Positions 1 through 64,000 of a DNA stretch of 64,000 nt are shown here, in pieces. Within the stretch, counting starts at the first letter, position 1; every line of letters starts with the position of its first letter. The DNA is from a virus. The notes below the pieces were generated by a model that searched no databases, had not been told where the DNA came from, and was given only the letters and a program-made list of their open reading frames with translations. The stretch spans positions 1 through 64,000 of IMG/VR virus record IMGVR_UViG_3300008113_000053; one strand, 5' to 3'. The translations under genes were made by a program, and so were the position numbers.

Positions 1-10
1 GTCAACAGAT

Positions 11-754
11 ATGGACGCACCGGGAGATCCGGGTCGTGAAGGTAAGTTAGGGCCTATACCACCATTACCTCCTAAGCAGACTGTTGGTATTCCAGCTAAA
101 CCAGTTAGTAGAGTAGCTATGCGTACTTCTACTGCATTGGGTTGGATGCGCTCACAGCCAATGTATCAACAAGGAACACTGCAACAAAGAAGGATAATGG
201 ACGACGTTGCAAAGTCATTTACGTTTAAATTACCAACGAGTATTCTAGAAGGCGCTCGATCAAATATGACTGAGGCGCAGAAGCGTATGTACGCAGCAGA
301 AATGCAAGTAAAAACGTTACAGGATATGGAAGTTGCAAGACGTAAAAAATTGATAGGAAATCGCGAAATTAAACCTGACAGCATGATTCATAATGCTAGA
401 TATGTAGGCTTAAAGGTTGACGGGGAAAATTACTGGCTAGACACAGATAAGTATCTGGAGTTAGTTAAAAAAATCAGCACTAATAAGATTACTGACTTTT
501 CACAGATCTGGGAGCATGGTGGAGACAGTTTGATTGTCAAGCATGTTCCATCTCGTGGCACTACAAAGCAACCTACTGAATTAGTAAAAGCTGCAGATGT
601 GCCCGGTGCTACTGAAAACGTAAAACGTATTAGTAAGTCACGTGGTGTACCTCGCAACCTTATTATTACTGCTTTTACGCTTGGGCTTAATAACCTTTTA
701 GATACGTTCAGGGCTGGATTTAGCGAGACGCAGAAAAAACCGGAGAAGAAATAA
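11..754 (+). CDS. Hypothetical protein, possibly 5'-truncated by the window edge
   Basis: The protein is 247 aa if it starts at the ATG at 11. No ribosome binding site is visible and the frame is open to the left edge (codons from base 2), so the true start may lie outside the window. It opens with a Pro/Gly-rich stretch and continues with a charged helical segment around residues 60-120 (rich in Met, Arg, Lys, Glu). The end is basic (KKPEKK). I recognise no domain. It is the first gene of the rightward packaging and structural operon, and its stop overlaps the next start (TAATG), so it is translationally coupled to it. A virion or packaging accessory role is inference from position only. Confidence 0.7.
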   Translation: MDAPGDPGREGKLGPIPPLPPKQTVGIPAKPVSRVAMRTSTALGWMRSQPMYQQGTLQQRRIMDDVAKSFTFKLPTSILEGARSNMTEAQKRMYAAEMQVKTLQDMEVARRKKLIGNREIKPDSMIHNARYVGLKVDGENYWLDTDKYLELVKKISTNKITDFSQIWEHGGDSLIVKHVPSRGTTKQPTELVKAADVPGATENVKRISKSRGVPRNLIITAFTLGLNNLLDTFRAGFSETQKKPEKK

Positions 755-1500
755 TGCCACCAAAAAACAATCCGTTAGGTGACGTTGGACTTTTTAAGAT
801 GCTAAACGCATCAGCCGAAGCAATAAACAACAGGCCTTTAAATACATCTGTAAGGTTTAATGGCGCAGTACCACAGGTAAATAGTGTCTATGCAGATAAG
901 GCATCTGCTTTTAAAGGAGGGGCGGCTGGTTCAGCATTAGCATCTACACTGGGACCTGTAGCTCAAGAAGCTGCTAATGCGTACATGTTTCGTGTACCTA
1001 ATTATTTAAATGCACTACAACAACCCGGAATTAACAACAAAGTTAATGCATTGCAAGGTGCATTAATGGTAGAGGGCGCTGGATTAGTATCTGACATTGG
1101 TGTCAAAGGCTTACTCGCGCTTATTGCTGGCGTAGCACCACAAACGATTCCAGCTATGCCAGTTATAGCCCCAGCTGCTAACTTTGTAAAAGATTACACA
1201 TCCGGAATGACTATTGATCCAATGATAATGGATTATGCGTCTAAAAATGGTGTTGGTAATTTATTACCCAAAAGTTGGAATAATCCAAATAACCCAATTG
1301 ATAAACCAATTACTGATTGGGCAGCAAAACAATATTCTGGACATCCGTTTATTAAACATGTGGTGCCAGCAATGCAGCACGTTAATGCTAGAGGGGCTGG
1401 CATTGCCGTAGGTAATATGTATAATTCAATTAAAAGTGTTTTTCCAAATCAAAAAGCAAAAAAAGATAGGCCTTTTGTTCCGACCGATTTTACACCATGA
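754..1500 (+). CDS. Hypothetical protein upstream of terminase genes
   Basis: The protein has 248 aa. The start at 754 overlaps the upstream stop (TAATG) and has a GGAG ribosome binding site about 8 nt upstream. The sequence is rich in Ala, Gly, Asn and Pro, with an Ala/Gly-rich mildly hydrophobic middle (around residues 55-145) and a basic C-terminus. No catalytic motif is visible. The gene ends in an ATGA overlap with the TerS-like gene. Its place in the late operon suggests a structural or packaging accessory protein, but the family is not recognised. Confidence 0.75.
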   Translation: MPPKNNPLGDVGLFKMLNASAEAINNRPLNTSVRFNGAVPQVNSVYADKASAFKGGAAGSALASTLGPVAQEAANAYMFRVPNYLNALQQPGINNKVNALQGALMVEGAGLVSDIGVKGLLALIAGVAPQTIPAMPVIAPAANFVKDYTSGMTIDPMIMDYASKNGVGNLLPKSWNNPNNPIDKPITDWAAKQYSGHPFIKHVVPAMQHVNARGAGIAVGNMYNSIKSVFPNQKAKKDRPFVPTDFTP

Positions 1501-2228
1501 CAGAACAGCGTTATCGCAATTCACCAAACGGCAGCAAACAATTGCTTTGTTGCGCTTCATTACAAGAAGGAAAGCAATGTAACAATTTAGCAATTAAGGG
1601 GCGACAGTTTTGCAAATTCCATGGAGGAAAAGCAGCTGTTGGTATTGAGTCAGCAACTTTCAAAACAGGATTGTGGTCTGCTCAAAGGCGTAGATTTGCT
1701 TCTGTTGCACCTAAGTTACTTTCTAGAATAGATGAATTAAGAGAAGATCCAGAATTATTTAGCCTGAAAGATGATGCAGCATATTTGACTGCATTAATGG
1801 ACGTAAGGGCAGAAGCTGCGTCTGAAGGCATTAGCCTTGACCACTACAATAACATTAAGAGTCAATATGTCATTTGTAGTCGAATGTTGTCAGATCCCGG
1901 ATTTACTGAAGAATTTTCCGCATTAGGGAAAATGATAAGCGATGGTATTGATACATATGCAGCATCACAAGACGTTATTGAATTAATCGAAAAGAGAACT
2001 AAGGTAATTGAAATAGAACAACGCATGATGCATACAAAAGCATATACGTTAGAAGTAGATCAAGCGTACAGTTTAATCATGCAAGTTTTAGGTGTTATTA
2101 AAGCTTCTGTCAAAGATCCAGATGAGATGACGTTAATCAGAACTGGTGTGAGTAAATTATTAAAAACATACCAAGACGAAAACATAATTGACGCTGAGAT
2201 TGTAGAAGAAAATGAAACCATTAGTTAA
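1497..2228 (+). CDS. Zinc-knuckle HGGX-type protein, candidate small terminase subunit
   Basis: The protein has 243 aa. Near the N-terminus (about residues 17-45) is a Cys/His cluster: two Cys, a further C-N-N segment, then F-C-K-F-H-G-G. This resembles the C...H-G-G segment of phage HGGX proteins encoded beside terminases, which are often annotated as small terminase subunits. The remainder is helical and charged, with an acidic C-terminus. It starts in an ATGA overlap with the gene before and overlaps the large terminase gene by 17 nt. TerS would recognise phage DNA and regulate the packaging motor. The role is inferred from the motif plus position; the HGGX motif alone does not prove TerS. 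Confidence 0.6.
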   Translation: MTEQRYRNSPNGSKQLLCCASLQEGKQCNNLAIKGRQFCKFHGGKAAVGIESATFKTGLWSAQRRRFASVAPKLLSRIDELREDPELFSLKDDAAYLTALMDVRAEAASEGISLDHYNNIKSQYVICSRMLSDPGFTEEFSALGKMISDGIDTYAASQDVIELIEKRTKVIEIEQRMMHTKAYTLEVDQAYSLIMQVLGVIKASVKDPDEMTLIRTGVSKLLKTYQDENIIDAEIVEENETIS

Positions 2229-3957
2229 TACTCGTGTCACTCCGAAGAATTTTAAAAAACACGTACGGCCAGACAAGCCGTTGTCATTGTCTTTGTTAGA
2301 AGCAATTGAATCTGAGCTTACAAATATAATTGAGACTGGCGATTACGATAGCGGTAAAGCTGTGGCATTGCCGGGTGCAGAACTTGATTATGCGCAGTGG
2401 TTAAAGCACAATGCCCCTCACGCTGCCAATTCACCACTTGGAGATCACCATAAACGCGCTTGGGATTGGGCTTCTAAATTAGAGCAAGGAGTTGCGCCTC
2501 CAGCATTGATTGAGTGCTGGTTTCGTGGTGGTGGTAAATCTACAACCGTTGAGCTTATATCTAGCTGGACAGCGGTAAGAGCCACACGGCGTTTTCTGCT
2601 ATACGTTTGTGCAACGCAAGATGCTGCTAATAGGCACGTAAGTGACATTGCTGGAGTAATGGAGCGATGTGGAATTGAACGCGCAGTCAATCAATATGGT
2701 TTTTCAAAAGGTTGGAATGCTAGTAAATTACGCACTGCTAATGGGTTTAATGTACTTGCTTTTGGTCTTGATACTGGTGCTCGTGGCGTTAAGCTTGACC
2801 ATCTTAGACCTGACATGATTATCCTTGACGATATTGATGAATTGGGAGACAGCGTCAATAGAGTAGAAAAGAAAATTGAAACTATTACAGCGACAATCCT
2901 TCCTGCTAAGAGTAGAGATTGCGCTATTGTGTTTGTGCAAAACAGAATCCACAGCAACAGCGTGATGTCGCGTGTGTTGTCTGGTGAGTTAGATATGTTG
3001 CAAAACAGAATACAGTCTCCTATTGTGCCAGCTATTGAGGGCTTAGAATACATGCCCGTTGAAAAAGAAGATGGTCGCACTAGTTGGAAAATCACAGCTG
3101 GTAAAGCAACATGGGAACATAAGAATATAGATGTATGCCAACGTGAAATTGAAGACTTTGGATTAATTTCATTTTTGCGAGAATGCCAACACGATGTTGG
3201 TGTAGGCGGACGCTTTTTCCCAGACTTCCGTGAATACTCACAAGACGGAACGCCTTGGCATGTTGTTGATTATGTTGAGGCACAACCGTGGTGGAGATAT
3301 TGGGCAAGCCATGACTACGGTACTGGTGCACCAGCTTGTTTCTTGTTGTATGCAAGTGACGAGCGAGAAAATGTTTACGTTCTAGGTGAATGGTATGAAG
3401 CTGGAAAAGTGTCTTCAGATCAGGCACAACTAGTTTGCGAGTTTTTGGAAAAACATAAAGTAGCTACTCCGGCAGATAAGAACAAGCGTTCAGGTGCATG
3501 GAATACTAAATTAGAGGCTATTGCTTACGACTGGGCAAATACATTCCCACCTAAAAATGTTGAAGAACGAATTGGTGAATATCCGGTTGAATGTTGGTGG
3601 GATAAAAATTTACCCGCAGTACGTGCTGTTAAAGACCGCAAGGCTGGATGGGCAAGAACAAAAGAATGGTTGGCTGCATCTGAATTTGTAAACGGCGTAC
3701 TAAGACCAAAATTGCAAATTGTTCGTGGGTCTTGCCCTAATTTAATTAAACAGTTGTCTGAAACAATGACGCATACAAAAGATGCGGATGAGATTGACAA
3801 CGGAACACGTAACGATCACGCCATTGATAGTTTCCGCTATGGAGTAATGTGGCGAGAATACCCAGTAAAATGTCCTGAGACTGGAGAAGGTAAATCAGGT
3901 AAAGAGTTTGGTTTACCTAGTTGGTATAAAAAATCTAAGGAAGATAACTGGATTTGA
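2212..3957 (+). CDS. terL: Terminase large subunit (packaging ATPase/nuclease)
   Basis: The protein has 581 aa, a normal TerL length. The ATPase domain has a Walker A-like F-R-G-G-G-K-S-T at residues 104-111 and a Walker B-like segment ending I-I-L-D-D at about 203-207. The C-terminal nuclease domain offers acidic positions in S-H-D-Y-G-T-G, in A-Y-D-W-A and in N-D-H-A-I-D-S, matching the usual three-acid RNase H-like site. TerL docks on the portal, hydrolyses ATP to push DNA into the procapsid, and cuts the concatemer. It follows the TerS candidate and precedes the portal. Confidence 0.95.
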   Translation: MKPLVNTRVTPKNFKKHVRPDKPLSLSLLEAIESELTNIIETGDYDSGKAVALPGAELDYAQWLKHNAPHAANSPLGDHHKRAWDWASKLEQGVAPPALIECWFRGGGKSTTVELISSWTAVRATRRFLLYVCATQDAANRHVSDIAGVMERCGIERAVNQYGFSKGWNASKLRTANGFNVLAFGLDTGARGVKLDHLRPDMIILDDIDELGDSVNRVEKKIETITATILPAKSRDCAIVFVQNRIHSNSVMSRVLSGELDMLQNRIQSPIVPAIEGLEYMPVEKEDGRTSWKITAGKATWEHKNIDVCQREIEDFGLISFLRECQHDVGVGGRFFPDFREYSQDGTPWHVVDYVEAQPWWRYWASHDYGTGAPACFLLYASDERENVYVLGEWYEAGKVSSDQAQLVCEFLEKHKVATPADKNKRSGAWNTKLEAIAYDWANTFPPKNVEERIGEYPVECWWDKNLPAVRAVKDRKAGWARTKEWLAASEFVNGVLRPKLQIVRGSCPNLIKQLSETMTHTKDADEIDNGTRNDHAIDSFRYGVMWREYPVKCPETGEGKSGKEFGLPSWYKKSKEDNWI

Positions 3958-4100
3958 TGTTAATTGCGATATTGGCAGTGCTCGTTGTATTTAGTATTAC
4001 TACTACGTTAATACTATTTAGAGTCATTACATTATTGTCCGACATCAAAGACACCAAGTTATATTACGAGCGGATTATCAATGACGAGAAGTGGGTGTAA
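3957..4100 (+). CDS. Small single-pass membrane protein between terL and portal
   Basis: This 47-aa reading frame starts inside the terL stop (TGATG overlap) and ends 2 nt before the portal ATG. Residues 2-24 form one strongly hydrophobic segment (Leu, Ile, Val, Ala, Phe), followed by a charged cytoplasmic-looking tail ending E-K-W-V. The tight fit between two essential genes and the clear membrane segment support a real gene. Function is unknown. Confidence 0.6.
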   Translation: MLIAILAVLVVFSITTTLILFRVITLLSDIKDTKLYYERIINDEKWV

Positions 4101-4102
4101 GC

Positions 4103-6295
4103 ATGGATATACAACAATTGTTAAACGGCGGCGCTACGCAAGACGTACGCTTATCTGCATTTAAAAAGCCATCTGCACCCGGCACAATTGGGTCTTTTCC
4201 TGTCAAAAGTTTGCAACTAGCAGACAAAGACAATTTAAAACTTGACCATCTACCATCAGACTGGAAAGTAGATCCGCGTGAACAACCTGAAGAAGGAATG
4301 CGCGTAGCAAAATTTGTTTCTGATCAATTTCAATCAGCACAGCGATCAAGGCAAGAGCAAGAATTAGAGTGGGCTTTAGCTGTAGCGTTTTTTGAAGGTA
4401 GACAATGGTTACGCATTGCGAGTCAGACAAGAAACCTAGTTCAACTACAAAGTCCGCATGAGCCAAATCGGTATATGACCGTAAATAAAATTAGGCCATT
4501 GATTGACGGTGTTATTGGTAAGTTGACGCAATGTGCTCCAGATGCAACAGCGGTTGCATTATCAGATAGTGAGCAAGATAGAGCAGCTGCTGATGAAGCA
4601 AACTTTATAGTCAAACATTACAATCGAAAGTTTGACAGAGAAACACAAACAAAAGAACGTGTTCGATGGGCATGTGTTTGCGGTACATCATTTCTTAAAG
4701 TTTTTTGGAATTCATCAAAAACGCAAATTGTGCCACAGATGGATGTAGACGCACATACTGTGGTTGGTCACGTCGAAATGAAAGTTGGAGATATTGTTGA
4801 GCAAATTCTTCCAGCGTTTGATGTGTATGTTGACCCAAGCGCAAAACGCGATGAAGATGTTAGATGGATGATTCATGCATCAATTAAGCCATTGTCATGG
4901 TTTGTTGATTCATACGGTGAAATAGGTAAAAGTGTTAGGCCTGATGCAATGGTTGGCCATAATGCTGGTTATGTTGACAACTATTTAGACAACTCAAATG
5001 GTGGTGGACGTGGATGGATTCCACCATCCGTTACACACTTAAATAATCACGACCGACGCAAAAACGCTGCTGTAGTGTATGAGTATTGGGAGAAGCCAAG
5101 CAAGCAGTATGAAAAGGGTAGATACATTGTTGCTACTGAATCCACGCTTTTATACGCTGGTATTTGGCCTTATAAGAAACGTGATTCGTTTCCATTTATT
5201 CCATTGCGATGGCAACCAAGAGCTGGCACTCCGTATGGTTACAGCCTTGGGTTCGATTTAGTTTCTCTGCAGCAAACATACAATCGTATCTATTCTCGTT
5301 TACTAGAACAGTTTGAAGGTCAAAAGGATTACCTGATGATCGAAAGACTATCTAATGTCGGAGCTGACGCATACGACAAAGAAAGTGACACGATTGAAGA
5401 TAAGAATAGGATTTACCGAAAAGTTTATTACGACAGGGGTGCGCATCCTCCAGTAATTCAAAGAGCGCCGGGAATTGGAAGTGACCTATTCCCATTACTG
5501 CAATTCATTGAAAAAGACATGATGGATATTGCTGGATTACATGATGTGTCTCAAGGTATGGCACAAGCAGGTACTCCCGCAGAATCTGTTCGATTACTGC
5601 AAAAAGCTGACAACACGCAACATAGTTATGTCCGAGCTGACATTGAAATAAGTAACGCAAAGATTAAAGAATGGGAAGTTGCGTTAATTGAGCAGTTTGC
5701 AATTGTTCCCTTTGTTGGAAACATGCAAGGCGGAATGCTTCCAAAAGACCAAATCCAACAGGGGATTATGCGATTTGACGCATTGCGAAATGGCGGAATG
5801 TATCGCATTGTGTATCTTCCCGGATCATCAATGGATGATGGGCCAGATGCAAGATTGCAGAAATATGCTGCATTGCGACAGATGGGTGTGTTTGGCGACC
5901 CAATGGACCCAGCAACGAATAAGTTGTTTATTGAATTAGTTGGCATGCCAGAAACCACAAAAATCCTTGATCACCTAACCGAACAAGACAAAAAGATGGC
6001 AGCAGCGCAGCAACAACAAATGGAAATGCAACAACAGCAGATGGCTCAGCAGAACGCTCCTAAACAACAATATGACCCTCAAGCTGAGGAGCATAAAGCA
6101 ATGCTTGACATGAAGAAAATGCAAGCTCAAATATCAAGTAAGCTTCAGGCAGATATTGCACTTGAAACGGCTAAGGCCGGACTTGAAGCACAGCAGAATG
6201 AAGATTTTGCAATGGTCGATGTTGGTAAACAACATGTTATGAATAGATTGCAGCCAGAAACTGGCATGGCAGTTAAAAAGGAAGGTAATATTTAA
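4103..6295 (+). CDS. Portal protein (P22-sized)
   Basis: The protein has 730 aa from the ATG at 4103. A GTG at 4091 in the same frame would add four residues but lies inside the previous gene. The length matches P22-type portals (about 725 aa). The sequence has the alternating hydrophobic/charged pattern of the wing and stem with conserved-looking Trp/Tyr-rich segments. The C-terminus is a long Gln/Met/Lys-rich helix (about residues 620-710) that could form a barrel-like extension. Twelve copies would form the DNA channel at one capsid vertex, binding TerL during packaging and adaptors afterwards. Identification rests on length, composition and the position between TerL and scaffold/capsid. 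Confidence 0.9.
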   Translation: MDIQQLLNGGATQDVRLSAFKKPSAPGTIGSFPVKSLQLADKDNLKLDHLPSDWKVDPREQPEEGMRVAKFVSDQFQSAQRSRQEQELEWALAVAFFEGRQWLRIASQTRNLVQLQSPHEPNRYMTVNKIRPLIDGVIGKLTQCAPDATAVALSDSEQDRAAADEANFIVKHYNRKFDRETQTKERVRWACVCGTSFLKVFWNSSKTQIVPQMDVDAHTVVGHVEMKVGDIVEQILPAFDVYVDPSAKRDEDVRWMIHASIKPLSWFVDSYGEIGKSVRPDAMVGHNAGYVDNYLDNSNGGGRGWIPPSVTHLNNHDRRKNAAVVYEYWEKPSKQYEKGRYIVATESTLLYAGIWPYKKRDSFPFIPLRWQPRAGTPYGYSLGFDLVSLQQTYNRIYSRLLEQFEGQKDYLMIERLSNVGADAYDKESDTIEDKNRIYRKVYYDRGAHPPVIQRAPGIGSDLFPLLQFIEKDMMDIAGLHDVSQGMAQAGTPAESVRLLQKADNTQHSYVRADIEISNAKIKEWEVALIEQFAIVPFVGNMQGGMLPKDQIQQGIMRFDALRNGGMYRIVYLPGSSMDDGPDARLQKYAALRQMGVFGDPMDPATNKLFIELVGMPETTKILDHLTEQDKKMAAAQQQQMEMQQQQMAQQNAPKQQYDPQAEEHKAMLDMKKMQAQISSKLQADIALETAKAGLEAQQNEDFAMVDVGKQHVMNRLQPETGMAVKKEGNI

Positions 6296-7176
6296 TGTCC
6301 GAAGAGATGGTGATGCGTACCACTGATTCACCAGCAGTGGCAATGGACAATGGGTTTAATTCTGATAGTGGTTTCTCCGCCGGAGACCTTACGAGCGCAA
6401 TGGCGTTAAATAGCTCGAATAGTGATGGACAATCCGAAACAGATTTAGGTTGGTTGGACGAATTTGTAGAACCAGATATCGATCCTGAAACCATGGTCCG
6501 ACAAAGGATTATGGATAGCCTTGCAGCTAATCAGAACACTCCACAAGATGTTCCGTATGAACGGTTCAGGGAAGTAAATGAAGCAGCTAAGGCGAACAGA
6601 GAGCAAGCATCGGCTTATGATAAATGGGCAGATGTAATCAAACAGTTTGAAAGCCAAGGCTATCAATCTGCTGCTGATGTTCAACGCGCACTTCAAGAAC
6701 AACAGGCTCAACAACGTGAAGCTGACATTAGGCAACGGTATGAGGAAATGGCTCAGACCAGCTTTATGGATCCGGAAGTTGCTAGAGCACAAGCTGAAGT
6801 AGAAATTCAAAAGGGTAAGTACGATTCACTTGTTAATCAAATGAATTCGTACATGACTGCACAGCAAAGGAGCGTTGCTTTCGAGCAATATCCATATGCT
6901 AATCGGGCACCGGGCATTGTTGATAACTTAATTAATGCTGGACTGCCTCCTACTCAAGCTGCGCAAATTGTTCATAATGAAATTGCTAATCTGGCTGAAT
7001 CGCTAGTGCCAGAGTTGACTGGATTAATTGCGCAACAGCGTAGTATCCCAACTCCAATTGACACTTCTTACTCAGCACAACCCGTAGTTACACCTCCGCC
7101 ACCAAAGCAGTTAGGATCTCCAATGGGAGCTATTTCTCGCATGCTAGGTATCGGCAGGAACGTTAATAACATCTAA
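6295..7176 (+). CDS. Probable scaffolding protein
   Basis: The protein has 293 aa, with the start overlapping the portal stop (TAATG). It is acidic, very rich in Gln, Glu and Ala, and predicted to be mainly helical and coiled-coil (about residues 85-190), with a Pro-rich linker and a short basic C-terminal segment (S-R-M-L-G-I-G-R). An acidic helical protein with a basic tail, encoded between portal and major capsid genes, is the usual profile of a phage scaffold that directs procapsid assembly. No sequence motif proves it. Confidence 0.8.
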   Translation: MSEEMVMRTTDSPAVAMDNGFNSDSGFSAGDLTSAMALNSSNSDGQSETDLGWLDEFVEPDIDPETMVRQRIMDSLAANQNTPQDVPYERFREVNEAAKANREQASAYDKWADVIKQFESQGYQSAADVQRALQEQQAQQREADIRQRYEEMAQTSFMDPEVARAQAEVEIQKGKYDSLVNQMNSYMTAQQRSVAFEQYPYANRAPGIVDNLINAGLPPTQAAQIVHNEIANLAESLVPELTGLIAQQRSIPTPIDTSYSAQPVVTPPPPKQLGSPMGAISRMLGIGRNVNNI

Positions 7177-7187
7177 GGAATAAACCA

Positions 7188-8246
7188 ATGGCTATTGATT
7201 TTAATGGTGCATTGACTCTTGCGGATCAGGCAATCCTTTCCAATGATCCACTCGTAAAAGAGATTACTAAGAGTCTTCACAAGACATGGAATGCAATCAA
7301 GGACATTCCATTCACAACATCCCCATCGCTACGTCAAGTTGGACAGCGTTACGTTAACAGTGGTATCCCAACGCCTAACTGGACGGGTATTAACTCCGAA
7401 CCAGTCGCAGTCAAGGGTAAGCCAAAGTCGTATGAAGAGCAGATGTACTTACTCCGTAATAAAATTACGGTGGACCACGTTCTTCTTGATCAGCCAAATA
7501 ACATTATTGATCCTGTTGAAGCACAGGTTCAGATGTATTTGGAAGGTTTTGCGTATGACTTTAACGATAAATTTATCAACAACGACCCAACGTCTAACGT
7601 TGCTGGTAATAGCGTTGACGCATTCCCCGGTCTTGCGTATCGTTTAAATAACCCAAACCAGTATGACATTCCAACTGAAATGGTTATTGATACAACAGCT
7701 GACATCTCGCTTGGTAACCTTCTCGTCAATAGCGGGACAGCAACATCTACGCAGGGCATTGGCGCTGCAAACCGAATGATCGCTGATATTCAGCGTTTAT
7801 TAGACAACATGAATACGCCAGACGGTGATGGTGTTGTCTTCTATATGTCTGAGCTTACTAAGCGTCAGGTTGAAATGGCCATTCGTGTAATGGGTATTGG
7901 AGCAGGTTTTGATATTACTCAAGACAGCTTTGATCGACCTGTTGAGAAGTATAAGAATGCAACCATTCGTGTTGTTGGTCGTAAGGCTGACGGTTCCACG
8001 CCAGTCATTTCCAACTCGCTTACAATTTCCACTGTCTCCGGTTCTAACGCTAATACTTCACAGATTTATGCTGTTCGTTATGGATCCGGTTACGTGACTG
8101 GTTGGCAGTCTGGACCATTTAAGCCACAGTACTTAGGTTTATCTAAGGAAAACGGAATCATGCACAACATCCTCTTTGATTGGGGCTGTGGTCTGTGGAT
8201 TCCTCACGTTCGTGCTATTGGCCGTATCAACGTTAAGGTTCAGTAA
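7188..8246 (+). CDS. Major capsid protein
   Basis: The protein has 352 aa with a good AGGA ribosome binding site. Its length fits HK97-fold coat proteins. A helical N-terminus is followed by alternating strand-rich segments, and the C-terminal third contains a strand-rich G-S-G-Y-V-T-G-W region. It directly follows the scaffold and precedes a decoration-like protein. Codons in this gene are noticeably more C-ending than in its neighbours (for example AAC, TTC, ATC), which fits very high expression. The capsid assignment rests on order, size and composition. Confidence 0.9.
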   Translation: MAIDFNGALTLADQAILSNDPLVKEITKSLHKTWNAIKDIPFTTSPSLRQVGQRYVNSGIPTPNWTGINSEPVAVKGKPKSYEEQMYLLRNKITVDHVLLDQPNNIIDPVEAQVQMYLEGFAYDFNDKFINNDPTSNVAGNSVDAFPGLAYRLNNPNQYDIPTEMVIDTTADISLGNLLVNSGTATSTQGIGAANRMIADIQRLLDNMNTPDGDGVVFYMSELTKRQVEMAIRVMGIGAGFDITQDSFDRPVEKYKNATIRVVGRKADGSTPVISNSLTISTVSGSNANTSQIYAVRYGSGYVTGWQSGPFKPQYLGLSKENGIMHNILFDWGCGLWIPHVRAIGRINVKVQ

Positions 8247-8257
8247 GGAGAAAAACA

Positions 8258-9109
8258 ATGCGTGACGCAAAACTTCAATTTAGGTTTGGCGGAGGATCTG
8301 GATCGAGCCTTAAGGTTGGATTTAACGACACCTCTGTATCATCGACTGTTGCTGGTATTCAGGGTGCAACATCTACTAATGGATGGTCGCAACCGTTACT
8401 GCTTGGTGGTTACACCAATACAGTAGCAGACGCAACTGTATTTATTGGTAATGCTGTAGCTGATCAACCAGCTGCTAATGCTTTTACACTGTGGGGCCAT
8501 AATAACCGCAACCAGATGTATGTGCATTCGGCTGTACAAGTCCGACAGGCTACTACAGCTACAACAGTAAACATGGTTGTTGAAGCATCTAGTGACAACA
8601 GTACGTGGTTCCAAGTAGGTGCTAGTGAGTCTACACTGACCGCAACTACGGGCACTGCATCTACGATTACGTTAACTACTGCTGCTGCTACAGGCTTATT
8701 AACTGCTGGTGCAAACCACAACTTGTCAGTTGGTGACGTGTTAATTGTTGACGCAGTTGGAACAGCATTAGCAGTTGGACCACCTAACGTTACTGCAGCA
8801 GCAGTTACTCTTGGTCAGGTTTATGTTGTTACATCTGTGCCTTCTGCAACTACATTTACAATCGGACTTGGTCCAGCTGCAGCTTATAATGGCGTTTACA
8901 TCGCTGCCTCATTACTAGCTACTGCTGGCGCTGCAACTACGTCTTTTGTCAAGTGTAGTTCCGGTGCGATGTTACAAGCTTCAATTGCCCCAAGTAATAG
9001 GACGTATTACCGTGTGCGATACGTTACTACTTCAACTGGTGCAACAGCAGCTGACCTCCTTGTTCTTAACGCCTACGTTAAGAATGGACGTGACGGAGCA
9101 TCCTTCTAG
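8258..9109 (+). CDS. Capsid-associated (decoration or head fibre) protein with inserted beta-module
   Basis: The protein has 283 aa and a GGAG ribosome binding site. It is dominated by Thr, Ser, Ala, Val and Gly and predicted to be almost all beta. About residues 150-213 contain a module beginning N-H-N-L-S-V-G-D and ending around Y-V-V-T-S-V-x-S-A-T-T-F-T. The same module occurs in at least three other structural proteins of this operon (see findings). Its place right after the major capsid gene suggests a capsid decoration protein. A tail-associated role is the alternative. Confidence 0.65.
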   Translation: MRDAKLQFRFGGGSGSSLKVGFNDTSVSSTVAGIQGATSTNGWSQPLLLGGYTNTVADATVFIGNAVADQPAANAFTLWGHNNRNQMYVHSAVQVRQATTATTVNMVVEASSDNSTWFQVGASESTLTATTGTASTITLTTAAATGLLTAGANHNLSVGDVLIVDAVGTALAVGPPNVTAAAVTLGQVYVVTSVPSATTFTIGLGPAAAYNGVYIAASLLATAGAATTSFVKCSSGAMLQASIAPSNRTYYRVRYVTTSTGATAADLLVLNAYVKNGRDGASF

Positions 9110-9117
9110 GAGTTGAT

Positions 9118-9765
9118 ATGAATCTAGGTCAAATTAAACAAAAAGTACGCATGCTGGGTCGGAACTATTTTGGCACCGATGCGGACCTTGATCCATTTGG
9201 CCTAGATTACATCATTTTAGAATCGGCCAATGAGATAGCCAGACGTACTGACTGTCTTGTTGGCCGTCGGTATTTATCTCTGATTGCAGGAGAATCTGAT
9301 TACTGCGCACCAGATATTTACAAAATCAGAGTTTTAAAAGTATTGAATATGTCAGGTGAATACTGGCAACCAAAACTGTTTAATTTTAGCAATCAAATGG
9401 TTGATCGATATAGAACGCAACCAGAACAACAGGTTCCAGATGCAGCAGTTATATCTGGCATGAACCGCATTACATTTTTTCCGATACCTTCTATTAGTGT
9501 AACTAACGGAGTCCTAGTAGAAGGTTTCGCGCAACCCGGCGACAACTGGGCTTATGACACTACTGGTACAGCTTTAGTCAACACTGACACAACAGAGTGT
9601 CCACTTCCAGATGTAGCTCATGACTGCTTAGTTTATTTAGTACTATCTACACGTGCATTACAAATGCGTGATAAAGACGGGATAGTATTGTTCAAGCAAG
9701 AATACTTAGACCGACTAGGTCAGGTTGAATCTTATGCTGCAACATATGCACGGAGAGCAGTCTAA
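9118..9765 (+). CDS. Head-tail adaptor-like protein
   Basis: The protein has 215 aa with a GGAG ribosome binding site. An N-terminal helical part (about 1-60, with an A-R-R-T segment) is followed by strands, then a C-terminal helical part with D-C-L-V-Y-L-V-L-S. This layout is typical of portal-proximal adaptor proteins of podoviruses (P22 gp4 or T7 gp11 type), which form a ring under the portal. It overlaps the next gene by the TAATG type. Assignment rests on predicted fold pattern, size and position. Confidence 0.65.
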   Translation: MNLGQIKQKVRMLGRNYFGTDADLDPFGLDYIILESANEIARRTDCLVGRRYLSLIAGESDYCAPDIYKIRVLKVLNMSGEYWQPKLFNFSNQMVDRYRTQPEQQVPDAAVISGMNRITFFPIPSISVTNGVLVEGFAQPGDNWAYDTTGTALVNTDTTECPLPDVAHDCLVYLVLSTRALQMRDKDGIVLFKQEYLDRLGQVESYAATYARRAV

Positions 9766-10694
9766 TGGCACTAGGATTTACCGAATTACGAAACGAAGCT
9801 TTAAAGCTTTTAAATGAAACGAACACGTCAGTAGTCGGTGAACTTGCCACGGGCGTTGGGTTACCAATAACATCTGCTACGGTTTCTATTGGAAATCCAT
9901 TGATATCAGCAGTCAACTCTTTAGCCGTAGGTGATCAAGTACGTTTTATTACCTCTACGGTAACTAACATCATTGCCAATAAAACTTACACCGTTTCAGC
10001 CACTAATTTAAGCGGTACTGGATTTCAACTTGTTGGAGTTGCGCCAGCAAGTTTAACACCTACTGGTGGAACAGGCGGAACATTTACAGTTGTTGGCAAT
10101 AGTGTTTTTAGTGATGAAACAATTTGTACATATATTAATGAAGCAGCCAAGGAAATGGCACGTTCATGCGTATGGAACGAAGATTCTATTTCAATTAACA
10201 CAAGCACCCGTGTAACTACATTTGCGGATAAGTTATTGTGGCATCCTTTAACAGTCAAAATAGGAAGCAGTTTACTAATACATTGCGGTGAAATGGAGTT
10301 GCGTTCTTACGACTTAGGATACACATCTACTACTGGAACACCGACATATTGGTATAGATCAGGAAATACAAATATTGGTTTGTACCCTGCACCTACATCA
10401 GCCATCGACATAGTAGTTACTGGTGGTGTTATGCCAGCTACAATTTCAACTGATCCAACATCAACCGTCACATTAAGTATTGCCCCCGACGATATATTAC
10501 TTAAGGCGATACCTGCTTATGTCGCTGGAAAACTTGCATTTAAAAATTATGATGACCCATCATTAGTTGGCCGTGCGTTTTGGAAGGATTGGTACGACCT
10601 TACTCGTATGCAATTATGGGCACAACAAGATACTTCATTGAAGTTGCCGGGGTGTCCATATGGTGTTCCTCCTATTCCACAGAGTCAAAAATGA
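9765..10694 (+). CDS. Second adaptor-like protein with inserted beta-module
   Basis: The protein has 309 aa. The N-terminus (E-A-L-K-L-L-N-E) and the C-terminal helices (A-Y-V-A-G-K-L-A-F, W-K-D-W-Y) resemble adaptor or tail-tube-like proteins. About residues 50-105 hold the inserted module S-L-A-V-G-D-Q-V-R-F ... N-K-T-Y-T-V-S-A-T also seen in other virion proteins here. It follows another adaptor candidate, so the two may form stacked rings, or one may be the tail-tube A equivalent. Its end overlaps the next gene by ATGA. Confidence 0.6.
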   Translation: MALGFTELRNEALKLLNETNTSVVGELATGVGLPITSATVSIGNPLISAVNSLAVGDQVRFITSTVTNIIANKTYTVSATNLSGTGFQLVGVAPASLTPTGGTGGTFTVVGNSVFSDETICTYINEAAKEMARSCVWNEDSISINTSTRVTTFADKLLWHPLTVKIGSSLLIHCGEMELRSYDLGYTSTTGTPTYWYRSGNTNIGLYPAPTSAIDIVVTGGVMPATISTDPTSTVTLSIAPDDILLKAIPAYVAGKLAFKNYDDPSLVGRAFWKDWYDLTRMQLWAQQDTSLKLPGCPYGVPPIPQSQK

Positions 10695-10987
10695 AAATAG
10701 CATATGGTCGTTTAATTTTAATTATGTTAGCTGCATTTTTGACAAGTGCGGTACCTGAGTTTGACGCAGCTTGGAAAGCATTTCACATTTCAGATAATGC
10801 TAATTATGGAATGGTGACTAGAGCACTACTTCTTTCTAGCATAGAAGGTCTCCGTGCTGGTATACCTGCTATGGCAACTGCGTTGATTGCGTTTTTCATG
10901 CGGCAAGATACAGCTTTGCCAATGTTTTCAGTAACATTGCCGGAGGTGAAACGTGTCAGTGAAACGACGAGGGACTTCAATGGATAA
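10691..10987 (+). CDS. Small membrane protein, possible holin-pair member
   Basis: The protein has 98 aa from the ATG at 10691, which forms an ATGA overlap with the upstream stop. Residues 7-21 are a hydrophobic segment (ILIMLAAFL), and a second one lies near residues 55-70 (A-M-A-T-A-L-I-A-F-F). The C-terminus is polar. The following gene also encodes a membrane protein and overlaps it by 35 nt. Paired small membrane proteins in a late operon suggest a holin/antiholin or pinholin pair, although the endolysin gene is 26 kb away. This is inference. Confidence 0.55.
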   Translation: MKIAYGRLILIMLAAFLTSAVPEFDAAWKAFHISDNANYGMVTRALLLSSIEGLRAGIPAMATALIAFFMRQDTALPMFSVTLPEVKRVSETTRDFNG

Positions 10988-11264
10988 GTTGCACTTTGAC
11001 TGGAATCAACTGCTTGCTGGATTTATTGGCGCTGTAATTGGAACTGACTGGCCAAAGATCAGAACAATTATGCAAGGAATCATAACCGTTTTGTCCGGTA
11101 CAGCTTCCGCAATATATCTAACGCCCATGGTTGCCAAGCAATTAGGTTGGGATCAGCCTCATCAAATGATTGGGCTTTCTTTTTTACTTGGGACACTAGG
11201 TTTGCGTACAGTGCAAGCGTTTAACACATTAATTGAAAACACACTTAAGAAGGTTAGTCAGTAA
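10953..11264 (+). CDS. Putative holin-like membrane protein
   Basis: The protein has 103 aa. The GTG at 10953 is favoured because GGAGG lies 6 nt upstream (10942-10946). An ATG at 10980 is the alternative. Two to three hydrophobic stretches are visible: L-L-A-G-F-I-G-A-V-I-G (about 20-30), I-I-T-V-L-S-G-T-A-S-A-I-Y-L-T-P (about 43-58) and I-G-L-S-F-L-L-G-T-L-G-L (about 73-84), with a basic C-terminus. The pattern with A-x-Y-L-T-P between helices resembles some phage holins. It would sit in the host membrane and time lysis. Assignment is moderate. Confidence 0.55.
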   Translation: MSVKRRGTSMDKLHFDWNQLLAGFIGAVIGTDWPKIRTIMQGIITVLSGTASAIYLTPMVAKQLGWDQPHQMIGLSFLLGTLGLRTVQAFNTLIENTLKKVSQ

Positions 11265-11533
11265 TGAATGAGTATTATGAGTTAGGATTAACCTCGTATA
11301 ACGTATTAGATAACGGGCGCATATCAGTCATATTTAGTGACGGACTTGCACTTGAGTATGTCAGCGAGGAAACATTAGATCAAGATTGTGCCTTATACGA
11401 CACTGAAATTATTGAAAACTTGCGTAAATATATTGTTTGTTATTGCGCTCATTTTGGTGGTGCGTTAATAGAAGGTAAGACGTTTGTGTTTGATTTAGCT
11501 GAGCCTAATGGCAATATTGTCAGGATTGTGTAA
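11264..11533 (+). CDS. Hypothetical protein in tail gene cluster
   Basis: The protein has 89 aa, is acidic, and begins in a TAATG overlap with the holin-like gene and ends in the same way. The predicted secondary structure alternates strands and one helix. A C-A-H-F-G-G segment lies near residue 65. No family is recognised. It is embedded among virion genes. Confidence 0.7.
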   Translation: MNEYYELGLTSYNVLDNGRISVIFSDGLALEYVSEETLDQDCALYDTEIIENLRKYIVCYCAHFGGALIEGKTFVFDLAEPNGNIVRIV

Positions 11534-12867
11534 TGGCATTAGTTACAGCCGACTGTTCATTTATATTGGGCTTTGATCAGAGGCCGTATGAAAGTCGTAG
11601 TGCATTAACAATAAGTGGTACTACAACTGGATTAGCAATGCCATTTATTGCGGAGTTTACAGGGACTATTACTCGCGTAGTTATACCAATTGCGTCTGTA
11701 ACTACTGCTGTTACAAATTTAGACATTGGCATACAAGCTTTTGGTGGTGGAGGTCTTCCGTCGGGCACGTTTTTAGCAACGCAGAATACGGTTTCATTTT
11801 CAACGCAAGCTTTTCCGTCTAATTATGTACTTACTTTAACCAATCCTGTTTCAGTAACTATGGGGCAATTCTATTACATAGTTATTATTCCTAATGGATC
11901 ATTTACTGGAAATATATCTCTTCATTATTTAATAACAACAGCGCAAAATTACGCAGGAATGTTACGGCCATCAACTAGAGTTGCGTCCGCATGGGTAAGA
12001 GCTGTGTCCGGAAGTTCATCTCAGCCAATTTATGGATCTGCCACAAACTGGTATTCATTAGATCAACCAGCAATGGGCGCACAGTCAAATTATCAATTTA
12101 CTGTTACATTTACTAATGGCAGTGCAAACGTTACATCAACATATAACACGGCCACATTAAATATTGACAGTCCAGTGCGATTGACAACGACGGGTACATT
12201 GCCAACTAACTTTGCAATCAACACTACCTATTACATAAAAACAATATCAGCTACTGATGTAACGTTATCAGCTACACGTGGCGGTGCCGCAATTTCTGCT
12301 GGATCTGCGGGTACAGGCACACACACAATGACTGCATGTATTAATGAATCTGATGAAATCGGATTTGCTTTTACATTAGACGCAAATCACCCAGCAATTA
12401 AATTAGACGCACTTTCCATGTCGCTATCTCTTACCTTGACTAATCCGGGCATGACGTTCTCATTAAAACAATACAATGCATCTGGAACACTACTAAACAC
12501 AATAGAGGCATTAGACACAGACAGATTTAATGGATCGGGCGTAGGATTTTCATACTTTAAAAATGCAACATCGTCTGATATTTGGTTAGAGCCAAATACT
12601 AAATATTACTTTTTATTAGCATTTACTGGCACATTTACAGCTGTTCCCACAGATTGGCGTGTATTTGATTACGATAGTCAATTTATTAGAACAAGTGGAG
12701 CGTTTATTACAAATTACGCATACAAGTATGGCGCTACAATCGTTGAAAATACAAATATGTATACGACATTTGGATTGCAAATACGTGGAATAAGATACAA
12801 CGACAGTGGTGGAGGAGGTGGATATATTAACGGGTCTTCATTTTTTGATGGAGGGTTTTCAGGTTAA
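11533..12867 (+). CDS. Tail-associated beta-rich protein, paralogue of the next gene
   Basis: The protein has 444 aa, is rich in Thr, Ser, Asn and Gly and predicted all-beta. The first 170 residues (L-D-I-G-I-Q ... L-P-S-G-T-F ... Y-Y-I-V-I-I ... F-T-G-N-I) align by eye with the same segments of the following gene, so the two are probably tandem paralogues. About residues 190-268 carry a partial copy of the shared beta-module (T-T-Y-Y-I-K-T-I-S-A-T-D-V). The C-terminus ends in a Gly-rich tract (G-G-G-G-G). It is probably a tail fibre, spike or distal tail component that contacts the host surface. Confidence 0.65.
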   Translation: MALVTADCSFILGFDQRPYESRSALTISGTTTGLAMPFIAEFTGTITRVVIPIASVTTAVTNLDIGIQAFGGGGLPSGTFLATQNTVSFSTQAFPSNYVLTLTNPVSVTMGQFYYIVIIPNGSFTGNISLHYLITTAQNYAGMLRPSTRVASAWVRAVSGSSSQPIYGSATNWYSLDQPAMGAQSNYQFTVTFTNGSANVTSTYNTATLNIDSPVRLTTTGTLPTNFAINTTYYIKTISATDVTLSATRGGAAISAGSAGTGTHTMTACINESDEIGFAFTLDANHPAIKLDALSMSLSLTLTNPGMTFSLKQYNASGTLLNTIEALDTDRFNGSGVGFSYFKNATSSDIWLEPNTKYYFLLAFTGTFTAVPTDWRVFDYDSQFIRTSGAFITNYAYKYGATIVENTNMYTTFGLQIRGIRYNDSGGGGGYINGSSFFDGGFSG

Positions 12868-13925
12868 TGCCAACAATAAACGTACCTACATCTAAATTAT
12901 TGTTGCCTCTAGATGGTTTTTCTACAGCAAACTTTGGAGGCGCGTCGGGAGCAATTACTAGTAGTAATGGCGGTGTTGCCGTTTATTATGTGCCACAAGT
13001 TACGCATAATGTGACCACAATTGTTTTTCAATATACGATTAACACAGCTCCATCACCTAATACATTTGATGTTGGCATACAGGGCGTAAACGCAACTACA
13101 GGTTTTCCTGATGGTACATTTATAACGTCTGGGACATGGACAGCTCCTGCATCCGGCTCTGGTTTTGCAACTACTACAGTAACAACAACATCGCTGACAA
13201 AAGGTACGGCATATTACTTAGTAATTAGAAATGCAGTATCTGGATTCACGGGATCTGTAAATATTTTCAATAATGTAAATAACACTACAACTGGAAAAAC
13301 ACGAGGAGCGCATGGAAGGATATCAGGTGTTTGGTCTGCAGCTACAGTGCGGCCCGGCGGCGGGATTTGGTTATATGATGGAACTAAATATTATGGAACA
13401 GGATTACAGTCTTCAAGCGGATCTGAAGCAGCTGTAACTGGTGTGAATGAAATTGGCACAACGCTTACTCTCCCAGTAAATACGCCTGACATTTCACTGT
13501 ATGGCGTTTGCATTTACGCAGTTACCATTAACGCAGGTAGTCTTTACGACATAATATTAAAAAATTCAGCTGGCACTACACTTTCAACAATTACTCTTGA
13601 TGGCGATCATAACCAAAACTACATATACGGAATATTTCCTTCTGCTCAGACTATAACTGCCGGAAGTAAGTATTACATTATGATGAAGGCAAACACGGGT
13701 ACAACTCCATTAATACGAACAGCTGTTAATTTTAGCGGAGCCTTAATGACTGACATAAGGAATGGAGTTGTAATGAATAAAGTTACATACAATGGAACAA
13801 CGTATACCGAAACAACAGGATCAACATTGCAAGGGTATTTACTATTTAATAATATTGCGTATACCCAAACCGGCGGTGCGTCAGTATATTCAATCCCTGC
13901 GTCGTTCAGTCAACTTGAGGGATAA
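12867..13925 (+). CDS. Tail-associated beta-rich protein (paralogue)
   Basis: The protein has 352 aa and starts in a TAATG overlap. Segments F-D-V-G-I-Q-G, F-P-D-G-T-F, A-Y-Y-L-V-I-R and F-T-G-S-V-N match the order and spacing of those in the preceding protein, indicating duplication and divergence. It lacks the inserted Y-Y-I-K module. It is predicted to be a beta-sandwich protein. A carbohydrate-binding or tail-spike role is possible, but no catalytic residues are recognised. Confidence 0.65.
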   Translation: MPTINVPTSKLLLPLDGFSTANFGGASGAITSSNGGVAVYYVPQVTHNVTTIVFQYTINTAPSPNTFDVGIQGVNATTGFPDGTFITSGTWTAPASGSGFATTTVTTTSLTKGTAYYLVIRNAVSGFTGSVNIFNNVNNTTTGKTRGAHGRISGVWSAATVRPGGGIWLYDGTKYYGTGLQSSSGSEAAVTGVNEIGTTLTLPVNTPDISLYGVCIYAVTINAGSLYDIILKNSAGTTLSTITLDGDHNQNYIYGIFPSAQTITAGSKYYIMMKANTGTTPLIRTAVNFSGALMTDIRNGVVMNKVTYNGTTYTETTGSTLQGYLLFNNIAYTQTGGASVYSIPASFSQLEG

Positions 13926-13937
13926 TGTGAGGTAGTT

Positions 13938-15023
13938 ATGTTCCAAATAAAACAAAGTGATGCAGATGCAGCGCATAGACGTATTCCAGTACTTCTAGTA
14001 GACATTACAGATGGGTTTACACCAGAAACTGGTGTAACGGCACCAACTATTAATGTCAGCAAAAACGGAGCGACTCCTGCAGCTGGTGCTGGCACGTGGG
14101 CCGAAATAGGTAACGGGCAATACTACTATCAATTAACTACAGGTGAAGTAGACACACTTGGTTGGGTTTCTTTAAATATTGAAAAGGCCACTGTCAGTCG
14201 TGACTATAATTCCGTAGTACAGATTATGGCCTATGACCCATTTGATGTAGTAAGGATTGGTCTTACTGCATTACCAAATGCTGTAGCTGGAGCCGCAGGT
14301 GGTTTACCTACAGGTAATGCATCTGGTCAGGTTACTGTAGCAGGTACTGCTTCTGGTGCTATTACGTCATCATCTTTTGCTACGGATGCAATTACAAATA
14401 CTGCGTTGGCTGCAAATGCAGCTACGGAAATTGCAGGTGCGGTCTGGGATGAGCCTTACGCGTCGCATACAACTGCTGGCACGTTTGGTAAATTGATGGA
14501 TCTATTGCGCAAGGCTAATTTAGCAACAGAAGGCACCGTGTCTGTAAGTGGAGCGCCAGCTAACTCTACTATTTATTTCCGAACATCATTAACAGGCGTA
14601 GACAATTTTTATAATAGTCAAACAATATTGTTTACATCTGGAACACTGACAGGCCAAACCGCAGTCATTAGTACATTCACGTCTACTAATGGAGTAGTTG
14701 AACTTTCTGATTCTTTGACTAGCACACCAACTTCTGGTGATGCATTCTTAGTTTTAGGTGATCACGTATGGAGTAAAGAGCAAATTGCTGATGGTATTCT
14801 TGCTCGTAAATTAGATAGCACTGGTAATGAATCTGTGCTTAACGGTGCGTATACGTCTACATCTACAGATAGAACAGTTCGTCAGGCATTGCGTATATTG
14901 CGAAACAAAGTTGACGCATCAACAGGAGCTACAATTGATGTGTACAATGAAGCAGGAACCGTGGTTGTTTGGAGTTTACCGTTAACAACCGCACTTGCAG
15001 ATCCGATTGTAAAGGTAGGTTAA
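13938..15023 (+). CDS. Tail fibre/baseplate-type structural protein
   Basis: The protein has 361 aa. The N-terminal domain (about 1-95) has the pattern seen at the start of many phage tail proteins: V-L-L-V-D-I-T-D-G-F-T-P-E-T-G, then I-N-V-S-K-N-G, G-N-G-Q-Y-Y-Y-Q-L-T and T-L-G-W-V-S-L. An Ala/Thr-rich linker (about 115-175) and a W-D-E-P-Y-A-S-H-T-T-A-G-T-F-G-K helical segment follow, then a beta-rich C-terminus. It is probably an attachment or baseplate-like component linking fibres to the tail. Confidence 0.65.
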   Translation: MFQIKQSDADAAHRRIPVLLVDITDGFTPETGVTAPTINVSKNGATPAAGAGTWAEIGNGQYYYQLTTGEVDTLGWVSLNIEKATVSRDYNSVVQIMAYDPFDVVRIGLTALPNAVAGAAGGLPTGNASGQVTVAGTASGAITSSSFATDAITNTALAANAATEIAGAVWDEPYASHTTAGTFGKLMDLLRKANLATEGTVSVSGAPANSTIYFRTSLTGVDNFYNSQTILFTSGTLTGQTAVISTFTSTNGVVELSDSLTSTPTSGDAFLVLGDHVWSKEQIADGILARKLDSTGNESVLNGAYTSTSTDRTVRQALRILRNKVDASTGATIDVYNEAGTVVVWSLPLTTALADPIVKVG

Positions 15024-15024
15024 C

Positions 15025-15519
15025 ATGGCAACATCAACGGCATTTACAAATGCTACAGAAGCAAACTTATTGAATTGTCTACTTAGGGGTGCATCGTTTG
15101 GCCCATTTGGTGGCAATGGCTCCACTGGAACACGTTTGTATTTAGCATTAATGACAAACGTGGCTAGCGATGGCACATTAGCTGAAAATGCATTAGGAAC
15201 CGCAGGTTACAGTACTCGAATTGGAATTGGAGCAGCAGCCACTGATGCAGTATTTGGCATTGGTGGCGCAAATACGGCGGCTAGTACAGGAGCGCCGGGG
15301 CCATTAACTCTTATTACACCAGTGTCATTTACTGCGTCTGGTGCATCTATTACTATTGCAGGTATTGCAATTTGCAACTCAGCAACAATCAGTGCAACTG
15401 CTTCTACTGATGCAACAATTTTGTTCTACGGAGATATTACTGGCGGATCTGTAACTCTTGGCTCAGGTCAAACTATTACATTCCCCAACAACACAGGTAT
15501 TAGTATTGGCCTAGACTAA
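15025..15519 (+). CDS. Gp80-like tail protein
   Basis: The protein has 164 aa. It starts T-A-F-T-N-A-T-E-A-N-L-L-N-C-L-L and continues with L-Y-L-A-L-M-T, then a G-T-A-G-Y-S-T-R segment and strand-rich repeats ending in G-S-G-Q-T-I-T-F-P. This order resembles a family of short phage tail proteins (Gp80-like) that pack against fibres or the tail tip. It lies between other tail-fibre candidates and has a TAATG overlap with the next gene. Confidence 0.6.
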   Translation: MATSTAFTNATEANLLNCLLRGASFGPFGGNGSTGTRLYLALMTNVASDGTLAENALGTAGYSTRIGIGAAATDAVFGIGGANTAASTGAPGPLTLITPVSFTASGASITIAGIAICNSATISATASTDATILFYGDITGGSVTLGSGQTITFPNNTGISIGLD

Positions 15520-16634
15520 TGGCAATACCAAATAGCGCTGGTTATATAACAGCGATATTTATTGGTGTAAGGCTTGCTGCTCCGCCTGTACCCGGTGGTA
15601 ATAAATCAGCAAGCCTTAGTGCTTTTGCTACAGTATCTTCATCTGCTACAAGATCTGTTAGTGTAACCCTGTCTGGAAACGCTACTGTTTCTGCGTCAGC
15701 AAGTAGGCCAGTTAGCAGTACTGAATCTGCATTTGCAAGTACATCTTCATCGATTACTAGGTCTGTAGGAGTAACTGGATCTGCTAATGCTACTTTATCG
15801 TCATCTGTAACAAGGTCAGTTAATAGTGCTCAATCTGCATTTGCAAGTACATCTTCATCTGCAACCAGATTAGTTGGAAGTACACAATCAGCATTTGCAA
15901 CAGTATCGTCAGCTTCAACAACAGTAGTCGGAAGTACACAATCTGCATTTGCTACGCTTTCAGCGTCAACATCAAGTTCTATTGCATCTTCTAGCTCCAT
16001 GTCTGCGTTTGCGACAACGTCTTCTAGTATTACTAGGAATGCAACGTCAGCTATAAGTGCATTTGCAACAACATCATCTTCTGCTACTCGAAATATAACG
16101 TCATCTATCAGTGCGTTTGCCACAGTTAATAGCTCTGCTGCAAGATCATCAAGTGTAAGTATTTCAGCGTTTGCGTCATTATCATCAACAGCGAATAGGC
16201 AAAGTAACTCCAGTTTAAGTGCATACGCAAGTTTAACTACGTCTATTAACCGTGATGCAGTGAGCGCTATTTCGGCTTTTGCAACAGTAAATGCAAATTC
16301 CACTCGCACGTCATCAACTACATTAAGCGCATTTGCTACTGTTAATTCAAGTGGAGTTGTTGCCGGAGGTCCCTCAGGTCCAAGTTCAGTAACTATTGTT
16401 GGTAAAGCGTATTTAGATGTTAATGCAACTTACAACATTTTATGCACATGTCCGCCGTGGATTGTCAGTAATGATGATGTCTGTGCATGGCAAACGCCGA
16501 CTACAACTCTTGTCGGCACGTACGTGGTAACAGAGTCTTTAAATGACATGTTTACTCATAATGATCAAGTTAACGGTGTGTACAATAACACTGTTACACT
16601 GGTTAAGCGTTTTACGCGAAAAGGGTGCGAGTAA
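15519..16634 (+). CDS. Fibre-like protein with 18-residue Ser/Ala/Thr repeats
   Basis: The protein has 371 aa. After a short N-terminal region (about 33 residues) come thirteen near-perfect repeats of 18 residues (one extended to 20) with consensus S-A-F-A-T-x-S-S-S-x-T-R-x-x-x-S, plus a partial copy. A C-terminal domain of about 90 residues follows, with C-T-C-P-P-W and further Cys residues. The repeats have no Pro or Gly at fixed positions and almost no charge except one Arg per repeat. They probably form an elongated beta-structured shaft. The Cys-containing tail could be the distal or anchoring domain. Confidence 0.7.
   Translation: MAIPNSAGYITAIFIGVRLAAPPVPGGNKSASLSAFATVSSSATRSVSVTLSGNATVSASASRPVSSTESAFASTSSSITRSVGVTGSANATLSSSVTRSVNSAQSAFASTSSSATRLVGSTQSAFATVSSASTTVVGSTQSAFATLSASTSSSIASSSSMSAFATTSSSITRNATSAISAFATTSSSATRNITSSISAFATVNSSAARSSSVSISAFASLSSTANRQSNSSLSAYASLTTSINRDAVSAISAFATVNANSTRTSSTTLSAFATVNSSGVVAGGPSGPSSVTIVGKAYLDVNATYNILCTCPPWIVSNDDVCAWQTPTTTLVGTYVVTESLNDMFTHNDQVNGVYNNTVTLVKRFTRKGCE
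15618..16355 (+). repeat. Tandem 54-bp coding repeats (18-aa unit), 13 full copies plus partial
   Basis: Units start at 15618, 15672, 15726, 15780, 15834, 15888, 15942 (60 bp long), 16002, 16056, 16110, 16164, 16218, 16272 and a partial at 16326. Each begins with codons for S-A/G-F/N/Y-A. Register is kept for the whole array while the nucleotide sequence has diverged, so selection is on the protein. The antisense strand is also open here because of the repeat codons; that is not a gene. Confidence 0.9.
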
Positions 16635-19600
16635 TGGCTACAAAACAAATATCTAACACGCAACAGCCGTTTCAACTTGGAGACAGGGCATTTATTGGTA
16701 TTGATACATACACGGCTGCAAACCGTCTTCCCGATGGATACTTTCAAACGCTTGACAACATTCTTGTTTATGGAAACTCGCTTCAACCTCGTAACGGCTG
16801 GTCAACATGTTGGCACTCGTCATCTCTTCCTTACAATGCAACTACTGGATCGCCAATATACGAATTAACAACACTGAAAGACAAAGGTTCTAAAAGTAAA
16901 GTTGTATTTGCCAGTAATTCAAATATTTATTTCTATGACACAAATACGTATGGAGTTCCAAATAATACTTACTCGTCGGTAATAAATAGAGCAACTGGCA
17001 CTGCGTTAACAACTGCAAATAGTGCAAATGTGCGCATGACCCCATACGGAAGATATGTATATGGTGTAGATGGAGTTAATAACCCATTTAGGATCCGAAT
17101 GAATGGGCAGATAGTTGAAGCTGATAGACTTCCGACGTTAACCGACTGCACAAAATTTACACCTAAAGCAACTGCGTCTGCTATTACGGTAATGCCCGGA
17201 ACGCAAATTAGCAGCTCCTATTCAGCGCCAATTGATTTAACTGGATTTAGTTCAGCACCATCCGTATTAGTATCTAAAATTACTAACGGAGATTTTTCAA
17301 CTTCTACAGCAACAGGTTTTGGTCAATGGAACTACAACACTGGTGATGCGCAACGTGTTGCCAGTGCCGTGTATACATTAGCTGGTGTCACTTACAATGT
17401 TTTTGCCCCACAGTTGGCTGCCCCAGCTACACCTACAGTAAAAAATACTAGTAAATACATCCTTACGCGAGACGGAGCTGTTGGAAACTGTATCAAAATT
17501 GATCACATACAAGATTTTATTTATCAAGATATTGATGTACGTGATGTATTAGTTACATATGACGAGCAACCAATAAGCTTTACTACAAACGGCGTGTCGG
17601 CAAATATTACTACAACCATTAATCACGGATTAGCTATTGGTCAACCTATTAAATTTACAACTACAAATGGAGGAGTTTCGACTACACTTATCTATTATGT
17701 AAAGTCTGTGCCAGCCTCAAATATTATTACGGTGACTACAAATTCAATTGTTGCAAGTGGATCCGCTGTTATATTAGGTGCTACTACATTAGGTCAGAAC
17801 ACAATGTTAGTACAGCACAATGCTGGTACTTATGTATTGACGTTTTATGCGTATAACCAAGATGATTTAAATAATTTTGTAAGTAATAACACGCTAGATG
17901 TTTTTATTCGCGGATATCAAAACACCGCGACTACTGCGCTTACAACAAACGATCAGATACCCGGAGCTGAAGTTTACTACAGTGCTCAGCCAGCAGCTGG
18001 GACAACTCCTAGTGACTGGCATAAATTCCAAGTGCTTGTTGACTTTAGAGAATTTGACAAGCAGTTAACTGGAATACAAGTGCGTATTGCGTCTGCTTTT
18101 GACAGAGGCGGAGATAGTTTTGTATTTCTGGACGACGTGTCCTTGTATGCTGTCAATGCTCAATTGCAATTAGCTTCTATACAGGACGACACAAAAAAAT
18201 TACTAAAACTGAATGCAAAGCAGTCAAACCCTACATTTATTACAACCACGTTGCCAACTGACCCTTTTGCTAACTTAATTGCAAATGAATACATCAAAAT
18301 AAATTTAGGGATGGCTACTACATTTACGGCGGTAGCTGGGCCAACACTTACATGTACTACTGATCACAACTTGAAAAATGGTGACATAGTCATGTTTTCA
18401 ACTGCGACTGGTGGAACCAGTACGTCGATTCCTTATTATGTGAATAGTGTTCCCACTAGCACTACATTTACTGTTACTACTGACAGCACATTAACTGGAG
18501 CCACATTTCAATTTACAGGTACTGTAACATCCGGTACTAATTATTTCACCCCTAAGTTCGACTTGCGAACGACACAAGCGTTAAGTGTCCGTGCGTTCTT
18601 CTCAGAAAAAATTAATCAAGATGTTCCATCGTTTAGTCTTGGAATCCGCACTGCAACCACGACTGAATTTACTGGTCAGTGCAGGTATGACAAAACGACA
18701 AACTACCTTACGTTTGATTTGTATCCAATATCAGCTGCAACACGAGCATTAGTATCAACAATCATTTTAAAGTTTGACTACGACGTGTCTTCTGTGTATG
18801 ACAATGAATGGATTATTAGTTTAGGCGAAGTTGTACGGCAGGGGGCGTTAACACCGCAAACAAAATACTCGTATGGATTTACATTATGGACTCCGTACAC
18901 AGCACCAGTAAATGGAAGTTCGCCATATTGGGGTACATCTACATTCAGCACTGCAGTTGGCGGTAGTACAACAACGTTAAACACGGCAACGTATCACAAA
19001 TTAGGTGTCAATAAACCTATTACATTTACGACTGCTATTGCATCTACTCCAGCAATTGTTGCTGGCACAACTTATTACGTGAATGATGTACTTTCGTACA
19101 CATCATTTAATGTCTCTACCGCACCATATGGGTCAGGTACTGTCATATCTTTTCCGGGAAGTATTTCATCAGGCACATACAATTTTTCAGCCACTCCAGA
19201 TTTGCCTAGCAGTGATGGCTTTGAAACAGTAGCAAGTAAATACACCAGTGAAGTCACTGTCACAGAAGCTATTAATAAGGTGTCAGTAGAATTGTCTACT
19301 GTTGACCTTCAAGTTGGATTAAATCACTATTACAAATATGCTTGTGTATACAGGAAGAATTTACTAACTGGTGACAATGTAGGTAGATTGATAGGAATTG
19401 TAGATTTAGACACGGGTGCTTCATATACTGATGGCACTAAGTGGGAAGGTTTTACATCATCAAGATCAGGCACGACGATTACTATTGTTGACCAAGTGCC
19501 AGATTCGCAAATGTTCTTTGATAATGGTCCCGGTACACGTGGTTATAGATATCGGTTTGGCAAAGATCAGTATCCATCCGGTGGTGATTGTATTGCGGTT

Positions 19601-20788
19601 TACAACCAGAGACTGTTTGTATCTAAGAAGAATACAATTTATGCGAGCTGGCTTTTAAATACAAATAACGAATACGGTATCTACACAACATTAATATCTG
19701 ATGTAACTGACCCTGAAGTTGCAATTAAAGGAGCACAGTTTTCTGTTAGTAATCAAACTGATGAAGAACAGATAATGGGTATGGTCACCATTCAAGGTGA
19801 CGGATTGATGCGAGATAACAGTACGTCAGCTGCATTGGTTATCATGCGCGAGCATACAACTTATCTCCTTACGGGAGATAGCCCACACAATTTTGCAAAT
19901 CAAGGATTTTTACAGGGGTCTGGATCTGGTTTAGTTGCTAAACGCGGATGTGCAGTATTGATGGGAAGGCTTATCTTAACTACTGCAAACGGAATCATGG
20001 AATTGCAAAGCACCGTCCTTGTCCCTAGAGGACAGCAGTTGGAGGGTGTATTAAACATTAGGTCTCAAGATTACATTAACGGAAGTTACAACTACGTTTC
20101 TGCAACTGCGTACGCTAACTGTGTTATGTGCGTACATGACAGACGCTTATTGTTATTAGCACCAGAGGCTACAGCAAATGGATCAGCTCCAAGTGCTGGC
20201 AATCCTTACATCTATATTTACGACACTAGAACAGAATCATTTGACCCAAGAAATGCAACACAGGTCAAAACTGGTGGCTGGGTTCGATGGATTAATCCTG
20301 CACGATACACCTCGTTAATTGCTGTTGAAACTAGTGATGACACACAGGATTTATATGCTGGAGGTGCTGACGGAAAGCTATACAAGCTTGACAGGTTTGC
20401 GGATGGTGTTTATGCGGATAGTTCTGGTAATAGAACTTACACAGGAATTGATTGGGTTGTCAAAACGCGTAAGTACGGACAAGCTTTTTCTGAAAGTAAC
20501 ATTTACTACAGCGCCAATAAGATTCACGCATTAAACATTCACCTGCAAAATTTACAGACTGATGCTCCTATATATTCATCATGGGTAATTACTGGCCAAA
20601 AAGGTTATTCAACTGCTGGAACATTTAGGTTTCCAAATAGCACTGACAAAGTTATTTCCATACGAAGCATTAGTAGGACAGCAGATCAACAGACATTTGA
20701 TATAAAATTATCTGCAACGACATCAAGTAAATGGAAAATGTTTGGCATTCATGCGATAACGACAGAAGGTAATACACCGAGAAGCTAA
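16634..20788 (+). CDS. Tail nozzle-like protein (T7 gp12 / P22 gp10 type)
   Basis: The protein has 1384 aa from the ATG at 16634, which overlaps the upstream stop (TAATG). A GTG at 16625 is the only earlier start. The N-terminus L-P-D-G-Y-F-Q-T-L-D-N-I-L-V then L-Q-P-R-N-G-W is characteristic of tail nozzle or stabilisation proteins of short-tailed phages. The C-terminal half reads as a beta-propeller: A-V-Y-N-Q-R-L-F-V-S, Y-L-L-T-G-D, Y-A-G-G-A-D-G-K-L-Y-K-L. Three copies of an inserted beta-module lie at about residues 330-375, 573-630 and 783-846, making the protein much longer than T7 gp12 (about 790 aa). It should form the tail tube end through which DNA leaves. Confidence 0.75.
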   Translation: MATKQISNTQQPFQLGDRAFIGIDTYTAANRLPDGYFQTLDNILVYGNSLQPRNGWSTCWHSSSLPYNATTGSPIYELTTLKDKGSKSKVVFASNSNIYFYDTNTYGVPNNTYSSVINRATGTALTTANSANVRMTPYGRYVYGVDGVNNPFRIRMNGQIVEADRLPTLTDCTKFTPKATASAITVMPGTQISSSYSAPIDLTGFSSAPSVLVSKITNGDFSTSTATGFGQWNYNTGDAQRVASAVYTLAGVTYNVFAPQLAAPATPTVKNTSKYILTRDGAVGNCIKIDHIQDFIYQDIDVRDVLVTYDEQPISFTTNGVSANITTTINHGLAIGQPIKFTTTNGGVSTTLIYYVKSVPASNIITVTTNSIVASGSAVILGATTLGQNTMLVQHNAGTYVLTFYAYNQDDLNNFVSNNTLDVFIRGYQNTATTALTTNDQIPGAEVYYSAQPAAGTTPSDWHKFQVLVDFREFDKQLTGIQVRIASAFDRGGDSFVFLDDVSLYAVNAQLQLASIQDDTKKLLKLNAKQSNPTFITTTLPTDPFANLIANEYIKINLGMATTFTAVAGPTLTCTTDHNLKNGDIVMFSTATGGTSTSIPYYVNSVPTSTTFTVTTDSTLTGATFQFTGTVTSGTNYFTPKFDLRTTQALSVRAFFSEKINQDVPSFSLGIRTATTTEFTGQCRYDKTTNYLTFDLYPISAATRALVSTIILKFDYDVSSVYDNEWIISLGEVVRQGALTPQTKYSYGFTLWTPYTAPVNGSSPYWGTSTFSTAVGGSTTTLNTATYHKLGVNKPITFTTAIASTPAIVAGTTYYVNDVLSYTSFNVSTAPYGSGTVISFPGSISSGTYNFSATPDLPSSDGFETVASKYTSEVTVTEAINKVSVELSTVDLQVGLNHYYKYACVYRKNLLTGDNVGRLIGIVDLDTGASYTDGTKWEGFTSSRSGTTITIVDQVPDSQMFFDNGPGTRGYRYRFGKDQYPSGGDCIAVYNQRLFVSKKNTIYASWLLNTNNEYGIYTTLISDVTDPEVAIKGAQFSVSNQTDEEQIMGMVTIQGDGLMRDNSTSAALVIMREHTTYLLTGDSPHNFANQGFLQGSGSGLVAKRGCAVLMGRLILTTANGIMELQSTVLVPRGQQLEGVLNIRSQDYINGSYNYVSATAYANCVMCVHDRRLLLLAPEATANGSAPSAGNPYIYIYDTRTESFDPRNATQVKTGGWVRWINPARYTSLIAVETSDDTQDLYAGGADGKLYKLDRFADGVYADSSGNRTYTGIDWVVKTRKYGQAFSESNIYYSANKIHALNIHLQNLQTDAPIYSSWVITGQKGYSTAGTFRFPNSTDKVISIRSISRTADQQTFDIKLSATTSSKWKMFGIHAITTEGNTPRS

Positions 20789-21244
20789 ATGGCAACACCA
20801 TCAACACCAGTAACGATTTATCCAAGAAGAGATAACCCATCTACTCGTCTTGGTCCCGGTAAATCAGCTGTCGTACTTGAGTATGACAATTACGCTGGTT
20901 TACCAGTCGTGCCATATTCTCCTTCTGCGTGTCAGATAGAATATGCTGACAGTACTCGTGATGTTACGTTTGCTCCATCAATAACACTATGCGATGCAAG
21001 TGTTGCGTCATTCACTTTAACTTTGCCGTCATCTGCAAGTTACATTGGTAGATCGATAAAGTTTATAAAGATGGATGCAACAGCAGCAACAATATCATTT
21101 GCAGTGTTATCCGGTGACACGTTATGGGCAAATGGTGGCTTTACAAGTTTAACTAAACAATACGAATGCGTAGAGTTTTTAGCAGTAAACGATGCCACAA
21201 ATGCATTTGGTTGGATTGCTTTACTTAATAAGGTAGTTATATAG
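20789..21244 (+). CDS. Small tail-fibre-like beta protein
   Basis: The protein has 151 aa and begins immediately after the nozzle stop. N-terminal Y-P-R-R-D-N-P-S-T-R-L-G is followed by beta-rich sequence with F-T-L-T-L-P, Y-I-G-R-S-I-K-F-I-K and F-G-W-I-A-L-L. This resembles the short C-terminal domain of phage tail-fibre proteins where a L-P-x-A ... G segment forms a beta-prism. It is a probable virion component of unknown exact role. Confidence 0.6.
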   Translation: MATPSTPVTIYPRRDNPSTRLGPGKSAVVLEYDNYAGLPVVPYSPSACQIEYADSTRDVTFAPSITLCDASVASFTLTLPSSASYIGRSIKFIKMDATAATISFAVLSGDTLWANGGFTSLTKQYECVEFLAVNDATNAFGWIALLNKVVI

Positions 21245-21253
21245 GAGTAAATT

Positions 21254-22075
21254 ATGATTGATCCATTTGTCGGTGGAATATTAACACAGGCGTTAAATCC
21301 GTGGATTAAAAAGATGACTGACCCACAGGCCAGTCAAATGATGAATTATCAAAAACGGGCTATGGCTGCCAAGCAGAGCTATATTCCGTATTACAACCAG
21401 ATGATGAATACTGGTAAAGCACAACAAAATACCTATCTACCACAAGCTAATAAGATGGCATCGATGGGTATTGAAAGTGCAGTTAAACCACTATCAGAAA
21501 CCGATTTATTCAAAGGTACTGCTGCAGCAAACTCCGTATTACAACGTCAAGGCGATCAGGTTAATTCAAATATTGCAACAGGATCTGCTGCCCGTGGTTT
21601 ATATGGTCCAACTGGATACGGCTTAGGTGTTGGCGTAAACCCTAATGCTGCAACAGAATCTGCCATTGCTAATAACTTGGCTCAGTTTTCCAGTAACTGG
21701 GAAATGGGGCGTGGAGATCGGTTAAATGCTGCTGCTGACAGAGCAATGGGCTTAGCTAGGGCTGGAACAGATATGGCTGACCGTGGTGCAGCAGGAGCCG
21801 TAGGTTTATGGGGTCAGTTTGGTCAAGATGCACAGAATATTGGCGCACAAGAACTTGAGGCTCGTAAGCTTGCTGACGAACGTGCAAGCGGAATGATGGG
21901 TATGTTGACTGGTTATTGGAACAACATGCAACAACAACAGCAAGCTGCTGCTAATCTACGGGCACAAAAGGCACAAACAGATAGGATTCTGTCTATGATG
22001 TATAAGCCTGCAACACCGGGTGGTCCGGGGCGAACAGTAATGCCCGGTGACCCAGATTACACTGGAGAGGGTTAG
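21254..22075 (+). CDS. Probable ejection (internal virion) protein 1
   Basis: The protein has 273 aa with a GGAG ribosome binding site. It is rich in Ala, Gln, Met, Gly and Asn. An N-terminal amphipathic region is followed by helices with a Gln run (around residue 220). It is the first of three consecutive large helical proteins after the nozzle gene, the same order as T7 gp14-gp15-gp16. By analogy it would be packaged inside the capsid and ejected to build the DNA channel in the cell envelope. Similarity to gp14 at sequence level is not claimed. Confidence 0.55.
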   Translation: MIDPFVGGILTQALNPWIKKMTDPQASQMMNYQKRAMAAKQSYIPYYNQMMNTGKAQQNTYLPQANKMASMGIESAVKPLSETDLFKGTAAANSVLQRQGDQVNSNIATGSAARGLYGPTGYGLGVGVNPNAATESAIANNLAQFSSNWEMGRGDRLNAAADRAMGLARAGTDMADRGAAGAVGLWGQFGQDAQNIGAQELEARKLADERASGMMGMLTGYWNNMQQQQQAAANLRAQKAQTDRILSMMYKPATPGGPGRTVMPGDPDYTGEG

Positions 22076-22080
22076 TCACT

Positions 22081-23964
22081 ATGGCTTTTAGCTCAGCTGG
22101 ATTTATGGGTGGTTTAGCCCAACTTATTCAAGGTAGACAACAAAATGCGCTTGCTGATCAACAAGCAAAAGAAAAGCTTGAAGAACGTCGATTGCAACTT
22201 GGGATGCAAGCTGATCAGATTCGCAAGCAAAAAATTGATGAAGAACGTGCACGACTAACATTTGAAGAGCAACAAAAAGACTGGACGCAAAAGGGTAAAT
22301 TGCGGCCTTTTGAAATTGATACAGCAAAAACAAATCGAGATTTAGGTAAAGCAAATCTTTCTGGCATATTTGTCAATAATGACATTGCTGCCATGAATAG
22401 GGATACAGTACGAAGGCAACAGCAGGGACGCGACCAACTATTTGACTTGTCAGTAGCTACACCTCGGCATCAAGAAATGAAGGATTTGACTGCCGGGTTG
22501 CTGTCGCTTGACAGTACTATTAACAGTCAAATGACTATTGCTAATGACGTGACGAAGCCAATGGCTGAACGCGAGGCAGCTCAAGCTGCAATACGAAACG
22601 CTCATAATAGTAAATTTGCGTTGTTTAATAATGCAAAGAGTAAAGTTGGTTCAGTTCCTAATTTAACTTACGCTGATATTGCTACTGCTGCTGGAATTAG
22701 GCAACCTGATCCAACTAAGCCAGTTGACTGGAACACTTACAATAACTGGGAATCTCACTTTCCAGCATTCACACCTGTTCCGTTGCGTAGAGTGATTGCC
22801 GCATCACCTGAAGGGAAACAATCTCTTGTAGATCTTGATAAAGCAATTTTAAATTCGTTTGACATGACAAAACACGTTACGCGTCCTACTAAATTTTTTG
22901 ATATTCAAAAAATTAAAGGGCCTGACGGAAAGGACATGTTTCAATTAAATCCAACAACACCGCAATTTAATTTTGATAAAACTAAAATGTCATCTGAATA
23001 TTTTTCCTCACCGGCATTTTCAAGCTGGATAAAGGCTGCAGCTGCTACAAATAGGGCTAAAGAATCAGAGATATTGCAACAATTACTTGGCATTACACCT
23101 ACAGAAACACAATACGACGCAAGTGGAAAAGTTATAAAGGTTGGAGATGTTGATAAGCAAGGCAACTTGATAATGACTCCGGCATTTGCACAAAGGATTG
23201 CAGCTAATTACAACACGCGTGTGCCAACTCCAGAAAACTTATCTACAGTTATCAACAACGTGCAGAGTCAGTTTACTGATTCACAACGTAATGCGATTAC
23301 ATTCTGGAATGCACAGATGACATCTGGTGACACTCGCAAGACAGCAGATGCTGCAAGGTTAACCGCTAATTTATCCGCTCAAAGTGAAGTATTTAAAAAT
23401 GCTAACGATGGATACATGAAAAATGCAAATACTGCTGATGCCGAATTAGCACAAATTGGACGAACATTAGGTGTATTAACGGGTGCTTTGGTTGCTCCTG
23501 CTTCTGCTATCTTTGGAGAAGAAATTAAGAAAAATGCTTCTGCGCCACAAAAAGAATTGATACAAAAATATCGAGAGTTATATCGTAAGAAGCAATTAGC
23601 TACAGCATATTGGACTGATGCCGGTAGTCGATATGGTGAATCTTTAGTAAGAGGTGAAGCTAATGTCGGTGCTTACGCACAAGCAATTGGTAAAGCATCT
23701 AATATTTACAATGAAGGATTCAGACCGTTAACTAAAGAAGAAAAAGAGATGTTTAAACGTCTTGGAATGGCTATTCCGGGCACAGAGCAAACACCTCCAA
23801 AACCTCAAGCAGGAGGAGGTGGAGGAGCTACTGCCGGAGGTGGTGCAGTAAAGCCAAACGGAGGACTAGGAAGTAATCAAGCTGGTGCAGGATTAAATGT
23901 ACCAAAAGACACACCACTCGGTACTCTTAGAGTCAACGGTAGAATAGATAACCGTCAGCCATAA
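22081..23964 (+). CDS. Probable ejection (internal virion) protein 2
   Basis: The protein has 627 aa. Residues 15-85 form a long, highly charged coiled coil (Lys, Glu, Arg, Gln). The middle is helical, and the C-terminus is a Gly-rich flexible tract (G-G-G-G-G-A-T-A-G-G-G) and ends D-N-R-Q-P. It sits between the small ejection candidate and the giant protein, the position of T7 gp15. Assignment is by position, size and composition. Confidence 0.55.
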   Translation: MAFSSAGFMGGLAQLIQGRQQNALADQQAKEKLEERRLQLGMQADQIRKQKIDEERARLTFEEQQKDWTQKGKLRPFEIDTAKTNRDLGKANLSGIFVNNDIAAMNRDTVRRQQQGRDQLFDLSVATPRHQEMKDLTAGLLSLDSTINSQMTIANDVTKPMAEREAAQAAIRNAHNSKFALFNNAKSKVGSVPNLTYADIATAAGIRQPDPTKPVDWNTYNNWESHFPAFTPVPLRRVIAASPEGKQSLVDLDKAILNSFDMTKHVTRPTKFFDIQKIKGPDGKDMFQLNPTTPQFNFDKTKMSSEYFSSPAFSSWIKAAAATNRAKESEILQQLLGITPTETQYDASGKVIKVGDVDKQGNLIMTPAFAQRIAANYNTRVPTPENLSTVINNVQSQFTDSQRNAITFWNAQMTSGDTRKTADAARLTANLSAQSEVFKNANDGYMKNANTADAELAQIGRTLGVLTGALVAPASAIFGEEIKKNASAPQKELIQKYRELYRKKQLATAYWTDAGSRYGESLVRGEANVGAYAQAIGKASNIYNEGFRPLTKEEKEMFKRLGMAIPGTEQTPPKPQAGGGGGATAGGGAVKPNGGLGSNQAGAGLNVPKDTPLGTLRVNGRIDNRQP

Positions 23965-23976
23965 CAAGGAAATAAT

Positions 23977-26900
23977 ATGCAGACACGACAGCAATTAGAA
24001 GCTAAGCGTAAAAAAGAAGAAGCTGAAGCTCTGGCGAGACAAAAAGCTTTAGCACCTCAATTGCAAGCAGCTAGATCAGGAATGCCTGAATCAAAGGCTC
24101 CTATTGCTGAACTTCAAAAAGCATCTGGTAAACCATCTGCTAGAGTGTCTGCTCCATTAATTGCGACTCCTGACGGCAAAGTACAACGTGGTACACCCGA
24201 AGAGTTTAAAAAGATACACATAAAAGACTGGGAAGAGAAGTTACGTTCAGGTGACCCTACAGTATTATCGTCTGCTAATGAATGGTTATTACAAGAAGCG
24301 CATAAAGAAAAAGCGATAGATGACAAAACGTACAACTCGCTTCAAGAACGTTTTCGGCAAATGCGCGTTGACTTAAATAAAACGTTCATTGGCGGAGTAG
24401 TAGACGGAAAGCAAGTTCCACTAGAGTGGCCTCGCACTGTATTTGACAAGACAACAAAACAATATGTACAGGAAAAGAGGCCTGTCTCTTTAGCTGATTT
24501 AATTGTTCGCAAAGGAAACAGTTGGGCGTTTATTCAACCAAAAACTACTGGTGAATTAGAAACCATCTTAAGGGCTAAATACGGAAAACGTGACGCTGTA
24601 TTAGGTAAGACTAAAGCTGAAGTTGAAGAGTATCAAAGACCAAACACTCCTGCTGAAACGGCTAATATGTGGCTGGGTAGTGGATTAGGTGGTGCAGTTG
24701 GTTTTCTTAAACCCATAACAGATCAATACGAACGTCTTGAAGATTGGGGTAGGAAGAAACTTGGAGAAGCTCCATACAAAAATCCAATTATCGCAGATGA
24801 CCCAACATTAACTGGACGCAGTTTTGCGAGTAGGTTTGAAGCAGCTCGTCAAGGTACGGGCGCTGGTGTCAAATCATTTTTTGCAACACCTGCTAACTGG
24901 GCACAAAACGCAGACATTGAAATGCGAGCGAAGTCTGCCGTCCGTGATCTTGGAATTACTGATCCGGTAAAAGCGCGTGAGGAACAAGCTCGTCAGGAAG
25001 AATACTTACGCCAAAGTATTAGGGACTTAGCGCCGGGTTCTAACCTATTGATGAGTGATTGGTTAGACAAGACGTGGAATAGATTTCCTGAGAGTGACGT
25101 TTATAACTATGGAATGATTGCTGGTGAAACAATACCAGTTGCAGTCACAGGATTACGTGCAAGCATTGGTTTAATGAATGCTACTAGCACATTAGGTGCT
25201 AGGGCACTTGCACCAGTTGGTATGGCTAACACTGGTCGGACAATAGGCTTAGTTACATCTGTTGCTGCTCCGGTTGGAGTTAGAGCTTTTAGGGATCAGT
25301 TAAGTAAGCCTAGTGATGTTTTAAAGTCATTGCAGAAAACAGGTGATGTTACACCTGCTGAGAAAATTGTACGTGGTATTGAAGCTGCGTTTGATCCAGT
25401 TGGCACTGTATTTCAGGGTGGTATGTCTCCGGGTAAAGAAGAAGCATTGTCACAAAGTGACCCTAGTGGTGCTGTTCGTGGATTTGTTTCTACTGCAACT
25501 AACTTAGGTTTGATGGCTCCCGGTGCTCCTAGTTTGTGGAATGATGTGAAGTCACAAGCTAGAGATGCGGTTAAGTTATATAACCGATCTACAGCAATCA
25601 AAGACGCTGCTGGAATTGAATCTTCTGTATTTAATAGCGCTCAACGTTTTACTAACTCTTTTGCCCGTATTGGTAGAAATGAAATTGGTAAGCGTGTTGC
25701 AATGGATCTTGGTTTTGGTGCTACACAACCACTAGGTGTTCTTGGTGAAGCAGCATATGCACATTTCTCTGAGCGGAAACCGGGAGAAGAACGTCATTAT
25801 CCAACCGCTGTAGATTATGGCCTATCCGTGTTGCATGGACTTGTTTCCTCGCGTCCCGGTAAATTTGCTCATTCGTTGATTAATGTAAATCCATTAGGTG
25901 CAATGGAACCACAGACTGCTGCAATGGACGCAGCTGTCAATATAATTAACAGGCCAGATCGACGTGTTGAACTTTTGCACGACTGGCTTGGACAAACATA
26001 TGGACGCAGGTTTAACGACTACGATGTCAGATTACTGGCATCAGAAATGTCAAATGATAATCTTGGCAACATACAGCGCAGATTAGCGCACGTTGGCGGA
26101 GCACCAGACCCTGCATTTAAAAATCCAATTCATTACGTCCGTGAATTCATTAATAACCCAGATGGTTTTTCGGAAGCCACAAGGCAAAAGTACACAGATT
26201 TAATTGAAAACATGCGTGGCAATAAGGACAACAGGGACCATGAACCGGACAGTCCGTTAACTAAAGTCCGCATATTAGATGATCTCAACCCTGCAACCAA
26301 AGGTATACGCACACAAGAACTTACTGCACGATTCCTAAAAGATATTAACTTGCAAGCAGAAGCTGCTAAGTTGGCATCTAAGAATCAACCTAAGCCATCT
26401 GAGCCAGTGCAAAAGCAAGATTATTACGGCTTGCGCATGATGGATGGGCGAGTACTGGTTTTCAATAAAGACTTATCATCCGCTCGTATTATTGAATCAG
26501 GAAACGAAGCTGACATAACTATGCTTGCTCCAAATTCATCTAGGGAGCTTGCGTCTGTTGACCCGCGAGTTGATTCTTTAGTAAGCCTTGTTGAAGGTTC
26601 AGAGCATATTCAAAATATTGTCAGGACGTTAATTGAATCAACATTCATTAAAGACGGAAAAATACATAAGTTCTTTGGTTTAGATAAAAACGGCAATCCT
26701 ATATTTGCACTTGAAGACGGCACACACAAAACGATTAACAGGAATATTATTGGTGAATATGTAGGTGATTCAGAATTTACAAGTGCAGATGCAAAAGATG
26801 GTTTTATTCCAGCTTTAAAATATTTAGCTGAACAATCTGGCATGTCTGGAGAGGGTGAGGTTACGTCATTCCGTAAAAGTGGTGTCAACCCTCTGTATCC

Positions 26901-29900
26901 ACATCAGCATGAAGTTGCTGTGCCTGATTCTGAAAATGACACATATGGATTACGCCCAGTATTAGCAAACAACGATTGGGTTATGCATCAGTCTAACAAT
27001 GGGTCAATTGTATTTACATCTAATAACGGTATGGCGAAAGGTCGGCAATTACCTCCTATTGATGTTGCTACAGCATTAGATTTAAGTAATGAAGCAAGTG
27101 TAATTAATTACTTAAAGTCATTGAACCCAGAAAGTGCAAGTGCTGCTGTGCCTGTTGCTTCAGGTCAAGGTGGCGTTGCCGAGCAAGGCATCATACATAT
27201 TAATGACAACAAGACACTGCGTGATTTAATTGCAATTGCTAAAAGCAGTGAAAAGCTTGAGGATAAATTAGATGCCATCAAAGGCATCGTTAGCGAATAT
27301 GTAAAACATGCACCTGAATGGCAAGATGCAACTGGTGTTAAATCGGACGTACGCCAAGGAAGCATTATTGAGTCCGACGGAAAAACATATTTAGTCATTG
27401 ACTCCGATGGAAATATAGCTGTTGCTAGAGATATCACAGATATTGAAGGTGCAAATCATTACATCCTGTCCGGTGATGCAATTAATACTAACGCCGTAAG
27501 GCATGACGTACTAGAGCGCATTTTTAATGATCACAACATTGGTGGCGTAGACCGATCGATGATTCGGCCTGTGTCATCTGGTACGACAGACCTTGAAAGA
27601 GCTATGGCTGAGGCTATGCTCACAATGTCTACTGGGGCTGACGTTTATTTATTTCATGAGGTTGTTGACGCAAGCCATGAAGATTTACCATCTGTCCTTT
27701 TAAAGATTGCAACGCAAGATCACGCAGACTATCTTGATTTATATAAATCACTCGTAGTGTCTTTGTCGGCTTGGATTGATAACAATCCTGAATTAGCTCA
27801 CATGAGTTATGTTGCTGCAGCAAAAGCATTCAATGAGTTGATACCAACAATTGATGTAACATCATCAACCAATAGCGGTAAGTTACAGCAAGCCTATCAC
27901 CTATTGCGTTTATCAAACTTTAATCCTGAAATTGAATCTGCTATTACAAATGCAGAAACAAGGCTTGGTTCTGCTCCTGAGCCTACTGGATCTGAGCCAA
28001 TTGATGTTACTGTGTTCTCTAGAACTGGAGCGCCACGCACGACAAGAACAACTGAAGCACAGGCGTTAATTGTCAATGCTGCATTAGGACTAAATCGTGC
28101 TTTGCTTGGCGGTGGCGACGTATCTCCAGAGCGTATGAACCGAGAGCTTACTAGGATATTTAAACTTTATCCATCACTAGAAGCAAATAAAGAAGCAGCG
28201 CAAGCAAAAATCTTAGAACTCGCTGGGTTACTTAGAAGTGTACACCCGCTTATTTACTCTAAGGTACTTGGCTCACCACGTATGTGGATGATTAATAAAT
28301 TCTCTGGATTACCAGCTGAAATTCAAGCGTTAGCTGCGGTCCTTCCTGAACGTGGGCCTGAAAACTTAGTAGGCCCTAACCCAATACTTGCAACTGAAGC
28401 TGGATACACAGCAGCGTTGGAGAAAGTCCGTAGTACTTACAATATAGAAAAGACACTTGGTACGCTAGATGATTTTAAACAAGAACTGTATCAAAGTGGG
28501 TTAGGATTTTTCTGGGAGGTTGTACACAATCCAGAATATCTAGCAAATCAATCATCTGAGCGATCTGCAATAGCAAATGACATTAGACGAGCACGTGTGT
28601 TTAATGACACCAAGGCCGACTCTTTGACACAGATGTTAGTGAACAGCGCTACGGCTGTATATGTGGACACAATTAAAAAGTTGGCTCAAAACCAATCTCT
28701 TCCAGCTGATCAACAAACGTTGGTTAATCTGGGTGATGCAGTTATTGCGCAAAAATATGTTGACATGGAAGCTGCTCAACAACAACTTACAGGCACCGAG
28801 CTGATGTTGTCTGGGTCACCTACGAGTCAAGAGCAGTCTGCTTTAAGTTTGGCAGAAGCTCAAGCTACATTAGCAGACGTGGCAGAAACTTTAGGTAGAG
28901 TTGGAAGTGACATTGCATTAGTTGATGCATCACAGCAATTTGGCGTAGGCACTATTGATAATGGCACAGGTCAAGAAATCGGAACAGGACTTACTTTAGC
29001 CAAAGAAAAAAGTATTGAAAAAGCGACGTTTGACGCTTATTCAAAGCTTACTGATAAAGAAAAAATCGACGTAATTTTATTTAACGGTGCTTGGCCAACA
29101 ATAAGTGGCTTAATGAGTGAGGCCATCCGATCTGGCGATGCGGGTGTGCATGACTCATTGCTATCTGTGATTGCAGAACTTGCCAGTGGTGAAGTCGAAT
29201 ATCCCATGTTGATGTTTATGGGTGATCCAAGTGCATATAATCAATTTAAAAACGACGTTAATGTTGTTAGGCAATATGTCAAAAATGCAAGCGCAATTGT
29301 TGGTAGTGGTGCAGATATACATGGGACTGTCCGTAATAGAGCAATTGCAACATTACGCAGAATATTAGCTACAGACATACCTATTGATGGAAGTAACGTA
29401 GATAATGTCAAAGCTTGGTTGAATTTTCAAAATCTATTTTTAAAAGCATTTACAAGTAGGGTTTTAGAGGCGCACGTTACTGGCGCATCAAAGAATTTGA
29501 AAGTAGCTCAAAACACCATTATTGAATTAGAACGACAAAACAGAAATTTACTTGATGTAGTTCGCATGGCATCACTTGCTCAAGACGCAAATATGGGCCT
29601 TGAAGAATACATGAAGTTGTCTAAAGATGTTACTGGTGCCGTAATTAACTTTATGGGATTTGAATTCTCTGCTGGAGAGAGTATGTTAATTTCTGATGCA
29701 GTTCAAGCATTAATTAGCACTTTTACACCAGCAGAATTAGCGGCTCCCGGAGCAGCACGAGACTTAGTTGAACGAGCTGCGGAATTAGAACAAGCAATAG
29801 TTACAGCTGGTGGTGATATGCGTTCGTTGGTTGACTCACAAGGTCAAGCAAATGTTACAGTGGTTGAGTATGACAGAGGAGCACTAGGTCGAGACATATC

Positions 29901-32900
29901 TATTGCTGATCCAAATGCACCTCAAGCAACAAAAGTTAATTTACTGAGGGCGAATAATAGAGCAGGACTTGAAAAACTATTCCTGTCCATGATGTGGGGC
30001 GAAGCAGCTAACGACAATCCAGTAGATGTGACAATTTTAGATGCTATAGCTGGAAAGTTTGAAGAGTCACAACAACTTAAACAATTAACTGAAACGCGAA
30101 ATCTGCAGACTAAATTCCGCAAAGTGTTTTTACCGTCACAAGACAGTACTTTTGAGGTAGCTGTCATGCCGGGTAGCGGAAGAGTGCATAGGACAAACCG
30201 ATCTTCCGAAGACCTTGTTAACGGACAAGTGTTTTTTAATAGTGTGTACGAGCAGGGTATAGCTGCAACCAAAAGCGATCCTGTCAAACAACGTAAGTTT
30301 ATTGATGCAATGAATGCGTTATATAACGACGGTAAAAGTGGTGACACCTCTAAGATATCAATGAAGATGTTACAAGAAGTGTTATCTGCCATTGGGTTGC
30401 GCTCGTCATCCTTCATGGCAAAAACAAATCTTGGCAACACGTTTGTTATTGGTATGGATTCACGAAGTCAATACTTTGCCCCATACATGATCACAACAAT
30501 GTTGACAGCTATGGATGTTCAAGGAAAGGTGCGTGTTACTGCTGACCCAACAACTCCAAAGCCTCCCGTGTATGACGTAAGGGATCAAATACAGGGGGAT
30601 GAAGTTAATTACGATCGTTCTGTAGCAAATAACTTGTCTAAATTCTCTATCTTCTCTACGCCAGAAGATATGTCGAAAATGACAGTAGAGCAACTTGAAG
30701 ACATGGTTAAGTATTACAATCTTATTGTAAATAAAAATTCCTTGTCTTTAAATGCTACTGATTTAGCTAAAGCAAAACAGATTAGAGATGCGTATCAATC
30801 TGTGTTGTCTGAATATGGTGCCAATAAAAAGGCACGTGATGTATCTGCTGTAACAACTGTAGTTACAAATAAAGCTAATGCTATTGAGGTCGCTCGGCAA
30901 TTAGCAAAACTGTATGACATTTATTCATTAAGTCAAGCCGAACGTGACATGGAAGCAGATATAGATTTAAACACTGCGTCTGCTCGTTCTGAGTACTTGG
31001 CATTAATGGCCCTAGCACGTATAGACTCATCGATCATTGAACAATTTGCAATGAACAATGCATCTATTGCGTCTATGACGAAAGGCAAAATAATTGGCCC
31101 AGACAATACTGAGACTGTATTACTGTCACCAGAACAGTTATTACGTTTACGCAGTTTGCGTTTAGCTCAGCTACAACAAAATTTCTACAATCAGGACAAT
31201 CAGTTGTTTGCGACTATGCAACAACACTTGATGGACACTTCAAACTTAAGCCATCGTGATAACCCTGAACAAGGTGAATACATTTATGGCATGACTCGCG
31301 AACTTGGTCGTACAGACGATGCTGTAGCTAGACTTTTATACATTGCATCAAAGAAGGGTTTTGACCGAACAGCACACACTATTGCCCATGAAGTGTCTCA
31401 CGTATTGTTCTTGTCTTTACCTGACTACATGCAGGTTGAATATTTAAAAGCTGTAATGCCTGAGAAAGGTACTGAGGGAGCTGATGAGAAAATTCAACCA
31501 GCAATGGCGGATGCGTACAAATTAATTAAAAGTGCTTCTGACGCATACGCGTTGCATATTAATCAAGGTGGCAGCAAGCATACATTTAAATTAAAAAACA
31601 CATCCGGTTGGGATGGCTGGGGAACAGTATTACATGAAATGACTGCAACGTCATTTGTCAACTTCCTAACCCATGATGGTGTTGTTTATTCCGGTGGAGC
31701 AGAAAAAAGCCGAGCTGACAATGTCACTGCTGTATTACATAACTTAGGTAATGTGTTGCGTCCAATAGCTGAGCGGTTAGGAACTGCAAGCGCTGGAAAC
31801 ATTGTCATGCAAGACGGCAATGCTATGAATGCATATTTCTTAGATCCAGCTGCTGTTAAATATCAATCAACGGTTGAAAACGGTAATGAACGAACATTTT
31901 ATCCGTTGCAACATTACAGTTGGTTGAACTTTACTGTTCATCACCAACGTGATGCGTCTGGTGCATTGCGTAGTGTTACACCGTTTGACATGATGGGATT
32001 GGTTGATGCTAACAATCCATTTATGAAAAAGATGTTTGGTGGTAATTACGACAGAGTCAAGTCATTGCTAAATAAGGGTGGAGTTGTATTAGATAGCTCA
32101 CTTCAGGTTGGTAGATTTATTAACAACTCATCCATTGCAACTGAACTTGCATCTGGCCAACGTGCTACCGGGCGTGTTGTCGGCATGGTCATGTCCACAG
32201 ATTATGTGACACAGCAAGAAGCACAGCAAGCTGGTGCCAAATATGCTTTTACCATGAAGAATGCAAAAGGCAAAGATGTCATTTGGATTGATGTAAGTAA
32301 TGACAATAACAAAATGACTTGGTATAAGCTTCAGTTTGAAGGAAAAGGCAAGTTTAGAAAAGGCCAGCAGCGTTCTGGTAAAAAAGATTACATGTACATT
32401 GTCGAGACTACTGGCGACATTAACATGTATGAAAAAGACGGTGATCGCCACAAGTTAATGACTGATGGCAAAATGAAACAACAAAAGGTTCGTATCCTTG
32501 TTGGGCATGACGCATTTTCAGTGGAAGACAAATTAGCCAAACCTTATATTGTGTCTACTGGAAAAATTAATACACCGCAGTTTAATAACGTTGTTTACTC
32601 AATGCTTGCTCGTGTTGATAAGAGCCTGACAGAAATGTCGGGACAGTTAAACTATGATCATCAGCAAGGTTTGATTCAGTCCTTAGCAAAAGAATATGCT
32701 GGTGTAGAAGAAGGGTCTTTTACTAATGTGTATGGTGCAAACTTATACAATTTAGTACAGGATCAAAGTTTAAATATTGGACAGCGTATAGCTAACGCAG
32801 ATAAGACTAATTTGTCAGCACAATCAATTGCTGCCGTCGATCCGTGGGTTCGTTACAAATACAACAACACTCAGTTCAGGTTAAGGTTTACAGAGTTATT

Positions 32901-35900
32901 ACCAGAATTAGGAACCGATGCATTAGATTTACTAAGTTCGTTTTTATACGGTCAGCGTCAAAATATGATGACTCCAGATGGCCGTTTAAGCACATGGCAC
33001 AGAGCTGTGCCAGTGAAATATAAGCTTGGATTCTCGCAGAGCACTGCAAACTCAGATAAGTTGTTGACTCAGTGGATGGTCAATAAATTTACTAGTCTGA
33101 ATGAAATCCAGAATTTTATAACATCTATTAAAGATGCTGTTGTTGCAGCACGTAATTCCGGTGAAACTACTATTACAGTTCCAGATCCAATACTACAAAT
33201 GGAAGGCACATCTATAGATGTGTCATCTATTATTAATGGAATGTTCAGTCCAGACATGACTGACAATGAAATTAACGCAACGGCTCAAATTATTGAGAAA
33301 TTTGGGACAGACTATTTAATTAAATTGTGGGCCAGCACTGGAAGTAATGGACTAGCTCAACTGTTTGAGGCGTTTAATCATTCAAAGGTAAACTTACAGC
33401 CTCTTATCTATCCTTCTACTATGCCTACTACATTTGAAAAAGACGGCATTGTGTATGATGTTAAATCTGCTATTGATAAAGTCTTTAATCTTGCGTTAGA
33501 CCCAACTACTGTTCGTAATTACGTTGGTCAAAATTTACGTGGAGGCCCAAACACGCAAGCTGCTGAAATCACATCTACTAGAAATTTAGATATAGCAAAT
33601 CAGGCTGTTCTCTATCACATTATGACTAAGGTATTTAGAGACCAACAGAGTCAAGTCAAGTTTATGAAAGACCTGTTGCGTGTAGGTCATACAGACAATA
33701 ACACTACTCAGCAACTGGATCACATTAATGCATTGAATATGTTTAATGTAGTGAGTCATATCTTTGCAACAGATTCGCGTTTACGCACAGCTACTCAACG
33801 CAACTGGAATGACTCTAAGATCATTGACATTAATGGCGATGATGTCATATTTGAAATACCTGATCGTGATATTGCGATTGCAGCTCCTCAGACTGAACAA
33901 GGTTCTGTTGTTAGAGTCAATCTTAAGACTGGTGTTTCTGAATATGTTGTTAAAACTAAAAAGTTAATTAACGGCGAAATTGTTGATAGGTGGGAGCCAG
34001 CGCAGAGCGTTGACAAAATGTATGGCTACAATGCCACATCTCGTCCTAATGATCCAATGCCTAGCACTGCACAGCCATGGACAACTAAGGCTAATGGACA
34101 GAGGTATACATCCGAACAGATGTTTGGTGGTGACCGAAAGGCAGCTGAGGTACTTAAATCTATTCTTGGCCAAAATGAAATGAGCAGACTGGTAACTGAT
34201 GAAAATTACAGCACAGTAATTTTGTTACCAAACGTCGATGCATTTAAAACTGGTTCTACGGAACAGGTTGCCAACAAGGGCATTAGTGCTTGGTCAGTCA
34301 GTTTTAATAAGGATACTGGTTGGAGTTTTAAAGAGCAAAACAGCTGGTGGAATGAGGCTGGTAATCCACGGTCACAGAATTTAAACGCTTTACTTAAAGC
34401 GGCAATGCCTTCTACATTAAGTGATCAAACACGGGAAGGTATTACTAAACTGCGTGTATTAAATGAGGAGTATCACATAGCTAAACTATTGGTCGCTCGT
34501 GAGGCCGTAAAGAAAAGTGATTTATACAAAAAGCTTGGCGGTGGAGCACGTGAGCAACTATTCCCAGTAGCAGACCGAACTATTATGGGTGATATCTCTG
34601 GTGATACTTGGTATAGCAAATCACCAACTGGTATGGAGGCACCTGAGCCTGAATCAACATTGGATTACGTGTCAGATATTGAGTTAGTTAAGGGCGGTGA
34701 GTCTGACTATCCAACTTTAAATGCATTCTGGAAAGCAAAAATTACCGATGAAGTTATTGGTCACGCTGAAGCAAATGCACCAAATGAATTAGTGATTTAC
34801 AAAGATCCTAATTTACAAAATGGACTTGGTAAGACACTGCAAGGTAAGCGAGTTACCTTAAATGTTGGGCCAGAAATGTGGCCAATTGTTGATGAGATTA
34901 TGAAGAGTAGGAAACTACCTCTCGTCAATGCTAATGAAGCAATATCAATGGATATGGATGAAGGCTTGACCTTATTCTCTAAGACTCCATTTGAGCATGC
35001 AGTTGGAGGCGTAAAAGCAATTGGTCAATTTGGTCAATATATTTTAGGGTTTGACTTATCAACAATTGGAATTCAAGGTGCCAGACGCGCAATGAATGAT
35101 CCACTTGGTGCAGTATGGGCGCTAACTTACTCACTGCCTTCCATGGTCATGTTGAGCCGTGATAACCTTCCATTTTTTGCTGGATATGCTGCTGACTTGA
35201 TATTGCGTGGATCTAGATATAACGCTAAGTGGACTCTATTAGGTAATGCTTATTATGAGATGGCAATGGAAGCAATGTTAAAGCATGTCAACCTTGCAAA
35301 TAAAAGTAATTACACAATGGCCGAGCTTGCTGAGCTTGGATGGAAAAGTGATTATTATGACTGGAAAACAAAACACGCATTAAACAGAATGAAGGATCCT
35401 AGTAAATATAAAGCCTTAATGGATACACCGTTTGAAGTTGATGATGAATTTATCAGTGGTGCAGCTAAACATTTTGTTGGCATTAGTGGGCGATGGGATC
35501 AAACTCGTTTGTTGTGGCGTGATTTATTCTCGCTTAAGCAAGCTGTTGACAACATGGAATTGGCTGAAGGTCGCAAGCGTTTTAATGTGTTTGAAAAACA
35601 GCAGCAAAATTACCGTAAAAATCACGAAATACGACGAGATAAGCGAGCTTTGCTTTTAGATTTAGCATTAGACATGGGTTTAACTAAGTTCTCTAGATCG
35701 AGGATGCAAGCCCCATTGCTTAGCGCGTTTGGGCAGGTGTGGAATTCTCTTGAAACTGCACCGGGGTACAACAGGTCATTTATTCACGGTATGAACCTTG
35801 ATGTATTCCATGGTGCAAAAACTCGTGTTAACGGCGCATATATGAGGCTTATGCGAAATGGCCCTAAGTTTCTAAGAGGAAATTTATTTGACACAGATTT

Positions 35901-36984
35901 CTCTGATTACTACACAACTACTAGAACTCCATTGTCTAGCTGGGCAAAAGAATCTAGATTGCGAGCACAGGTTGCCACGTATCTAACAATTGGCGCATTA
36001 ATGATTGCTAACTCTAAAAGACTATGGGATCAGGAACACGAAAAAGAAGCTTTTGACTGGAGAGAATTTACTGTTTATGGCTTAAAGAATTTTGGATATA
36101 TTGCTATGTCACCAACAGAGACTATAGGTATAGCACCATTTACAAAACTTGGTGGATTATTACGACCTGTTGCAACATTATTAGAGCCATCGGAAAGTAC
36201 TGTAGGTTCTAAGGCAAATGCAATTGGAAAATCTATACTTGATTCATATGTAATAAACAGGTGGAACAGTTTATCTCAAGCAACGTATGCTGCATTGACT
36301 GGAACATCTTATGGTAATCGCCCTTCATTCTCACGTAATGAGGGAATGGCAATAGCTGCAGCTAATCAACTGCGACCTCCGCTAATGTTTAGGACATTGC
36401 AGGACATTGCTCCAGTTCAGAGTAATTTCTTAAGCAATTTTTCAAACTATACATTTGTACAGGCATGGTATGAAGATTTAGCTAAGTATGCTGCTGCTCA
36501 GTCAATACCAGAAGAAGAGATTGCTAATTTAGGACAATTAGATACAGCACTGGCTAAAGCTCCAGTTATTAGCAATGAAGAGGCGATGCGAATATTCTGG
36601 AAGGGATACATGATTCGCATGCTAGGCTTTGGATATTACGTTGACCCAGAAAAATTCCAGCGCAAAATGGATTTCAAACTTGACCTTGGATTGGCAAGTG
36701 CTACCGTTAAGCGCTTGTCTTATCTCGAACGTGGATGGTGGAAATATGCAACTATTAAAGATGCGTTAGCAGACAGTCGCGGTTTAACAAACGTCATTGA
36801 AGGGTTTGAAGAAAAAGAATTTAGACGAATGACTCTGCTAGGCTTTGTGCCAGAATCCGCTAAAAAGTATGGAACGAAAATACCATTGAGAGATCGTGAA
36901 TTACCACTTGGAGCTAACGCTGAAAAAGCACGTGAGCAACAGAAAATGCAAGATTCTATTAATGGTGAGGGCGAACAGGAGTAA
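23977..36984 (+). CDS. Giant virion-associated polyvalent protein (4335 aa) with zinc metallopeptidase motif
   Basis: This one gene occupies 13 kb. An AAGGA ribosome binding site precedes the ATG. It opens with a charged coiled coil (residues 1-35). An embedded gluzincin-type motif I-A-H-E-V-S-H-V lies at residues 2471-2475 (HEVSH), with a possible third ligand at Glu2554 in L-H-E-M-T-A-T-S-F. Near residue 3692 the F-D-L-S...Q-G segment, followed by hydrophobic stretches to about 3750, resembles the membrane-proximal part of large polyvalent phage proteins. Another hydrophobic segment lies near 3998. Position after two helical ejection candidates and before the endolysin matches T7 gp16 or N4 gp50. 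No RNA polymerase motifs were found. It is likely ejected with DNA, and the peptidase may act on capsid, wall or host proteins. Confidence 0.75.
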   Translation: MQTRQQLEAKRKKEEAEALARQKALAPQLQAARSGMPESKAPIAELQKASGKPSARVSAPLIATPDGKVQRGTPEEFKKIHIKDWEEKLRSGDPTVLSSANEWLLQEAHKEKAIDDKTYNSLQERFRQMRVDLNKTFIGGVVDGKQVPLEWPRTVFDKTTKQYVQEKRPVSLADLIVRKGNSWAFIQPKTTGELETILRAKYGKRDAVLGKTKAEVEEYQRPNTPAETANMWLGSGLGGAVGFLKPITDQYERLEDWGRKKLGEAPYKNPIIADDPTLTGRSFASRFEAARQGTGAGVKSFFATPANWAQNADIEMRAKSAVRDLGITDPVKAREEQARQEEYLRQSIRDLAPGSNLLMSDWLDKTWNRFPESDVYNYGMIAGETIPVAVTGLRASIGLMNATSTLGARALAPVGMANTGRTIGLVTSVAAPVGVRAFRDQLSKPSDVLKSLQKTGDVTPAEKIVRGIEAAFDPVGTVFQGGMSPGKEEALSQSDPSGAVRGFVSTATNLGLMAPGAPSLWNDVKSQARDAVKLYNRSTAIKDAAGIESSVFNSAQRFTNSFARIGRNEIGKRVAMDLGFGATQPLGVLGEAAYAHFSERKPGEERHYPTAVDYGLSVLHGLVSSRPGKFAHSLINVNPLGAMEPQTAAMDAAVNIINRPDRRVELLHDWLGQTYGRRFNDYDVRLLASEMSNDNLGNIQRRLAHVGGAPDPAFKNPIHYVREFINNPDGFSEATRQKYTDLIENMRGNKDNRDHEPDSPLTKVRILDDLNPATKGIRTQELTARFLKDINLQAEAAKLASKNQPKPSEPVQKQDYYGLRMMDGRVLVFNKDLSSARIIESGNEADITMLAPNSSRELASVDPRVDSLVSLVEGSEHIQNIVRTLIESTFIKDGKIHKFFGLDKNGNPIFALEDGTHKTINRNIIGEYVGDSEFTSADAKDGFIPALKYLAEQSGMSGEGEVTSFRKSGVNPLYPHQHEVAVPDSENDTYGLRPVLANNDWVMHQSNNGSIVFTSNNGMAKGRQLPPIDVATALDLSNEASVINYLKSLNPESASAAVPVASGQGGVAEQGIIHINDNKTLRDLIAIAKSSEKLEDKLDAIKGIVSEYVKHAPEWQDATGVKSDVRQGSIIESDGKTYLVIDSDGNIAVARDITDIEGANHYILSGDAINTNAVRHDVLERIFNDHNIGGVDRSMIRPVSSGTTDLERAMAEAMLTMSTGADVYLFHEVVDASHEDLPSVLLKIATQDHADYLDLYKSLVVSLSAWIDNNPELAHMSYVAAAKAFNELIPTIDVTSSTNSGKLQQAYHLLRLSNFNPEIESAITNAETRLGSAPEPTGSEPIDVTVFSRTGAPRTTRTTEAQALIVNAALGLNRALLGGGDVSPERMNRELTRIFKLYPSLEANKEAAQAKILELAGLLRSVHPLIYSKVLGSPRMWMINKFSGLPAEIQALAAVLPERGPENLVGPNPILATEAGYTAALEKVRSTYNIEKTLGTLDDFKQELYQSGLGFFWEVVHNPEYLANQSSERSAIANDIRRARVFNDTKADSLTQMLVNSATAVYVDTIKKLAQNQSLPADQQTLVNLGDAVIAQKYVDMEAAQQQLTGTELMLSGSPTSQEQSALSLAEAQATLADVAETLGRVGSDIALVDASQQFGVGTIDNGTGQEIGTGLTLAKEKSIEKATFDAYSKLTDKEKIDVILFNGAWPTISGLMSEAIRSGDAGVHDSLLSVIAELASGEVEYPMLMFMGDPSAYNQFKNDVNVVRQYVKNASAIVGSGADIHGTVRNRAIATLRRILATDIPIDGSNVDNVKAWLNFQNLFLKAFTSRVLEAHVTGASKNLKVAQNTIIELERQNRNLLDVVRMASLAQDANMGLEEYMKLSKDVTGAVINFMGFEFSAGESMLISDAVQALISTFTPAELAAPGAARDLVERAAELEQAIVTAGGDMRSLVDSQGQANVTVVEYDRGALGRDISIADPNAPQATKVNLLRANNRAGLEKLFLSMMWGEAANDNPVDVTILDAIAGKFEESQQLKQLTETRNLQTKFRKVFLPSQDSTFEVAVMPGSGRVHRTNRSSEDLVNGQVFFNSVYEQGIAATKSDPVKQRKFIDAMNALYNDGKSGDTSKISMKMLQEVLSAIGLRSSSFMAKTNLGNTFVIGMDSRSQYFAPYMITTMLTAMDVQGKVRVTADPTTPKPPVYDVRDQIQGDEVNYDRSVANNLSKFSIFSTPEDMSKMTVEQLEDMVKYYNLIVNKNSLSLNATDLAKAKQIRDAYQSVLSEYGANKKARDVSAVTTVVTNKANAIEVARQLAKLYDIYSLSQAERDMEADIDLNTASARSEYLALMALARIDSSIIEQFAMNNASIASMTKGKIIGPDNTETVLLSPEQLLRLRSLRLAQLQQNFYNQDNQLFATMQQHLMDTSNLSHRDNPEQGEYIYGMTRELGRTDDAVARLLYIASKKGFDRTAHTIAHEVSHVLFLSLPDYMQVEYLKAVMPEKGTEGADEKIQPAMADAYKLIKSASDAYALHINQGGSKHTFKLKNTSGWDGWGTVLHEMTATSFVNFLTHDGVVYSGGAEKSRADNVTAVLHNLGNVLRPIAERLGTASAGNIVMQDGNAMNAYFLDPAAVKYQSTVENGNERTFYPLQHYSWLNFTVHHQRDASGALRSVTPFDMMGLVDANNPFMKKMFGGNYDRVKSLLNKGGVVLDSSLQVGRFINNSSIATELASGQRATGRVVGMVMSTDYVTQQEAQQAGAKYAFTMKNAKGKDVIWIDVSNDNNKMTWYKLQFEGKGKFRKGQQRSGKKDYMYIVETTGDINMYEKDGDRHKLMTDGKMKQQKVRILVGHDAFSVEDKLAKPYIVSTGKINTPQFNNVVYSMLARVDKSLTEMSGQLNYDHQQGLIQSLAKEYAGVEEGSFTNVYGANLYNLVQDQSLNIGQRIANADKTNLSAQSIAAVDPWVRYKYNNTQFRLRFTELLPELGTDALDLLSSFLYGQRQNMMTPDGRLSTWHRAVPVKYKLGFSQSTANSDKLLTQWMVNKFTSLNEIQNFITSIKDAVVAARNSGETTITVPDPILQMEGTSIDVSSIINGMFSPDMTDNEINATAQIIEKFGTDYLIKLWASTGSNGLAQLFEAFNHSKVNLQPLIYPSTMPTTFEKDGIVYDVKSAIDKVFNLALDPTTVRNYVGQNLRGGPNTQAAEITSTRNLDIANQAVLYHIMTKVFRDQQSQVKFMKDLLRVGHTDNNTTQQLDHINALNMFNVVSHIFATDSRLRTATQRNWNDSKIIDINGDDVIFEIPDRDIAIAAPQTEQGSVVRVNLKTGVSEYVVKTKKLINGEIVDRWEPAQSVDKMYGYNATSRPNDPMPSTAQPWTTKANGQRYTSEQMFGGDRKAAEVLKSILGQNEMSRLVTDENYSTVILLPNVDAFKTGSTEQVANKGISAWSVSFNKDTGWSFKEQNSWWNEAGNPRSQNLNALLKAAMPSTLSDQTREGITKLRVLNEEYHIAKLLVAREAVKKSDLYKKLGGGAREQLFPVADRTIMGDISGDTWYSKSPTGMEAPEPESTLDYVSDIELVKGGESDYPTLNAFWKAKITDEVIGHAEANAPNELVIYKDPNLQNGLGKTLQGKRVTLNVGPEMWPIVDEIMKSRKLPLVNANEAISMDMDEGLTLFSKTPFEHAVGGVKAIGQFGQYILGFDLSTIGIQGARRAMNDPLGAVWALTYSLPSMVMLSRDNLPFFAGYAADLILRGSRYNAKWTLLGNAYYEMAMEAMLKHVNLANKSNYTMAELAELGWKSDYYDWKTKHALNRMKDPSKYKALMDTPFEVDDEFISGAAKHFVGISGRWDQTRLLWRDLFSLKQAVDNMELAEGRKRFNVFEKQQQNYRKNHEIRRDKRALLLDLALDMGLTKFSRSRMQAPLLSAFGQVWNSLETAPGYNRSFIHGMNLDVFHGAKTRVNGAYMRLMRNGPKFLRGNLFDTDFSDYYTTTRTPLSSWAKESRLRAQVATYLTIGALMIANSKRLWDQEHEKEAFDWREFTVYGLKNFGYIAMSPTETIGIAPFTKLGGLLRPVATLLEPSESTVGSKANAIGKSILDSYVINRWNSLSQATYAALTGTSYGNRPSFSRNEGMAIAAANQLRPPLMFRTLQDIAPVQSNFLSNFSNYTFVQAWYEDLAKYAAAQSIPEEEIANLGQLDTALAKAPVISNEEAMRIFWKGYMIRMLGFGYYVDPEKFQRKMDFKLDLGLASATVKRLSYLERGWWKYATIKDALADSRGLTNVIEGFEEKEFRRMTLLGFVPESAKKYGTKIPLRDRELPLGANAEKAREQQKMQDSINGEGEQE

Positions 36985-36988
36985 TTAA

Positions 36989-37765
36989 ATGAGTAACTCT
37001 GCTTTATTTATTGAGATTGCTAACAAATATATTGGTATTACTGAACAGCCAGTTGGTAGCAATAGAGGACCACTGATTGACAGGTGGAATAGTAATGCGC
37101 ATGCACCATTAGGAAGTTTCTGGTGTGCGTCTTTTGTCAGCGCAATTGCAATGGAATGGGAGGATAAAAGTGGTTATGATTGGCCGTTGTGTATTAGTGC
37201 TGACTGTGATGTGTGGCTTGCTAATGCTAAAAAACACCACTGTATTTCAACAAAGGGGCAGCCGGGTGACATTGTTCTTCTGGTTTCTGGTAATGATGCT
37301 TATCATATCGGTATTGTCACAGGTTACTCTGAAACAGGAAGTTTAATTTCAGTTGAAGGAAACAGTAACAATGACGGAAGCCGAAATGGATACATGGTTG
37401 CAAAACGCAATAATGTGTATGCAGGAAGAAACAAGGATAATGTCTTCTTTATAAGTCCGTGGAATTTGATGACGGAACAGGATGATTGGAAGATTGTTTA
37501 TGGCGACAAGCACATCGTTGCGTTACTTGAGAACAACAAAACTTACGCGCCTTTGCGTGATTTTGTCAGGCTTGTCACTGGGTCTGATGCTGAGTTATCT
37601 TGGGAAGATGGGCCAGTGTACAAAGGTAAGCCACTGGCCCTTCAATGTATTTTACGAGATAGCAAATCGTACGCATCTATACGAGATGCTTCTCGCCGTT
37701 TTGGTCTTGACTGTATCGTCAATAGTGACCAAAAAAAGGTTTACTTACAAGTCAAAAAAGTCTGA
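36989..37765 (+). CDS. Endolysin: CHAP peptidase/amidase with stalk-like C-terminal domain
   Basis: The protein has 258 aa. The CHAP domain (about 1-150) shows Cys46 in F-W-C-A-S-F-V, His106 in Y-H-I-G-I-V and the third position in V-E-G-N-S-N (Glu123/Asn125), the standard order. The C-terminal domain (about 170-258) has A-P-L-R-D-F-V-R-L-V-T-G and W-E-D-G motifs of the copper amine oxidase N-terminal-like (stalk) domain, often a wall-binding module, with a second half-copy A-S-I-R-D-A-S-R-R-F-G. It would cleave peptidoglycan peptides at lysis. No signal peptide is visible, so a holin is needed. Its 3' end overlaps the convergent helicase gene by 21 nt. Confidence 0.85.
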   Translation: MSNSALFIEIANKYIGITEQPVGSNRGPLIDRWNSNAHAPLGSFWCASFVSAIAMEWEDKSGYDWPLCISADCDVWLANAKKHHCISTKGQPGDIVLLVSGNDAYHIGIVTGYSETGSLISVEGNSNNDGSRNGYMVAKRNNVYAGRNKDNVFFISPWNLMTEQDDWKIVYGDKHIVALLENNKTYAPLRDFVRLVTGSDAELSWEDGPVYKGKPLALQCILRDSKSYASIRDASRRFGLDCIVNSDQKKVYLQVKKV

Positions 37766-39130
37766 CCCGTAATCGCTGAACTTGGCATAATTGGGATTAA
37801 ACTCTAGTAGTGAAACCCCAGTTTTGCCATTTCTGTTTTTAGCAGTAATAACTTCAGCTTTATCTACGCCTTGATCGCCTTCTTCACCGTCCTGTTTGCG
37901 TTCGTAGTATCCAGCCCTGTAAATAAACTGAATTACATCTGCATCAGATTCAATGTCTCCAGATTCACGCAGATCAGACATCATGGGTCTCTTATCTTGA
38001 CGCTGCTCTACAGCACGTGACAGGCTAGATAAAGCAACAACAGGACATGCAAACTCACGTGCTATATCTTTTAGGCCACGACTAATCACGCCAATGTCAC
38101 GAGTTCTATTCTCTGATTTGTAAGAGCTTGGCATAGCAATCATCTGTAAGTAATCAACAACCACCAAGCCAACATGAAAAGACTTTTGTGTGTCTCTAAT
38201 GGCATCTCGGATTCCTCCAAGGGTGACAGTTTTATCTGCGACAATACTAACATGAAGTGTCTTAGCCTCCTGAGCTACAAGATGTAGCTTGTCTTTCTGA
38301 AAGTTATTCAGCTTCTTGGTCTGTATAACTTGACTATCCACTTCACTGTAGATTGACAACATACGTGCAGTGACCATGTCTTTTGACATCTCTGCACTTA
38401 CAATAAGTACTCCGGTCTTTTGATCTAAGCTTCTCATAAACTTAGCTGCATTCCATGCATATTGCAATCCAAGACTAGACTTACCCATTGAAGGTCTGCC
38501 ACCTAGTATTATCAGTTCTCCATTTCGCCATCCCCCTGTAATAGAATCTATTTCTGTGTAACCAGAGCCGATTGAGAAGTCTAATTTATCTTCATCTCTA
38601 AGTATAGCCTCGTTGGTTGTATCCCATATTAATTTAGATAAATCATCTGTTGAGTTTCCGGAATTGATGAATGTAACAGAGTTATTTAAATCCTTTATGA
38701 TTACTTCTATGTCATCGTCACCAGTTGAAGCCCTCTTACTGGCATGCTCTGAAGCAAAGATGATTTCTCTGCGCCTGTGATAGTCAGTTACAAGCTTGGC
38801 ATAACTCTCAAAGTTTTGAGTTGAAGGAAGTAGTTCAGCGCATTGCATAATATATGCAAGCCCACCACATGCCTCTAACGCATTTCGCTTAGTTAGTTCC
38901 TCATTCACAGTCACGATGTCAATGACTTGACCAGCTTTTTCAATTGCGTTATAGGATTCCCATATAAGGCTATGAGCTACTCTGTAGAACATTGACTTAT
39001 CAATAGCTGTTAATGATCTAAGTATCCTGTTACCTCCCAAAAGAACGGATGCTATAAGTGATTGCTCACTCATAACATCCGATGGGACCTCGATATTAAA
39101 TCCTAAACTTTTATTCGGCACGTTGCTCAT
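37745..39130 (-). CDS. dnaB: Replicative DnaB-family helicase
   Basis: The protein has 461 aa, a typical DnaB length. The N-terminal helical domain (1-120) contains E-Q-S-L-I-A-S-V-L-L. The RecA-like domain has Walker A G-R-P-S-M-G-K-S-S at 211-219, Walker B near V-V-V-D-Y-L-Q-M, and the DnaB-specific Q-R-Q-D-K-R-P-like and S-D-L-R-E-S-G-D-I-E segments with A-D-V-I-Q-F-I-Y-R-A. It should form the hexamer that unwinds the fork. It overlaps the upstream 39111 gene by 20 nt and is the last gene of the leftward operon. No phage DNA polymerase is seen nearby, so it may recruit host replicase. Confidence 0.93.
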   Translation of the reverse strand: MSNVPNKSLGFNIEVPSDVMSEQSLIASVLLGGNRILRSLTAIDKSMFYRVAHSLIWESYNAIEKAGQVIDIVTVNEELTKRNALEACGGLAYIMQCAELLPSTQNFESYAKLVTDYHRRREIIFASEHASKRASTGDDDIEVIIKDLNNSVTFINSGNSTDDLSKLIWDTTNEAILRDEDKLDFSIGSGYTEIDSITGGWRNGELIILGGRPSMGKSSLGLQYAWNAAKFMRSLDQKTGVLIVSAEMSKDMVTARMLSIYSEVDSQVIQTKKLNNFQKDKLHLVAQEAKTLHVSIVADKTVTLGGIRDAIRDTQKSFHVGLVVVDYLQMIAMPSSYKSENRTRDIGVISRGLKDIAREFACPVVALSSLSRAVEQRQDKRPMMSDLRESGDIESDADVIQFIYRAGYYERKQDGEEGDQGVDKAEVITAKNRNGKTGVSLLEFNPNYAKFSDYGSDFFDL

Positions 39131-39545
39131 CTATGTACTCTGTTATCCTTATTAATAAAACATCGTTGATTACGTCCTGTAATTGTTGATTCTTTACAGG
39201 TGGCTCTACTCGCCATGCTTTCATACCTCCAGTTTTAGCAACGACTAACTGTATAGTTGGATGCATCTTGCTTAATGGAGTACCAAGGCGTATTGCGTCT
39301 GAAATCTCATTTGTAACTGACTGTGGCGGATAATCGCCATACTTTTCAATTGCAATAGAAAGTAATACTTCAGATGGCGTAGGACGAAACTTAGCGCGTG
39401 TAAGAATGCGCCGTAATCCATAAACAATATCGGCATCATTACACCCAGTTATCGCTACGCGATACACAGTCTGGCTTGTATCGCTCCATTGAATTGAACT
39501 AGGTAGTTGCGAAAGAACTGCCAATAACTTATCTGTTGCTGTCAT
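39111..39545 (-). CDS. Hypothetical protein, possible helicase loader
   Basis: The protein has 144 aa and starts in an ATGA overlap with the initiator-like gene. It is mostly helical, with a Y-G-L-R-R-I-L-T-R-A-K-F-R-P-T-P-S-E segment around residues 40-58 and a charged C-terminus. A small protein between an HTH initiator candidate and DnaB is where phages such as SPP1 and lambda encode helicase loaders, so that role is suggested. No loader motif is recognised, so this is positional inference only. Confidence 0.6.
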   Translation of the reverse strand: MTATDKLLAVLSQLPSSIQWSDTSQTVYRVAITGCNDADIVYGLRRILTRAKFRPTPSEVLLSIAIEKYGDYPPQSVTNEISDAIRLGTPLSKMHPTIQLVVAKTGGMKAWRVEPPVKNQQLQDVINDVLLIRITEYIDEQRAE

Positions 39546-40246
39546 TTAAACCACTCCTCTACTGTTGTATTTACATTGCTTATAGTTTGTTTTGGCTTAG
39601 CATGTGTGTCCCAGTGCTTCCATAATGAGCGGACCGTAATCATATCTTGGTTTTGATACCACTTACCAAGTAACACTTTGACTCTTTCTCGTACGTCATC
39701 TGGTGTTACACCCGCTTTGTGCATCTGCCATATTGTCAAGCGTACGTCTTTCCATTCTTTTTCAGTAATTGGATACTCAGGTGTAAATCCCCATCGCACT
39801 TGCTTAAACGCCTTGTAAAGTTCATATGCTGGATCGTCTTCCTTATCCAGCTCTTTCTTTGCTGATGCAGTTGATTTAACTGTGACTGTAGCGTCGTGCT
39901 CTATTGAATCCGGAAACAATTTGTACCCATTACTAGTAGTTCTCCCGTTAGGAGAAGTTCTAGAATTAACAGCAAGTAATCTCTTGTCGTTAATTCTCAT
40001 ATTGGTTAAGTAGTGTAGAGATGACCTAACCGTGCTCTCGGATAATCCAGTGCATTCACATAATCTCTTGATACTAGGCCAGCAATACCCATCGTTATCA
40101 ACGTGCATGACTATTGCCATAAAAACAACAAAACCTGACGGTGTAAAGTTAACGATGTAATCAATAAGTGCTCTGTCTACTTGGACGTATCCACTTGATT
40201 TCTCGCCGGATAAGCCGAATGACTTTCCATTGAAAACAGTAATCAT
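39542..40246 (-). CDS. HTH replication initiator-like protein
   Basis: The protein has 234 aa with GGAG before the ATG. Residues 30-90 contain a winged helix-turn-helix like those of phage replication protein O and DnaD types: G-F-V-V-F-M-A-I-V-M-H-V-D-N-D-G, C-W-P-S-I-K-R-L-C-E-C-T-G-L-S-E-S-T-V-R. The C-terminal part is helical (W-K-D-V-R-L-T-I-W). It would bind the phage origin and recruit the loader and DnaB encoded next. A strong terminator hairpin ends only 12 nt upstream of its start, so its expression requires read-through. Confidence 0.75.
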   Translation of the reverse strand: MITVFNGKSFGLSGEKSSGYVQVDRALIDYIVNFTPSGFVVFMAIVMHVDNDGYCWPSIKRLCECTGLSESTVRSSLHYLTNMRINDKRLLAVNSRTSPNGRTTSNGYKLFPDSIEHDATVTVKSTASAKKELDKEDDPAYELYKAFKQVRWGFTPEYPITEKEWKDVRLTIWQMHKAGVTPDDVRERVKVLLGKWYQNQDMITVRSLWKHWDTHAKPKQTISNVNTTVEEWFK

Positions 40247-40258
40247 TTTGTGCTCCTC

Positions 40259-40286
40259 AAAAAAAAGGTCCCGCTTTCACGGGACC
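40259..40286 (-). terminator. Intrinsic terminator directly before the replication genes
   Basis: In leftward RNA, stem GGUCCCG (40286-40280) pairs with CGGGACC (40273-40267) around a 6-nt loop and is followed by eight U (40266-40259). The hairpin starts 6 nt after the stop codon of the upstream gene, and the U tract runs into the GAGGAG ribosome binding site of the next gene. It looks like an attenuating terminator within the operon. Confidence 0.85.
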
Positions 40287-40292
40287 CTATTA

Positions 40293-40856
40293 TTACTCAA
40301 AACTATGTTTACATTCAGCGCATCTTTGAAAAATCACTGTTGGATTTTCAACAGGGCTTTGCAATCTCTCTATTGCTTCTTCTACTGACATGCCAGATGG
40401 AACTGTTACCATGGGTAGCTTTTCAGGTATTGGTTCTGTGTCACCTTTAATCATTCTTGTAATTTCAGAAACGGTTAACTTCTTAGCTAACGCTTCATTC
40501 AAAACACGTCGCTGCTGATCTAAAGGTAATGACGCAACAGCTCTATGGTGAGTCCAGCTTAATCCTTCCACTCTGTTTTCAATAGGTATTGCATTTGCAA
40601 CCCAAGAGTAATTTGCTAAGCTTTGATATGCAGCATTTGTTGAATCTAGAGCTTGAGAATATTTCTCTCCATGATGTTTCTCACCATAGTTAAGTACATC
40701 ACCAAGCCCAAATTGAAACGATGTGTATAGACGTTGCATCGTACACATTAATCTTGACCACTCATTGTAATCAAGATCGCCAGTAAACGTAATGCCAGTA
40801 GTGCTTACAACAATATTGTCTGGAAGGCTACTAAACCTTACAATCTCATCACTCAT
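40293..40856 (-). CDS. LmbU-like / ParB-related DNA-binding regulator
   Basis: The protein has 187 aa. About residues 28-140 match the pattern of LmbU-type regulators: T-F-T-G-D-L-D-Y-N-E-W-S-R, Q-F-G-L-G-D-V-L-N-Y-G-E, A-L-D-S-T-N-A-A-Y-Q-S-L-A-N-Y-S-W-V-A, then L-S-W-T-H-H-R-A-V-A-S-L-P and a helical K-L-T-V-S-E-I-T-R-M-I segment. LmbU proteins are transcription regulators best known in actinomycetes. A pair of Cys (C-A-E-C-K-H) sits at the C-terminus. It may control phage early genes. A strong terminator follows it. Confidence 0.65.
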   Translation of the reverse strand: MSDEIVRFSSLPDNIVVSTTGITFTGDLDYNEWSRLMCTMQRLYTSFQFGLGDVLNYGEKHHGEKYSQALDSTNAAYQSLANYSWVANAIPIENRVEGLSWTHHRAVASLPLDQQRRVLNEALAKKLTVSEITRMIKGDTEPIPEKLPMVTVPSGMSVEEAIERLQSPVENPTVIFQRCAECKHSFE

Positions 40857-41415
40857 CAGTAGCCTCGCTTGCCGTCAATGTTTTGACTGTAAAGTTTTCA
40901 GTAGCTTCTGTCATACTAAATAAGTCTGGATACTGCTCGACAAGCGTAAGTTGTATCTCTTTTGGGATTTTACTTTTGTATATCTTTGCTTCTACTTTAA
41001 CTGCATCAAGATTCAGTGGAATAACCATTGCTGCTTTCTCTTCATCAATAATCGACAAAGTAGGAGTAGATATGCGGAAAGATACTTGACCCCACGGGCA
41101 CTTCCATGTCTTGGCTTTACCAGTAAGTTGTTTCTTTGCAAAGTCTGCAATTTGTGCGCCATAACGTGCTTGCAACCATAGAACTTTACGCTCTTTTTCT
41201 TTGACCATTGCCTTGCATCGCTCTGTAACAGATTGCACATACAGTTGTTGAGCCTTAAGTTCTGTCTCATACTGCAGTAGTTTCTGCATGGCAAGAAGAA
41301 TATCTGCTTCTGATGCCAACTCTTCACCAAGCCAGCCATCAACTGGACCGGCATATTCGCCGGTCTCAATCTCGTAATAGCTGTCACCAATAATGTCAAA
41401 CTTAGATTTGTCCAT
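40849..41415 (-). CDS. Gam-like host-nuclease inhibitor protein
   Basis: The protein has 188 aa from the ATG at 41415, chosen because GAGGG lies about 7 nt upstream. An ATG at 41427 is possible. The helical N-terminal half is followed by K-T-W-K-C-P-W-G-Q-V-S-F-R-I-S-T-P-T-L, then V-K-V-E-A-K-I-Y-K-S-K-I-P-K-E, the order found in Mu Gam-type proteins. Those bind double-stranded DNA ends and block exonuclease. It lies next to the Rad52/DdrA-like gene, consistent with a recombination and end-protection module. Confidence 0.65.
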   Translation of the reverse strand: MDKSKFDIIGDSYYEIETGEYAGPVDGWLGEELASEADILLAMQKLLQYETELKAQQLYVQSVTERCKAMVKEKERKVLWLQARYGAQIADFAKKQLTGKAKTWKCPWGQVSFRISTPTLSIIDEEKAAMVIPLNLDAVKVEAKIYKSKIPKEIQLTLVEQYPDLFSMTEATENFTVKTLTASEATDE

Positions 41416-42010
41416 TGAGTCCCTCATCTTCTATTGTTAAAAATACTGATTCTGCTTCTTCCGGTGTGTTGAATCCCATCAATACTTCTATAACTAATCG
41501 CAGGTTTTGATCTGTAGTATCGTTGTGTCCTGCTAGTTTAAAGAACACACGTTTCATGTCACTTGGTGTGATACCTGCTCCCCATATTCGTTTACACTCA
41601 AACGCAAACTGCTTTCCCGGTGTAAGTGTAGGAGCCTTACTCGGTTGTGGTGTATCTACAATACGCATGTCACCAGCTGGAGTAATAGGTTCTTCTAGTT
41701 CCTGAGCGAACAACGTACCAAACCCACACAACGCAAGCGCACGACCAATAGCACCTGTCTCTGCTTTCTCACGATAATCAGCAAAGTGTTTTTCGTGTTC
41801 TGTTTTGTGTGCCTTGGCAATTAATCGCCCATTAACGTCAAGGATTTCTGATGCAAACGTACAGTAGTCAGCACCCGAAAGATCGGGTACTGCATACGTG
41901 TTGATTGTCCAGTCAGGACATTCGTCTCTGAACCAAGCAATGCGAGCTGCTACTGGTAAATACTGTTTACCTTTAAGGTTAATAAAGTGATCTTTAGGAT
42001 TGAACGACAT
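41402..42010 (-). CDS. Rad52/DdrA-like single-strand annealing protein
   Basis: The protein has 202 aa starting at 42010, where GGAG precedes the ATG. An in-frame ATG at 42049 lies inside the upstream gene and lacks a site. Y-L-P-V-A-A-R-I-A-W-F-R-D-E-C-P-D-W near residues 20-40 and E-K-A-E-T-G-A-I-G-R-A-L-A-L-C-G-F-G near 80-98 are the signature of the DdrA/Rad52-like family in phages. Such proteins coat and anneal single-stranded DNA in recombination. A C-terminal helical region follows a Pro/Thr linker. With the VRR-NUC nuclease and Gam-like protein it forms a recombination module. Confidence 0.75.
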   Translation of the reverse strand: MSFNPKDHFINLKGKQYLPVAARIAWFRDECPDWTINTYAVPDLSGADYCTFASEILDVNGRLIAKAHKTEHEKHFADYREKAETGAIGRALALCGFGTLFAQELEEPITPAGDMRIVDTPQPSKAPTLTPGKQFAFECKRIWGAGITPSDMKRVFFKLAGHNDTTDQNLRLVIEVLMGFNTPEEAESVFLTIEDEGLNGQI

Positions 42011-42716
42011 CAATTTCTCCGTTGTTAATTTTTTCTCTTGTTTCGTCACTGATAACTGTAAGTGCTCTTTTACTCAAGGCATATGGAATACGCAGGTCAT
42101 ACATTAAATTTTGAGAAACAGCATAGTCATACTTTTTAAGAATAAAAGACAATGGTAACCACGTCCACGTGTACCTCCATGGGTTTTCAATGTACTCTTG
42201 ATTTTTCGATAACTGGCCTATTAGTTCTAAGCAGTTATCAGATATTACTAAGCAGTCAACTCCATCAACATTCTGTGTGACACACACTAGGTCGTTGTCA
42301 ACAAAGTCTTTGACACTTACTGCGCACAATACTAATTGCTCTCCGTATGGATATAAAGTATCAGGTCGATCAGCGTACATTTCCATGCACAAGTAATCAG
42401 ACGATGCAGCAATAAATTTGTATACACCATCAAGCTTCCATGCTCTGAAGTGATGAAGTAATTCCCTTACAGACACTTCTTCTGCTGACATTCCGTCAGG
42501 CACATCAGCGTTTAAATGCTGCATCAACAATTCTTTAGTGCTACCTATAATGGCAAACTTCCATATACCTAAGTTGTTTGTCATGTATGTATATGAGTCG
42601 TTGGTTGTTGCCCGTATAGCCCACAGCTTTTTTGTACTAGGGTAATCTAACTGTACGTCAAAGTTTTCAGCGTCAACTGGAAACAATGAACTAAACTTAT
42701 CTATTGTAGTATCCAT
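41994..42716 (-). CDS. Hypothetical protein in recombination cluster
   Basis: The protein has 240 aa and overlaps the next gene by 17 nt and the upstream nuclease gene by 16 nt. It is acidic with mixed alpha/beta character and a Trp/Tyr-rich stretch (W-R-Y-T-W-T-W) near residue 180. No motif is recognised. Its embedding between the VRR-NUC and annealing genes may mean a DNA-processing role, without sequence support. Confidence 0.75.
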   Translation of the reverse strand: MDTTIDKFSSLFPVDAENFDVQLDYPSTKKLWAIRATTNDSYTYMTNNLGIWKFAIIGSTKELLMQHLNADVPDGMSAEEVSVRELLHHFRAWKLDGVYKFIAASSDYLCMEMYADRPDTLYPYGEQLVLCAVSVKDFVDNDLVCVTQNVDGVDCLVISDNCLELIGQLSKNQEYIENPWRYTWTWLPLSFILKKYDYAVSQNLMYDLRIPYALSKRALTVISDETREKINNGEIDVVQS

Positions 42717-43162
42717 TCATTTTCCTTAAATTTTTTAATTCTCTCTCGTGTAGTGTCAGTGCCAATAGATTGTTCTATAGCGTCTATTGCATTGATCACT
42801 TCTATTAATGTTCTGCAGATTATTGTTACGTTTATGTTTGCGTAATGTGCTTGCTCCTTTCTCACTGCACCTGTTTTTGTTTTTAATTCAATTCCGATAC
42901 CTATTGGCATTTGCCATTTAGTATTGTGGACATACAAATCAGGCACTCCAAGTGTGTTCCCTTGCCAGCCAGTTGCATATGAATATGTACCGCAAGCAGG
43001 GCATTTGCTTTTGCCTCGCGCCTTACCTGTTTCAAACACTGTGTATCCTAACAATGTAAGGCACGAGACAACTTGCGATTGCAAAGTCTTTTCGCTTACA
43101 GTCGTGTTCTTATTAGTATTAGTAATAGCAGCAACACTACTGTTACGATAATTTTTACGCAA
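42701..43162 (-). CDS. VRR-NUC-type endonuclease (resolvase-like)
   Basis: The protein has 153 aa with a TTG start at 43162, 7 nt after a GGAG site inside the end of the previous gene. The PD-(D/E)xK-like core is visible: E-K-T-L-Q-S-Q-V near residue 23, G-V-P-D-L-Y-V near residue 72, then G-I-E-L-K-T-K-T-G and R-K-E-Q-A-H. A C-P-A-C-G insert before G-V-P-D-L may bind zinc, with no second Cys pair seen. VRR-NUC proteins cut branched or damaged DNA. The role would be recombination intermediate resolution. Confidence 0.75.
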   Translation of the reverse strand: MRKNYRNSSVAAITNTNKNTTVSEKTLQSQVVSCLTLLGYTVFETGKARGKSKCPACGTYSYATGWQGNTLGVPDLYVHNTKWQMPIGIGIELKTKTGAVRKEQAHYANINVTIICRTLIEVINAIDAIEQSIGTDTTRERIKKFKENEWILQ

Positions 43163-43165
43163 CCA

Positions 43166-43732
43166 CTAGCTCCATCTTTTTCCATATTTAGCCCTTAAGA
43201 AATTCCAAACAGGCTTAATATGTCTTGTTGCAGATGTACCATCAGGAAAAAACGACATGCAATCTATCTCAAGGGCAATTTTAGCTGCCATTGGAGATGG
43301 GGATCGCAGGACGTGATTTAAAACTTGTGGGTACATCATTGTGTTATTTAGAGCAATTGATTCTTGCTCAGTCAATTTAGTGTGTGCTGTAATCACTAAC
43401 CTTTCGTAATTGTCTGGCTTGTAATTGTTTCTTCTGTAGTCAGTAGCTTTAATAACATCGCCATCTGTAATGGTATGTTTTGCCAGTACTCTTTTATGCC
43501 AGCAATTATTTAGCAATGAAATAATATGCTGCCTACTCCATGTTGGCCAAGGTGTAGGTGGAAGTATGGAAAACAATGACAGTACATCTGTCTTTCTTTG
43601 TTCTATAGCATCGCTTAACCACAGGTCATATATTAATAACGCTGTGTATTTGTTACTCACGTAAACACCAATTGAATTGGTGCTTACATGATATGCAACA
43701 GGACAATCGTACCTTTTTCGAGACGATGCCAT
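43166..43732 (-). CDS. Hypothetical protein
   Basis: The protein has 188 aa, is basic, and begins in a TAATG overlap with the gene before. It is mainly helical with several Trp/Tyr residues and a K-Y-G-K-R-W-S C-terminus. No domain is recognised. Its basic charge and place in the recombination cluster are compatible with nucleic acid binding, which is only a guess. Confidence 0.7.
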   Translation of the reverse strand: MASSRKRYDCPVAYHVSTNSIGVYVSNKYTALLIYDLWLSDAIEQRKTDVLSLFSILPPTPWPTWSRQHIISLLNNCWHKRVLAKHTITDGDVIKATDYRRNNYKPDNYERLVITAHTKLTEQESIALNNTMMYPQVLNHVLRSPSPMAAKIALEIDCMSFFPDGTSATRHIKPVWNFLRAKYGKRWS

Positions 43733-44142
43733 TAGAACTTAGGGGTATATTTACCAGCAGCTCTAGCTACGCAGTGACCACATTTCCATGGTGGAGTCCA
43801 AGTCCCTTCAAGAAATGCGTCAACTACATCTACAACTTTTGCTCTTACTTCTTGATCCCAGTCTCTTTCATTTGCATTTTTACCTGTCTTCCAAACAAAT
43901 GTGTCATTCCTCTCATACAAAGTATCTAGCGTTTCTAATTCAAGTGCTATCTTTTCAATATTTGTAGTTGCCATTAAAGCAGAAGGGGAAATCCTAAATG
44001 AACATATTTTTAATTTCCATGCTGGCCAGCTCAATGTAATAATTTGACTTGGCCCTACAGTGACCTCTAATTTATCCCAACCATTTTTAAATTCGCTTGT
44101 TTCAGCCATTAGATTAATGACTGTATTGATATCACCTAACAT
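43732..44142 (-). CDS. Hypothetical protein with C-terminal Cys/His segment
   Basis: The protein has 136 aa from the ATG at 44142, selected because AAGGAG lies 4 nt upstream. The frame is open further (to 44409) but would run through a terminator and into the neighbouring gene. It is acidic and helical, and ends W-K-C-G-H-C-V-A-R-A. It is the first gene after an internal promoter and attenuator-like hairpin, so it is independently regulated. Confidence 0.7.
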   Translation of the reverse strand: MLGDINTVINLMAETSEFKNGWDKLEVTVGPSQIITLSWPAWKLKICSFRISPSALMATTNIEKIALELETLDTLYERNDTFVWKTGKNANERDWDQEVRAKVVDVVDAFLEGTWTPPWKCGHCVARAAGKYTPKF

Positions 44143-44155
44143 AATTCTCCTTTGT

Positions 44156-44199
44156 AAAAAAAATTTGTGGAGCGCAAAATGGATTCTACGCTCCACAAA
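44156..44199 (-). terminator. Intrinsic terminator/attenuator in the leader of gene 43732-44142
   Basis: A perfect 11-bp stem (44199-44189 with 44174-44164, UUUGUGGAGCG with CGCUCCACAAA) and a 14-nt loop are followed by eight U (44163-44156). The upstream promoter places the RNA start about 10 nt before the hairpin. The U tract is followed 5 nt later by the GGAG of the next gene. It can therefore end a roughly 50-nt RNA or attenuate the gene. Confidence 0.85.
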
Positions 44200-44214
44200 G
44201 TAAATACCCATGTA

Positions 44215-44231
44215 ATTATACCGTAAGTAAT
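44215..44231 (-). promoter_or_regulatory. Leftward internal promoter of the ATTACTTACGGTATAAT family
   Basis: Reading leftward, 44231 to 44215 is an exact ATTACTTACGGTATAAT, with TATAAT at 44220-44215. It overlaps the stop codon of the 44231 gene. The same 17-mer lies before SSB at 58912-58928. Confidence 0.75.
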
Positions 44232-44731
44232 TAATCACACATGCATTCTTCTTCCCATCCATTACACGCTTCGCATGGTGTGTAACCCATTGCTTCTTTG
44301 TCATCGTCCGTAAGGTCTGTGTCTTGACGGTATACATCATCAAAGTAACCGTCTTGCCTAGACATAGTGCCAGCAAAGCACATGCCCGGTTCTGAGTAGT
44401 GCATGACAAAGTTTAGCTTTGGGTACTTGGCACTCATAGTTATGAACCATGCACCGGGTGGTCCCCATGCAGTGTCAAAGTTATAACGTGCTTCGTTATC
44501 TTCGCAGATTAACTCATCGCAGTAGCAAGCATTCCATTTGGTGCCCCAGTTCTGCATAGACCATGTGTACCAATTGTTGCCGTCTTCCTCATCTGGCATT
44601 GGCACTGACCCATTGAAGTCAACGCAGTTGCGGTCGTGTTTATCCTTACTTGTGTTTTCTGCTACCCATTTCTTTACGTCTTCTGGATTGTCACCAGATA
44701 CTGTTAATGTGTTATCGCACCAATTAGGCAT
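44231..44731 (-). CDS. Api92-like ferredoxin-fold domain protein
   Basis: The protein has 166 aa and begins M-P-N-W-C-D-N-T-L-T-V-S-G, the hallmark of the Api92-like (YubB, DUF1281-related) family in phages and plasmids, followed by W-G-T-K-W-N-A and F-D-T-A-W-G-P-P. It is strongly acidic. The C-terminus adds a Cys-rich tail (C-E-A-C ... C-M-C). Function of the family is not established; association with mobile elements is usual. The tail could bind a metal. Confidence 0.8.
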   Translation of the reverse strand: MPNWCDNTLTVSGDNPEDVKKWVAENTSKDKHDRNCVDFNGSVPMPDEEDGNNWYTWSMQNWGTKWNACYCDELICEDNEARYNFDTAWGPPGAWFITMSAKYPKLNFVMHYSEPGMCFAGTMSRQDGYFDDVYRQDTDLTDDDKEAMGYTPCEACNGWEEECMCD

Positions 44732-44742
44732 TATGTTACTCC

Positions 44743-45072
44743 TTATCCGTAAACTAATTCACCAAAACATAACTCCTGCACAATGCAGTCAATGATGTCG
44801 TAATCAACATTTTGTGGCTCTAGAAACGTACGATCACCAATTGACCAGCATTTACGCAGGTGTTCCAACAGATTTAGGTCTGATATGAGATGTGGTTCGC
44901 ACTCATCATCAATAATCTCTAGCACCCATCTTGTGTCTGTGTGCTCAACTACTCGTACATTCTTGACCCAGTCGCTGTACTGAATCATGTCCATCATCAT
45001 CTCAAACCACCATTCTGTATTGATGGATTGAACAGTGAGCGTCATGTGCTCGAATGTGTAATTATCTATCAT
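44743..45072 (-). CDS. Hypothetical acidic small protein
   Basis: The protein has 109 aa and overlaps the upstream gene by 11 nt. It is acidic and Trp-containing (E-W-W-F-E-M-M-M-D). A GGAG lies about 10 nt before its start. No family is recognised. It is part of a run of small acidic proteins. Confidence 0.65.
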   Translation of the reverse strand: MIDNYTFEHMTLTVQSINTEWWFEMMMDMIQYSDWVKNVRVVEHTDTRWVLEIIDDECEPHLISDLNLLEHLRKCWSIGDRTFLEPQNVDYDIIDCIVQELCFGELVYG

Positions 45073-45355
45073 CTCTATTAATCTCCTTTATTGCTTCTGT
45101 AAGTCGATCCCAGTTTGTACCAATATGAGCATCAAATGTGTCGTGTAACACTTCGACTACACCCACCCATTTATCCCAGTTGTCTGCTGCAGCCTGTGCA
45201 AGCTCGTCTCCAGTCGGGTATCCATCATGATTAAGTTGCAATGCAAAATCGTATGGCCCCCATACTTCAATATAAAACTGCGGGTATTTCTCCCGCAGCC
45301 ATCGCAACTCGTTCTCAAAATTCTCTTGATCTTGATCAATCTCTTTTACTGTCAT
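45062..45355 (-). CDS. Hypothetical acidic small protein
   Basis: The protein has 97 aa from the ATG at 45355, which forms an ATGA overlap with the upstream stop. A longer in-frame start at 45391 would overlap that gene by 40 nt and lacks a site. It is acidic and helical, with W-G-P-Y-D-F-A-L near residue 33. Function is unknown. Confidence 0.65.
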   Translation of the reverse strand: MTVKEIDQDQENFENELRWLREKYPQFYIEVWGPYDFALQLNHDGYPTGDELAQAAADNWDKWVGVVEVLHDTFDAHIGTNWDRLTEAIKEINRDDR

Positions 45356-45765
45356 GGCACTGGCCACCCTTCTGGTTCTTCTAACTTGCAAACATAACCT
45401 AAGTCATGCGCACTAAATATGTCATTCCACTCGCTGTATGTAGAGTCACAGATGTATTCCCACATAGCTTCGTTAAATTCTTCTATGGTGCGTTCGTGGT
45501 ACACGGACTGCACTAAGGCAATGAAATTTGTGATTTCATCATCAGTAACTTTTACGTCTCCTTGCGCCTCTTCTTCGCTAATGAAACGACGTATTGCTGC
45601 ATCTGTGTAACGCACGTCAATAGATTTGAAAATGCGTTTACCAAGCGCAGCCATAAAGTATGCACCACAAGCTGGTGAAAGGCACTCACCATCTTTGGTG
45701 TAGTGCCCTTGTCCGTCCCAGTGGTCAGATGACCATTCGTCGTAGTCTGCTATTGAATAAAACAT
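45352..45765 (-). CDS. Hypothetical acidic protein
   Basis: The protein has 137 aa with an AAGG ribosome binding site. The N-terminus is rich in Trp, Tyr and Asp (Y-D-E-W-S-S-D-H-W), and two Cys (C-L-S-P-A-C-G) are near residue 28. It is probably helical and strongly acidic. No known domain is recognised. Small acidic early proteins of this type often inhibit host factors, but there is no direct evidence here. Confidence 0.65.
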   Translation of the reverse strand: MFYSIADYDEWSSDHWDGQGHYTKDGECLSPACGAYFMAALGKRIFKSIDVRYTDAAIRRFISEEEAQGDVKVTDDEITNFIALVQSVYHERTIEEFNEAMWEYICDSTYSEWNDIFSAHDLGYVCKLEEPEGWPVP

Positions 45766-45786
45766 GTTTATTTACCTTGTGTTTAA

Positions 45787-46680
45787 TTAAACCCACAGCG
45801 CAGCTGAGCCGTGGGCACGGATGACAATATCGCTATCGCCATCACAACGTAAAGATGCAGGGCAAGTGTCGCACGTAGTATGCATTTTCAGCATATTGCG
45901 CATTGCTCGCATCTCGTTAATGAATGGATCACTTGGGCACTGCTTGCAACCACGAGCATAAGCAGTGTGACGTTTGTCAACGTAGCCGTCATGTGGACGG
46001 ACTAGGAATGTACCCCAGCCAGCTTCTTTGGCTTCCCATCGATCGATGTATGAGTCACATGATGCTTGAAGTACACCACGAAATGGCTTTGCTATCGGCA
46101 TACGCCACTGGTGTGTGTAACCTGTGTGACCAAGTGAATAGCGTAGCATGTCACTCCAGATAGGGAATGGTACGGCTACTGGGTCACCGTATGTACCCAT
46201 GCGTAGCTTCTTGCCAGCGACTAACTGAATGGTAGCTGCAACAGTGCTAGAGATAACAGGTATATTGCCTCGCTGGAATGATTCCCATACGGCTGATGTG
46301 CCTTTGCCGATATTGACATAACACGTACGCACATCTTTGACTTTAGCAGTGCGCGTGTGACGTTTGCGTCGCTTGCGGTGGGTACAGTTGCCACAGATGC
46401 AACCGTCAAGTCGTTGATCAATGGCAACTTGTGGATGCACGTCACGCATAATGATGTAGGTCTGAATCATGTCACCAGTTTTGATGTTCCATTCCTCGTT
46501 GTTAGTCTGGCAGTTAGACATGACGCATATGATGCGAGATCGACGATCTAGTTGACTAACTCCATCGTATATGCAATAAGAGTTGTACTTTGGCTTCATG
46601 TGTTTGCCATTGTGTACGTTAGTAAAAAGGGCTGGATTTGCATCCAGCCCGAACTTAGCGAGGTATTGTTGTGCGGTCAT
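45787..46680 (-). CDS. Cys-rich hypothetical protein (gp88-like)
   Basis: The protein has 297 aa, basic, with TAATG start coupling. Cys groups occur at C-I-C-G-N-C-T-H (about 93-100), R-G-C-K-Q-C-P (about 248) and C-D-T-C-P-A-S-L-R-C (about 274-283). A G-T-Y-G-D-P-V-A-V-P segment lies mid-protein. This order resembles gp88-like phage proteins of unknown function. The Cys sets could bind zinc or an iron-sulphur cluster. No radical-SAM motif was seen. Confidence 0.65.
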   Translation of the reverse strand: MTAQQYLAKFGLDANPALFTNVHNGKHMKPKYNSYCIYDGVSQLDRRSRIICVMSNCQTNNEEWNIKTGDMIQTYIIMRDVHPQVAIDQRLDGCICGNCTHRKRRKRHTRTAKVKDVRTCYVNIGKGTSAVWESFQRGNIPVISSTVAATIQLVAGKKLRMGTYGDPVAVPFPIWSDMLRYSLGHTGYTHQWRMPIAKPFRGVLQASCDSYIDRWEAKEAGWGTFLVRPHDGYVDKRHTAYARGCKQCPSDPFINEMRAMRNMLKMHTTCDTCPASLRCDGDSDIVIRAHGSAALWV

Positions 46681-47189
46681 TAGTTTCTTTCTTTATCTTT
46701 GTTTTCTGCTACGTGATCTAAGTAGTTTGTTATTGCGCCTTCTTCTGTCCAATTAGCGTCAGTTGTGTTGTTATTTTCTGTTACTGTTTTAAGTATGTCT
46801 CTCCAATCAACGTCACGGAGTTCACCAAGAATGACATCTGTAAGATATGTGTTAGCAATGCCATCAATCAGCTCACTGTACATTTCCTCAAAGTACTCTT
46901 TGATGTGTTCAAGTGCGTGATTTTGACGCTCATGTTCAGAGTGTTCATGCCACCAGTTGTATATGTCCTCACTGTGATGTAAGTAAAATAACCATGTTGC
47001 GTAATTTGTCCAGCCGTTGTATGTACTCATTTGTTTTGTTTTTCTGTCTCGTCGTTGATTACTTTTAATTCTGTATATGTGTTGTTGAGACACTTTGTAT
47101 TTAGTAGCAAGTGCAATTACACTTACGCCATTGTTTGCTTGATGTCGTATTGACGCTGTTTGTTCAGGTGTCAGTTTTTTTAGTGGCAT
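46680..47189 (-). CDS. Fusion of HTH domain and W-T-N-Y-A-T-W (DUF7249-like) domain
   Basis: The protein has 169 aa. Residues 1-50 are a resolvase-type helix-turn-helix (L-T-P-E-Q-T-A-S-I-R ... S-V-I-A-L-A-T-K-Y-K-V-S-Q-Q-H-I-Y-R-I) with a basic tail. From Met54 the sequence M-S-T-Y-N-G-W-T-N-Y-A-T-W is the usual beginning of a separate family of small acidic phage proteins. The frame is continuous, so the two are fused here unless an internal start at Met54 is used. The start overlaps the upstream stop (TAATG). Confidence 0.7.
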   Translation of the reverse strand: MPLKKLTPEQTASIRHQANNGVSVIALATKYKVSQQHIYRIKSNQRRDRKTKQMSTYNGWTNYATWLFYLHHSEDIYNWWHEHSEHERQNHALEHIKEYFEEMYSELIDGIANTYLTDVILGELRDVDWRDILKTVTENNNTTDANWTEEGAITNYLDHVAENKDKERN

Positions 47190-47416
47190 TACCAGCCTCG
47201 TTCTGCTTGATTAGCGCATGCGTCGCATTGATATCCTTTCCATACATCCATTGGTGTAAGCCTGTTAGGTTCCTCACATGTCGGGCACGGCAGATTGCGT
47301 GGGTTACTTGCTGTTGCTCTGCGCAATGCTGAAACACCATGAGGGTCTTCAAACATCTGTTCAATCAGCTCGTCTTCATCATGTGGTATATCGTCTTCAT
47401 CCCAATCGTAATACAT
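47189..47416 (-). CDS. Small zinc-ribbon-like acidic protein
   Basis: The protein has 75 aa from the ATG at 47416, which is 7 nt from GGAG. An ATG at 47422 is only 1 nt from that site. The N-terminus is acidic (D-W-D-E-D-D), and C-P-T-C (about 44-47) and C-D-A-C (about 65-68) form a zinc ribbon. Function is unknown. Confidence 0.7.
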   Translation of the reverse strand: MYYDWDEDDIPHDEDELIEQMFEDPHGVSALRRATASNPRNLPCPTCEEPNRLTPMDVWKGYQCDACANQAERGW

Positions 47417-47427
47417 AATCATTCTCC

Positions 47428-47826
47428 TTATTCGTAGTGTGATCGTTCTGTTTGTTGATTTTGTCCGGGAAACTTTTCAATGAGTACATGGTATGTACTT
47501 GGTCCGTCATATCCGTAGTCATCTACATCCTCACCTCGTGACCAAGCACGTTCGCAGTGATGCAAACAGTCTTCGCTATCTCGTTGTTGTTCCTCTTTGT
47601 TTAACTCCTCGCATCGTTCCTGTAGTTTCTTTTGTAGTTTTTCAGCTGCATCTCTATTACTACATCGAACATATTTTCTAAGAATAAACAGGTTGCCCCA
47701 CCAACCTCCTTCCTCTGGGCCACCGTAATAACTCTCGACGCTATACATAGAGACGATGCACTCTTCAGCTTCTTGTGAATCAGCCATGATCTCGTCCCAT
47801 GCTTCTATCATTATTCTGTCATTCAT
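47428..47826 (-). CDS. Hypothetical acidic protein
   Basis: The protein has 132 aa with an ATGA overlap to the upstream gene. It is acidic with a charged helical centre (C-S-N-R-D-A-A-E-K-L-Q-K-K-L-Q) and a V-D-D-Y-G-Y-D-G segment. No known family is recognised. Confidence 0.65.
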   Translation of the reverse strand: MNDRIMIEAWDEIMADSQEAEECIVSMYSVESYYGGPEEGGWWGNLFILRKYVRCSNRDAAEKLQKKLQERCEELNKEEQQRDSEDCLHHCERAWSRGEDVDDYGYDGPSTYHVLIEKFPGQNQQTERSHYE

Positions 47827-48098
47827 ATTTTGACATCATTCTTCGTTGCTATATATGCAAAGCCAACCATGCAGTGTCGCTCACTGAATACACGGTATTG
47901 ATTGCCATCGTATGACTGTTCAATGCCTTGACGTAAGCGAGTACACCCAATGTCACTGTTGAGTTGTCGCCTAACCTTGATTAGGCTAGGCGGATTACGA
48001 TACGTGTGAAAGTAAGACCTGACTAATCTGTTCGGTGTTGAGTCTTGGAATGTTGACCAATATTCAAACTTGTACGTTATTGGGTTTGCTGCTTTCAT
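47823..48098 (-). CDS. Hypothetical basic small protein
   Basis: The protein has 91 aa, basic, with a GAGGT site before its ATG. It is rich in Tyr, Arg and Phe and probably beta-rich. It is flanked by ATGA overlaps on both sides, so it belongs to a coupled cluster. Function is unknown. Confidence 0.65.
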   Translation of the reverse strand: MKAANPITYKFEYWSTFQDSTPNRLVRSYFHTYRNPPSLIKVRRQLNSDIGCTRLRQGIEQSYDGNQYRVFSERHCMVGFAYIATKNDVKI

Positions 48099-48388
48099 AT
48101 TGTTACCTCTATTGTTATTTTGCTGTGGTCTTTGTTGCCATTAGCAATAAAGTCCTCGTCTACTGTAATAGTTACACGATCTTCTTCCCACTCAATAAGA
48201 GTATCGGGGCACTCAAGGCAATACTTTGCTAGTTTCTTTTTGCCTACCCATGCCACCATTACACCCATAAAATACTTTCTGTCTTGTGCAGAACAATTAT
48301 TCATGCGATAAAAATGACGCGCCCAGCGGAGCATTCCGGGCGCATTAAACATTTCAACACTTATTAAGCAAATCTTTTTATTCTCCAT
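48095..48388 (-). CDS. Hypothetical small protein
   Basis: The protein has 97 aa with AGGA before the ATG at 48388. An amphipathic N-terminus with K-I-C-L-I-S-V-E-M-F is followed by R-W-A-R-H-F-Y-R-M and a beta-rich acidic end. It overlaps the upstream gene by 11 nt. No domain is recognised. Confidence 0.65.
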   Translation of the reverse strand: MENKKICLISVEMFNAPGMLRWARHFYRMNNCSAQDRKYFMGVMVAWVGKKKLAKYCLECPDTLIEWEEDRVTITVDEDFIANGNKDHSKITIEVTI

Positions 48389-48635
48389 CGTAATATTCCT
48401 TTGTTTCTAATTCGTACAGTTTGTTGTTTTCTACTTGAATAGCATCAATGATACGAGCTGCATAAAACACATCAACTCGTTGGTCATTCTCTGCTTCTAA
48501 CTCATCAGAACATGGACCACCTTCTAGATTCGTGCATGAACACATGGTGTGTCCATACTTGCATGGCGGAAATGAGTAGTTTGGGCAATCACGATATACG
48601 TGATGCTTAATATATTCAGCTGTTCCTGCTGTCAT
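48378..48635 (-). CDS. Cys-containing hypothetical small protein
   Basis: The protein has 85 aa from the ATG at 48635, with AAGGA about 8 nt upstream. An in-frame start at 48671 lacks a site. C-P-N-Y-S-F-P-P-C, C-S-C and G-P-C form a Cys cluster in the first 45 residues. The C-terminus is acidic. It may be a small metal-binding protein. Confidence 0.6.
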   Translation of the reverse strand: MTAGTAEYIKHHVYRDCPNYSFPPCKYGHTMCSCTNLEGGPCSDELEAENDQRVDVFYAARIIDAIQVENNKLYELETKEYYDGE

Positions 48636-48849
48636 TATGTTTTTCCTTAGCTTTGTTGATGTACTCTGCAACCTGATGAAAGTCTAAATTGTATGTTATT
48701 GAATCCATATCTATATGTTCATCTGGTGTGATTAATGCGCATTCAAACAACTTTTCGTTATCATCATAACTAACGAGTTGTTTGCAATTAATATGTATTT
48801 CATATCCATCATTAAGTTTGATTCTGCGCTCATACCATTGTCGATACAT
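48616..48849 (-). CDS. Hypothetical small protein controlled by pseudoknot element 1
   Basis: The protein has 77 aa from the ATG at 48849. Its start follows the 29-nt pseudoknot element by 14 nt and lacks a canonical ribosome binding site; the spacer reads AGAAAGAGAACACA. The protein is charged with Y-R-Q-W-Y-E-R-R at the N-terminus. An alternative start at 48885 would lie inside the element. Function is unknown. Confidence 0.65.
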   Translation of the reverse strand: MYRQWYERRIKLNDGYEIHINCKQLVSYDDNEKLFECALITPDEHIDMDSITYNLDFHQVAEYINKAKEKHNDSRNS

Positions 48850-48863
48850 TGTGTTCTCTTTCT

Positions 48864-48892
48864 GTGCGTTGTTAGTGAGACGCACCCCTCAC
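48864..48892 (-). promoter_or_regulatory. Candidate H-type RNA pseudoknot, copy 1
   Basis: Leftward RNA: stem 1 GUGAG (48892-48888) with CUCAC (48879-48875), loop GG, stem 2 GUGCGU (48885-48880) with ACGCAC (48869-48864), no nucleotide between stem 2's first strand and stem 1's second strand, and 5-nt loop UAACA. It begins 6 nt after the upstream stop and ends 14 nt before the next ATG. Two other copies occur. Confidence 0.65.
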
Positions 48893-48898
48893 ATTTGA

Positions 48899-49390
48899 TT
48901 AATCCTTGAGGGTCAATCTCTGGTGGTTACGAACACAAGTCTTCCTCACCTGACCTTCAAAGTCTGGCATTGCAGTAGCCACATACTTCCAGAAGTCAAA
49001 GGCAATAATCGGCAACTTGACATCAATGATGACTCTTTCCAGTGTCTGGATTGCCTCATCAATCTGCTCTTCAAGAGTCTCGCTGTTAAGCTGAACCTTG
49101 ATGATCTTATTCATAAATGACGATGTTTCACGGCTATCCTTGTCAGGACGCAATGTCATAGTCACTTCAATTTGAACAAGAGGAATAGGATGAAGAGTCT
49201 TCTCTTCACCATTAGCTACGTCCATACGCAGCTTGTACTCCATTGATATGTGATGCCCGTTGAGTTCAACAGTCTCTGTATGTGATGTTGTATGGTAGCC
49301 ACCATACGAGTACAGTGTGCCGTCTGCTACTTTAGCAGGAACAGCGAGAAGAGCTTCGCGGAAATACTTTGTGTACAATTCGATAGACAT
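48899..49390 (-). CDS. Hypothetical protein controlled by pseudoknot element 2
   Basis: The protein has 163 aa. The ATG at 49390 is 16 nt from the pseudoknot and has only A-rich sequence as ribosome binding site. The protein is mixed alpha/beta with strand-like segments in the first 80 residues and a helix (L-E-E-Q-I-D-E-A-I-Q-T-L-E-R-V) near 110-125. Codons here are less AT-rich than in neighbours. No family is recognised. Confidence 0.7.
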   Translation of the reverse strand: MSIELYTKYFREALLAVPAKVADGTLYSYGGYHTTSHTETVELNGHHISMEYKLRMDVANGEEKTLHPIPLVQIEVTMTLRPDKDSRETSSFMNKIIKVQLNSETLEEQIDEAIQTLERVIIDVKLPIIAFDFWKYVATAMPDFEGQVRKTCVRNHQRLTLKD

Positions 49391-49406
49391 GATTATGTTT
49401 CTTTCT

Positions 49407-49435
49407 GTGCGTTGTTAGTGAGACGCACCCCTCAC
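49407..49435 (-). promoter_or_regulatory. Candidate H-type RNA pseudoknot, copy 2
   Basis: Same sequence as copy 1: stem 1 49435-49431 with 49422-49418, stem 2 49428-49423 with 49412-49407. It starts 7 nt after the upstream stop and lies 16 nt before the ATG at 49390. Confidence 0.65.
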
Positions 49436-49442
49436 ACAAACA

Positions 49443-49697
49443 TTAGATAGCGATCTTAGCTTCAGTGAAACTCTTGAGGTTACACTCTTTTGTTAGGTAG
49501 GTAATGATGTTATTGCAATCATCTTGCTCAAGGTTCAGTAACACTTCAGACATGTCAAGTAAAACCCAGTTGACATCGTCTTGTTTATCTTTAAAGATTT
49601 CCCACATATGGTTGTAATGATCTTTAGTTATCAAGTTTTCTTCGAGTAGTTCTTCAAGAACTAAGGAACCCATTACTACATCCCAGTCGCATTTCAT
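49443..49697 (-). CDS. Hypothetical acidic small protein
   Basis: The protein has 84 aa, acidic and helical (L-V-L-E-E-L-L-E-E-N-L-I). It begins directly at the upstream stop. It is followed by pseudoknot copy 2. Function is unknown. Confidence 0.65.
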   Translation of the reverse strand: MKCDWDVVMGSLVLEELLEENLITKDHYNHMWEIFKDKQDDVNWVLLDMSEVLLNLEQDDCNNIITYLTKECNLKSFTEAKIAI

Positions 49698-49946
49698 TTA
49701 AAACACTTTCCTTCTACTAGTGATTGGTTTATCAGTCACGATGTTCATGTAAACGATTCCGTATGGTTTAAACTCATACGTATGCTCTAAACATCGCGAG
49801 ATTCTTATATGCATAATTGTTGGATCACAGTAAACATGAAGTCCAGCAATTTTTTGTGCAGCCCATGCATTTGTATAAACATCAGGAAGGCCAATTGCTT
49901 GGCCTTGAAAGTCATACTGTTGATTGTGATAGGTATACCTAGGCAC
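49698..49946 (-). CDS. Hypothetical small protein, GTG start
   Basis: The protein has 82 aa starting with GTG at 49946, 9 nt after GGAGG. It overlaps the upstream gene by 8 nt. It is Tyr/His-rich and beta-like at the start with Y-T-Y-H-N-Q-Q-Y-D, and has a basic end (S-R-R-K-V-F). No family is recognised. Confidence 0.6.
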   Translation of the reverse strand: MPRYTYHNQQYDFQGQAIGLPDVYTNAWAAQKIAGLHVYCDPTIMHIRISRCLEHTYEFKPYGIVYMNIVTDKPITSRRKVF

Positions 49947-50262
49947 TTGTGTCTACCTCCTCCCATCCAGTAGGTCGTGGCATGGGGGTGATTGCTGATA
50001 TCCATTTGTCGAATAGTTCGCGCTCACGTTGTGTTGGCTCGAATCCAAGCCAGTCATCAAATCCAGCTGCATTGCGTGTATCGTGAGGCACGTGTGCTTC
50101 AGCAAAATCTAACAACTCAGCTAAGTTTTCACGAGCAGCTCGATCAAGTTTATGTTGAAAGCCGGGACGCAACTTAATTAAGCCTTCAAAACCACCACCG
50201 GGATGGATGTGGTTGTAAGCAAAGTTAAGGATAAGTCGGCGATAGTGTGTAAGATCTGTCAT
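49939..50262 (-). CDS. Hypothetical protein controlled by pseudoknot element 3
   Basis: The protein has 107 aa. The ATG at 50262 is 14 nt after pseudoknot copy 3, with spacer GAAAGAGAAACACA. It is helical, with H-P-G-G-G-F near residue 20 and W-L-G-F near residue 70. No domain is recognised. Confidence 0.7.
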   Translation of the reverse strand: MTDLTHYRRLILNFAYNHIHPGGGFEGLIKLRPGFQHKLDRAARENLAELLDFAEAHVPHDTRNAAGFDDWLGFEPTQRERELFDKWISAITPMPRPTGWEEVDTSA

Positions 50263-50276
50263 TGTGTTTCTCTTTC

Positions 50277-50305
50277 ATGCGTTGTCAGTGAGACGCATCC
50301 CTCAC
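50277..50305 (-). promoter_or_regulatory. Candidate H-type RNA pseudoknot, copy 3 (covarying)
   Basis: Stem 1 50305-50301 with 50292-50288 (GUGAG/CUCAC). Stem 2 50298-50293 with 50282-50277 reads AUGCGU/ACGCAU, so the first G-C pair of copies 1 and 2 has become A-U with both bases changed. The loop is UGACA instead of UAACA. It starts 6 nt after the upstream stop. Confidence 0.7.
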
Positions 50306-50311
50306 ATGTAA

Positions 50312-50710
50312 CTAAGGAACGATTACGATTCCGTGTACTTCAGCTGCTTTAAGCTGATACACAGTCTCAACAAAATCACTCATCCATTCACGCAGTTGCA
50401 TGAACGTGTACTGCATTTCGGTGTCATCACTTGTATACAGAACATTGATCTCATCAAGATAACCTGTTGTATATAACTTCCAACGTCCATCGTGAATCAT
50501 TATGTTGATAGTGAATACAAATGCAGCCATGCGTTCATGGTGCATGCTTAGTCGTGCTTCAAGCGTCCCATTAATAACAACTCGATGTTTAGTGCGACCA
50601 TTTTCGCTGTTATGAAACTCAACGCCTGTAATTAATTCGTTTGAAGCTTTTTCGTATGTTTGAATTACTTTACGAGCCAGCTCGCTGGCATTAATAATTT
50701 GCTTATTCAT
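50312..50710 (-). CDS. Hypothetical protein
   Basis: The protein has 132 aa. It overlaps the upstream 37-aa membrane gene by 8 nt. The N-terminal helix I-N-A-S-E-L-A-R-K-V-I-Q-T-Y-E is followed by a beta-rich part with several His/Arg. No family is recognised. Confidence 0.7.
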   Translation of the reverse strand: MNKQIINASELARKVIQTYEKASNELITGVEFHNSENGRTKHRVVINGTLEARLSMHHERMAAFVFTINIMIHDGRWKLYTTGYLDEINVLYTSDDTEMQYTFMQLREWMSDFVETVYQLKAAEVHGIVIVP

Positions 50711-50816
50711 CTTTGTTGTCTATTTCTTTCTGTGCAACTTCAATTGCATTAAAAAACCATCCTGCTAAAAACAGGATGGATGCTATTACGATGCAGATAC
50801 ATATTGTAATAATCAT
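50703..50816 (-). CDS. 37-aa single-pass membrane protein
   Basis: This short frame starts in an ATGA overlap with the upstream gene and overlaps the next start by 8 nt, filling an otherwise empty 100 nt. Residues 2-22 are hydrophobic (Ile, Val, Cys, Leu, Ala, Phe), then a charged tail ends D-N-K-D-E. A hairpin-plus-T tract inside it is best read as codons. Function is unknown. Confidence 0.6.
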   Translation of the reverse strand: MIITICICIVIASILFLAGWFFNAIEVAQKEIDNKDE

Positions 50817-51130
50817 GTGTTGTCTCTTCTCTTTTTATCCCAATTGCCAATTCGGGAAATAACTCCACCTTCTTTTCCGCTGTTACGCTTAAAGGTTTGA
50901 AAAGCTTCTGGTATTTTTTCTCCTGTGTGGAGAAGGTCTACTGGTAACTCGTCTAGTTCTCCTCCTTTCCATTTACCGTTTGATGTAAGTGTCAAGCGTG
51001 GGTAACGCACAATAACTCTAAAGTCTTGTGGCCGTGTACACCATTTATTGTTTTTAGCTTCTAAAGAAACAACCACCCCGATAACATCGGGGCGGCGTAC
51101 GTTTCTGACTCGATCGCCTACGTTAAGCAC
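50813..51130 (-). CDS. Hypothetical basic protein, SH3-like start
   Basis: The protein has 105 aa. V-G-D-R-V-R-N-V-R-R-P-D-V-I-G-V-V-V-S-L at the start is the pattern of KOW/SH3-like small barrels that bind nucleic acid or protein. The C-terminus is basic (W-D-K-K-R-R). The exact role is unknown. Confidence 0.65.
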   Translation of the reverse strand: MLNVGDRVRNVRRPDVIGVVVSLEAKNNKWCTRPQDFRVIVRYPRLTLTSNGKWKGGELDELPVDLLHTGEKIPEAFQTFKRNSGKEGGVISRIGNWDKKRRDNT

Positions 51131-51356
51131 GTTGCATCTCCCTCAATTGCTCTACAAGCATGCCGACAGGATTTTCCATACGGCGCATTGCATCTTTACC
51201 GATGTTAATGATGACGTTGTCATCAAGTTTATTGAGGCCTTGCATGATGACCTCGATGTAGTTGTCTTTTGTTGATTTTGGCCACAGCTCCATGGTTGTG
51301 TCGTATGTCCATTCGCTGTAAACGCGCAGTGCTTCAAGTGCTTGTGTTCTTGTCAT
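51123..51356 (-). CDS. Hypothetical small protein downstream of tandem palindromes
   Basis: The protein has 77 aa from the ATG at 51356, with GGAG 6 nt upstream. An ATG at 51368 lacks a site. It is helical, with Trp and Met frequent. The upstream gap of about 110 nt holds three short palindromes (51402-51462), so this gene is probably specially regulated. Confidence 0.65.
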   Translation of the reverse strand: MTRTQALEALRVYSEWTYDTTMELWPKSTKDNYIEVIMQGLNKLDDNVIINIGKDAMRRMENPVGMLVEQLREMQRA

Positions 51357-51401
51357 TGGATGCTCCATCTTATTGTTAATGTAATGTTTGTTCAATGTAA
51401 T

Positions 51402-51462
51402 GAGGGTAGTAACTTTTACTACCCTCACCCTAGTAATTTTTACTACCCTAGTAAAATTTACA
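51402..51462 (-). repeat. Three tandem short palindromes TAGTAA-n3-TTACTA
   Basis: Palindrome 1 is 51402-51426 (GAGGGTAGTAA, CTT, TTACTACCCTC, 11-bp arms). Palindrome 2 is 51431-51445 (TAGTAA, TTT, TTACTA). Palindrome 3 is 51449-51462 and imperfect. Palindromes 1 and 2 share the TAGTAA core; in 3 the second arm is degenerate. They could be an operator array or RNA hairpins in the leader. No U tract follows, so they are not terminators. Confidence 0.75.
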
Positions 51463-51464
51463 CC

Positions 51465-51806
51465 CTACCCTTCGTCTGGTTTGCGCAGTTGAATGCGGTG
51501 CAAAACATGGGCTGCAGATTGAATTACAAGTAACTCACTCTGTGTAATTTGCATGCGATCAACGATAAGTTTGTACATTTTGGCAAGGTTACCTGCGCCC
51601 ATATTCCAAACCCACGTTGCTGTCTTGATGCCAGCCATGGAAGCCAACTCATCGTTGGTGCAGTGTCGATGTATGAACTGCATAGCATCCATTGTTGTGG
51701 TGTCAAGCATCTCTGCTTGAACTTCTGCCTTGTCAAGAATGCCATGACGAATCATGGCCTTGATCTGCGCAGCACTCAACTTATTTGTGTCAATTGTTTT
51801 CTTCAA
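51465..51806 (-). CDS. Hypothetical helical protein
   Basis: The protein has 113 aa, predicted all-helical, with A-A-Q-I-K-A-M-I-R-H-G-I and D-E-L-A-S-M-A-G-I-K segments that could be a helix-turn-helix-like pair. The palindromic repeats lie just downstream, so autoregulation is conceivable. It overlaps the upstream gene by 17 nt. Confidence 0.65.
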   Translation of the reverse strand: MKKTIDTNKLSAAQIKAMIRHGILDKAEVQAEMLDTTTMDAMQFIHRHCTNDELASMAGIKTATWVWNMGAGNLAKMYKLIVDRMQITQSELLVIQSAAHVLHRIQLRKPDEG

Positions 51807-52191
51807 TTTGTTTACCTTCTATTGTTAGGTTTGATACTTGTTGGATTGTCCATTTCTGAGGGAATAAGGCCTCGTCAATAATCTCCAACAAATCTGGGAA
51901 TGACCTCTTTGTGAAAGAAGTTGCTTCTGGTTTGGTGGTACGAGCGCGAGTTTCAGCTGTAAATTTGACAAACACTTCACAGATGTACTTGTTGCTAATT
52001 TCAGTACCATAATGGTCAGCACGAGTCACGTTGTACATTCCCTCTGCGTCCATGTTGATGTCGATGTTATCAACGTAGAACTCAGTGTTAGTCAGTGTAA
52101 TAGGTACAGACTTCCAGTCGTACTCTGTTGGTTTTGTCATAAGAGCCATAAACTCTGCATGCAAATTAAAACTACCATTAATCTTTGCCAT
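51790..52191 (-). CDS. Hypothetical protein
   Basis: The protein has 133 aa from the ATG at 52191 with GGAG upstream. An in-frame start at 52227 lies before a hairpin and lacks a site. It is mixed alpha/beta and acidic at the C-terminus. A perfect 8-bp hairpin (52204-52225) precedes the ribosome binding site. Function is unknown. Confidence 0.65.
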   Translation of the reverse strand: MAKINGSFNLHAEFMALMTKPTEYDWKSVPITLTNTEFYVDNIDINMDAEGMYNVTRADHYGTEISNKYICEVFVKFTAETRARTTKPEATSFTKRSFPDLLEIIDEALFPQKWTIQQVSNLTIEGKQIEENN

Positions 52192-52203
52192 TTTTTCTCC
52201 TTT

Positions 52204-52225
52204 GGGGAGAGAATTAACTCTCCCC
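52204..52225 (-). promoter_or_regulatory. Hairpin before ribosome binding site
   Basis: GGGGAGAG (52225-52218) pairs perfectly with CTCTCCCC (52211-52204), 6-nt loop. It starts 7 nt after the upstream stop, and the GGAG site follows 3 nt later. It lacks a U tract, so it is not a terminator. Confidence 0.65.
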
Positions 52226-52232
52226 ATATCAA

Positions 52233-52604
52233 TTAGCTTAGTCGCAGATGCAACCAGCTGTGGTCACCACACATGGTGTCAACCATATGCTTATTAGACA
52301 CAAATGTCCACTCACGCTTGTATGGTTCGCCATGCATATGGAATGAGAACAACCATTTGCCACCGTTGTACATTGGGCAGTTTGGCTCATTGCACGTTGT
52401 TGGCGCAATCATGTAACCTCTAAACGCAGGGTCACGTGCAAGACGCATGAAGTGTCCAGCATCAAAGTAAAACTCTTTGATGGGCAACTCAGTGTACTTA
52501 CGTTTTGTAATGTCGATGTCAAAACCCATTGGTTGCATGGCTTCGATGTCTTCATTGGTTGCTTGTAGCACATCTTTCAGTGCCATGAAGCAATTAAGAT
52601 CCAT
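52233..52604 (-). CDS. Hypothetical protein
   Basis: The protein has 123 aa with GGAG 7 nt before the ATG. It has mixed alpha/beta character, with C-N-E-P-N-C-P-M-Y near residue 72 (possible metal site) and His-rich F-H-M-H-G-E-P. It overlaps the upstream gene by 11 nt. No family is recognised. Confidence 0.65.
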   Translation of the reverse strand: MDLNCFMALKDVLQATNEDIEAMQPMGFDIDITKRKYTELPIKEFYFDAGHFMRLARDPAFRGYMIAPTTCNEPNCPMYNGGKWLFSFHMHGEPYKREWTFVSNKHMVDTMCGDHSWLHLRLS

Positions 52605-53118
52605 TCTCTTTCTCCATTCTCTTCTTCAACTCATTCGCTCGTGCTTTCTTGAATCGCTCACTGGTTACAATGTCTTTGTAAATAGCGCGATACACAGTGC
52701 TTGGTGTCTCAACCACTATTCCGTCTGTTTTGCACATTAATGCACCCATAATTGGTGCGCTGTGTGTAAAGATGTAAGGGGCAGGTGTTTTCCGTGCCTC
52801 TACCTTGTGACCGGCGATCTCAAGGTATTGCTCTGCCATTTCATTGGCATGAACATAATCATCAAACGTCAGCACCCATTCTTCATCGAATTCATTGCGG
52901 ACGCAGACAAACTCACCGTCAAGAACAGTGTTATCTTTTTCTTCTGTAATAGAAGTGAATAAACAGATGGGGAGCATGGATGGTTTGAGATAGTCGTTGA
53001 ACTTCATTTCGTCACCATCAGCGAGTTTCTCACATTGACGCACGTATGATCGTGCAATGACTTTTTCAGTCTGTTTAAAGATGGCTGTGCCGAGTGCGAG
53101 TTTTATTTGTTTGAACAT
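52594..53118 (-). CDS. Hypothetical protein after internal terminator
   Basis: The protein has 174 aa with GAGGT before the ATG. The C-terminus is a basic/acidic helix (R-F-K-K-A-R-A-N-E-L-K-K-R-M-E-K-E). The centre is beta-rich. It is separated from the upstream gene by a strong terminator, so it needs read-through or a weak promoter within the 24 nt A/T-rich leader. Function is unknown. Confidence 0.65.
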   Translation of the reverse strand: MFKQIKLALGTAIFKQTEKVIARSYVRQCEKLADGDEMKFNDYLKPSMLPICLFTSITEEKDNTVLDGEFVCVRNEFDEEWVLTFDDYVHANEMAEQYLEIAGHKVEARKTPAPYIFTHSAPIMGALMCKTDGIVVETPSTVYRAIYKDIVTSERFKKARANELKKRMEKENGS

Positions 53119-53142
53119 TTGTGTACCTCTATAATTTGCGAC

Positions 53143-53184
53143 AAAAAAAAGGAGGAGAGGAAAGCCTAAGCCCTCCTCCCCTCC
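53143..53184 (-). terminator. Intrinsic terminator inside leftward operon
   Basis: In leftward RNA a 15-bp stem (53184-53170 with 53165-53151, three G-U pairs, 4-nt loop) is followed by eight U (53150-53143). The stem is perfect only in the leftward transcript. It starts 3 nt after the stop of the upstream gene. Confidence 0.85.
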
Positions 53185-53187
53185 AGT

Positions 53188-53652
53188 TTAAATCGCACCA
53201 ATCAAACCTTCCTCGCCTTCAACGAGGTATTCCCACCATCCGTCAACGAACTCAGGGATTTGTGCGATGACGTACTTGCGTCCGCCTCCCTCAATGGTGA
53301 TGTTGCCATCAGCTCCAACGAGCCACATGTTTTCATCCCAGCGTCCGCGTGTTTTATGCCCGGTGGCAGTCCACTCAATGCCGTAGGCAATGAATGTAGC
53401 AGTGCCCTCGTAAGACACAGTGGTTCCACTAGGGCAGTGTCCACCCTTGTTGATGACTCCATTGGCGATTGCGAGTTGTACCAAGTCGCGCATCTCAGCA
53501 CGGGATATGGCTAATGCTGCAAGTTGAAGTGAAGTATCAATGTTAATGCTACGCATCCATTCCCACCGACGCTTGCGTACAAGCTCAAGGTGGTCTTGGC
53601 GAGCATATAATTGCTCCCTCCATTGTTCATCGGCTGTCTTCTCTTGTGTCAT
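53188..53652 (-). CDS. Hypothetical protein
   Basis: The protein has 154 aa with GGAGG before the ATG. A charged, Arg/Trp-rich helical N-terminal half is followed by a beta-rich half with G-R-W-D-E-N-M-W and I-E-G-G-G-R-K-Y. The end is acidic. GC content of this and the following early genes is higher than in the late operon. No family is recognised. Confidence 0.65.
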   Translation of the reverse strand: MTQEKTADEQWREQLYARQDHLELVRKRRWEWMRSINIDTSLQLAALAISRAEMRDLVQLAIANGVINKGGHCPSGTTVSYEGTATFIAYGIEWTATGHKTRGRWDENMWLVGADGNITIEGGGRKYVIAQIPEFVDGWWEYLVEGEEGLIGAI

Positions 53653-53885
53653 TACTTGCCTCCTCTCATCTTCCGCAACAACTGATTGTCGATTGACCCG
53701 AAGGACACATCAACGTATCCATCACTGTCATCAATCAGCCAAAGGTCATCCTTTGTCAGTGGGCGATCAGCCATTGCTTTGTACATGGCGCGTCGTGCCT
53801 CATTGATTGGACGGCGTGGGGTCTTGACTTGTGTAGCCACGACCCAAACTCCGTCACGATAGCGTGTGCGTTGCATATGATCCAT
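53652..53885 (-). CDS. Hypothetical small protein
   Basis: The protein has 77 aa from the ATG at 53885, 8 nt after GGAGGAG and overlapping the stop of the 43-aa gene (TAATG). An in-frame upstream ATG (53933) lies within that gene. The N-terminus is basic and the centre contains L-W-L-I-D-D-S-D-G-Y-V-D. Function is unknown. Confidence 0.6.
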   Translation of the reverse strand: MDHMQRTRYRDGVWVVATQVKTPRRPINEARRAMYKAMADRPLTKDDLWLIDDSDGYVDVSFGSIDNQLLRKMRGGK

Positions 53886-54016
53886 TACTTGACTCCTCCA
53901 TAGTGGTGCATTGGGAGCTGCGAAAGCCCCCAATACATGAACAACAAACCAGCGACGATGATGATAGCGGTAAGCCCATTCTTGATGAACTCGATATCGC
54001 TTTTATGCAGTCTCAT
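53885..54016 (-). CDS. 43-aa single-pass membrane protein
   Basis: The frame begins and ends in TAATG overlaps with its neighbours. A basic start is followed by hydrophobic residues 14-31 (L-T-A-I-I-I-V-A-G-L-L-F-M-Y-W), then a short polar tail. It exactly fills the gap between two genes. A role at the host membrane early in infection is possible but unproven. Confidence 0.6.
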   Translation of the reverse strand: MRLHKSDIEFIKNGLTAIIIVAGLLFMYWGLSQLPMHHYGGVK

Positions 54017-54252
54017 TAACGCATTCCTTCCAGCATATGCAGTGTGTCAGTAAAGTCACGTGGGACCTTGTTACAGGTGAGGAAAACAGCCATCTCAGTA
54101 GCTGCCTTCATAAAGTCCTTCACTGTGTACCAATTGGAACTCTTACTGCTCAACCGTGATTGACCAAGCGAAAGAGTGATTGTATGAAACCCTTGCGAGT
54201 AGACAATCTGTATACGGATACCGGAAGGGGTTGTGATGTCTGCGTCTAACAT
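54016..54252 (-). CDS. Hypothetical small protein
   Basis: The protein has 78 aa from the ATG at 54252, which overlaps the upstream stop (TAATG). An ATG at 54288 is less likely. It is mixed alpha/beta with a Ser-rich centre (S-R-L-S-S-K-S-S). Function is unknown. Confidence 0.6.
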   Translation of the reverse strand: MLDADITTPSGIRIQIVYSQGFHTITLSLGQSRLSSKSSNWYTVKDFMKAATEMAVFLTCNKVPRDFTDTLHMLEGMR

Positions 54253-54545
54253 TATTCTGTTACCTCTGTTCGTGTGTATGTGGCGCAACCAGCCGCAAAG
54301 CTGTCATGTGTCCACTGGCGAGTCATGTGGACAAGATCCGTAGCATGAAGCTCACCGTTATGCGTAGTCTTCATAATTTCATTACAAGCAAAGAACAACC
54401 GGCAGATGAGGTCTGCATCATGGTCGTTGTGGTACTCGTTGACAATAGAGGTCTCGTTAGACCAAAGCTCTGTGATAGTCCACGTCGCGATAAGACGGGG
54501 GACTACAATACTCTGTGTGCGTGGGGTGTGTGTAGCAAAGGACAT
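54252..54545 (-). CDS. Hypothetical protein
   Basis: The protein has 97 aa with GAGG before the ATG. It is helical with C-R-L-F-F-A-C-N-E and H-M-T-R-Q-W segments. It is the second gene of the leftward operon and follows a long hairpin (54594-54626). No family is recognised. Confidence 0.65.
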   Translation of the reverse strand: MSFATHTPRTQSIVVPRLIATWTITELWSNETSIVNEYHNDHDADLICRLFFACNEIMKTTHNGELHATDLVHMTRQWTHDSFAAGCATYTRTEVTE

Positions 54546-54593
54546 AACTCAACCTCTTCTTGTGTGGTTAAAAATTTTGGATTTTTTTTGGGA

Positions 54594-54626
54594 GACCACA
54601 CCCGGTATTGTGTACCGAGTGTGGTC
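54594..54626 (-). promoter_or_regulatory. Strong RNA hairpin between first two leftward genes
   Basis: A 14-bp stem (54626-54613 with 54607-54594) closes a 5-nt loop. One pair is G-U in leftward RNA but C/A mismatched on the other strand, so the structure serves the leftward transcript. It begins 7 nt after the stop at 54634. An A-run, not a U-run, follows, so it is a processing or stability structure rather than a terminator. Confidence 0.7.
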
Positions 54627-54633
54627 ATTGGGG

Positions 54634-54960
54634 TTAGAACCGCTTCAGACCAGCGTAGTCCAAAGCCATCTTCACCGTATCGGCTACCGGGTCGGCAACC
54701 TTCACAGGTGATGCATCCACCCAAGTCACAGACTTGAAATCCTTCAAGGATTCTGCAATGAACATGAAGGTTTCAGCGTCCATTCTGCCCGTGGTCTGTT
54801 CAATAGCAGCAGCAGTGATGATTGACTTGACCTGTGTCTGAGCGAACAGGTTCGATGCGCTAGGCGTGATGAACATCGCGACCCGTTGTACGGTCGATGT
54901 CAATGCAGGAGCCTTAGCGGTGATGTTGGCGAGGGTCGTTTTGAGTTCAGCGTGTGTCAT
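54634..54960 (-). CDS. First gene of the leftward operon, hypothetical
   Basis: The protein has 108 aa from the ATG at 54960 (upstream AAGGA about 12 nt away). In-frame ATGs at 54972 and 55020 are alternatives. It is Ala/Thr-rich and helical, with A-E-L-K-T-T-L-A-N-I-T-A-K at the start. GC is higher than in the structural genes. As the promoter-proximal gene it should be strongly expressed early. No family is recognised. Confidence 0.65.
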   Translation of the reverse strand: MTHAELKTTLANITAKAPALTSTVQRVAMFITPSASNLFAQTQVKSIITAAAIEQTTGRMDAETFMFIAESLKDFKSVTWVDASPVKVADPVADTVKMALDYAGLKRF

Positions 54961-55002
54961 AGTGTTTACCATCCTTAGTGTGTTAGAGAGTATGTGTGTC
55001 GT

Positions 55003-55016
55003 AATGATACCGTACG
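55003..55016 (-). promoter_or_regulatory. Leftward early promoter candidate
   Basis: Reading leftward: CGTACGGTATCATT, with TATCAT at 55009-55004, a variant of the TTACGGTATAAT motif. A start near 54997 would leave a leader of about 37 nt before the ATG at 54960. It is the only good candidate for driving the whole leftward operon. Confidence 0.55.
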
Positions 55017-55270
55017 TCACATATCCGATAGGGTATCGTGTGTGTTACATACCAGACCGGGTGGTCGGTATGCCATATAAAGTGGCGGGGTTTAGCGGTG
55101 GTTATCAGGTGGATGGGTGGGGGTGGGTGTGGTGGTGGCATGGCAAGCCCCTGCCGGGGTGCTCCACCAGTCATTGGGACTCCAACAGCTATATTCTCTC
55201 TCCTCTCTCCTCTATATCTCCTCACGGAGAAGATACTCTCTAACCTCCTATAACATCCATATAACCTGAT

Positions 55271-55286
55271 ATACTTACGGTATGTA
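55271..55286 (+). promoter_or_regulatory. Rightward promoter upstream of tRNA-Asn
   Basis: ATACTTACGGTATGTA matches the phage motif, with TATGTA at 55281-55286 as -10. Transcription would begin near 55293, about 105 nt upstream of tRNA-Asn. Confidence 0.5.
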
Positions 55287-55398
55287 CTACTCGCTACCTC
55301 TGCAAAGGCCATACCTGTGACCCGGCGGCAGTTTGGGGTCAGCTCTGTAATTCGCATCTCGCCCCAAGACGGTTGGAATCCGTCAGTAGTACAGACCT

Positions 55399-55470
55399 TC
55401 CTACTTAGCTCAGCGGAAGAGCGTTCGGCTGTTAACCGAATGGTCGCTGGTTCGATCCCAGCAGTAGGAG
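55399..55470 (+). tRNA. tRNA-Asn (anticodon GTT)
   Basis: Acceptor arms TCCTACT (55399-55405) and AGTAGGA (55463-55469) pair fully with discriminator G at 55470. The anticodon loop CTGTTAA has GTT at 55431-55433 between 5-bp arms TTCGG and CCGAA. The T arm is GCTGG-TTCGATC-CCAGC. CCA is not encoded. It would supplement Asn decoding. Confidence 0.95.
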
Positions 55471-55563
55471 TTCCCTCATGCATGTAAACGCACCGGGGAT
55501 GACGTTATGCCTTGTGGACCTTTCTCATCTTTCTGCCACAGGGCGTAGCGTTATGATAGAGTA

Positions 55564-55675
55564 GAGTTGCCACCGAGAGGTGAGCTGTATAGAAAGAACA
55601 GAAACCTCCTCTTCTGTCCCGACATATACTAACTCTGCAAACAGAAAAGACCAGTCAGCCACGCTGGTCTTTTTT
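55564..55675 (+). ncRNA. Candidate small RNA or leader ending in a terminator
   Basis: A TATGAT box at 55552-55557 (a second TATACT at 55625) and an intrinsic terminator at 55646-55675 bracket about 110 nt with no gene. The sequence contains short pairings such as ACAGAA with TTCTGT. It may simply be the 3' trailer of the tRNA transcript. Evidence is limited to promoter and terminator likeness. Confidence 0.3.
55646..55675 (+). terminator. Intrinsic terminator after tRNA-Asn
   Basis: AAAGACCAG (55646-55654) pairs with CTGGTCTTT (55664-55672), 9-nt loop, followed by a T run to 55675. It ends the transcript from the tRNA side before the leaderless nuclease gene. Confidence 0.85.
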
Positions 55676-55677
55676 GT

Positions 55678-55686
55678 TGCTATACT
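55678..55686 (+). promoter_or_regulatory. Extended -10 promoter for leaderless nuclease gene
   Basis: TGC-TATACT (55678-55686) is an extended -10 box ending 6 nt before the ATG at 55693, so the start of transcription would fall at or next to the A of ATG. No ribosome binding site is present. Confidence 0.55.
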
Positions 55687-55692
55687 AACAAC

Positions 55693-56103
55693 ATGTACGA
55701 ATATGGAATCAAATACAAACGTGTCATTGACGGAGATACTTTCGTCTGCGATATCGATCTTGGTTTTGGGATATGGCTTGCTGATCAGCACTGTAGGCTG
55801 CATGGAATTGATACGCCTGAGAAGACTACGGCAGAAGGCAAAGAATGCATCCTTGAAGCCAAGTTCTGGTTTGATGACGCAGCAGCCAAGCTCGAAAAGT
55901 TCTCAATCCAAGTAGAAGCTAAGGCAGACAAGTATGGTCGCAGGTTGGTCAACGTACGCACTGACAAGTCACCTTGCACACTAAACGAGCAACTAGTGCG
56001 AGACGGACACGCTGTCCCATATTCTGGTGGAAATAAACAACTAGCTTGGGCTAAGCCACCGATAAACCGAAAACGGATTACAGCAGTACCAGTTGTTGAA
56101 TAA
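55693..56103 (+). CDS. Staphylococcal-nuclease-like thermonuclease
   Basis: The protein has 136 aa. It matches the SNase fold: V-I-D-G-D-T-F at 11-17, C-R-L-H-G-I-D-T-P-E with Arg35, Asp40, Thr41 and Glu43 (the same numbering as S. aureus nuclease), and K-Y-G-R-R-L with Arg83/84 in place of Arg87. SNases cut DNA and RNA with Ca2+. There is no signal peptide, so it acts in the cytoplasm, maybe degrading host nucleic acid or processing phage DNA. The gene is probably leaderless, and a terminator follows at once. Confidence 0.9.
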   Translation: MYEYGIKYKRVIDGDTFVCDIDLGFGIWLADQHCRLHGIDTPEKTTAEGKECILEAKFWFDDAAAKLEKFSIQVEAKADKYGRRLVNVRTDKSPCTLNEQLVRDGHAVPYSGGNKQLAWAKPPINRKRITAVPVVE

Positions 56104-56131
56104 AAAAAGCCCCTCTGTGAAGGGGCTTTTT
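56104..56131 (+). terminator. Intrinsic terminator after nuclease gene
   Basis: AAAAAGCCCCT (56104-56114) pairs perfectly with AGGGGCTTTTT (56121-56131) around 6 nt. Poly-A before and poly-T after make it bidirectional. It isolates the nuclease as a single-gene transcript. Confidence 0.9.
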
Positions 56132-56210
56132 ACTTCGCTCGACCTAAATGTCATATCGGCATGATGGGTGGACTTTTTAAGTTTTCATCGCGTTGCACAC
56201 ACATAATACC

Positions 56211-56230
56211 ATACTTACCTACGGTATAAT
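56211..56230 (+). promoter_or_regulatory. Promoter of tRNA-Leu/ThyX unit
   Basis: ATACTTACCTACGGTATAAT, with TATAAT at 56225-56230, has a 3-4 nt insertion compared with the other sites but keeps TACGGTATAAT. The tRNA-Leu starts 9 nt after the box, so the transcript begins almost at the mature tRNA 5' end. Confidence 0.65.
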
Positions 56231-56238
56231 ATGACAAG

Positions 56239-56322
56239 GCTCCGGTGGTGGAATGGTAGACACGACAGACTTAAAATCTGTTATCGCAAGGTGTACGGGT
56301 TCGAGTCCCGTCTGGAGCACCA
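56239..56322 (+). tRNA. tRNA-Leu (anticodon TAA), CCA encoded
   Basis: Acceptor arms GCTCCGG (56239-56245) and CTGGAGC (56312-56318, one G-T pair) are followed by A and an encoded CCA at 56320-56322. The anticodon loop CTTAAAA holds TAA at 56272-56274. A long variable arm typical of Leu lies before the T arm (ACGGG-TTCGAGT-CCCGT). It reads TTA, which is very frequent in this phage's genes. Confidence 0.95.
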
Positions 56323-56345
56323 ATGTGCAGATAAATGGTAGATAA

Positions 56346-56990
56346 ATGGCAGCTACACTTAAGTATATTCAACCAGACGCAGAAGAATTTATGATTCACC
56401 TAGCTCGTGTATCATCCGACAACGAAAATAACCCTAATTACGAACGATTACTCAACTACTGCATGAAAGAAGGCCATTGGTCTGTATTTGAAATGGTTGA
56501 CGTAACCATGGAAATTTATACGTCTAGGGCTGTATCCGCACAAATATTGCGCCATAGAAGCTTTCGCTTCCAAGAATTCAGTCAACGGTATTCTGATCCT
56601 AGCAAGATTGAGATGGACCTGCCTGTTATGCGTCGCAAAGGCAGCACTAACAGACAGGGGAGCGTCCCATTTGAAGATGAGGAAACACAATTCCAAATGA
56701 ACAACAAAGCACTTGCTCCAGTTCTTGTTGCTATACGCGCATATAACGATCTTGTGCAGTCAGGGGTAGCCTTAGAGTCAGCTCGCATGGTATTGCCTTT
56801 GTGTGTAGGCACACGCCTCTACATGAAAGGCACTGTGCGTGACTGGATGCACTACTGCCGTGTCCGCATGGATAAGCACACACAGGAAGAGCATCGCTTA
56901 GTCGCTACAGATTGCTGGAATGTACTAAAAGAAGTGCTTCCTGTTACAACAACAGCCTTTGAAAAATACCATTTAGGGTCTGAATCATGA
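56346..56990 (+). CDS. thyX: Flavin-dependent thymidylate synthase ThyX
   Basis: The protein has 214 aa. The ThyX motif R-H-R-S-F-R-F-Q-E-F-S-Q-R-Y lies at 69-82 (family motif RHRxxS...SxRY). Other features are an active-site Ser region (E-S-A-R-M-V-L-P) and R-D-W-M-H-Y, which bind FAD and dUMP. It makes dTMP from dUMP using methylene-tetrahydrofolate and reduced flavin. It follows the tRNA-Leu by 23 nt on the same transcript. With dUTPase it supplies dTMP for an AT-rich genome. Confidence 0.95.
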   Translation: MAATLKYIQPDAEEFMIHLARVSSDNENNPNYERLLNYCMKEGHWSVFEMVDVTMEIYTSRAVSAQILRHRSFRFQEFSQRYSDPSKIEMDLPVMRRKGSTNRQGSVPFEDEETQFQMNNKALAPVLVAIRAYNDLVQSGVALESARMVLPLCVGTRLYMKGTVRDWMHYCRVRMDKHTQEEHRLVATDCWNVLKEVLPVTTTAFEKYHLGSES

Positions 56991-57232
56991 CGTTGTTGAT
57001 TGATATAGGCGTTGATTCTGATATTCGTGTTGAAGAATTGCCTTCGGGAGCGTTTGAAATTACGCTACATGGCCACAAAATCAACAGTCCGGACATCGGA
57101 ACGGCTTGTACGGTAATTTATTTAAAAATGATGCATGGAGTAAAGGTTCCATGCAGATTTTTTATAGAATTACAACAACGTGCAATAGAAGAGTATTACT
57201 TACGGTATACTGAAAGACATGAACCTACTTAA
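56987..57232 (+). CDS. Hypothetical small protein, paralogue of next gene
   Basis: The protein has 81 aa with an ATGA overlap to thyX. Strand-like segments F-E-I-T-L-H-G-H and a helix F-F-I-E-L-Q-Q-R-A-I-E align by eye with F-T-V-T-M-N-G-T and F-V-I-S-F-V-K-M-A-L-E of the following 77-aa protein, so the two may be duplicates. Its 3' end contains the promoter of the next gene. Function is unknown. Confidence 0.65.
   Translation: MTLLIDIGVDSDIRVEELPSGAFEITLHGHKINSPDIGTACTVIYLKMMHGVKVPCRFFIELQQRAIEEYYLRYTERHEPT
57195..57211 (+). promoter_or_regulatory. Promoter for leaderless gene 57219
   Basis: ATTACTTACGGTATACT, with TATACT at 57206-57211, lies inside the coding end of the preceding gene. 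The ATG at 57219 follows the box by 7 nt, so the message should start at or next to the start codon. Confidence 0.7.
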
Positions 57233-57452
57233 ACCCGGACCCGGATGTAATATTTCCGTAACGCAATCGTTGGATTTTACAGAAAACAACAACATCTTGT
57301 TTACTGTAACGATGAATGGCACAGAACTAGTCAAAGGTAACGTTGTTACTGTAGCCAAGTGGATGTGTGACGCAGCTACAGACGTAGAAATCAAGGTACC
57401 TAGCAAGTTTGTTATTAGTTTTGTGAAAATGGCGTTGGAATCCGTATCGTGA
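57219..57452 (+). CDS. Hypothetical small protein, likely leaderless
   Basis: The protein has 77 aa and overlaps the previous gene by 14 nt. There is no ribosome binding site, but a consensus promoter is positioned for leaderless expression. The fold pattern is strand-strand-helix-helix. It overlaps dUTPase by 4 nt (57449-57452). Function is unknown. It begins a second unit that includes dUTPase and the DUF3310-like gene. Confidence 0.65.
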   Translation: MNLLKPGPGCNISVTQSLDFTENNNILFTVTMNGTELVKGNVVTVAKWMCDAATDVEIKVPSKFVISFVKMALESVS

Positions 57453-57913
57453 AGCTAGAGGTTGAATGGTGCGGTAAGCCAGAAGACGATTATCGCACCT
57501 TTCTTCCTGTCCGCAAGACACCAGCGTCTTCAGGTGTAGATCTTAAAGCGTACAACGCTAGGCCAATTACAATCAAACCCGGCTGTAATGCACTTATAAA
57601 CACTGGATGGAAGGTTAAAATCCCGGAAGGTTATGAAGCGCAAGTCCGATCTCGTTCTGGATTAGCGTATAAGCAATCCATATGGGTACAAAACTGCCCC
57701 GGAACTATTGATCAGGACTATCAAGGGGAAATTCTTGTATTGCTATATAACGGCAGTCAAGACAATAGGGTTATTTTAAAAGGTATGGCTATTGCGCAAT
57801 TAGTAATTGCTCCAGTAGTACTTCCTGACATTGTTGCTGTTGCAGATGATGTTTTATTTGAGATTCCAACACAACGTAAAGACGGTGGATTTGGAAGCAC
57901 TGGTGATTATTAA
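57449..57913 (+). CDS. dut: dUTPase (dUTP diphosphatase)
   Basis: The protein has 154 aa with a GTG start overlapping the gene before. All five trimeric dUTPase motifs are present: S-S-G-V-D-L-K-A (I), R-S-R-S-G-L-A (II), G-T-I-D-Q-D-Y-Q-G-E-I (III), K-G-M-A-I-A-Q-L (IV) and R-K-D-G-G-F-G-S-T-G (V). It converts dUTP to dUMP and pyrophosphate, feeding ThyX and keeping uracil out of DNA. The TAATG overlap with the next gene shows one operon. Confidence 0.95.
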   Translation: MKLEVEWCGKPEDDYRTFLPVRKTPASSGVDLKAYNARPITIKPGCNALINTGWKVKIPEGYEAQVRSRSGLAYKQSIWVQNCPGTIDQDYQGEILVLLYNGSQDNRVILKGMAIAQLVIAPVVLPDIVAVADDVLFEIPTQRKDGGFGSTGDY

Positions 57914-58218
57914 TGCATTTTGAACACTATAGGAATAAATATCAAACAGTAGACGTAGCTACTGATTGGAATTTATCAGGACCTTTGTTTAATGTATTGA
58001 AATACATTCAACGACGCGGAAGAAAAGACAGTAATTCTACGCAACAAGACTTATTAAAAGCTATTTGGTACTTAGTTTATGAGTTAACAAAGGATAAAGA
58101 TCTCTGTAATAACACTATAGAGAGCCTTGGGGTTAAACTTTATGAAGTTAAAAAAAGTGAGCTTTGTGCATGCCCAGAGTGCAGAAAAGCTAGACTTGTA
58201 ACTCAAAAACAGCTATAA
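57913..58218 (+). CDS. DUF3310-like protein (nucleotide-kinase-like label)
   Basis: The protein has 101 aa. The H-Y at the start, L-F-N-V-L-K-Y-I-Q-R-R-G-R-K near 30-42 and D-L-L-K-A-I-W-Y-L near 51-59 match DUF3310 phage proteins, sometimes labelled nucleotide kinase. That activity is not evident in the motifs here. The C-terminus adds C-A-C-P-E-C. Its neighbours are nucleotide metabolism genes. It is the last gene of the unit. Confidence 0.7.
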   Translation: MHFEHYRNKYQTVDVATDWNLSGPLFNVLKYIQRRGRKDSNSTQQDLLKAIWYLVYELTKDKDLCNNTIESLGVKLYEVKKSELCACPECRKARLVTQKQL

Positions 58219-58221
58219 TCA

Positions 58222-58300
58222 GGCACCCTGAAACAATATCAAACAGGGACAACAACTACCAAAAGATAACGAGGGAGCTTTAAAAACTCCCTCGTTATTT
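58222..58300 (+). ncRNA. Candidate small RNA between convergent genes
   Basis: A TATAAT at 58214-58219 overlapping the stop of the DUF3310-like gene, a CCCTG/CAGGG hairpin (58226-58248) and a terminator (58266-58304) could define an RNA of about 75 nt. The -35 side is weak. It may be only the 3' end of the operon mRNA. Confidence 0.3.
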
Positions 58301-58304
58301 GTTT
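58266..58304. terminator. Intrinsic terminator between convergent units
   Basis: ATAACGAGGGAG (58266-58277) pairs with CTCCCTCGTTAT (58287-58298), 9-nt loop, followed by TTTGTTT. It ends the rightward unit and, in the other direction, the leftward 58303-58899 island. Confidence 0.85.
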
Positions 58305-58446
58305 AACAGGTACACTTACTTGCTGGTTTTTTGCAGTGAGTACACATCTTTTCTCCGTTGTGATCCATATCATCACCTTTATACATGCCCTTTTTCATGC
58401 CTTTTTTCATGCCTGAATACATGCCTTTTTTAACTTCAGCTGCCAT
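58303..58446 (-). CDS. 47-aa protein with G-M-K-K repeats and Cys cluster
   Basis: The frame starts in the upstream stop (TAATG) and ends just before the terminator. Four G-M-Y/K segments (K-K-G-M-Y-S-G-M-K-K-G-M-K-K-G-M-Y) make a basic, Met-rich repeat, followed by C-T-H-C-K-K-P-A-S-K-C-T-C, which could bind a metal ion. It is like small basic nucleic-acid-binding peptides. Function is unknown. Confidence 0.6.
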   Translation of the reverse strand: MAAEVKKGMYSGMKKGMKKGMYKGDDMDHNGEKMCTHCKKPASKCTC

Positions 58447-58793
58447 TACATACCTCCCATTGCGCCCGGTGGCATACCGCCTTGTCCCTGTGGAGACATT
58501 CCGCCTTGTTCACCGCCACCGCCACCGCCGTGCATCTGCTTGTAGAGCTGCACAAGCTGGACTTGCATCTGTTTAAATTCATCTTCAGACTTAATTGCGC
58601 CTGATTGATACAGTTGAGTTAAGCCTTCCATTGCGCCTTTAATATCGCCCTGCTTAACCATTTCTACGATCTGCTCAAGCGGATTACCGCCACCCTGCCC
58701 ACCACCTTCTTGCGGTGGCATCTGCTGTGGCTCATTACCGGCACGGACCATTCCAGATAATTCTGGCATTTGACTAGGTGGCATTTTTAACAC
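58446..58793 (-). CDS. Gly/Gln/Met-rich protein with central helix
   Basis: The protein has 115 aa with AGGAAGAG before the ATG. Pro/Gln/Gly-rich ends (G-G-G-Q-G-G-G, G-G-G-G-G-G-E-Q-G-G-M) flank a helical core (about 38-88: I-V-E-M-V-K-Q-G-D-I-K-G-A-M-E-G-L-T). Low-complexity tails suggest an assembly or adapter role. It is encoded on the opposite strand to its neighbours. Confidence 0.7.
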   Translation of the reverse strand: MLKMPPSQMPELSGMVRAGNEPQQMPPQEGGGQGGGNPLEQIVEMVKQGDIKGAMEGLTQLYQSGAIKSEDEFKQMQVQLVQLYKQMHGGGGGGEQGGMSPQGQGGMPPGAMGGM

Positions 58794-58899
58794 TCTTCCT
58801 TTTTTTCAACTCCATTGAGATGAATACCCACATTTTAACTAAAACTTTATCAGAAAGCACTAACAGTAAATACTTAAACAATAGTTTTAACAGATTCAC
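58774..58899 (-). CDS. Possible 41-aa membrane peptide, GTG start
   Basis: A GTG at 58899 has an excellent AGGAGG site 6 nt upstream (58910-58905). The product has a hydrophobic stretch (L-L-K-L-L-F-K-Y-L-L-L-V-L) and a basic tail (K-K-R-K-S-V-K). It overlaps the next gene by 20 nt. The site quality is the main support, and it may instead be a leader peptide. Confidence 0.45.
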   Translation of the reverse strand: MNLLKLLFKYLLLVLSDKVLVKMWVFISMELKKRKSVKNAT

Positions 58900-58911
58900 T
58901 AATAACCTCCT

Positions 58912-58928
58912 ATTACTTACGGTATAAT
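58912..58928 (+). promoter_or_regulatory. SSB promoter
   Basis: Exact ATTACTTACGGTATAAT with TATAAT at 58923-58928. RNA would start near 58935, just before the GGAGG at 58936-58940, giving a minimal leader of about 12 nt. Confidence 0.75.
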
Positions 58929-58946
58929 TAGCACTGGAGGAACACT

Positions 58947-59336
58947 GTGCTTAATCATGTTACATTAATCGGAAGGCTAGTTGCTGACCCAGAAACAAGA
59001 TCCACGCCTAATGGAAAGTCTGTTTGTAGTATTCGTATTGCTGTGGATCGTAAAGGCCGAGAGAAGGAGACTGATTTTTTCAGCTGTACGGCTTTTGGTC
59101 AAACTGGCGACGCGCTTGGTACATATGCTCAAAAGGGTCGCTTAATTGCTATTACAGGCAAGATTCAATTAGATAATTACATAAACAAGGATGGCGTAAA
59201 GCAGCAGTCAGTTAAAGTGCTTGTTGACGGATGGAACTTACTGGATTCACGTAAAGAGCAGGATTCAGTAGCTCCAAACCCTAAACCAGCCGGAAAACTA
59301 CAGGTAGACGATATTGATGATCCGTTTGCAGATTAA
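58947..59336 (+). CDS. ssb: Single-stranded DNA-binding protein
   Basis: The protein has 129 aa with a GTG start and GGAGG site. The OB-fold pattern is visible: L-I-G-R-L-V-A-D-P-E, F-F-S-C-T-A-F-G, K-G-R-L-I-A-I-T-G-K-I-Q. The C-terminus D-D-I-D-D-P-F-A-D resembles the acidic tip that binds partner proteins. It protects ssDNA in replication and recombination with DnaB and the annealing protein. It is shorter than typical bacterial SSB because the linker is short. Confidence 0.95.
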   Translation: MLNHVTLIGRLVADPETRSTPNGKSVCSIRIAVDRKGREKETDFFSCTAFGQTGDALGTYAQKGRLIAITGKIQLDNYINKDGVKQQSVKVLVDGWNLLDSRKEQDSVAPNPKPAGKLQVDDIDDPFAD

Positions 59337-59384
59337 TCAATAAGATTTAATTTAACCCGTAAGTAATGTTAATGATGTGATGCT

Positions 59385-59395
59385 TATAGTATGAT
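59385..59395 (+). promoter_or_regulatory. Promoter candidate before 59413 gene
   Basis: Overlapping TATAGT (59385-59390) and TATGAT (59390-59395) boxes lie 12-18 nt before a GAGG site (59403). The upstream motif ACTTACGG is not on this strand; its reverse copy ATTACTTACGG lies nearby at 59366-59356 pointing left. Confidence 0.35.
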
Positions 59396-59412
59396 GAATA
59401 CTGAGGTGTATT

Positions 59413-59664
59413 ATGGGCGTTATCAAAAAATATCAAAATCCATCTGGTGGCTTAAATGCAGCTGGACGTGCGCATTACAACAGAACAACAGGCTCCAATT
59501 TAAAGCCTCCTGCCCCTAATCCAAAGACTAAAGCTGATGCTGGAAGGCGAGCTTCTTTTTGTGCACGTATGTCTGGAATGAAGGCAAAAAACACATCTAG
59601 TAAGACAGCTAATGACCCAAATAGCAGAATTAATAAGTCGCTTAGAGCATGGAATTGTAAGTAG
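59413..59664 (+). CDS. DUF6321-like small basic protein
   Basis: The protein has 83 aa. G-G-L-N-A-A-G-R-A-H-Y-N-R-T-T-G-S-N-L-K at 12-31, R-R-A-S-F-C-A-R-M near 45-53 and the end R-A-W-N-C are features shared by a family of short proteins found in many phages, often near tail or wall-degrading genes. It is very basic. Function is not known. It precedes a cell-wall-active 3D-domain gene. Confidence 0.75.
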   Translation: MGVIKKYQNPSGGLNAAGRAHYNRTTGSNLKPPAPNPKTKADAGRRASFCARMSGMKAKNTSSKTANDPNSRINKSLRAWNCK

Positions 59665-59678
59665 TACGGAATGTAACT

Positions 59679-61400
59679 ATGGCTAAACCAACTACCGGAA
59701 GACGATGGCGCGTTGTATCGACAGGTTACTTTGGTACACCAAAAGCGTCATCTGCAAAAACACCAGCATTGCGCAGGAAGTACATGATGGAAGGCGGCCC
59801 AACTACGGCTGTTGGTGACCGTGTCAGCATTGGTGACATTGCTGTTCCGTCAAATGTTCCTTTAGGTAGTAAGATTTTTGTACCGGGGTACGGTTGGGGT
59901 ATAGCTAAAGATCACGGTGGGGCAATACGTGGGAACCGCATTGACTTAGCATTTGGCGGAGTAAATGCAGCTGGAACAGCACATAACCCAGAAGCTGAAA
60001 AGAAAGCTTTATCTTGGGGGAAAAAGGCGCACACTGTATATGTATTTCCTGCGTCTTATCAAATTCCTACTGATCATTCTCCGCCACAAGCATATAGGAA
60101 TGATTTAAGTAACAAGGGTAAAGCACCAGTAAAAGTCGCTATTGCAAACATACTTCCAAAAGGAAATGGAAACCTTCCGTCTAGGTCTATTACAAGTAAG
60201 AAGGAAGGAAATGCGCTACGAGACAAGATACTTGCAGCGTCTAAAAAAAGCCCAGTTATACCTACTACAAAACCAGCCACAGCTGATTCTAAAGCATGGT
60301 TTACGCACGTAGAATCATTTAATTTTAATGACCCAGTGCATGGATCACAAGACCCATCAAAATTCTTAGGTTGGTCTGAAGTTGGATCAAGAGCTTACAA
60401 ACAAAAAATAGACAATATAGTTAATTCAAGTGATTCTCCTGAACAAAAACTAGGCGCTATTGAAGAAATTAAAAATGGCATTGAGTATCAAAAAGTAAAA
60501 AACAGAATGACACCTAAAGATGCAATATCTGCATCTGATTACGCTGACTCTAAGATTGAGTCAGTTCAAAGCAGTTTAATGAAACCTACGGTGCAACCTG
60601 CTAAAGAAGAGTCATTTGTTTTAAAAAATGCGCAGCAGAAAATAGATTCGTCTAAAATTTCAACTACTAAACCAGTTGCTACAGTATCTGGTTCTAACAT
60701 AACAGCTAAATCAAGGGTGACATCGCCAATTCAGATGCAGCAATCAGTTGAAACTGGTATCCGCCAACCGTCACTACCTATTAAAAAACCTAAAATGACA
60801 GGCAGTATTGTAAAAGATCAGTCTGGTAATACTGGAGCAAATCCTGCAAAACCACAAGCACCAACAAAAACAGTACAAACATCAATGCCAGCATTAACTC
60901 AGCAAGTGCGAAGTCAGGTTAAACCGGCTGAGCAGAAAGCGGAAATTAAATCCAACGCTAATCCACAAATTAAAGGTACTGCTGATCAATCTGTTTCAGG
61001 TGTAACTAAACCTCTTACTACAAGAAAAATCTCCACAAACGCAATTTTAGAATCACCTTTAAATGAGCCATTAGAACCAGTTGATCCTGCAAAAACAGCA
61101 TCGCCAAAAGTATCAACGCCAGAAGTTCAAACACGCAAACCTAATTCCGTTTTGACTAACTATATTAAACGGATTAATACAATTGACTCTCTTGTTGATC
61201 CGTCACAATATTTGCAACGTAAAAAGATGTTCTTAAAAGAGCAGGCTGCAATCAAGGATGCTAACAACAACTTGACAAGTTCGGAGAGAAGTAAATTATT
61301 AGATACACTGGGTGCATACCCAGAAGATAATCGCAAACCGCAAACACTAGGCGGTGTTGTTAGAGCTGGTAATAATGCTGCACAAGGAAGTAAACGCTAA
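59679..61400 (+). CDS. 3D-domain cell-wall protein with long disordered linker
   Basis: The protein has 573 aa. Residues 1-125 contain the 3D (DPBB-like) domain of MltA/RlpA-type lytic transglycosylases: S-T-G-Y-F at 14-18, V-P-L-G-S-K-I-F-V-P-G-Y-G near 60-72, and A-K-D-H-G-G-A-I-R-G-N-R-I-D with two of the three conserved Asp. The rest (130-500) is a Lys/Ser/Thr/Pro/Gln-rich low-complexity region, and a helical end follows. It probably cleaves peptidoglycan glycan strands as a virion or lysis enzyme. No signal peptide is seen. Confidence 0.75.
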   Translation: MAKPTTGRRWRVVSTGYFGTPKASSAKTPALRRKYMMEGGPTTAVGDRVSIGDIAVPSNVPLGSKIFVPGYGWGIAKDHGGAIRGNRIDLAFGGVNAAGTAHNPEAEKKALSWGKKAHTVYVFPASYQIPTDHSPPQAYRNDLSNKGKAPVKVAIANILPKGNGNLPSRSITSKKEGNALRDKILAASKKSPVIPTTKPATADSKAWFTHVESFNFNDPVHGSQDPSKFLGWSEVGSRAYKQKIDNIVNSSDSPEQKLGAIEEIKNGIEYQKVKNRMTPKDAISASDYADSKIESVQSSLMKPTVQPAKEESFVLKNAQQKIDSSKISTTKPVATVSGSNITAKSRVTSPIQMQQSVETGIRQPSLPIKKPKMTGSIVKDQSGNTGANPAKPQAPTKTVQTSMPALTQQVRSQVKPAEQKAEIKSNANPQIKGTADQSVSGVTKPLTTRKISTNAILESPLNEPLEPVDPAKTASPKVSTPEVQTRKPNSVLTNYIKRINTIDSLVDPSQYLQRKKMFLKEQAAIKDANNNLTSSERSKLLDTLGAYPEDNRKPQTLGGVVRAGNNAAQGSKR

Positions 61401-61672
61401 TGATGGGGTCAATGAGGAAGCACATGAATACATTGTCATATAGAAACTTGTTGAAAATTGAATCTAAGGAACACGGCAGTAAAATCTCGTCTGGTGAAAA
61501 ATTAAGTGCAATGGAACGAAAAGAGCACAACTTGCCTTCTAATCCATCTATTGCAATGATGCAGCGAGCTGAAGCTAGAGAACACGCAGGTAAAAAAGGA
61601 TTAGTTGCAAAGCCTAGTGCAGCTAAAACAAAGCAAGCAACTATGGTTTACAAGGCTAATCGAGGGAGATAA
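61400..61672 (+). CDS. Hypothetical basic small protein
   Basis: The protein has 90 aa; the start overlaps the upstream stop. It is very basic, Lys/Ala/His/Met-rich and mostly helical (A-M-E-R-K-E-H-N and A-E-A-R-E-H-A-G-K-K-G). It lies between a wall enzyme and a large unknown gene in a rightward operon. No domain is recognised. Confidence 0.7.
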   Translation: MMGSMRKHMNTLSYRNLLKIESKEHGSKISSGEKLSAMERKEHNLPSNPSIAMMQRAEAREHAGKKGLVAKPSAAKTKQATMVYKANRGR

Positions 61673-61676
61673 ATAA

Positions 61677-64000
61677 ATGGCATCGGCATTGACATCCGCA
61701 TTAATTCCTACAACATCTCCAAATCCATCTAATCCAACTGGTGTAAACGATGATGATATGGATTTGTTTGACTCACTTTTTGGTGCGCCAACACCTGTTG
61801 TAGAAGGCCCACGTGTCCCAACATGGATGGCTCCCAAAAGCGGATATCAATTCCATGAATTTAAACCTGATGCTTGGAGTAGCGATCAAGATGTTGTTCA
61901 ACAACAGGTAACAGAATTAGAAGATTACATATCTAAACGAGGAGCTGGACGTAGCCCATCTATTGTTGCAAATGAATGGCTCACATTAAAACGAAAAGAA
62001 GGTTCTCAGAAATCTCCATTTCAACAGCGCGTAAAAGATCAGTACGGAGTTGATGTAGTAGATGACCCAGTTGGATTTCGAGACTTTATGGCATCTACAC
62101 CTACTGCAGACACAGCTGCTAAGGTTGTTGAATTTTCAAAAATAAAACCAGTACAACCAGTCCCGGAAACGTCATTTACCAATTTTATTGACCAAGCTTT
62201 TCAAAGCCATGTATCCGATGAGATGAGGTCCCAAGCAGGTAGGGTTAGTGGTCGTGGTTTACATCACGAATACGACTCTGCGTTAATGCACGTCATTAAT
62301 AGGACACGATCTGGTGACCCAAACTTAATGGGCACTGCATTTGCACACGCTCAAGAAGTGTCTAGGGTTAAACCCGGAGACGATCCAAATACATATCGCC
62401 CACAATTGCAAGCTATGTCTACCCACGCAGAAATGGCTGCGCTTGGTGAGACTGATATGGATGCGTTTTTAAAACGTAAAAAAATTAATGAATATTATGC
62501 AAGCCCAGCAGGTCGCAAAGAATCTGTTGCTCAAAGAACAACATGGGAGTTTGTAAAAAACCATATAGCTGAATTAAGGACCGAAGCTGGTAAAGGGAAT
62601 AAAATTGCTGCAGCAACTTTAGGTTTAGTTGAAGGAGCTGCAAAACAAGGCAAGCAGTATCAAGTCAGCGGCATTGATGACGCAGAGGCATCTTTTGAGC
62701 GATTTAAAGAATCTCCTGCGGGAAAATATTTAACCGGCGTTACCTTAAGTCAGTTAAATGGTCAAGGTATTTTTAATCTTCCTGAAGCTAAAGACGCAAT
62801 GAAGCAAGTTGCTGACGGAATGTTGAATCCTGATGACGCAAAATTGCTAGGAAGTAAAATTCGACTTGGGACTACATTAAAAGATATGTTGTCCCCTAAA
62901 GGTATTAAAACGCCTGAAGATGAAGCACAGTACGACGCAACAGCTAGATTGTTTCAGAATCAATTAGATAATGGATCTACATCAGAGGATGCTGCTAAAC
63001 CACTTGGTCGATTTACTAATGCTGATTTTTTACACGCAATAACTGGGTACACAAAAGATACTCCTAACAATGTTGGGTTGTATGCTCAGCATGAGCGGTC
63101 TCCAATTTTTACTCCGCAAACAACTACTGGTACGTTCCCTATTGCTTCTAATCAAACTGCATCGATGAACGTACAAGGTTGGGGAACAGCTAAAAACCAA
63201 CCGCAATTCTTAGGTAATTTAGTATCTAATCTTGATTTGACTATGGATCAGCGCAATAAATTAGCTGATGTAATGGGTCTTTTTGGCGATCGTCGTGATG
63301 ACTTTTTAATTGGTATTAATAATCCGCCAGCAGATTTTCAATCAACATTACAAACATTGGCAAATAAGGTTGGTAGTGAAACAGTTGCATTGACTGGAGC
63401 ACAACAATCAAATAGGACTACATCAACAATATCTAACGCCACACAGAGGTTGATGGAAGGTCTTGGGTCACTAGGATTAGATCCAGCTACTGTACAAGAT
63501 TTACGAGCTACGTTATGGGAGCCTATTTCAGGCGCAAGAGTTCAATTGCAGGGTAATTCTGAAACTGGTGCAAGGCGGCTTTTACCAGACATGTATCACT
63601 CGTTTGCGCAGACTCCAGATGGCAAACCAATTTATTTACAACCAACAAAAAACATTACTGGCACAGATGAATTCAGGATGCAAATGAGTGATTTGTTCAC
63701 TGCCGGTGCATCGGATTCTAAGCTTAGGTCTGAATTAAATAAAAATATGTCATCCGTTTTAAATGACAATCCAGACACTGGATCTGTTTTATTTGACGGC
63801 GATCAAAAAATGTTTTCGTACAGATTAGAGAAATCATTGCGATGGTTACATAGAACGGCGCAATTAAATCCTGATCTTGCTGCGGACATTGAACGCAATT
63901 TAGGTATTCAATCAATCCTTGGTCAATCTGAGGATGGCTTTACTAAAGACGTTTTAAAGTCATTGAAATCAAATGACTCTGGCGAAATTGGTGGAGTCAC
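61677..64000 (+). CDS. Large hypothetical protein, cut by the right edge
   Basis: An ATG at 61677 opens a frame with no stop to 64000 (774 codons visible). After an acidic/Pro-rich start (residues 1-50: D-D-D-M-D-L-F-D) the protein is helical and charged, with many Asp, Gln, Thr and Asn, and repeats of A-R-R-L-L-like helices. No catalytic motif is recognised. Context (rightward, after 3D-domain gene) and composition resemble internal virion proteins. The frame, if the DNA were circular, would be in phase with the gene at 11-754. Confidence 0.75.
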   Translation, partial: MASALTSALIPTTSPNPSNPTGVNDDDMDLFDSLFGAPTPVVEGPRVPTWMAPKSGYQFHEFKPDAWSSDQDVVQQQVTELEDYISKRGAGRSPSIVANEWLTLKRKEGSQKSPFQQRVKDQYGVDVVDDPVGFRDFMASTPTADTAAKVVEFSKIKPVQPVPETSFTNFIDQAFQSHVSDEMRSQAGRVSGRGLHHEYDSALMHVINRTRSGDPNLMGTAFAHAQEVSRVKPGDDPNTYRPQLQAMSTHAEMAALGETDMDAFLKRKKINEYYASPAGRKESVAQRTTWEFVKNHIAELRTEAGKGNKIAAATLGLVEGAAKQGKQYQVSGIDDAEASFERFKESPAGKYLTGVTLSQLNGQGIFNLPEAKDAMKQVADGMLNPDDAKLLGSKIRLGTTLKDMLSPKGIKTPEDEAQYDATARLFQNQLDNGSTSEDAAKPLGRFTNADFLHAITGYTKDTPNNVGLYAQHERSPIFTPQTTTGTFPIASNQTASMNVQGWGTAKNQPQFLGNLVSNLDLTMDQRNKLADVMGLFGDRRDDFLIGINNPPADFQSTLQTLANKVGSETVALTGAQQSNRTTSTISNATQRLMEGLGSLGLDPATVQDLRATLWEPISGARVQLQGNSETGARRLLPDMYHSFAQTPDGKPIYLQPTKNITGTDEFRMQMSDLFTAGASDSKLRSELNKNMSSVLNDNPDTGSVLFDGDQKMFSYRLEKSLRWLHRTAQLNPDLAADIERNLGIQSILGQSEDGFTKDVLKSLKSNDSGEIGGV

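Follow-up and report, generated by a model that had tools for sequence, protein, structure and literature searches.

The window analysed here is a stretch of 64,000 nucleotides (positions 1 to 64,000) belonging to a 66,226-base virus record, IMGVR_UViG_3300008113_000053, of an uncultivated short-tailed phage. The plus strand carries genes encoding the terminase large subunit TerL (2212–3957), a P22-type portal protein (4091–6295; Pfam P22_portal, E 2.3e-22; phrog_156), the major head protein (7188–8246; phrog_212, E 1e-27), a 273-aa Ala/Gln/Met-rich protein (21254–22075), a 627-aa protein (22081–23964), a giant protein of 4335 aa (23977–36984) that takes up a fifth of the phage genome, and, as the last gene of the structural block, an endolysin with a CHAP domain (36989–37765; Pfam CHAP, E 5.8e-6; PHROG endolysin). 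A DnaB-like replicative helicase gene on the minus strand (37745–39130) is convergent to the giant and shares 21 bases at its 3′ end with the 3′ end of the endolysin gene (37745–37765). Elsewhere in the window, a Mu Gam-like end-protection protein is encoded in the early region of this apparently non-Mu phage (40849–41427, minus strand; PHROG, E 8.5e-6), while genes for tRNA-Asn(gtt) (55398–55471, plus strand) and tRNA-Leu(taa) (56239–56322, plus strand) adjoin those encoding thymidylate synthase (56346–56990) and dUTPase (57449–57913). Outside the main structural block there is also a cysteine-free protein of 573 aa with a 3D domain near its N terminus (59679–61400, plus strand; Pfam PF06725, E 1.5e-9).

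The gene encoding the giant begins with an ATG preceded by a Shine-Dalgarno-like AAGGAAA and contains no internal stop, so that the ORF of 4335 codons described in the sequence-only reading of this window is intact and its position from 23977 to 36984 is correct. The same protein was found in three more IMG/VR contigs, L003 (4335 aa), L005 (4345 aa) and L004, two of which hold it complete. The giants of L003 and L005 share 79–82% identity with that of the window over the full length and keep both the start and a near-identical ORF length, and the HExxH motif discussed below is kept in L003, L004 and L005. Comparison of the close IMG/VR relatives gave a pN of about 0.12 against a pS of about 0.74 along the whole protein, and the giant is therefore a real, intact protein whose entire length is under purifying selection. 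As had been noted earlier, it exceeds both T7 gp16 (1318 aa) and the N4 virion RNA polymerase (vRNAP; 3500 aa).

Beyond these close relatives, the giant changes too quickly for direct searches to trace it. A tblastn search of 50,697 isolate phage records with the window giant and three divergent relatives gave no match, each divergent giant used as a scan query retrieved itself alone, and the similarity between some groups is close to or under what BLAST can detect. For this reason TerL and DnaB, the latter converging on the end of the giant operon, were used as anchors, yielding 31 and 51 relative loci, respectively. Six more large contigs carry giants of 4232, 3759, 4046, 3741, 3733 and 3299 aa in this position, each preceded by an ORF of 591–733 aa and followed, in most cases, by an endolysin-like ORF and then by the convergent DnaB gene. 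Giants thus span 3299–4345 aa in the same slot among related IMG/VR phages, and 38 C-terminal partial giants were recovered from the DnaB-anchored loci. When bacterial and archaeal genomes were searched for a host with the phage DnaB and TerL, none was found.

Direct family searches of the giant against Pfam, PHROGs and NCBIfam gave no match. It contains a predicted zincin metallopeptidase domain at residues 2376–2629 (31102–31863, plus strand), delimited in a 29-member alignment (A5). The window giant contains one HExxH, HEVSH at residues 2471–2475 (31387–31401), against 0.055 expected by composition, and the motif is present in all giants and pieces that extend as far as the site, in the variants HEVSH, HEIGH, HELFH, HEVNH, HEVTH, HEVVH, HEMFH, HEMGH, HEMTH, HEMSH, HEISH and HELHH. 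An unconstrained MAFFT alignment places the HExxH motifs in the same columns, the exception being G015, which has a shorter N-terminal part. The candidate third ligand proposed earlier, Glu2554 (31636–31638), lies within LHEMTATSF, 83 residues past His2471, and both it and the defining HExxH positions are invariant in 29/29 members. In fact, the only invariant columns of the alignment are Ala2397, Tyr2404, His2471, Glu2472, His2475 and Glu2554; His2471 and His2475 rank within the top three conserved positions of all 4335, and Glu2472 and Glu2554 within the top 80. The third-ligand Glu is situated 83–123 residues beyond the first His in 27/28 members, in most of them within an E-x-x-[AV] helix signature (HEMTATS, NELVVSS, GETTATS, HEIFASG). 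As judged from these alignments, no feature of the domain is under tighter constraint than HExxH with Glu2554, even between giants that have diverged very far, and neither is a product of chance. Together, His2471, Glu2472, His2475 and Glu2554 would supply all the zinc ligands and the catalytic base predicted for a zincin of the gluzincin type.

Regarding the fold, the assignment to the zinc peptidases made from the motif agrees with several weak matches. Pfam Peptidase_M78 was matched weakly by 11/29 domain sequences (best E 2e-5), followed in the same scan by still weaker matches to the DUF6782, M13, DUF2268 and M12B metallopeptidase models; the window giant itself gave no match to Peptidase_M78 (PF06114) at E up to 1 and thus does not reach its gathering threshold. 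The best match to PDB sequences was IrrE (E 0.005), across the strand and the HExxH helix. In both the M78/IrrE zincins and the giants, a strand leads into a T-[LI]-A-H-E-[IV]-S-H helix, but the likeness covers about 28 residues and the window giant is no Pfam M78 member. AlphaFold2 modelling of residues 2271–2751 gave a mean pLDDT of 64, with residues 2410–2460, where the sheet is expected, below 50, and a trimmed run gave 54. In the first model, HEVSH falls in a predicted helix at 2462–2479 and Glu2554 in a later one at 2549–2565, so the helix order agrees with that of a zincin, while the strands expected before the HExxH helix are not resolved. Compared with PDB structures, the models gave no significant fold match, the top one being a radical-SAM-associated HExxH domain (E 0.43). 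In BFVD, the first model matched a single entry significantly, over 443 aligned columns with E 3.4e-5 and probability 1.00; this entry comes from an uncultured phage and is annotated as a 'Large polyvalent protein associated domain-containing protein'. Because the models are poor, we infer the zincin fold, which is strongly suggested by the sequence evidence, rather than take it as shown, and we regard the middle domain of the giant as very probably a zincin.

The regions on either side of this domain differ in conservation. The N-terminal half (residues 1–2300; 23977–30876) is less conserved between phages and includes moderately hydrophobic stretches near residues 229–245 and 381–430 in the hydropathy profiles of the window, L003 and L005 giants. 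The C-terminal region (residues 2630–4335; 31864–36981) is conserved, has no recognised domain and contains the invariant residues Trp3545, Asp3693, Pro3721, Asp3849 and Gly4109. A T-W-x-S stretch at 34600–34660 (around residues 3545–3558), with the invariant Trp3545 and the conserved Ser3547 and Pro3558, is one of the best conserved places in the giant and matches no known domain; it could constitute a second functional site. Slightly upstream, at 34459–34527 (residues 3495–3517), a conserved helix-like segment reads x-E-x-H-[IV]-A-[KR]-x-L; in L067, L074 and L103 this segment, some 833 residues before the C terminus, has HEEYH and mimics the zinc motif. This second HExxH was rejected as a site, its His-Glu pair not being conserved: the window has NEEYH and many other giants read P-x-E-V-H at this place. 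L074 and L103, which carry HEEYH as an extra match, are the only exceptions to one HExxH per giant, and L067 holds HEEYH alone because the available piece is too short to reach the real site.

The giant is located late in the structural block, after the smaller putative ejection genes, and the earlier description of it as standing behind two proteins and ahead of the endolysin is correct, the two being the 273-aa and 627-aa ORFs. These three consecutive genes (21254–36984) lack any cysteine. Were cysteine as frequent in the giant as in the other structural genes, 34 would be expected; it has none (P about 2e-15). All nine members of each upstream family are likewise cysteine-free, while the giants carry 0–3. 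Cysteines are present in neighbouring tail proteins, in the portal, terminase, endolysin and helicase, and in the products of the 151-aa and 1387-aa genes that precede the cassette (10 in the latter). The same absence was found in ten Schitoviridae vRNAPs including N4 gp50, in N4 gp51 and gp52, in P22 gp7, gp20 and gp16, and in T7 gp15 and gp16; T7 gp14 has one cysteine, and some head proteins are also poor in it (0–1 in the N4 and P22 coat proteins). The phages RHph_N3_13 and CRP-235, whose TerL is distantly related, show a cysteine-free pattern at a comparable place. The 273-aa and 627-aa proteins, in which Ala, Gln, Asn and Gly abound, showed no profile similarity to N4 gp51/52, T7 gp14/15/16 or P22 gp7/20/16, and are classed as probable ejection proteins on position and composition. 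Since cysteine absence and the P22-type portal support it, the 273-, 627- and 4335-aa genes form a probable ejection cassette, in line with the earlier suggestion that the position of the giant fits an ejected protein, and that the giant is indeed ejected seems to us highly probable. We read the absence of cysteine as a composition rule for proteins that unfold, pass through a narrow channel and refold. A literature search for cysteine-free ejection proteins retrieved no such statement, though some may still exist. The absence of cysteine in N4 vRNAP itself has been remarked on before.

When compared to known systems, the closest resemblance is to N4 gp50, also a cysteine-free giant encoded after two smaller cysteine-free ejection genes and before convergent replication genes, with a HExxH and a downstream Glu (N-E-F-M-A-W) about two thirds along, followed by a large C-terminal region. 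N4 vRNAP is composed of N-terminal, polymerase, C1 (HExxH) and C2 parts (PMC12633501), and the third-ligand signature of N4-type vRNAPs, NEFMAWG, resembles the E-x-x-[AV] of the giants. In an hhalign comparison, the domain of the giants matched the C1 zincin at the third-ligand helix only (E 0.0009), which may reflect common zincin ancestry or convergence; there was no match to C2 and no profile similarity beyond that helix. The window giant differs in being 835 aa longer than N4 gp50 (3500 aa), in belonging to a phage with a P22-type portal, and in that the single-subunit RNA polymerase domain of N4 (residues 998–2103) was not detected in it. By analogy, it would resemble an N4-type ejected giant in its working. 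With the T7 gp14-gp15-gp16 set it shares an arrangement of three consecutive genes rising in size, the last with an enzyme domain, and gp15 and gp16 are cysteine-free like the cassette; gp16 is far shorter than the giant, and its enzyme is a lytic transglycosylase, not a zincin. P22 has the same portal type, and its gp7, gp20 and gp16 are encoded late in the structural block and are cysteine-free; in contrast, they are 229–609 aa long, carry no zincin and are without profile similarity to the 273-aa and 627-aa proteins. Another group to be considered is the polyvalent proteins of phages and plasmids, which include very large phage proteins with a zincin-like HExxH...E domain (PMC5512222), and to which the annotation of the best viral fold match also points. 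They differ from the giants in bearing two or more disparate recognised domains: a Pfam scan of 15 diverse giants at E 0.1 gave weak M78 and noise and no other polyvalent domain, and the Pfam LPD models gave noise only against the domain sequences of the giants. A metallopeptidase delivered into the host had been singled out as a notable effector; it is less unprecedented than that, as N4 vRNAP has a HExxH domain in its C-terminal part and no domain is more common in polyvalent proteins than the zincin metallopeptidase (Iyer et al. 2017, PMC5512222). Zincin-bearing giants, whether polyvalent or ejected, were already known, and the window giant is a divergent example of them.

The explanation that we favour as the more probable overall is that of an ejected giant with a probably catalytic zinc-metallopeptidase domain. 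Its phage would be a podovirus with a P22-type portal that ejects three proteins, of 273, 627 and 4335 aa, the giant being the largest. In the scheme inferred for it, from zincin fold and packaging through ejection to catalysis and substrate, the giant would be packaged in the head, exit in extended form with the DNA by way of the portal and tail, and refold in the host envelope or cytoplasm. There, His2471, His2475 and Glu2554 would bind zinc and Glu2472 would activate water. The invariance of the general base Glu2472 speaks for catalysis rather than metal binding alone, and the domain is likely to be active. Proteolysis during or after delivery would be the likeliest use and the least certain step. 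Given activity, self-processing, which would separate the two halves of the giant, the N-terminal one variable and the C-terminal one conserved, is a tentative first choice, cleavage of a host protein is somewhat more doubtful, and a wall or other substrate appears less likely again. Polyvalent proteins have been proposed both to self-process and to attack host proteins (Iyer et al., PMC5512222). Purified full-length N4 vRNAP showed no degradation (PMC12633501), so a trigger may be required for any self-cleavage; the nearest analogue is no obvious self-cleaver, and by analogy this would count against self-processing of the giant.

Among the alternatives, the one that survives best is a metallopeptidase acting as a host-directed effector, delivered with the DNA and cleaving a host defence or regulatory protein. 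Delivery of the giant is predicted, and the metallopeptidases of polyvalent proteins, proposed to act in this way, may target host proteins (PMC5512222); however, the site is kept in all members amid very different sequence, which a substrate in the giant itself or the virion fits at least equally, and we consider such a dedicated effector possible but rather unlikely. Less probable still is a HExxH domain that binds metal without being a peptidase, with a structural or encapsidation role or as a HExxH oxygenase-like enzyme. The motif also occurs in radical-SAM-associated HExxH enzymes (PMC12633501, a preprint on N4), a domain of this kind was the top, non-significant fold match mentioned above, and the metallopeptidase region of N4 was reported to be necessary for encapsidation (PMC5512222). 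The full H-E-H-E set with its helix-borne third Glu is, on the other hand, typical of gluzincin-like zincins, and the weak Pfam and PDB matches point to metallopeptidases, making this reading improbable.

A very divergent N4-type virion RNA polymerase, with its polymerase domain lying undetected at about residues 1100–2300, would account for the N4-like gene order, with two smaller cysteine-free genes, the giant and convergent genes, and for a zincin near two thirds of the length followed by a long C-terminal part. Nevertheless, the B-motif (RxxxKxxxxxxYG type) is absent from the nine full giants except for a single match in L005 that its near relatives do not share, although this simple search succeeds in 7/10 vRNAPs; hhalign of residues 900–1700 and 1500–2350 against the N4 polymerase gave E values of 0.67 and 0.91, and the portal type differs from that of N4. 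This identity was rejected on the B-motif and profile comparisons and appears very improbable. Equally hard to sustain is a structural protein of tail or tape-measure type that stays un-ejected. The place in the structural block ahead of the endolysin would allow it, but against it stand the P22-type portal, the lack of any recognised long-tail genes and a cysteine depletion that marks the three genes of the cassette, as opposed to the 1387-aa neighbour and the portal.

Returning to the ejected zincin-bearing giant, we tentatively propose that it may represent, in a phage lineage seen in metagenomes only, a polymerase-less protease machine of 3300–4350 residues, near cysteine-free, that would thread through the tail and whose zincin, its single conserved enzyme, would then cut the giant itself or a host protein at the start of infection. 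The role of the zincin-like domain in ejected giants is a question raised both by N4 and by the polyvalent proteins, and the phages described here offer a cleaner system in which to study the protease, as the zincin is the sole recognisable and most constrained enzyme and a polymerase was not detected. The cysteine-free signature may serve generally as a sequence marker for phage proteins that are ejected, and could help to assign this role where the sequences of a phage have no matches; if the proposed protease machine is real, strict cysteine avoidance would be such a general marker, readable from sequence alone.
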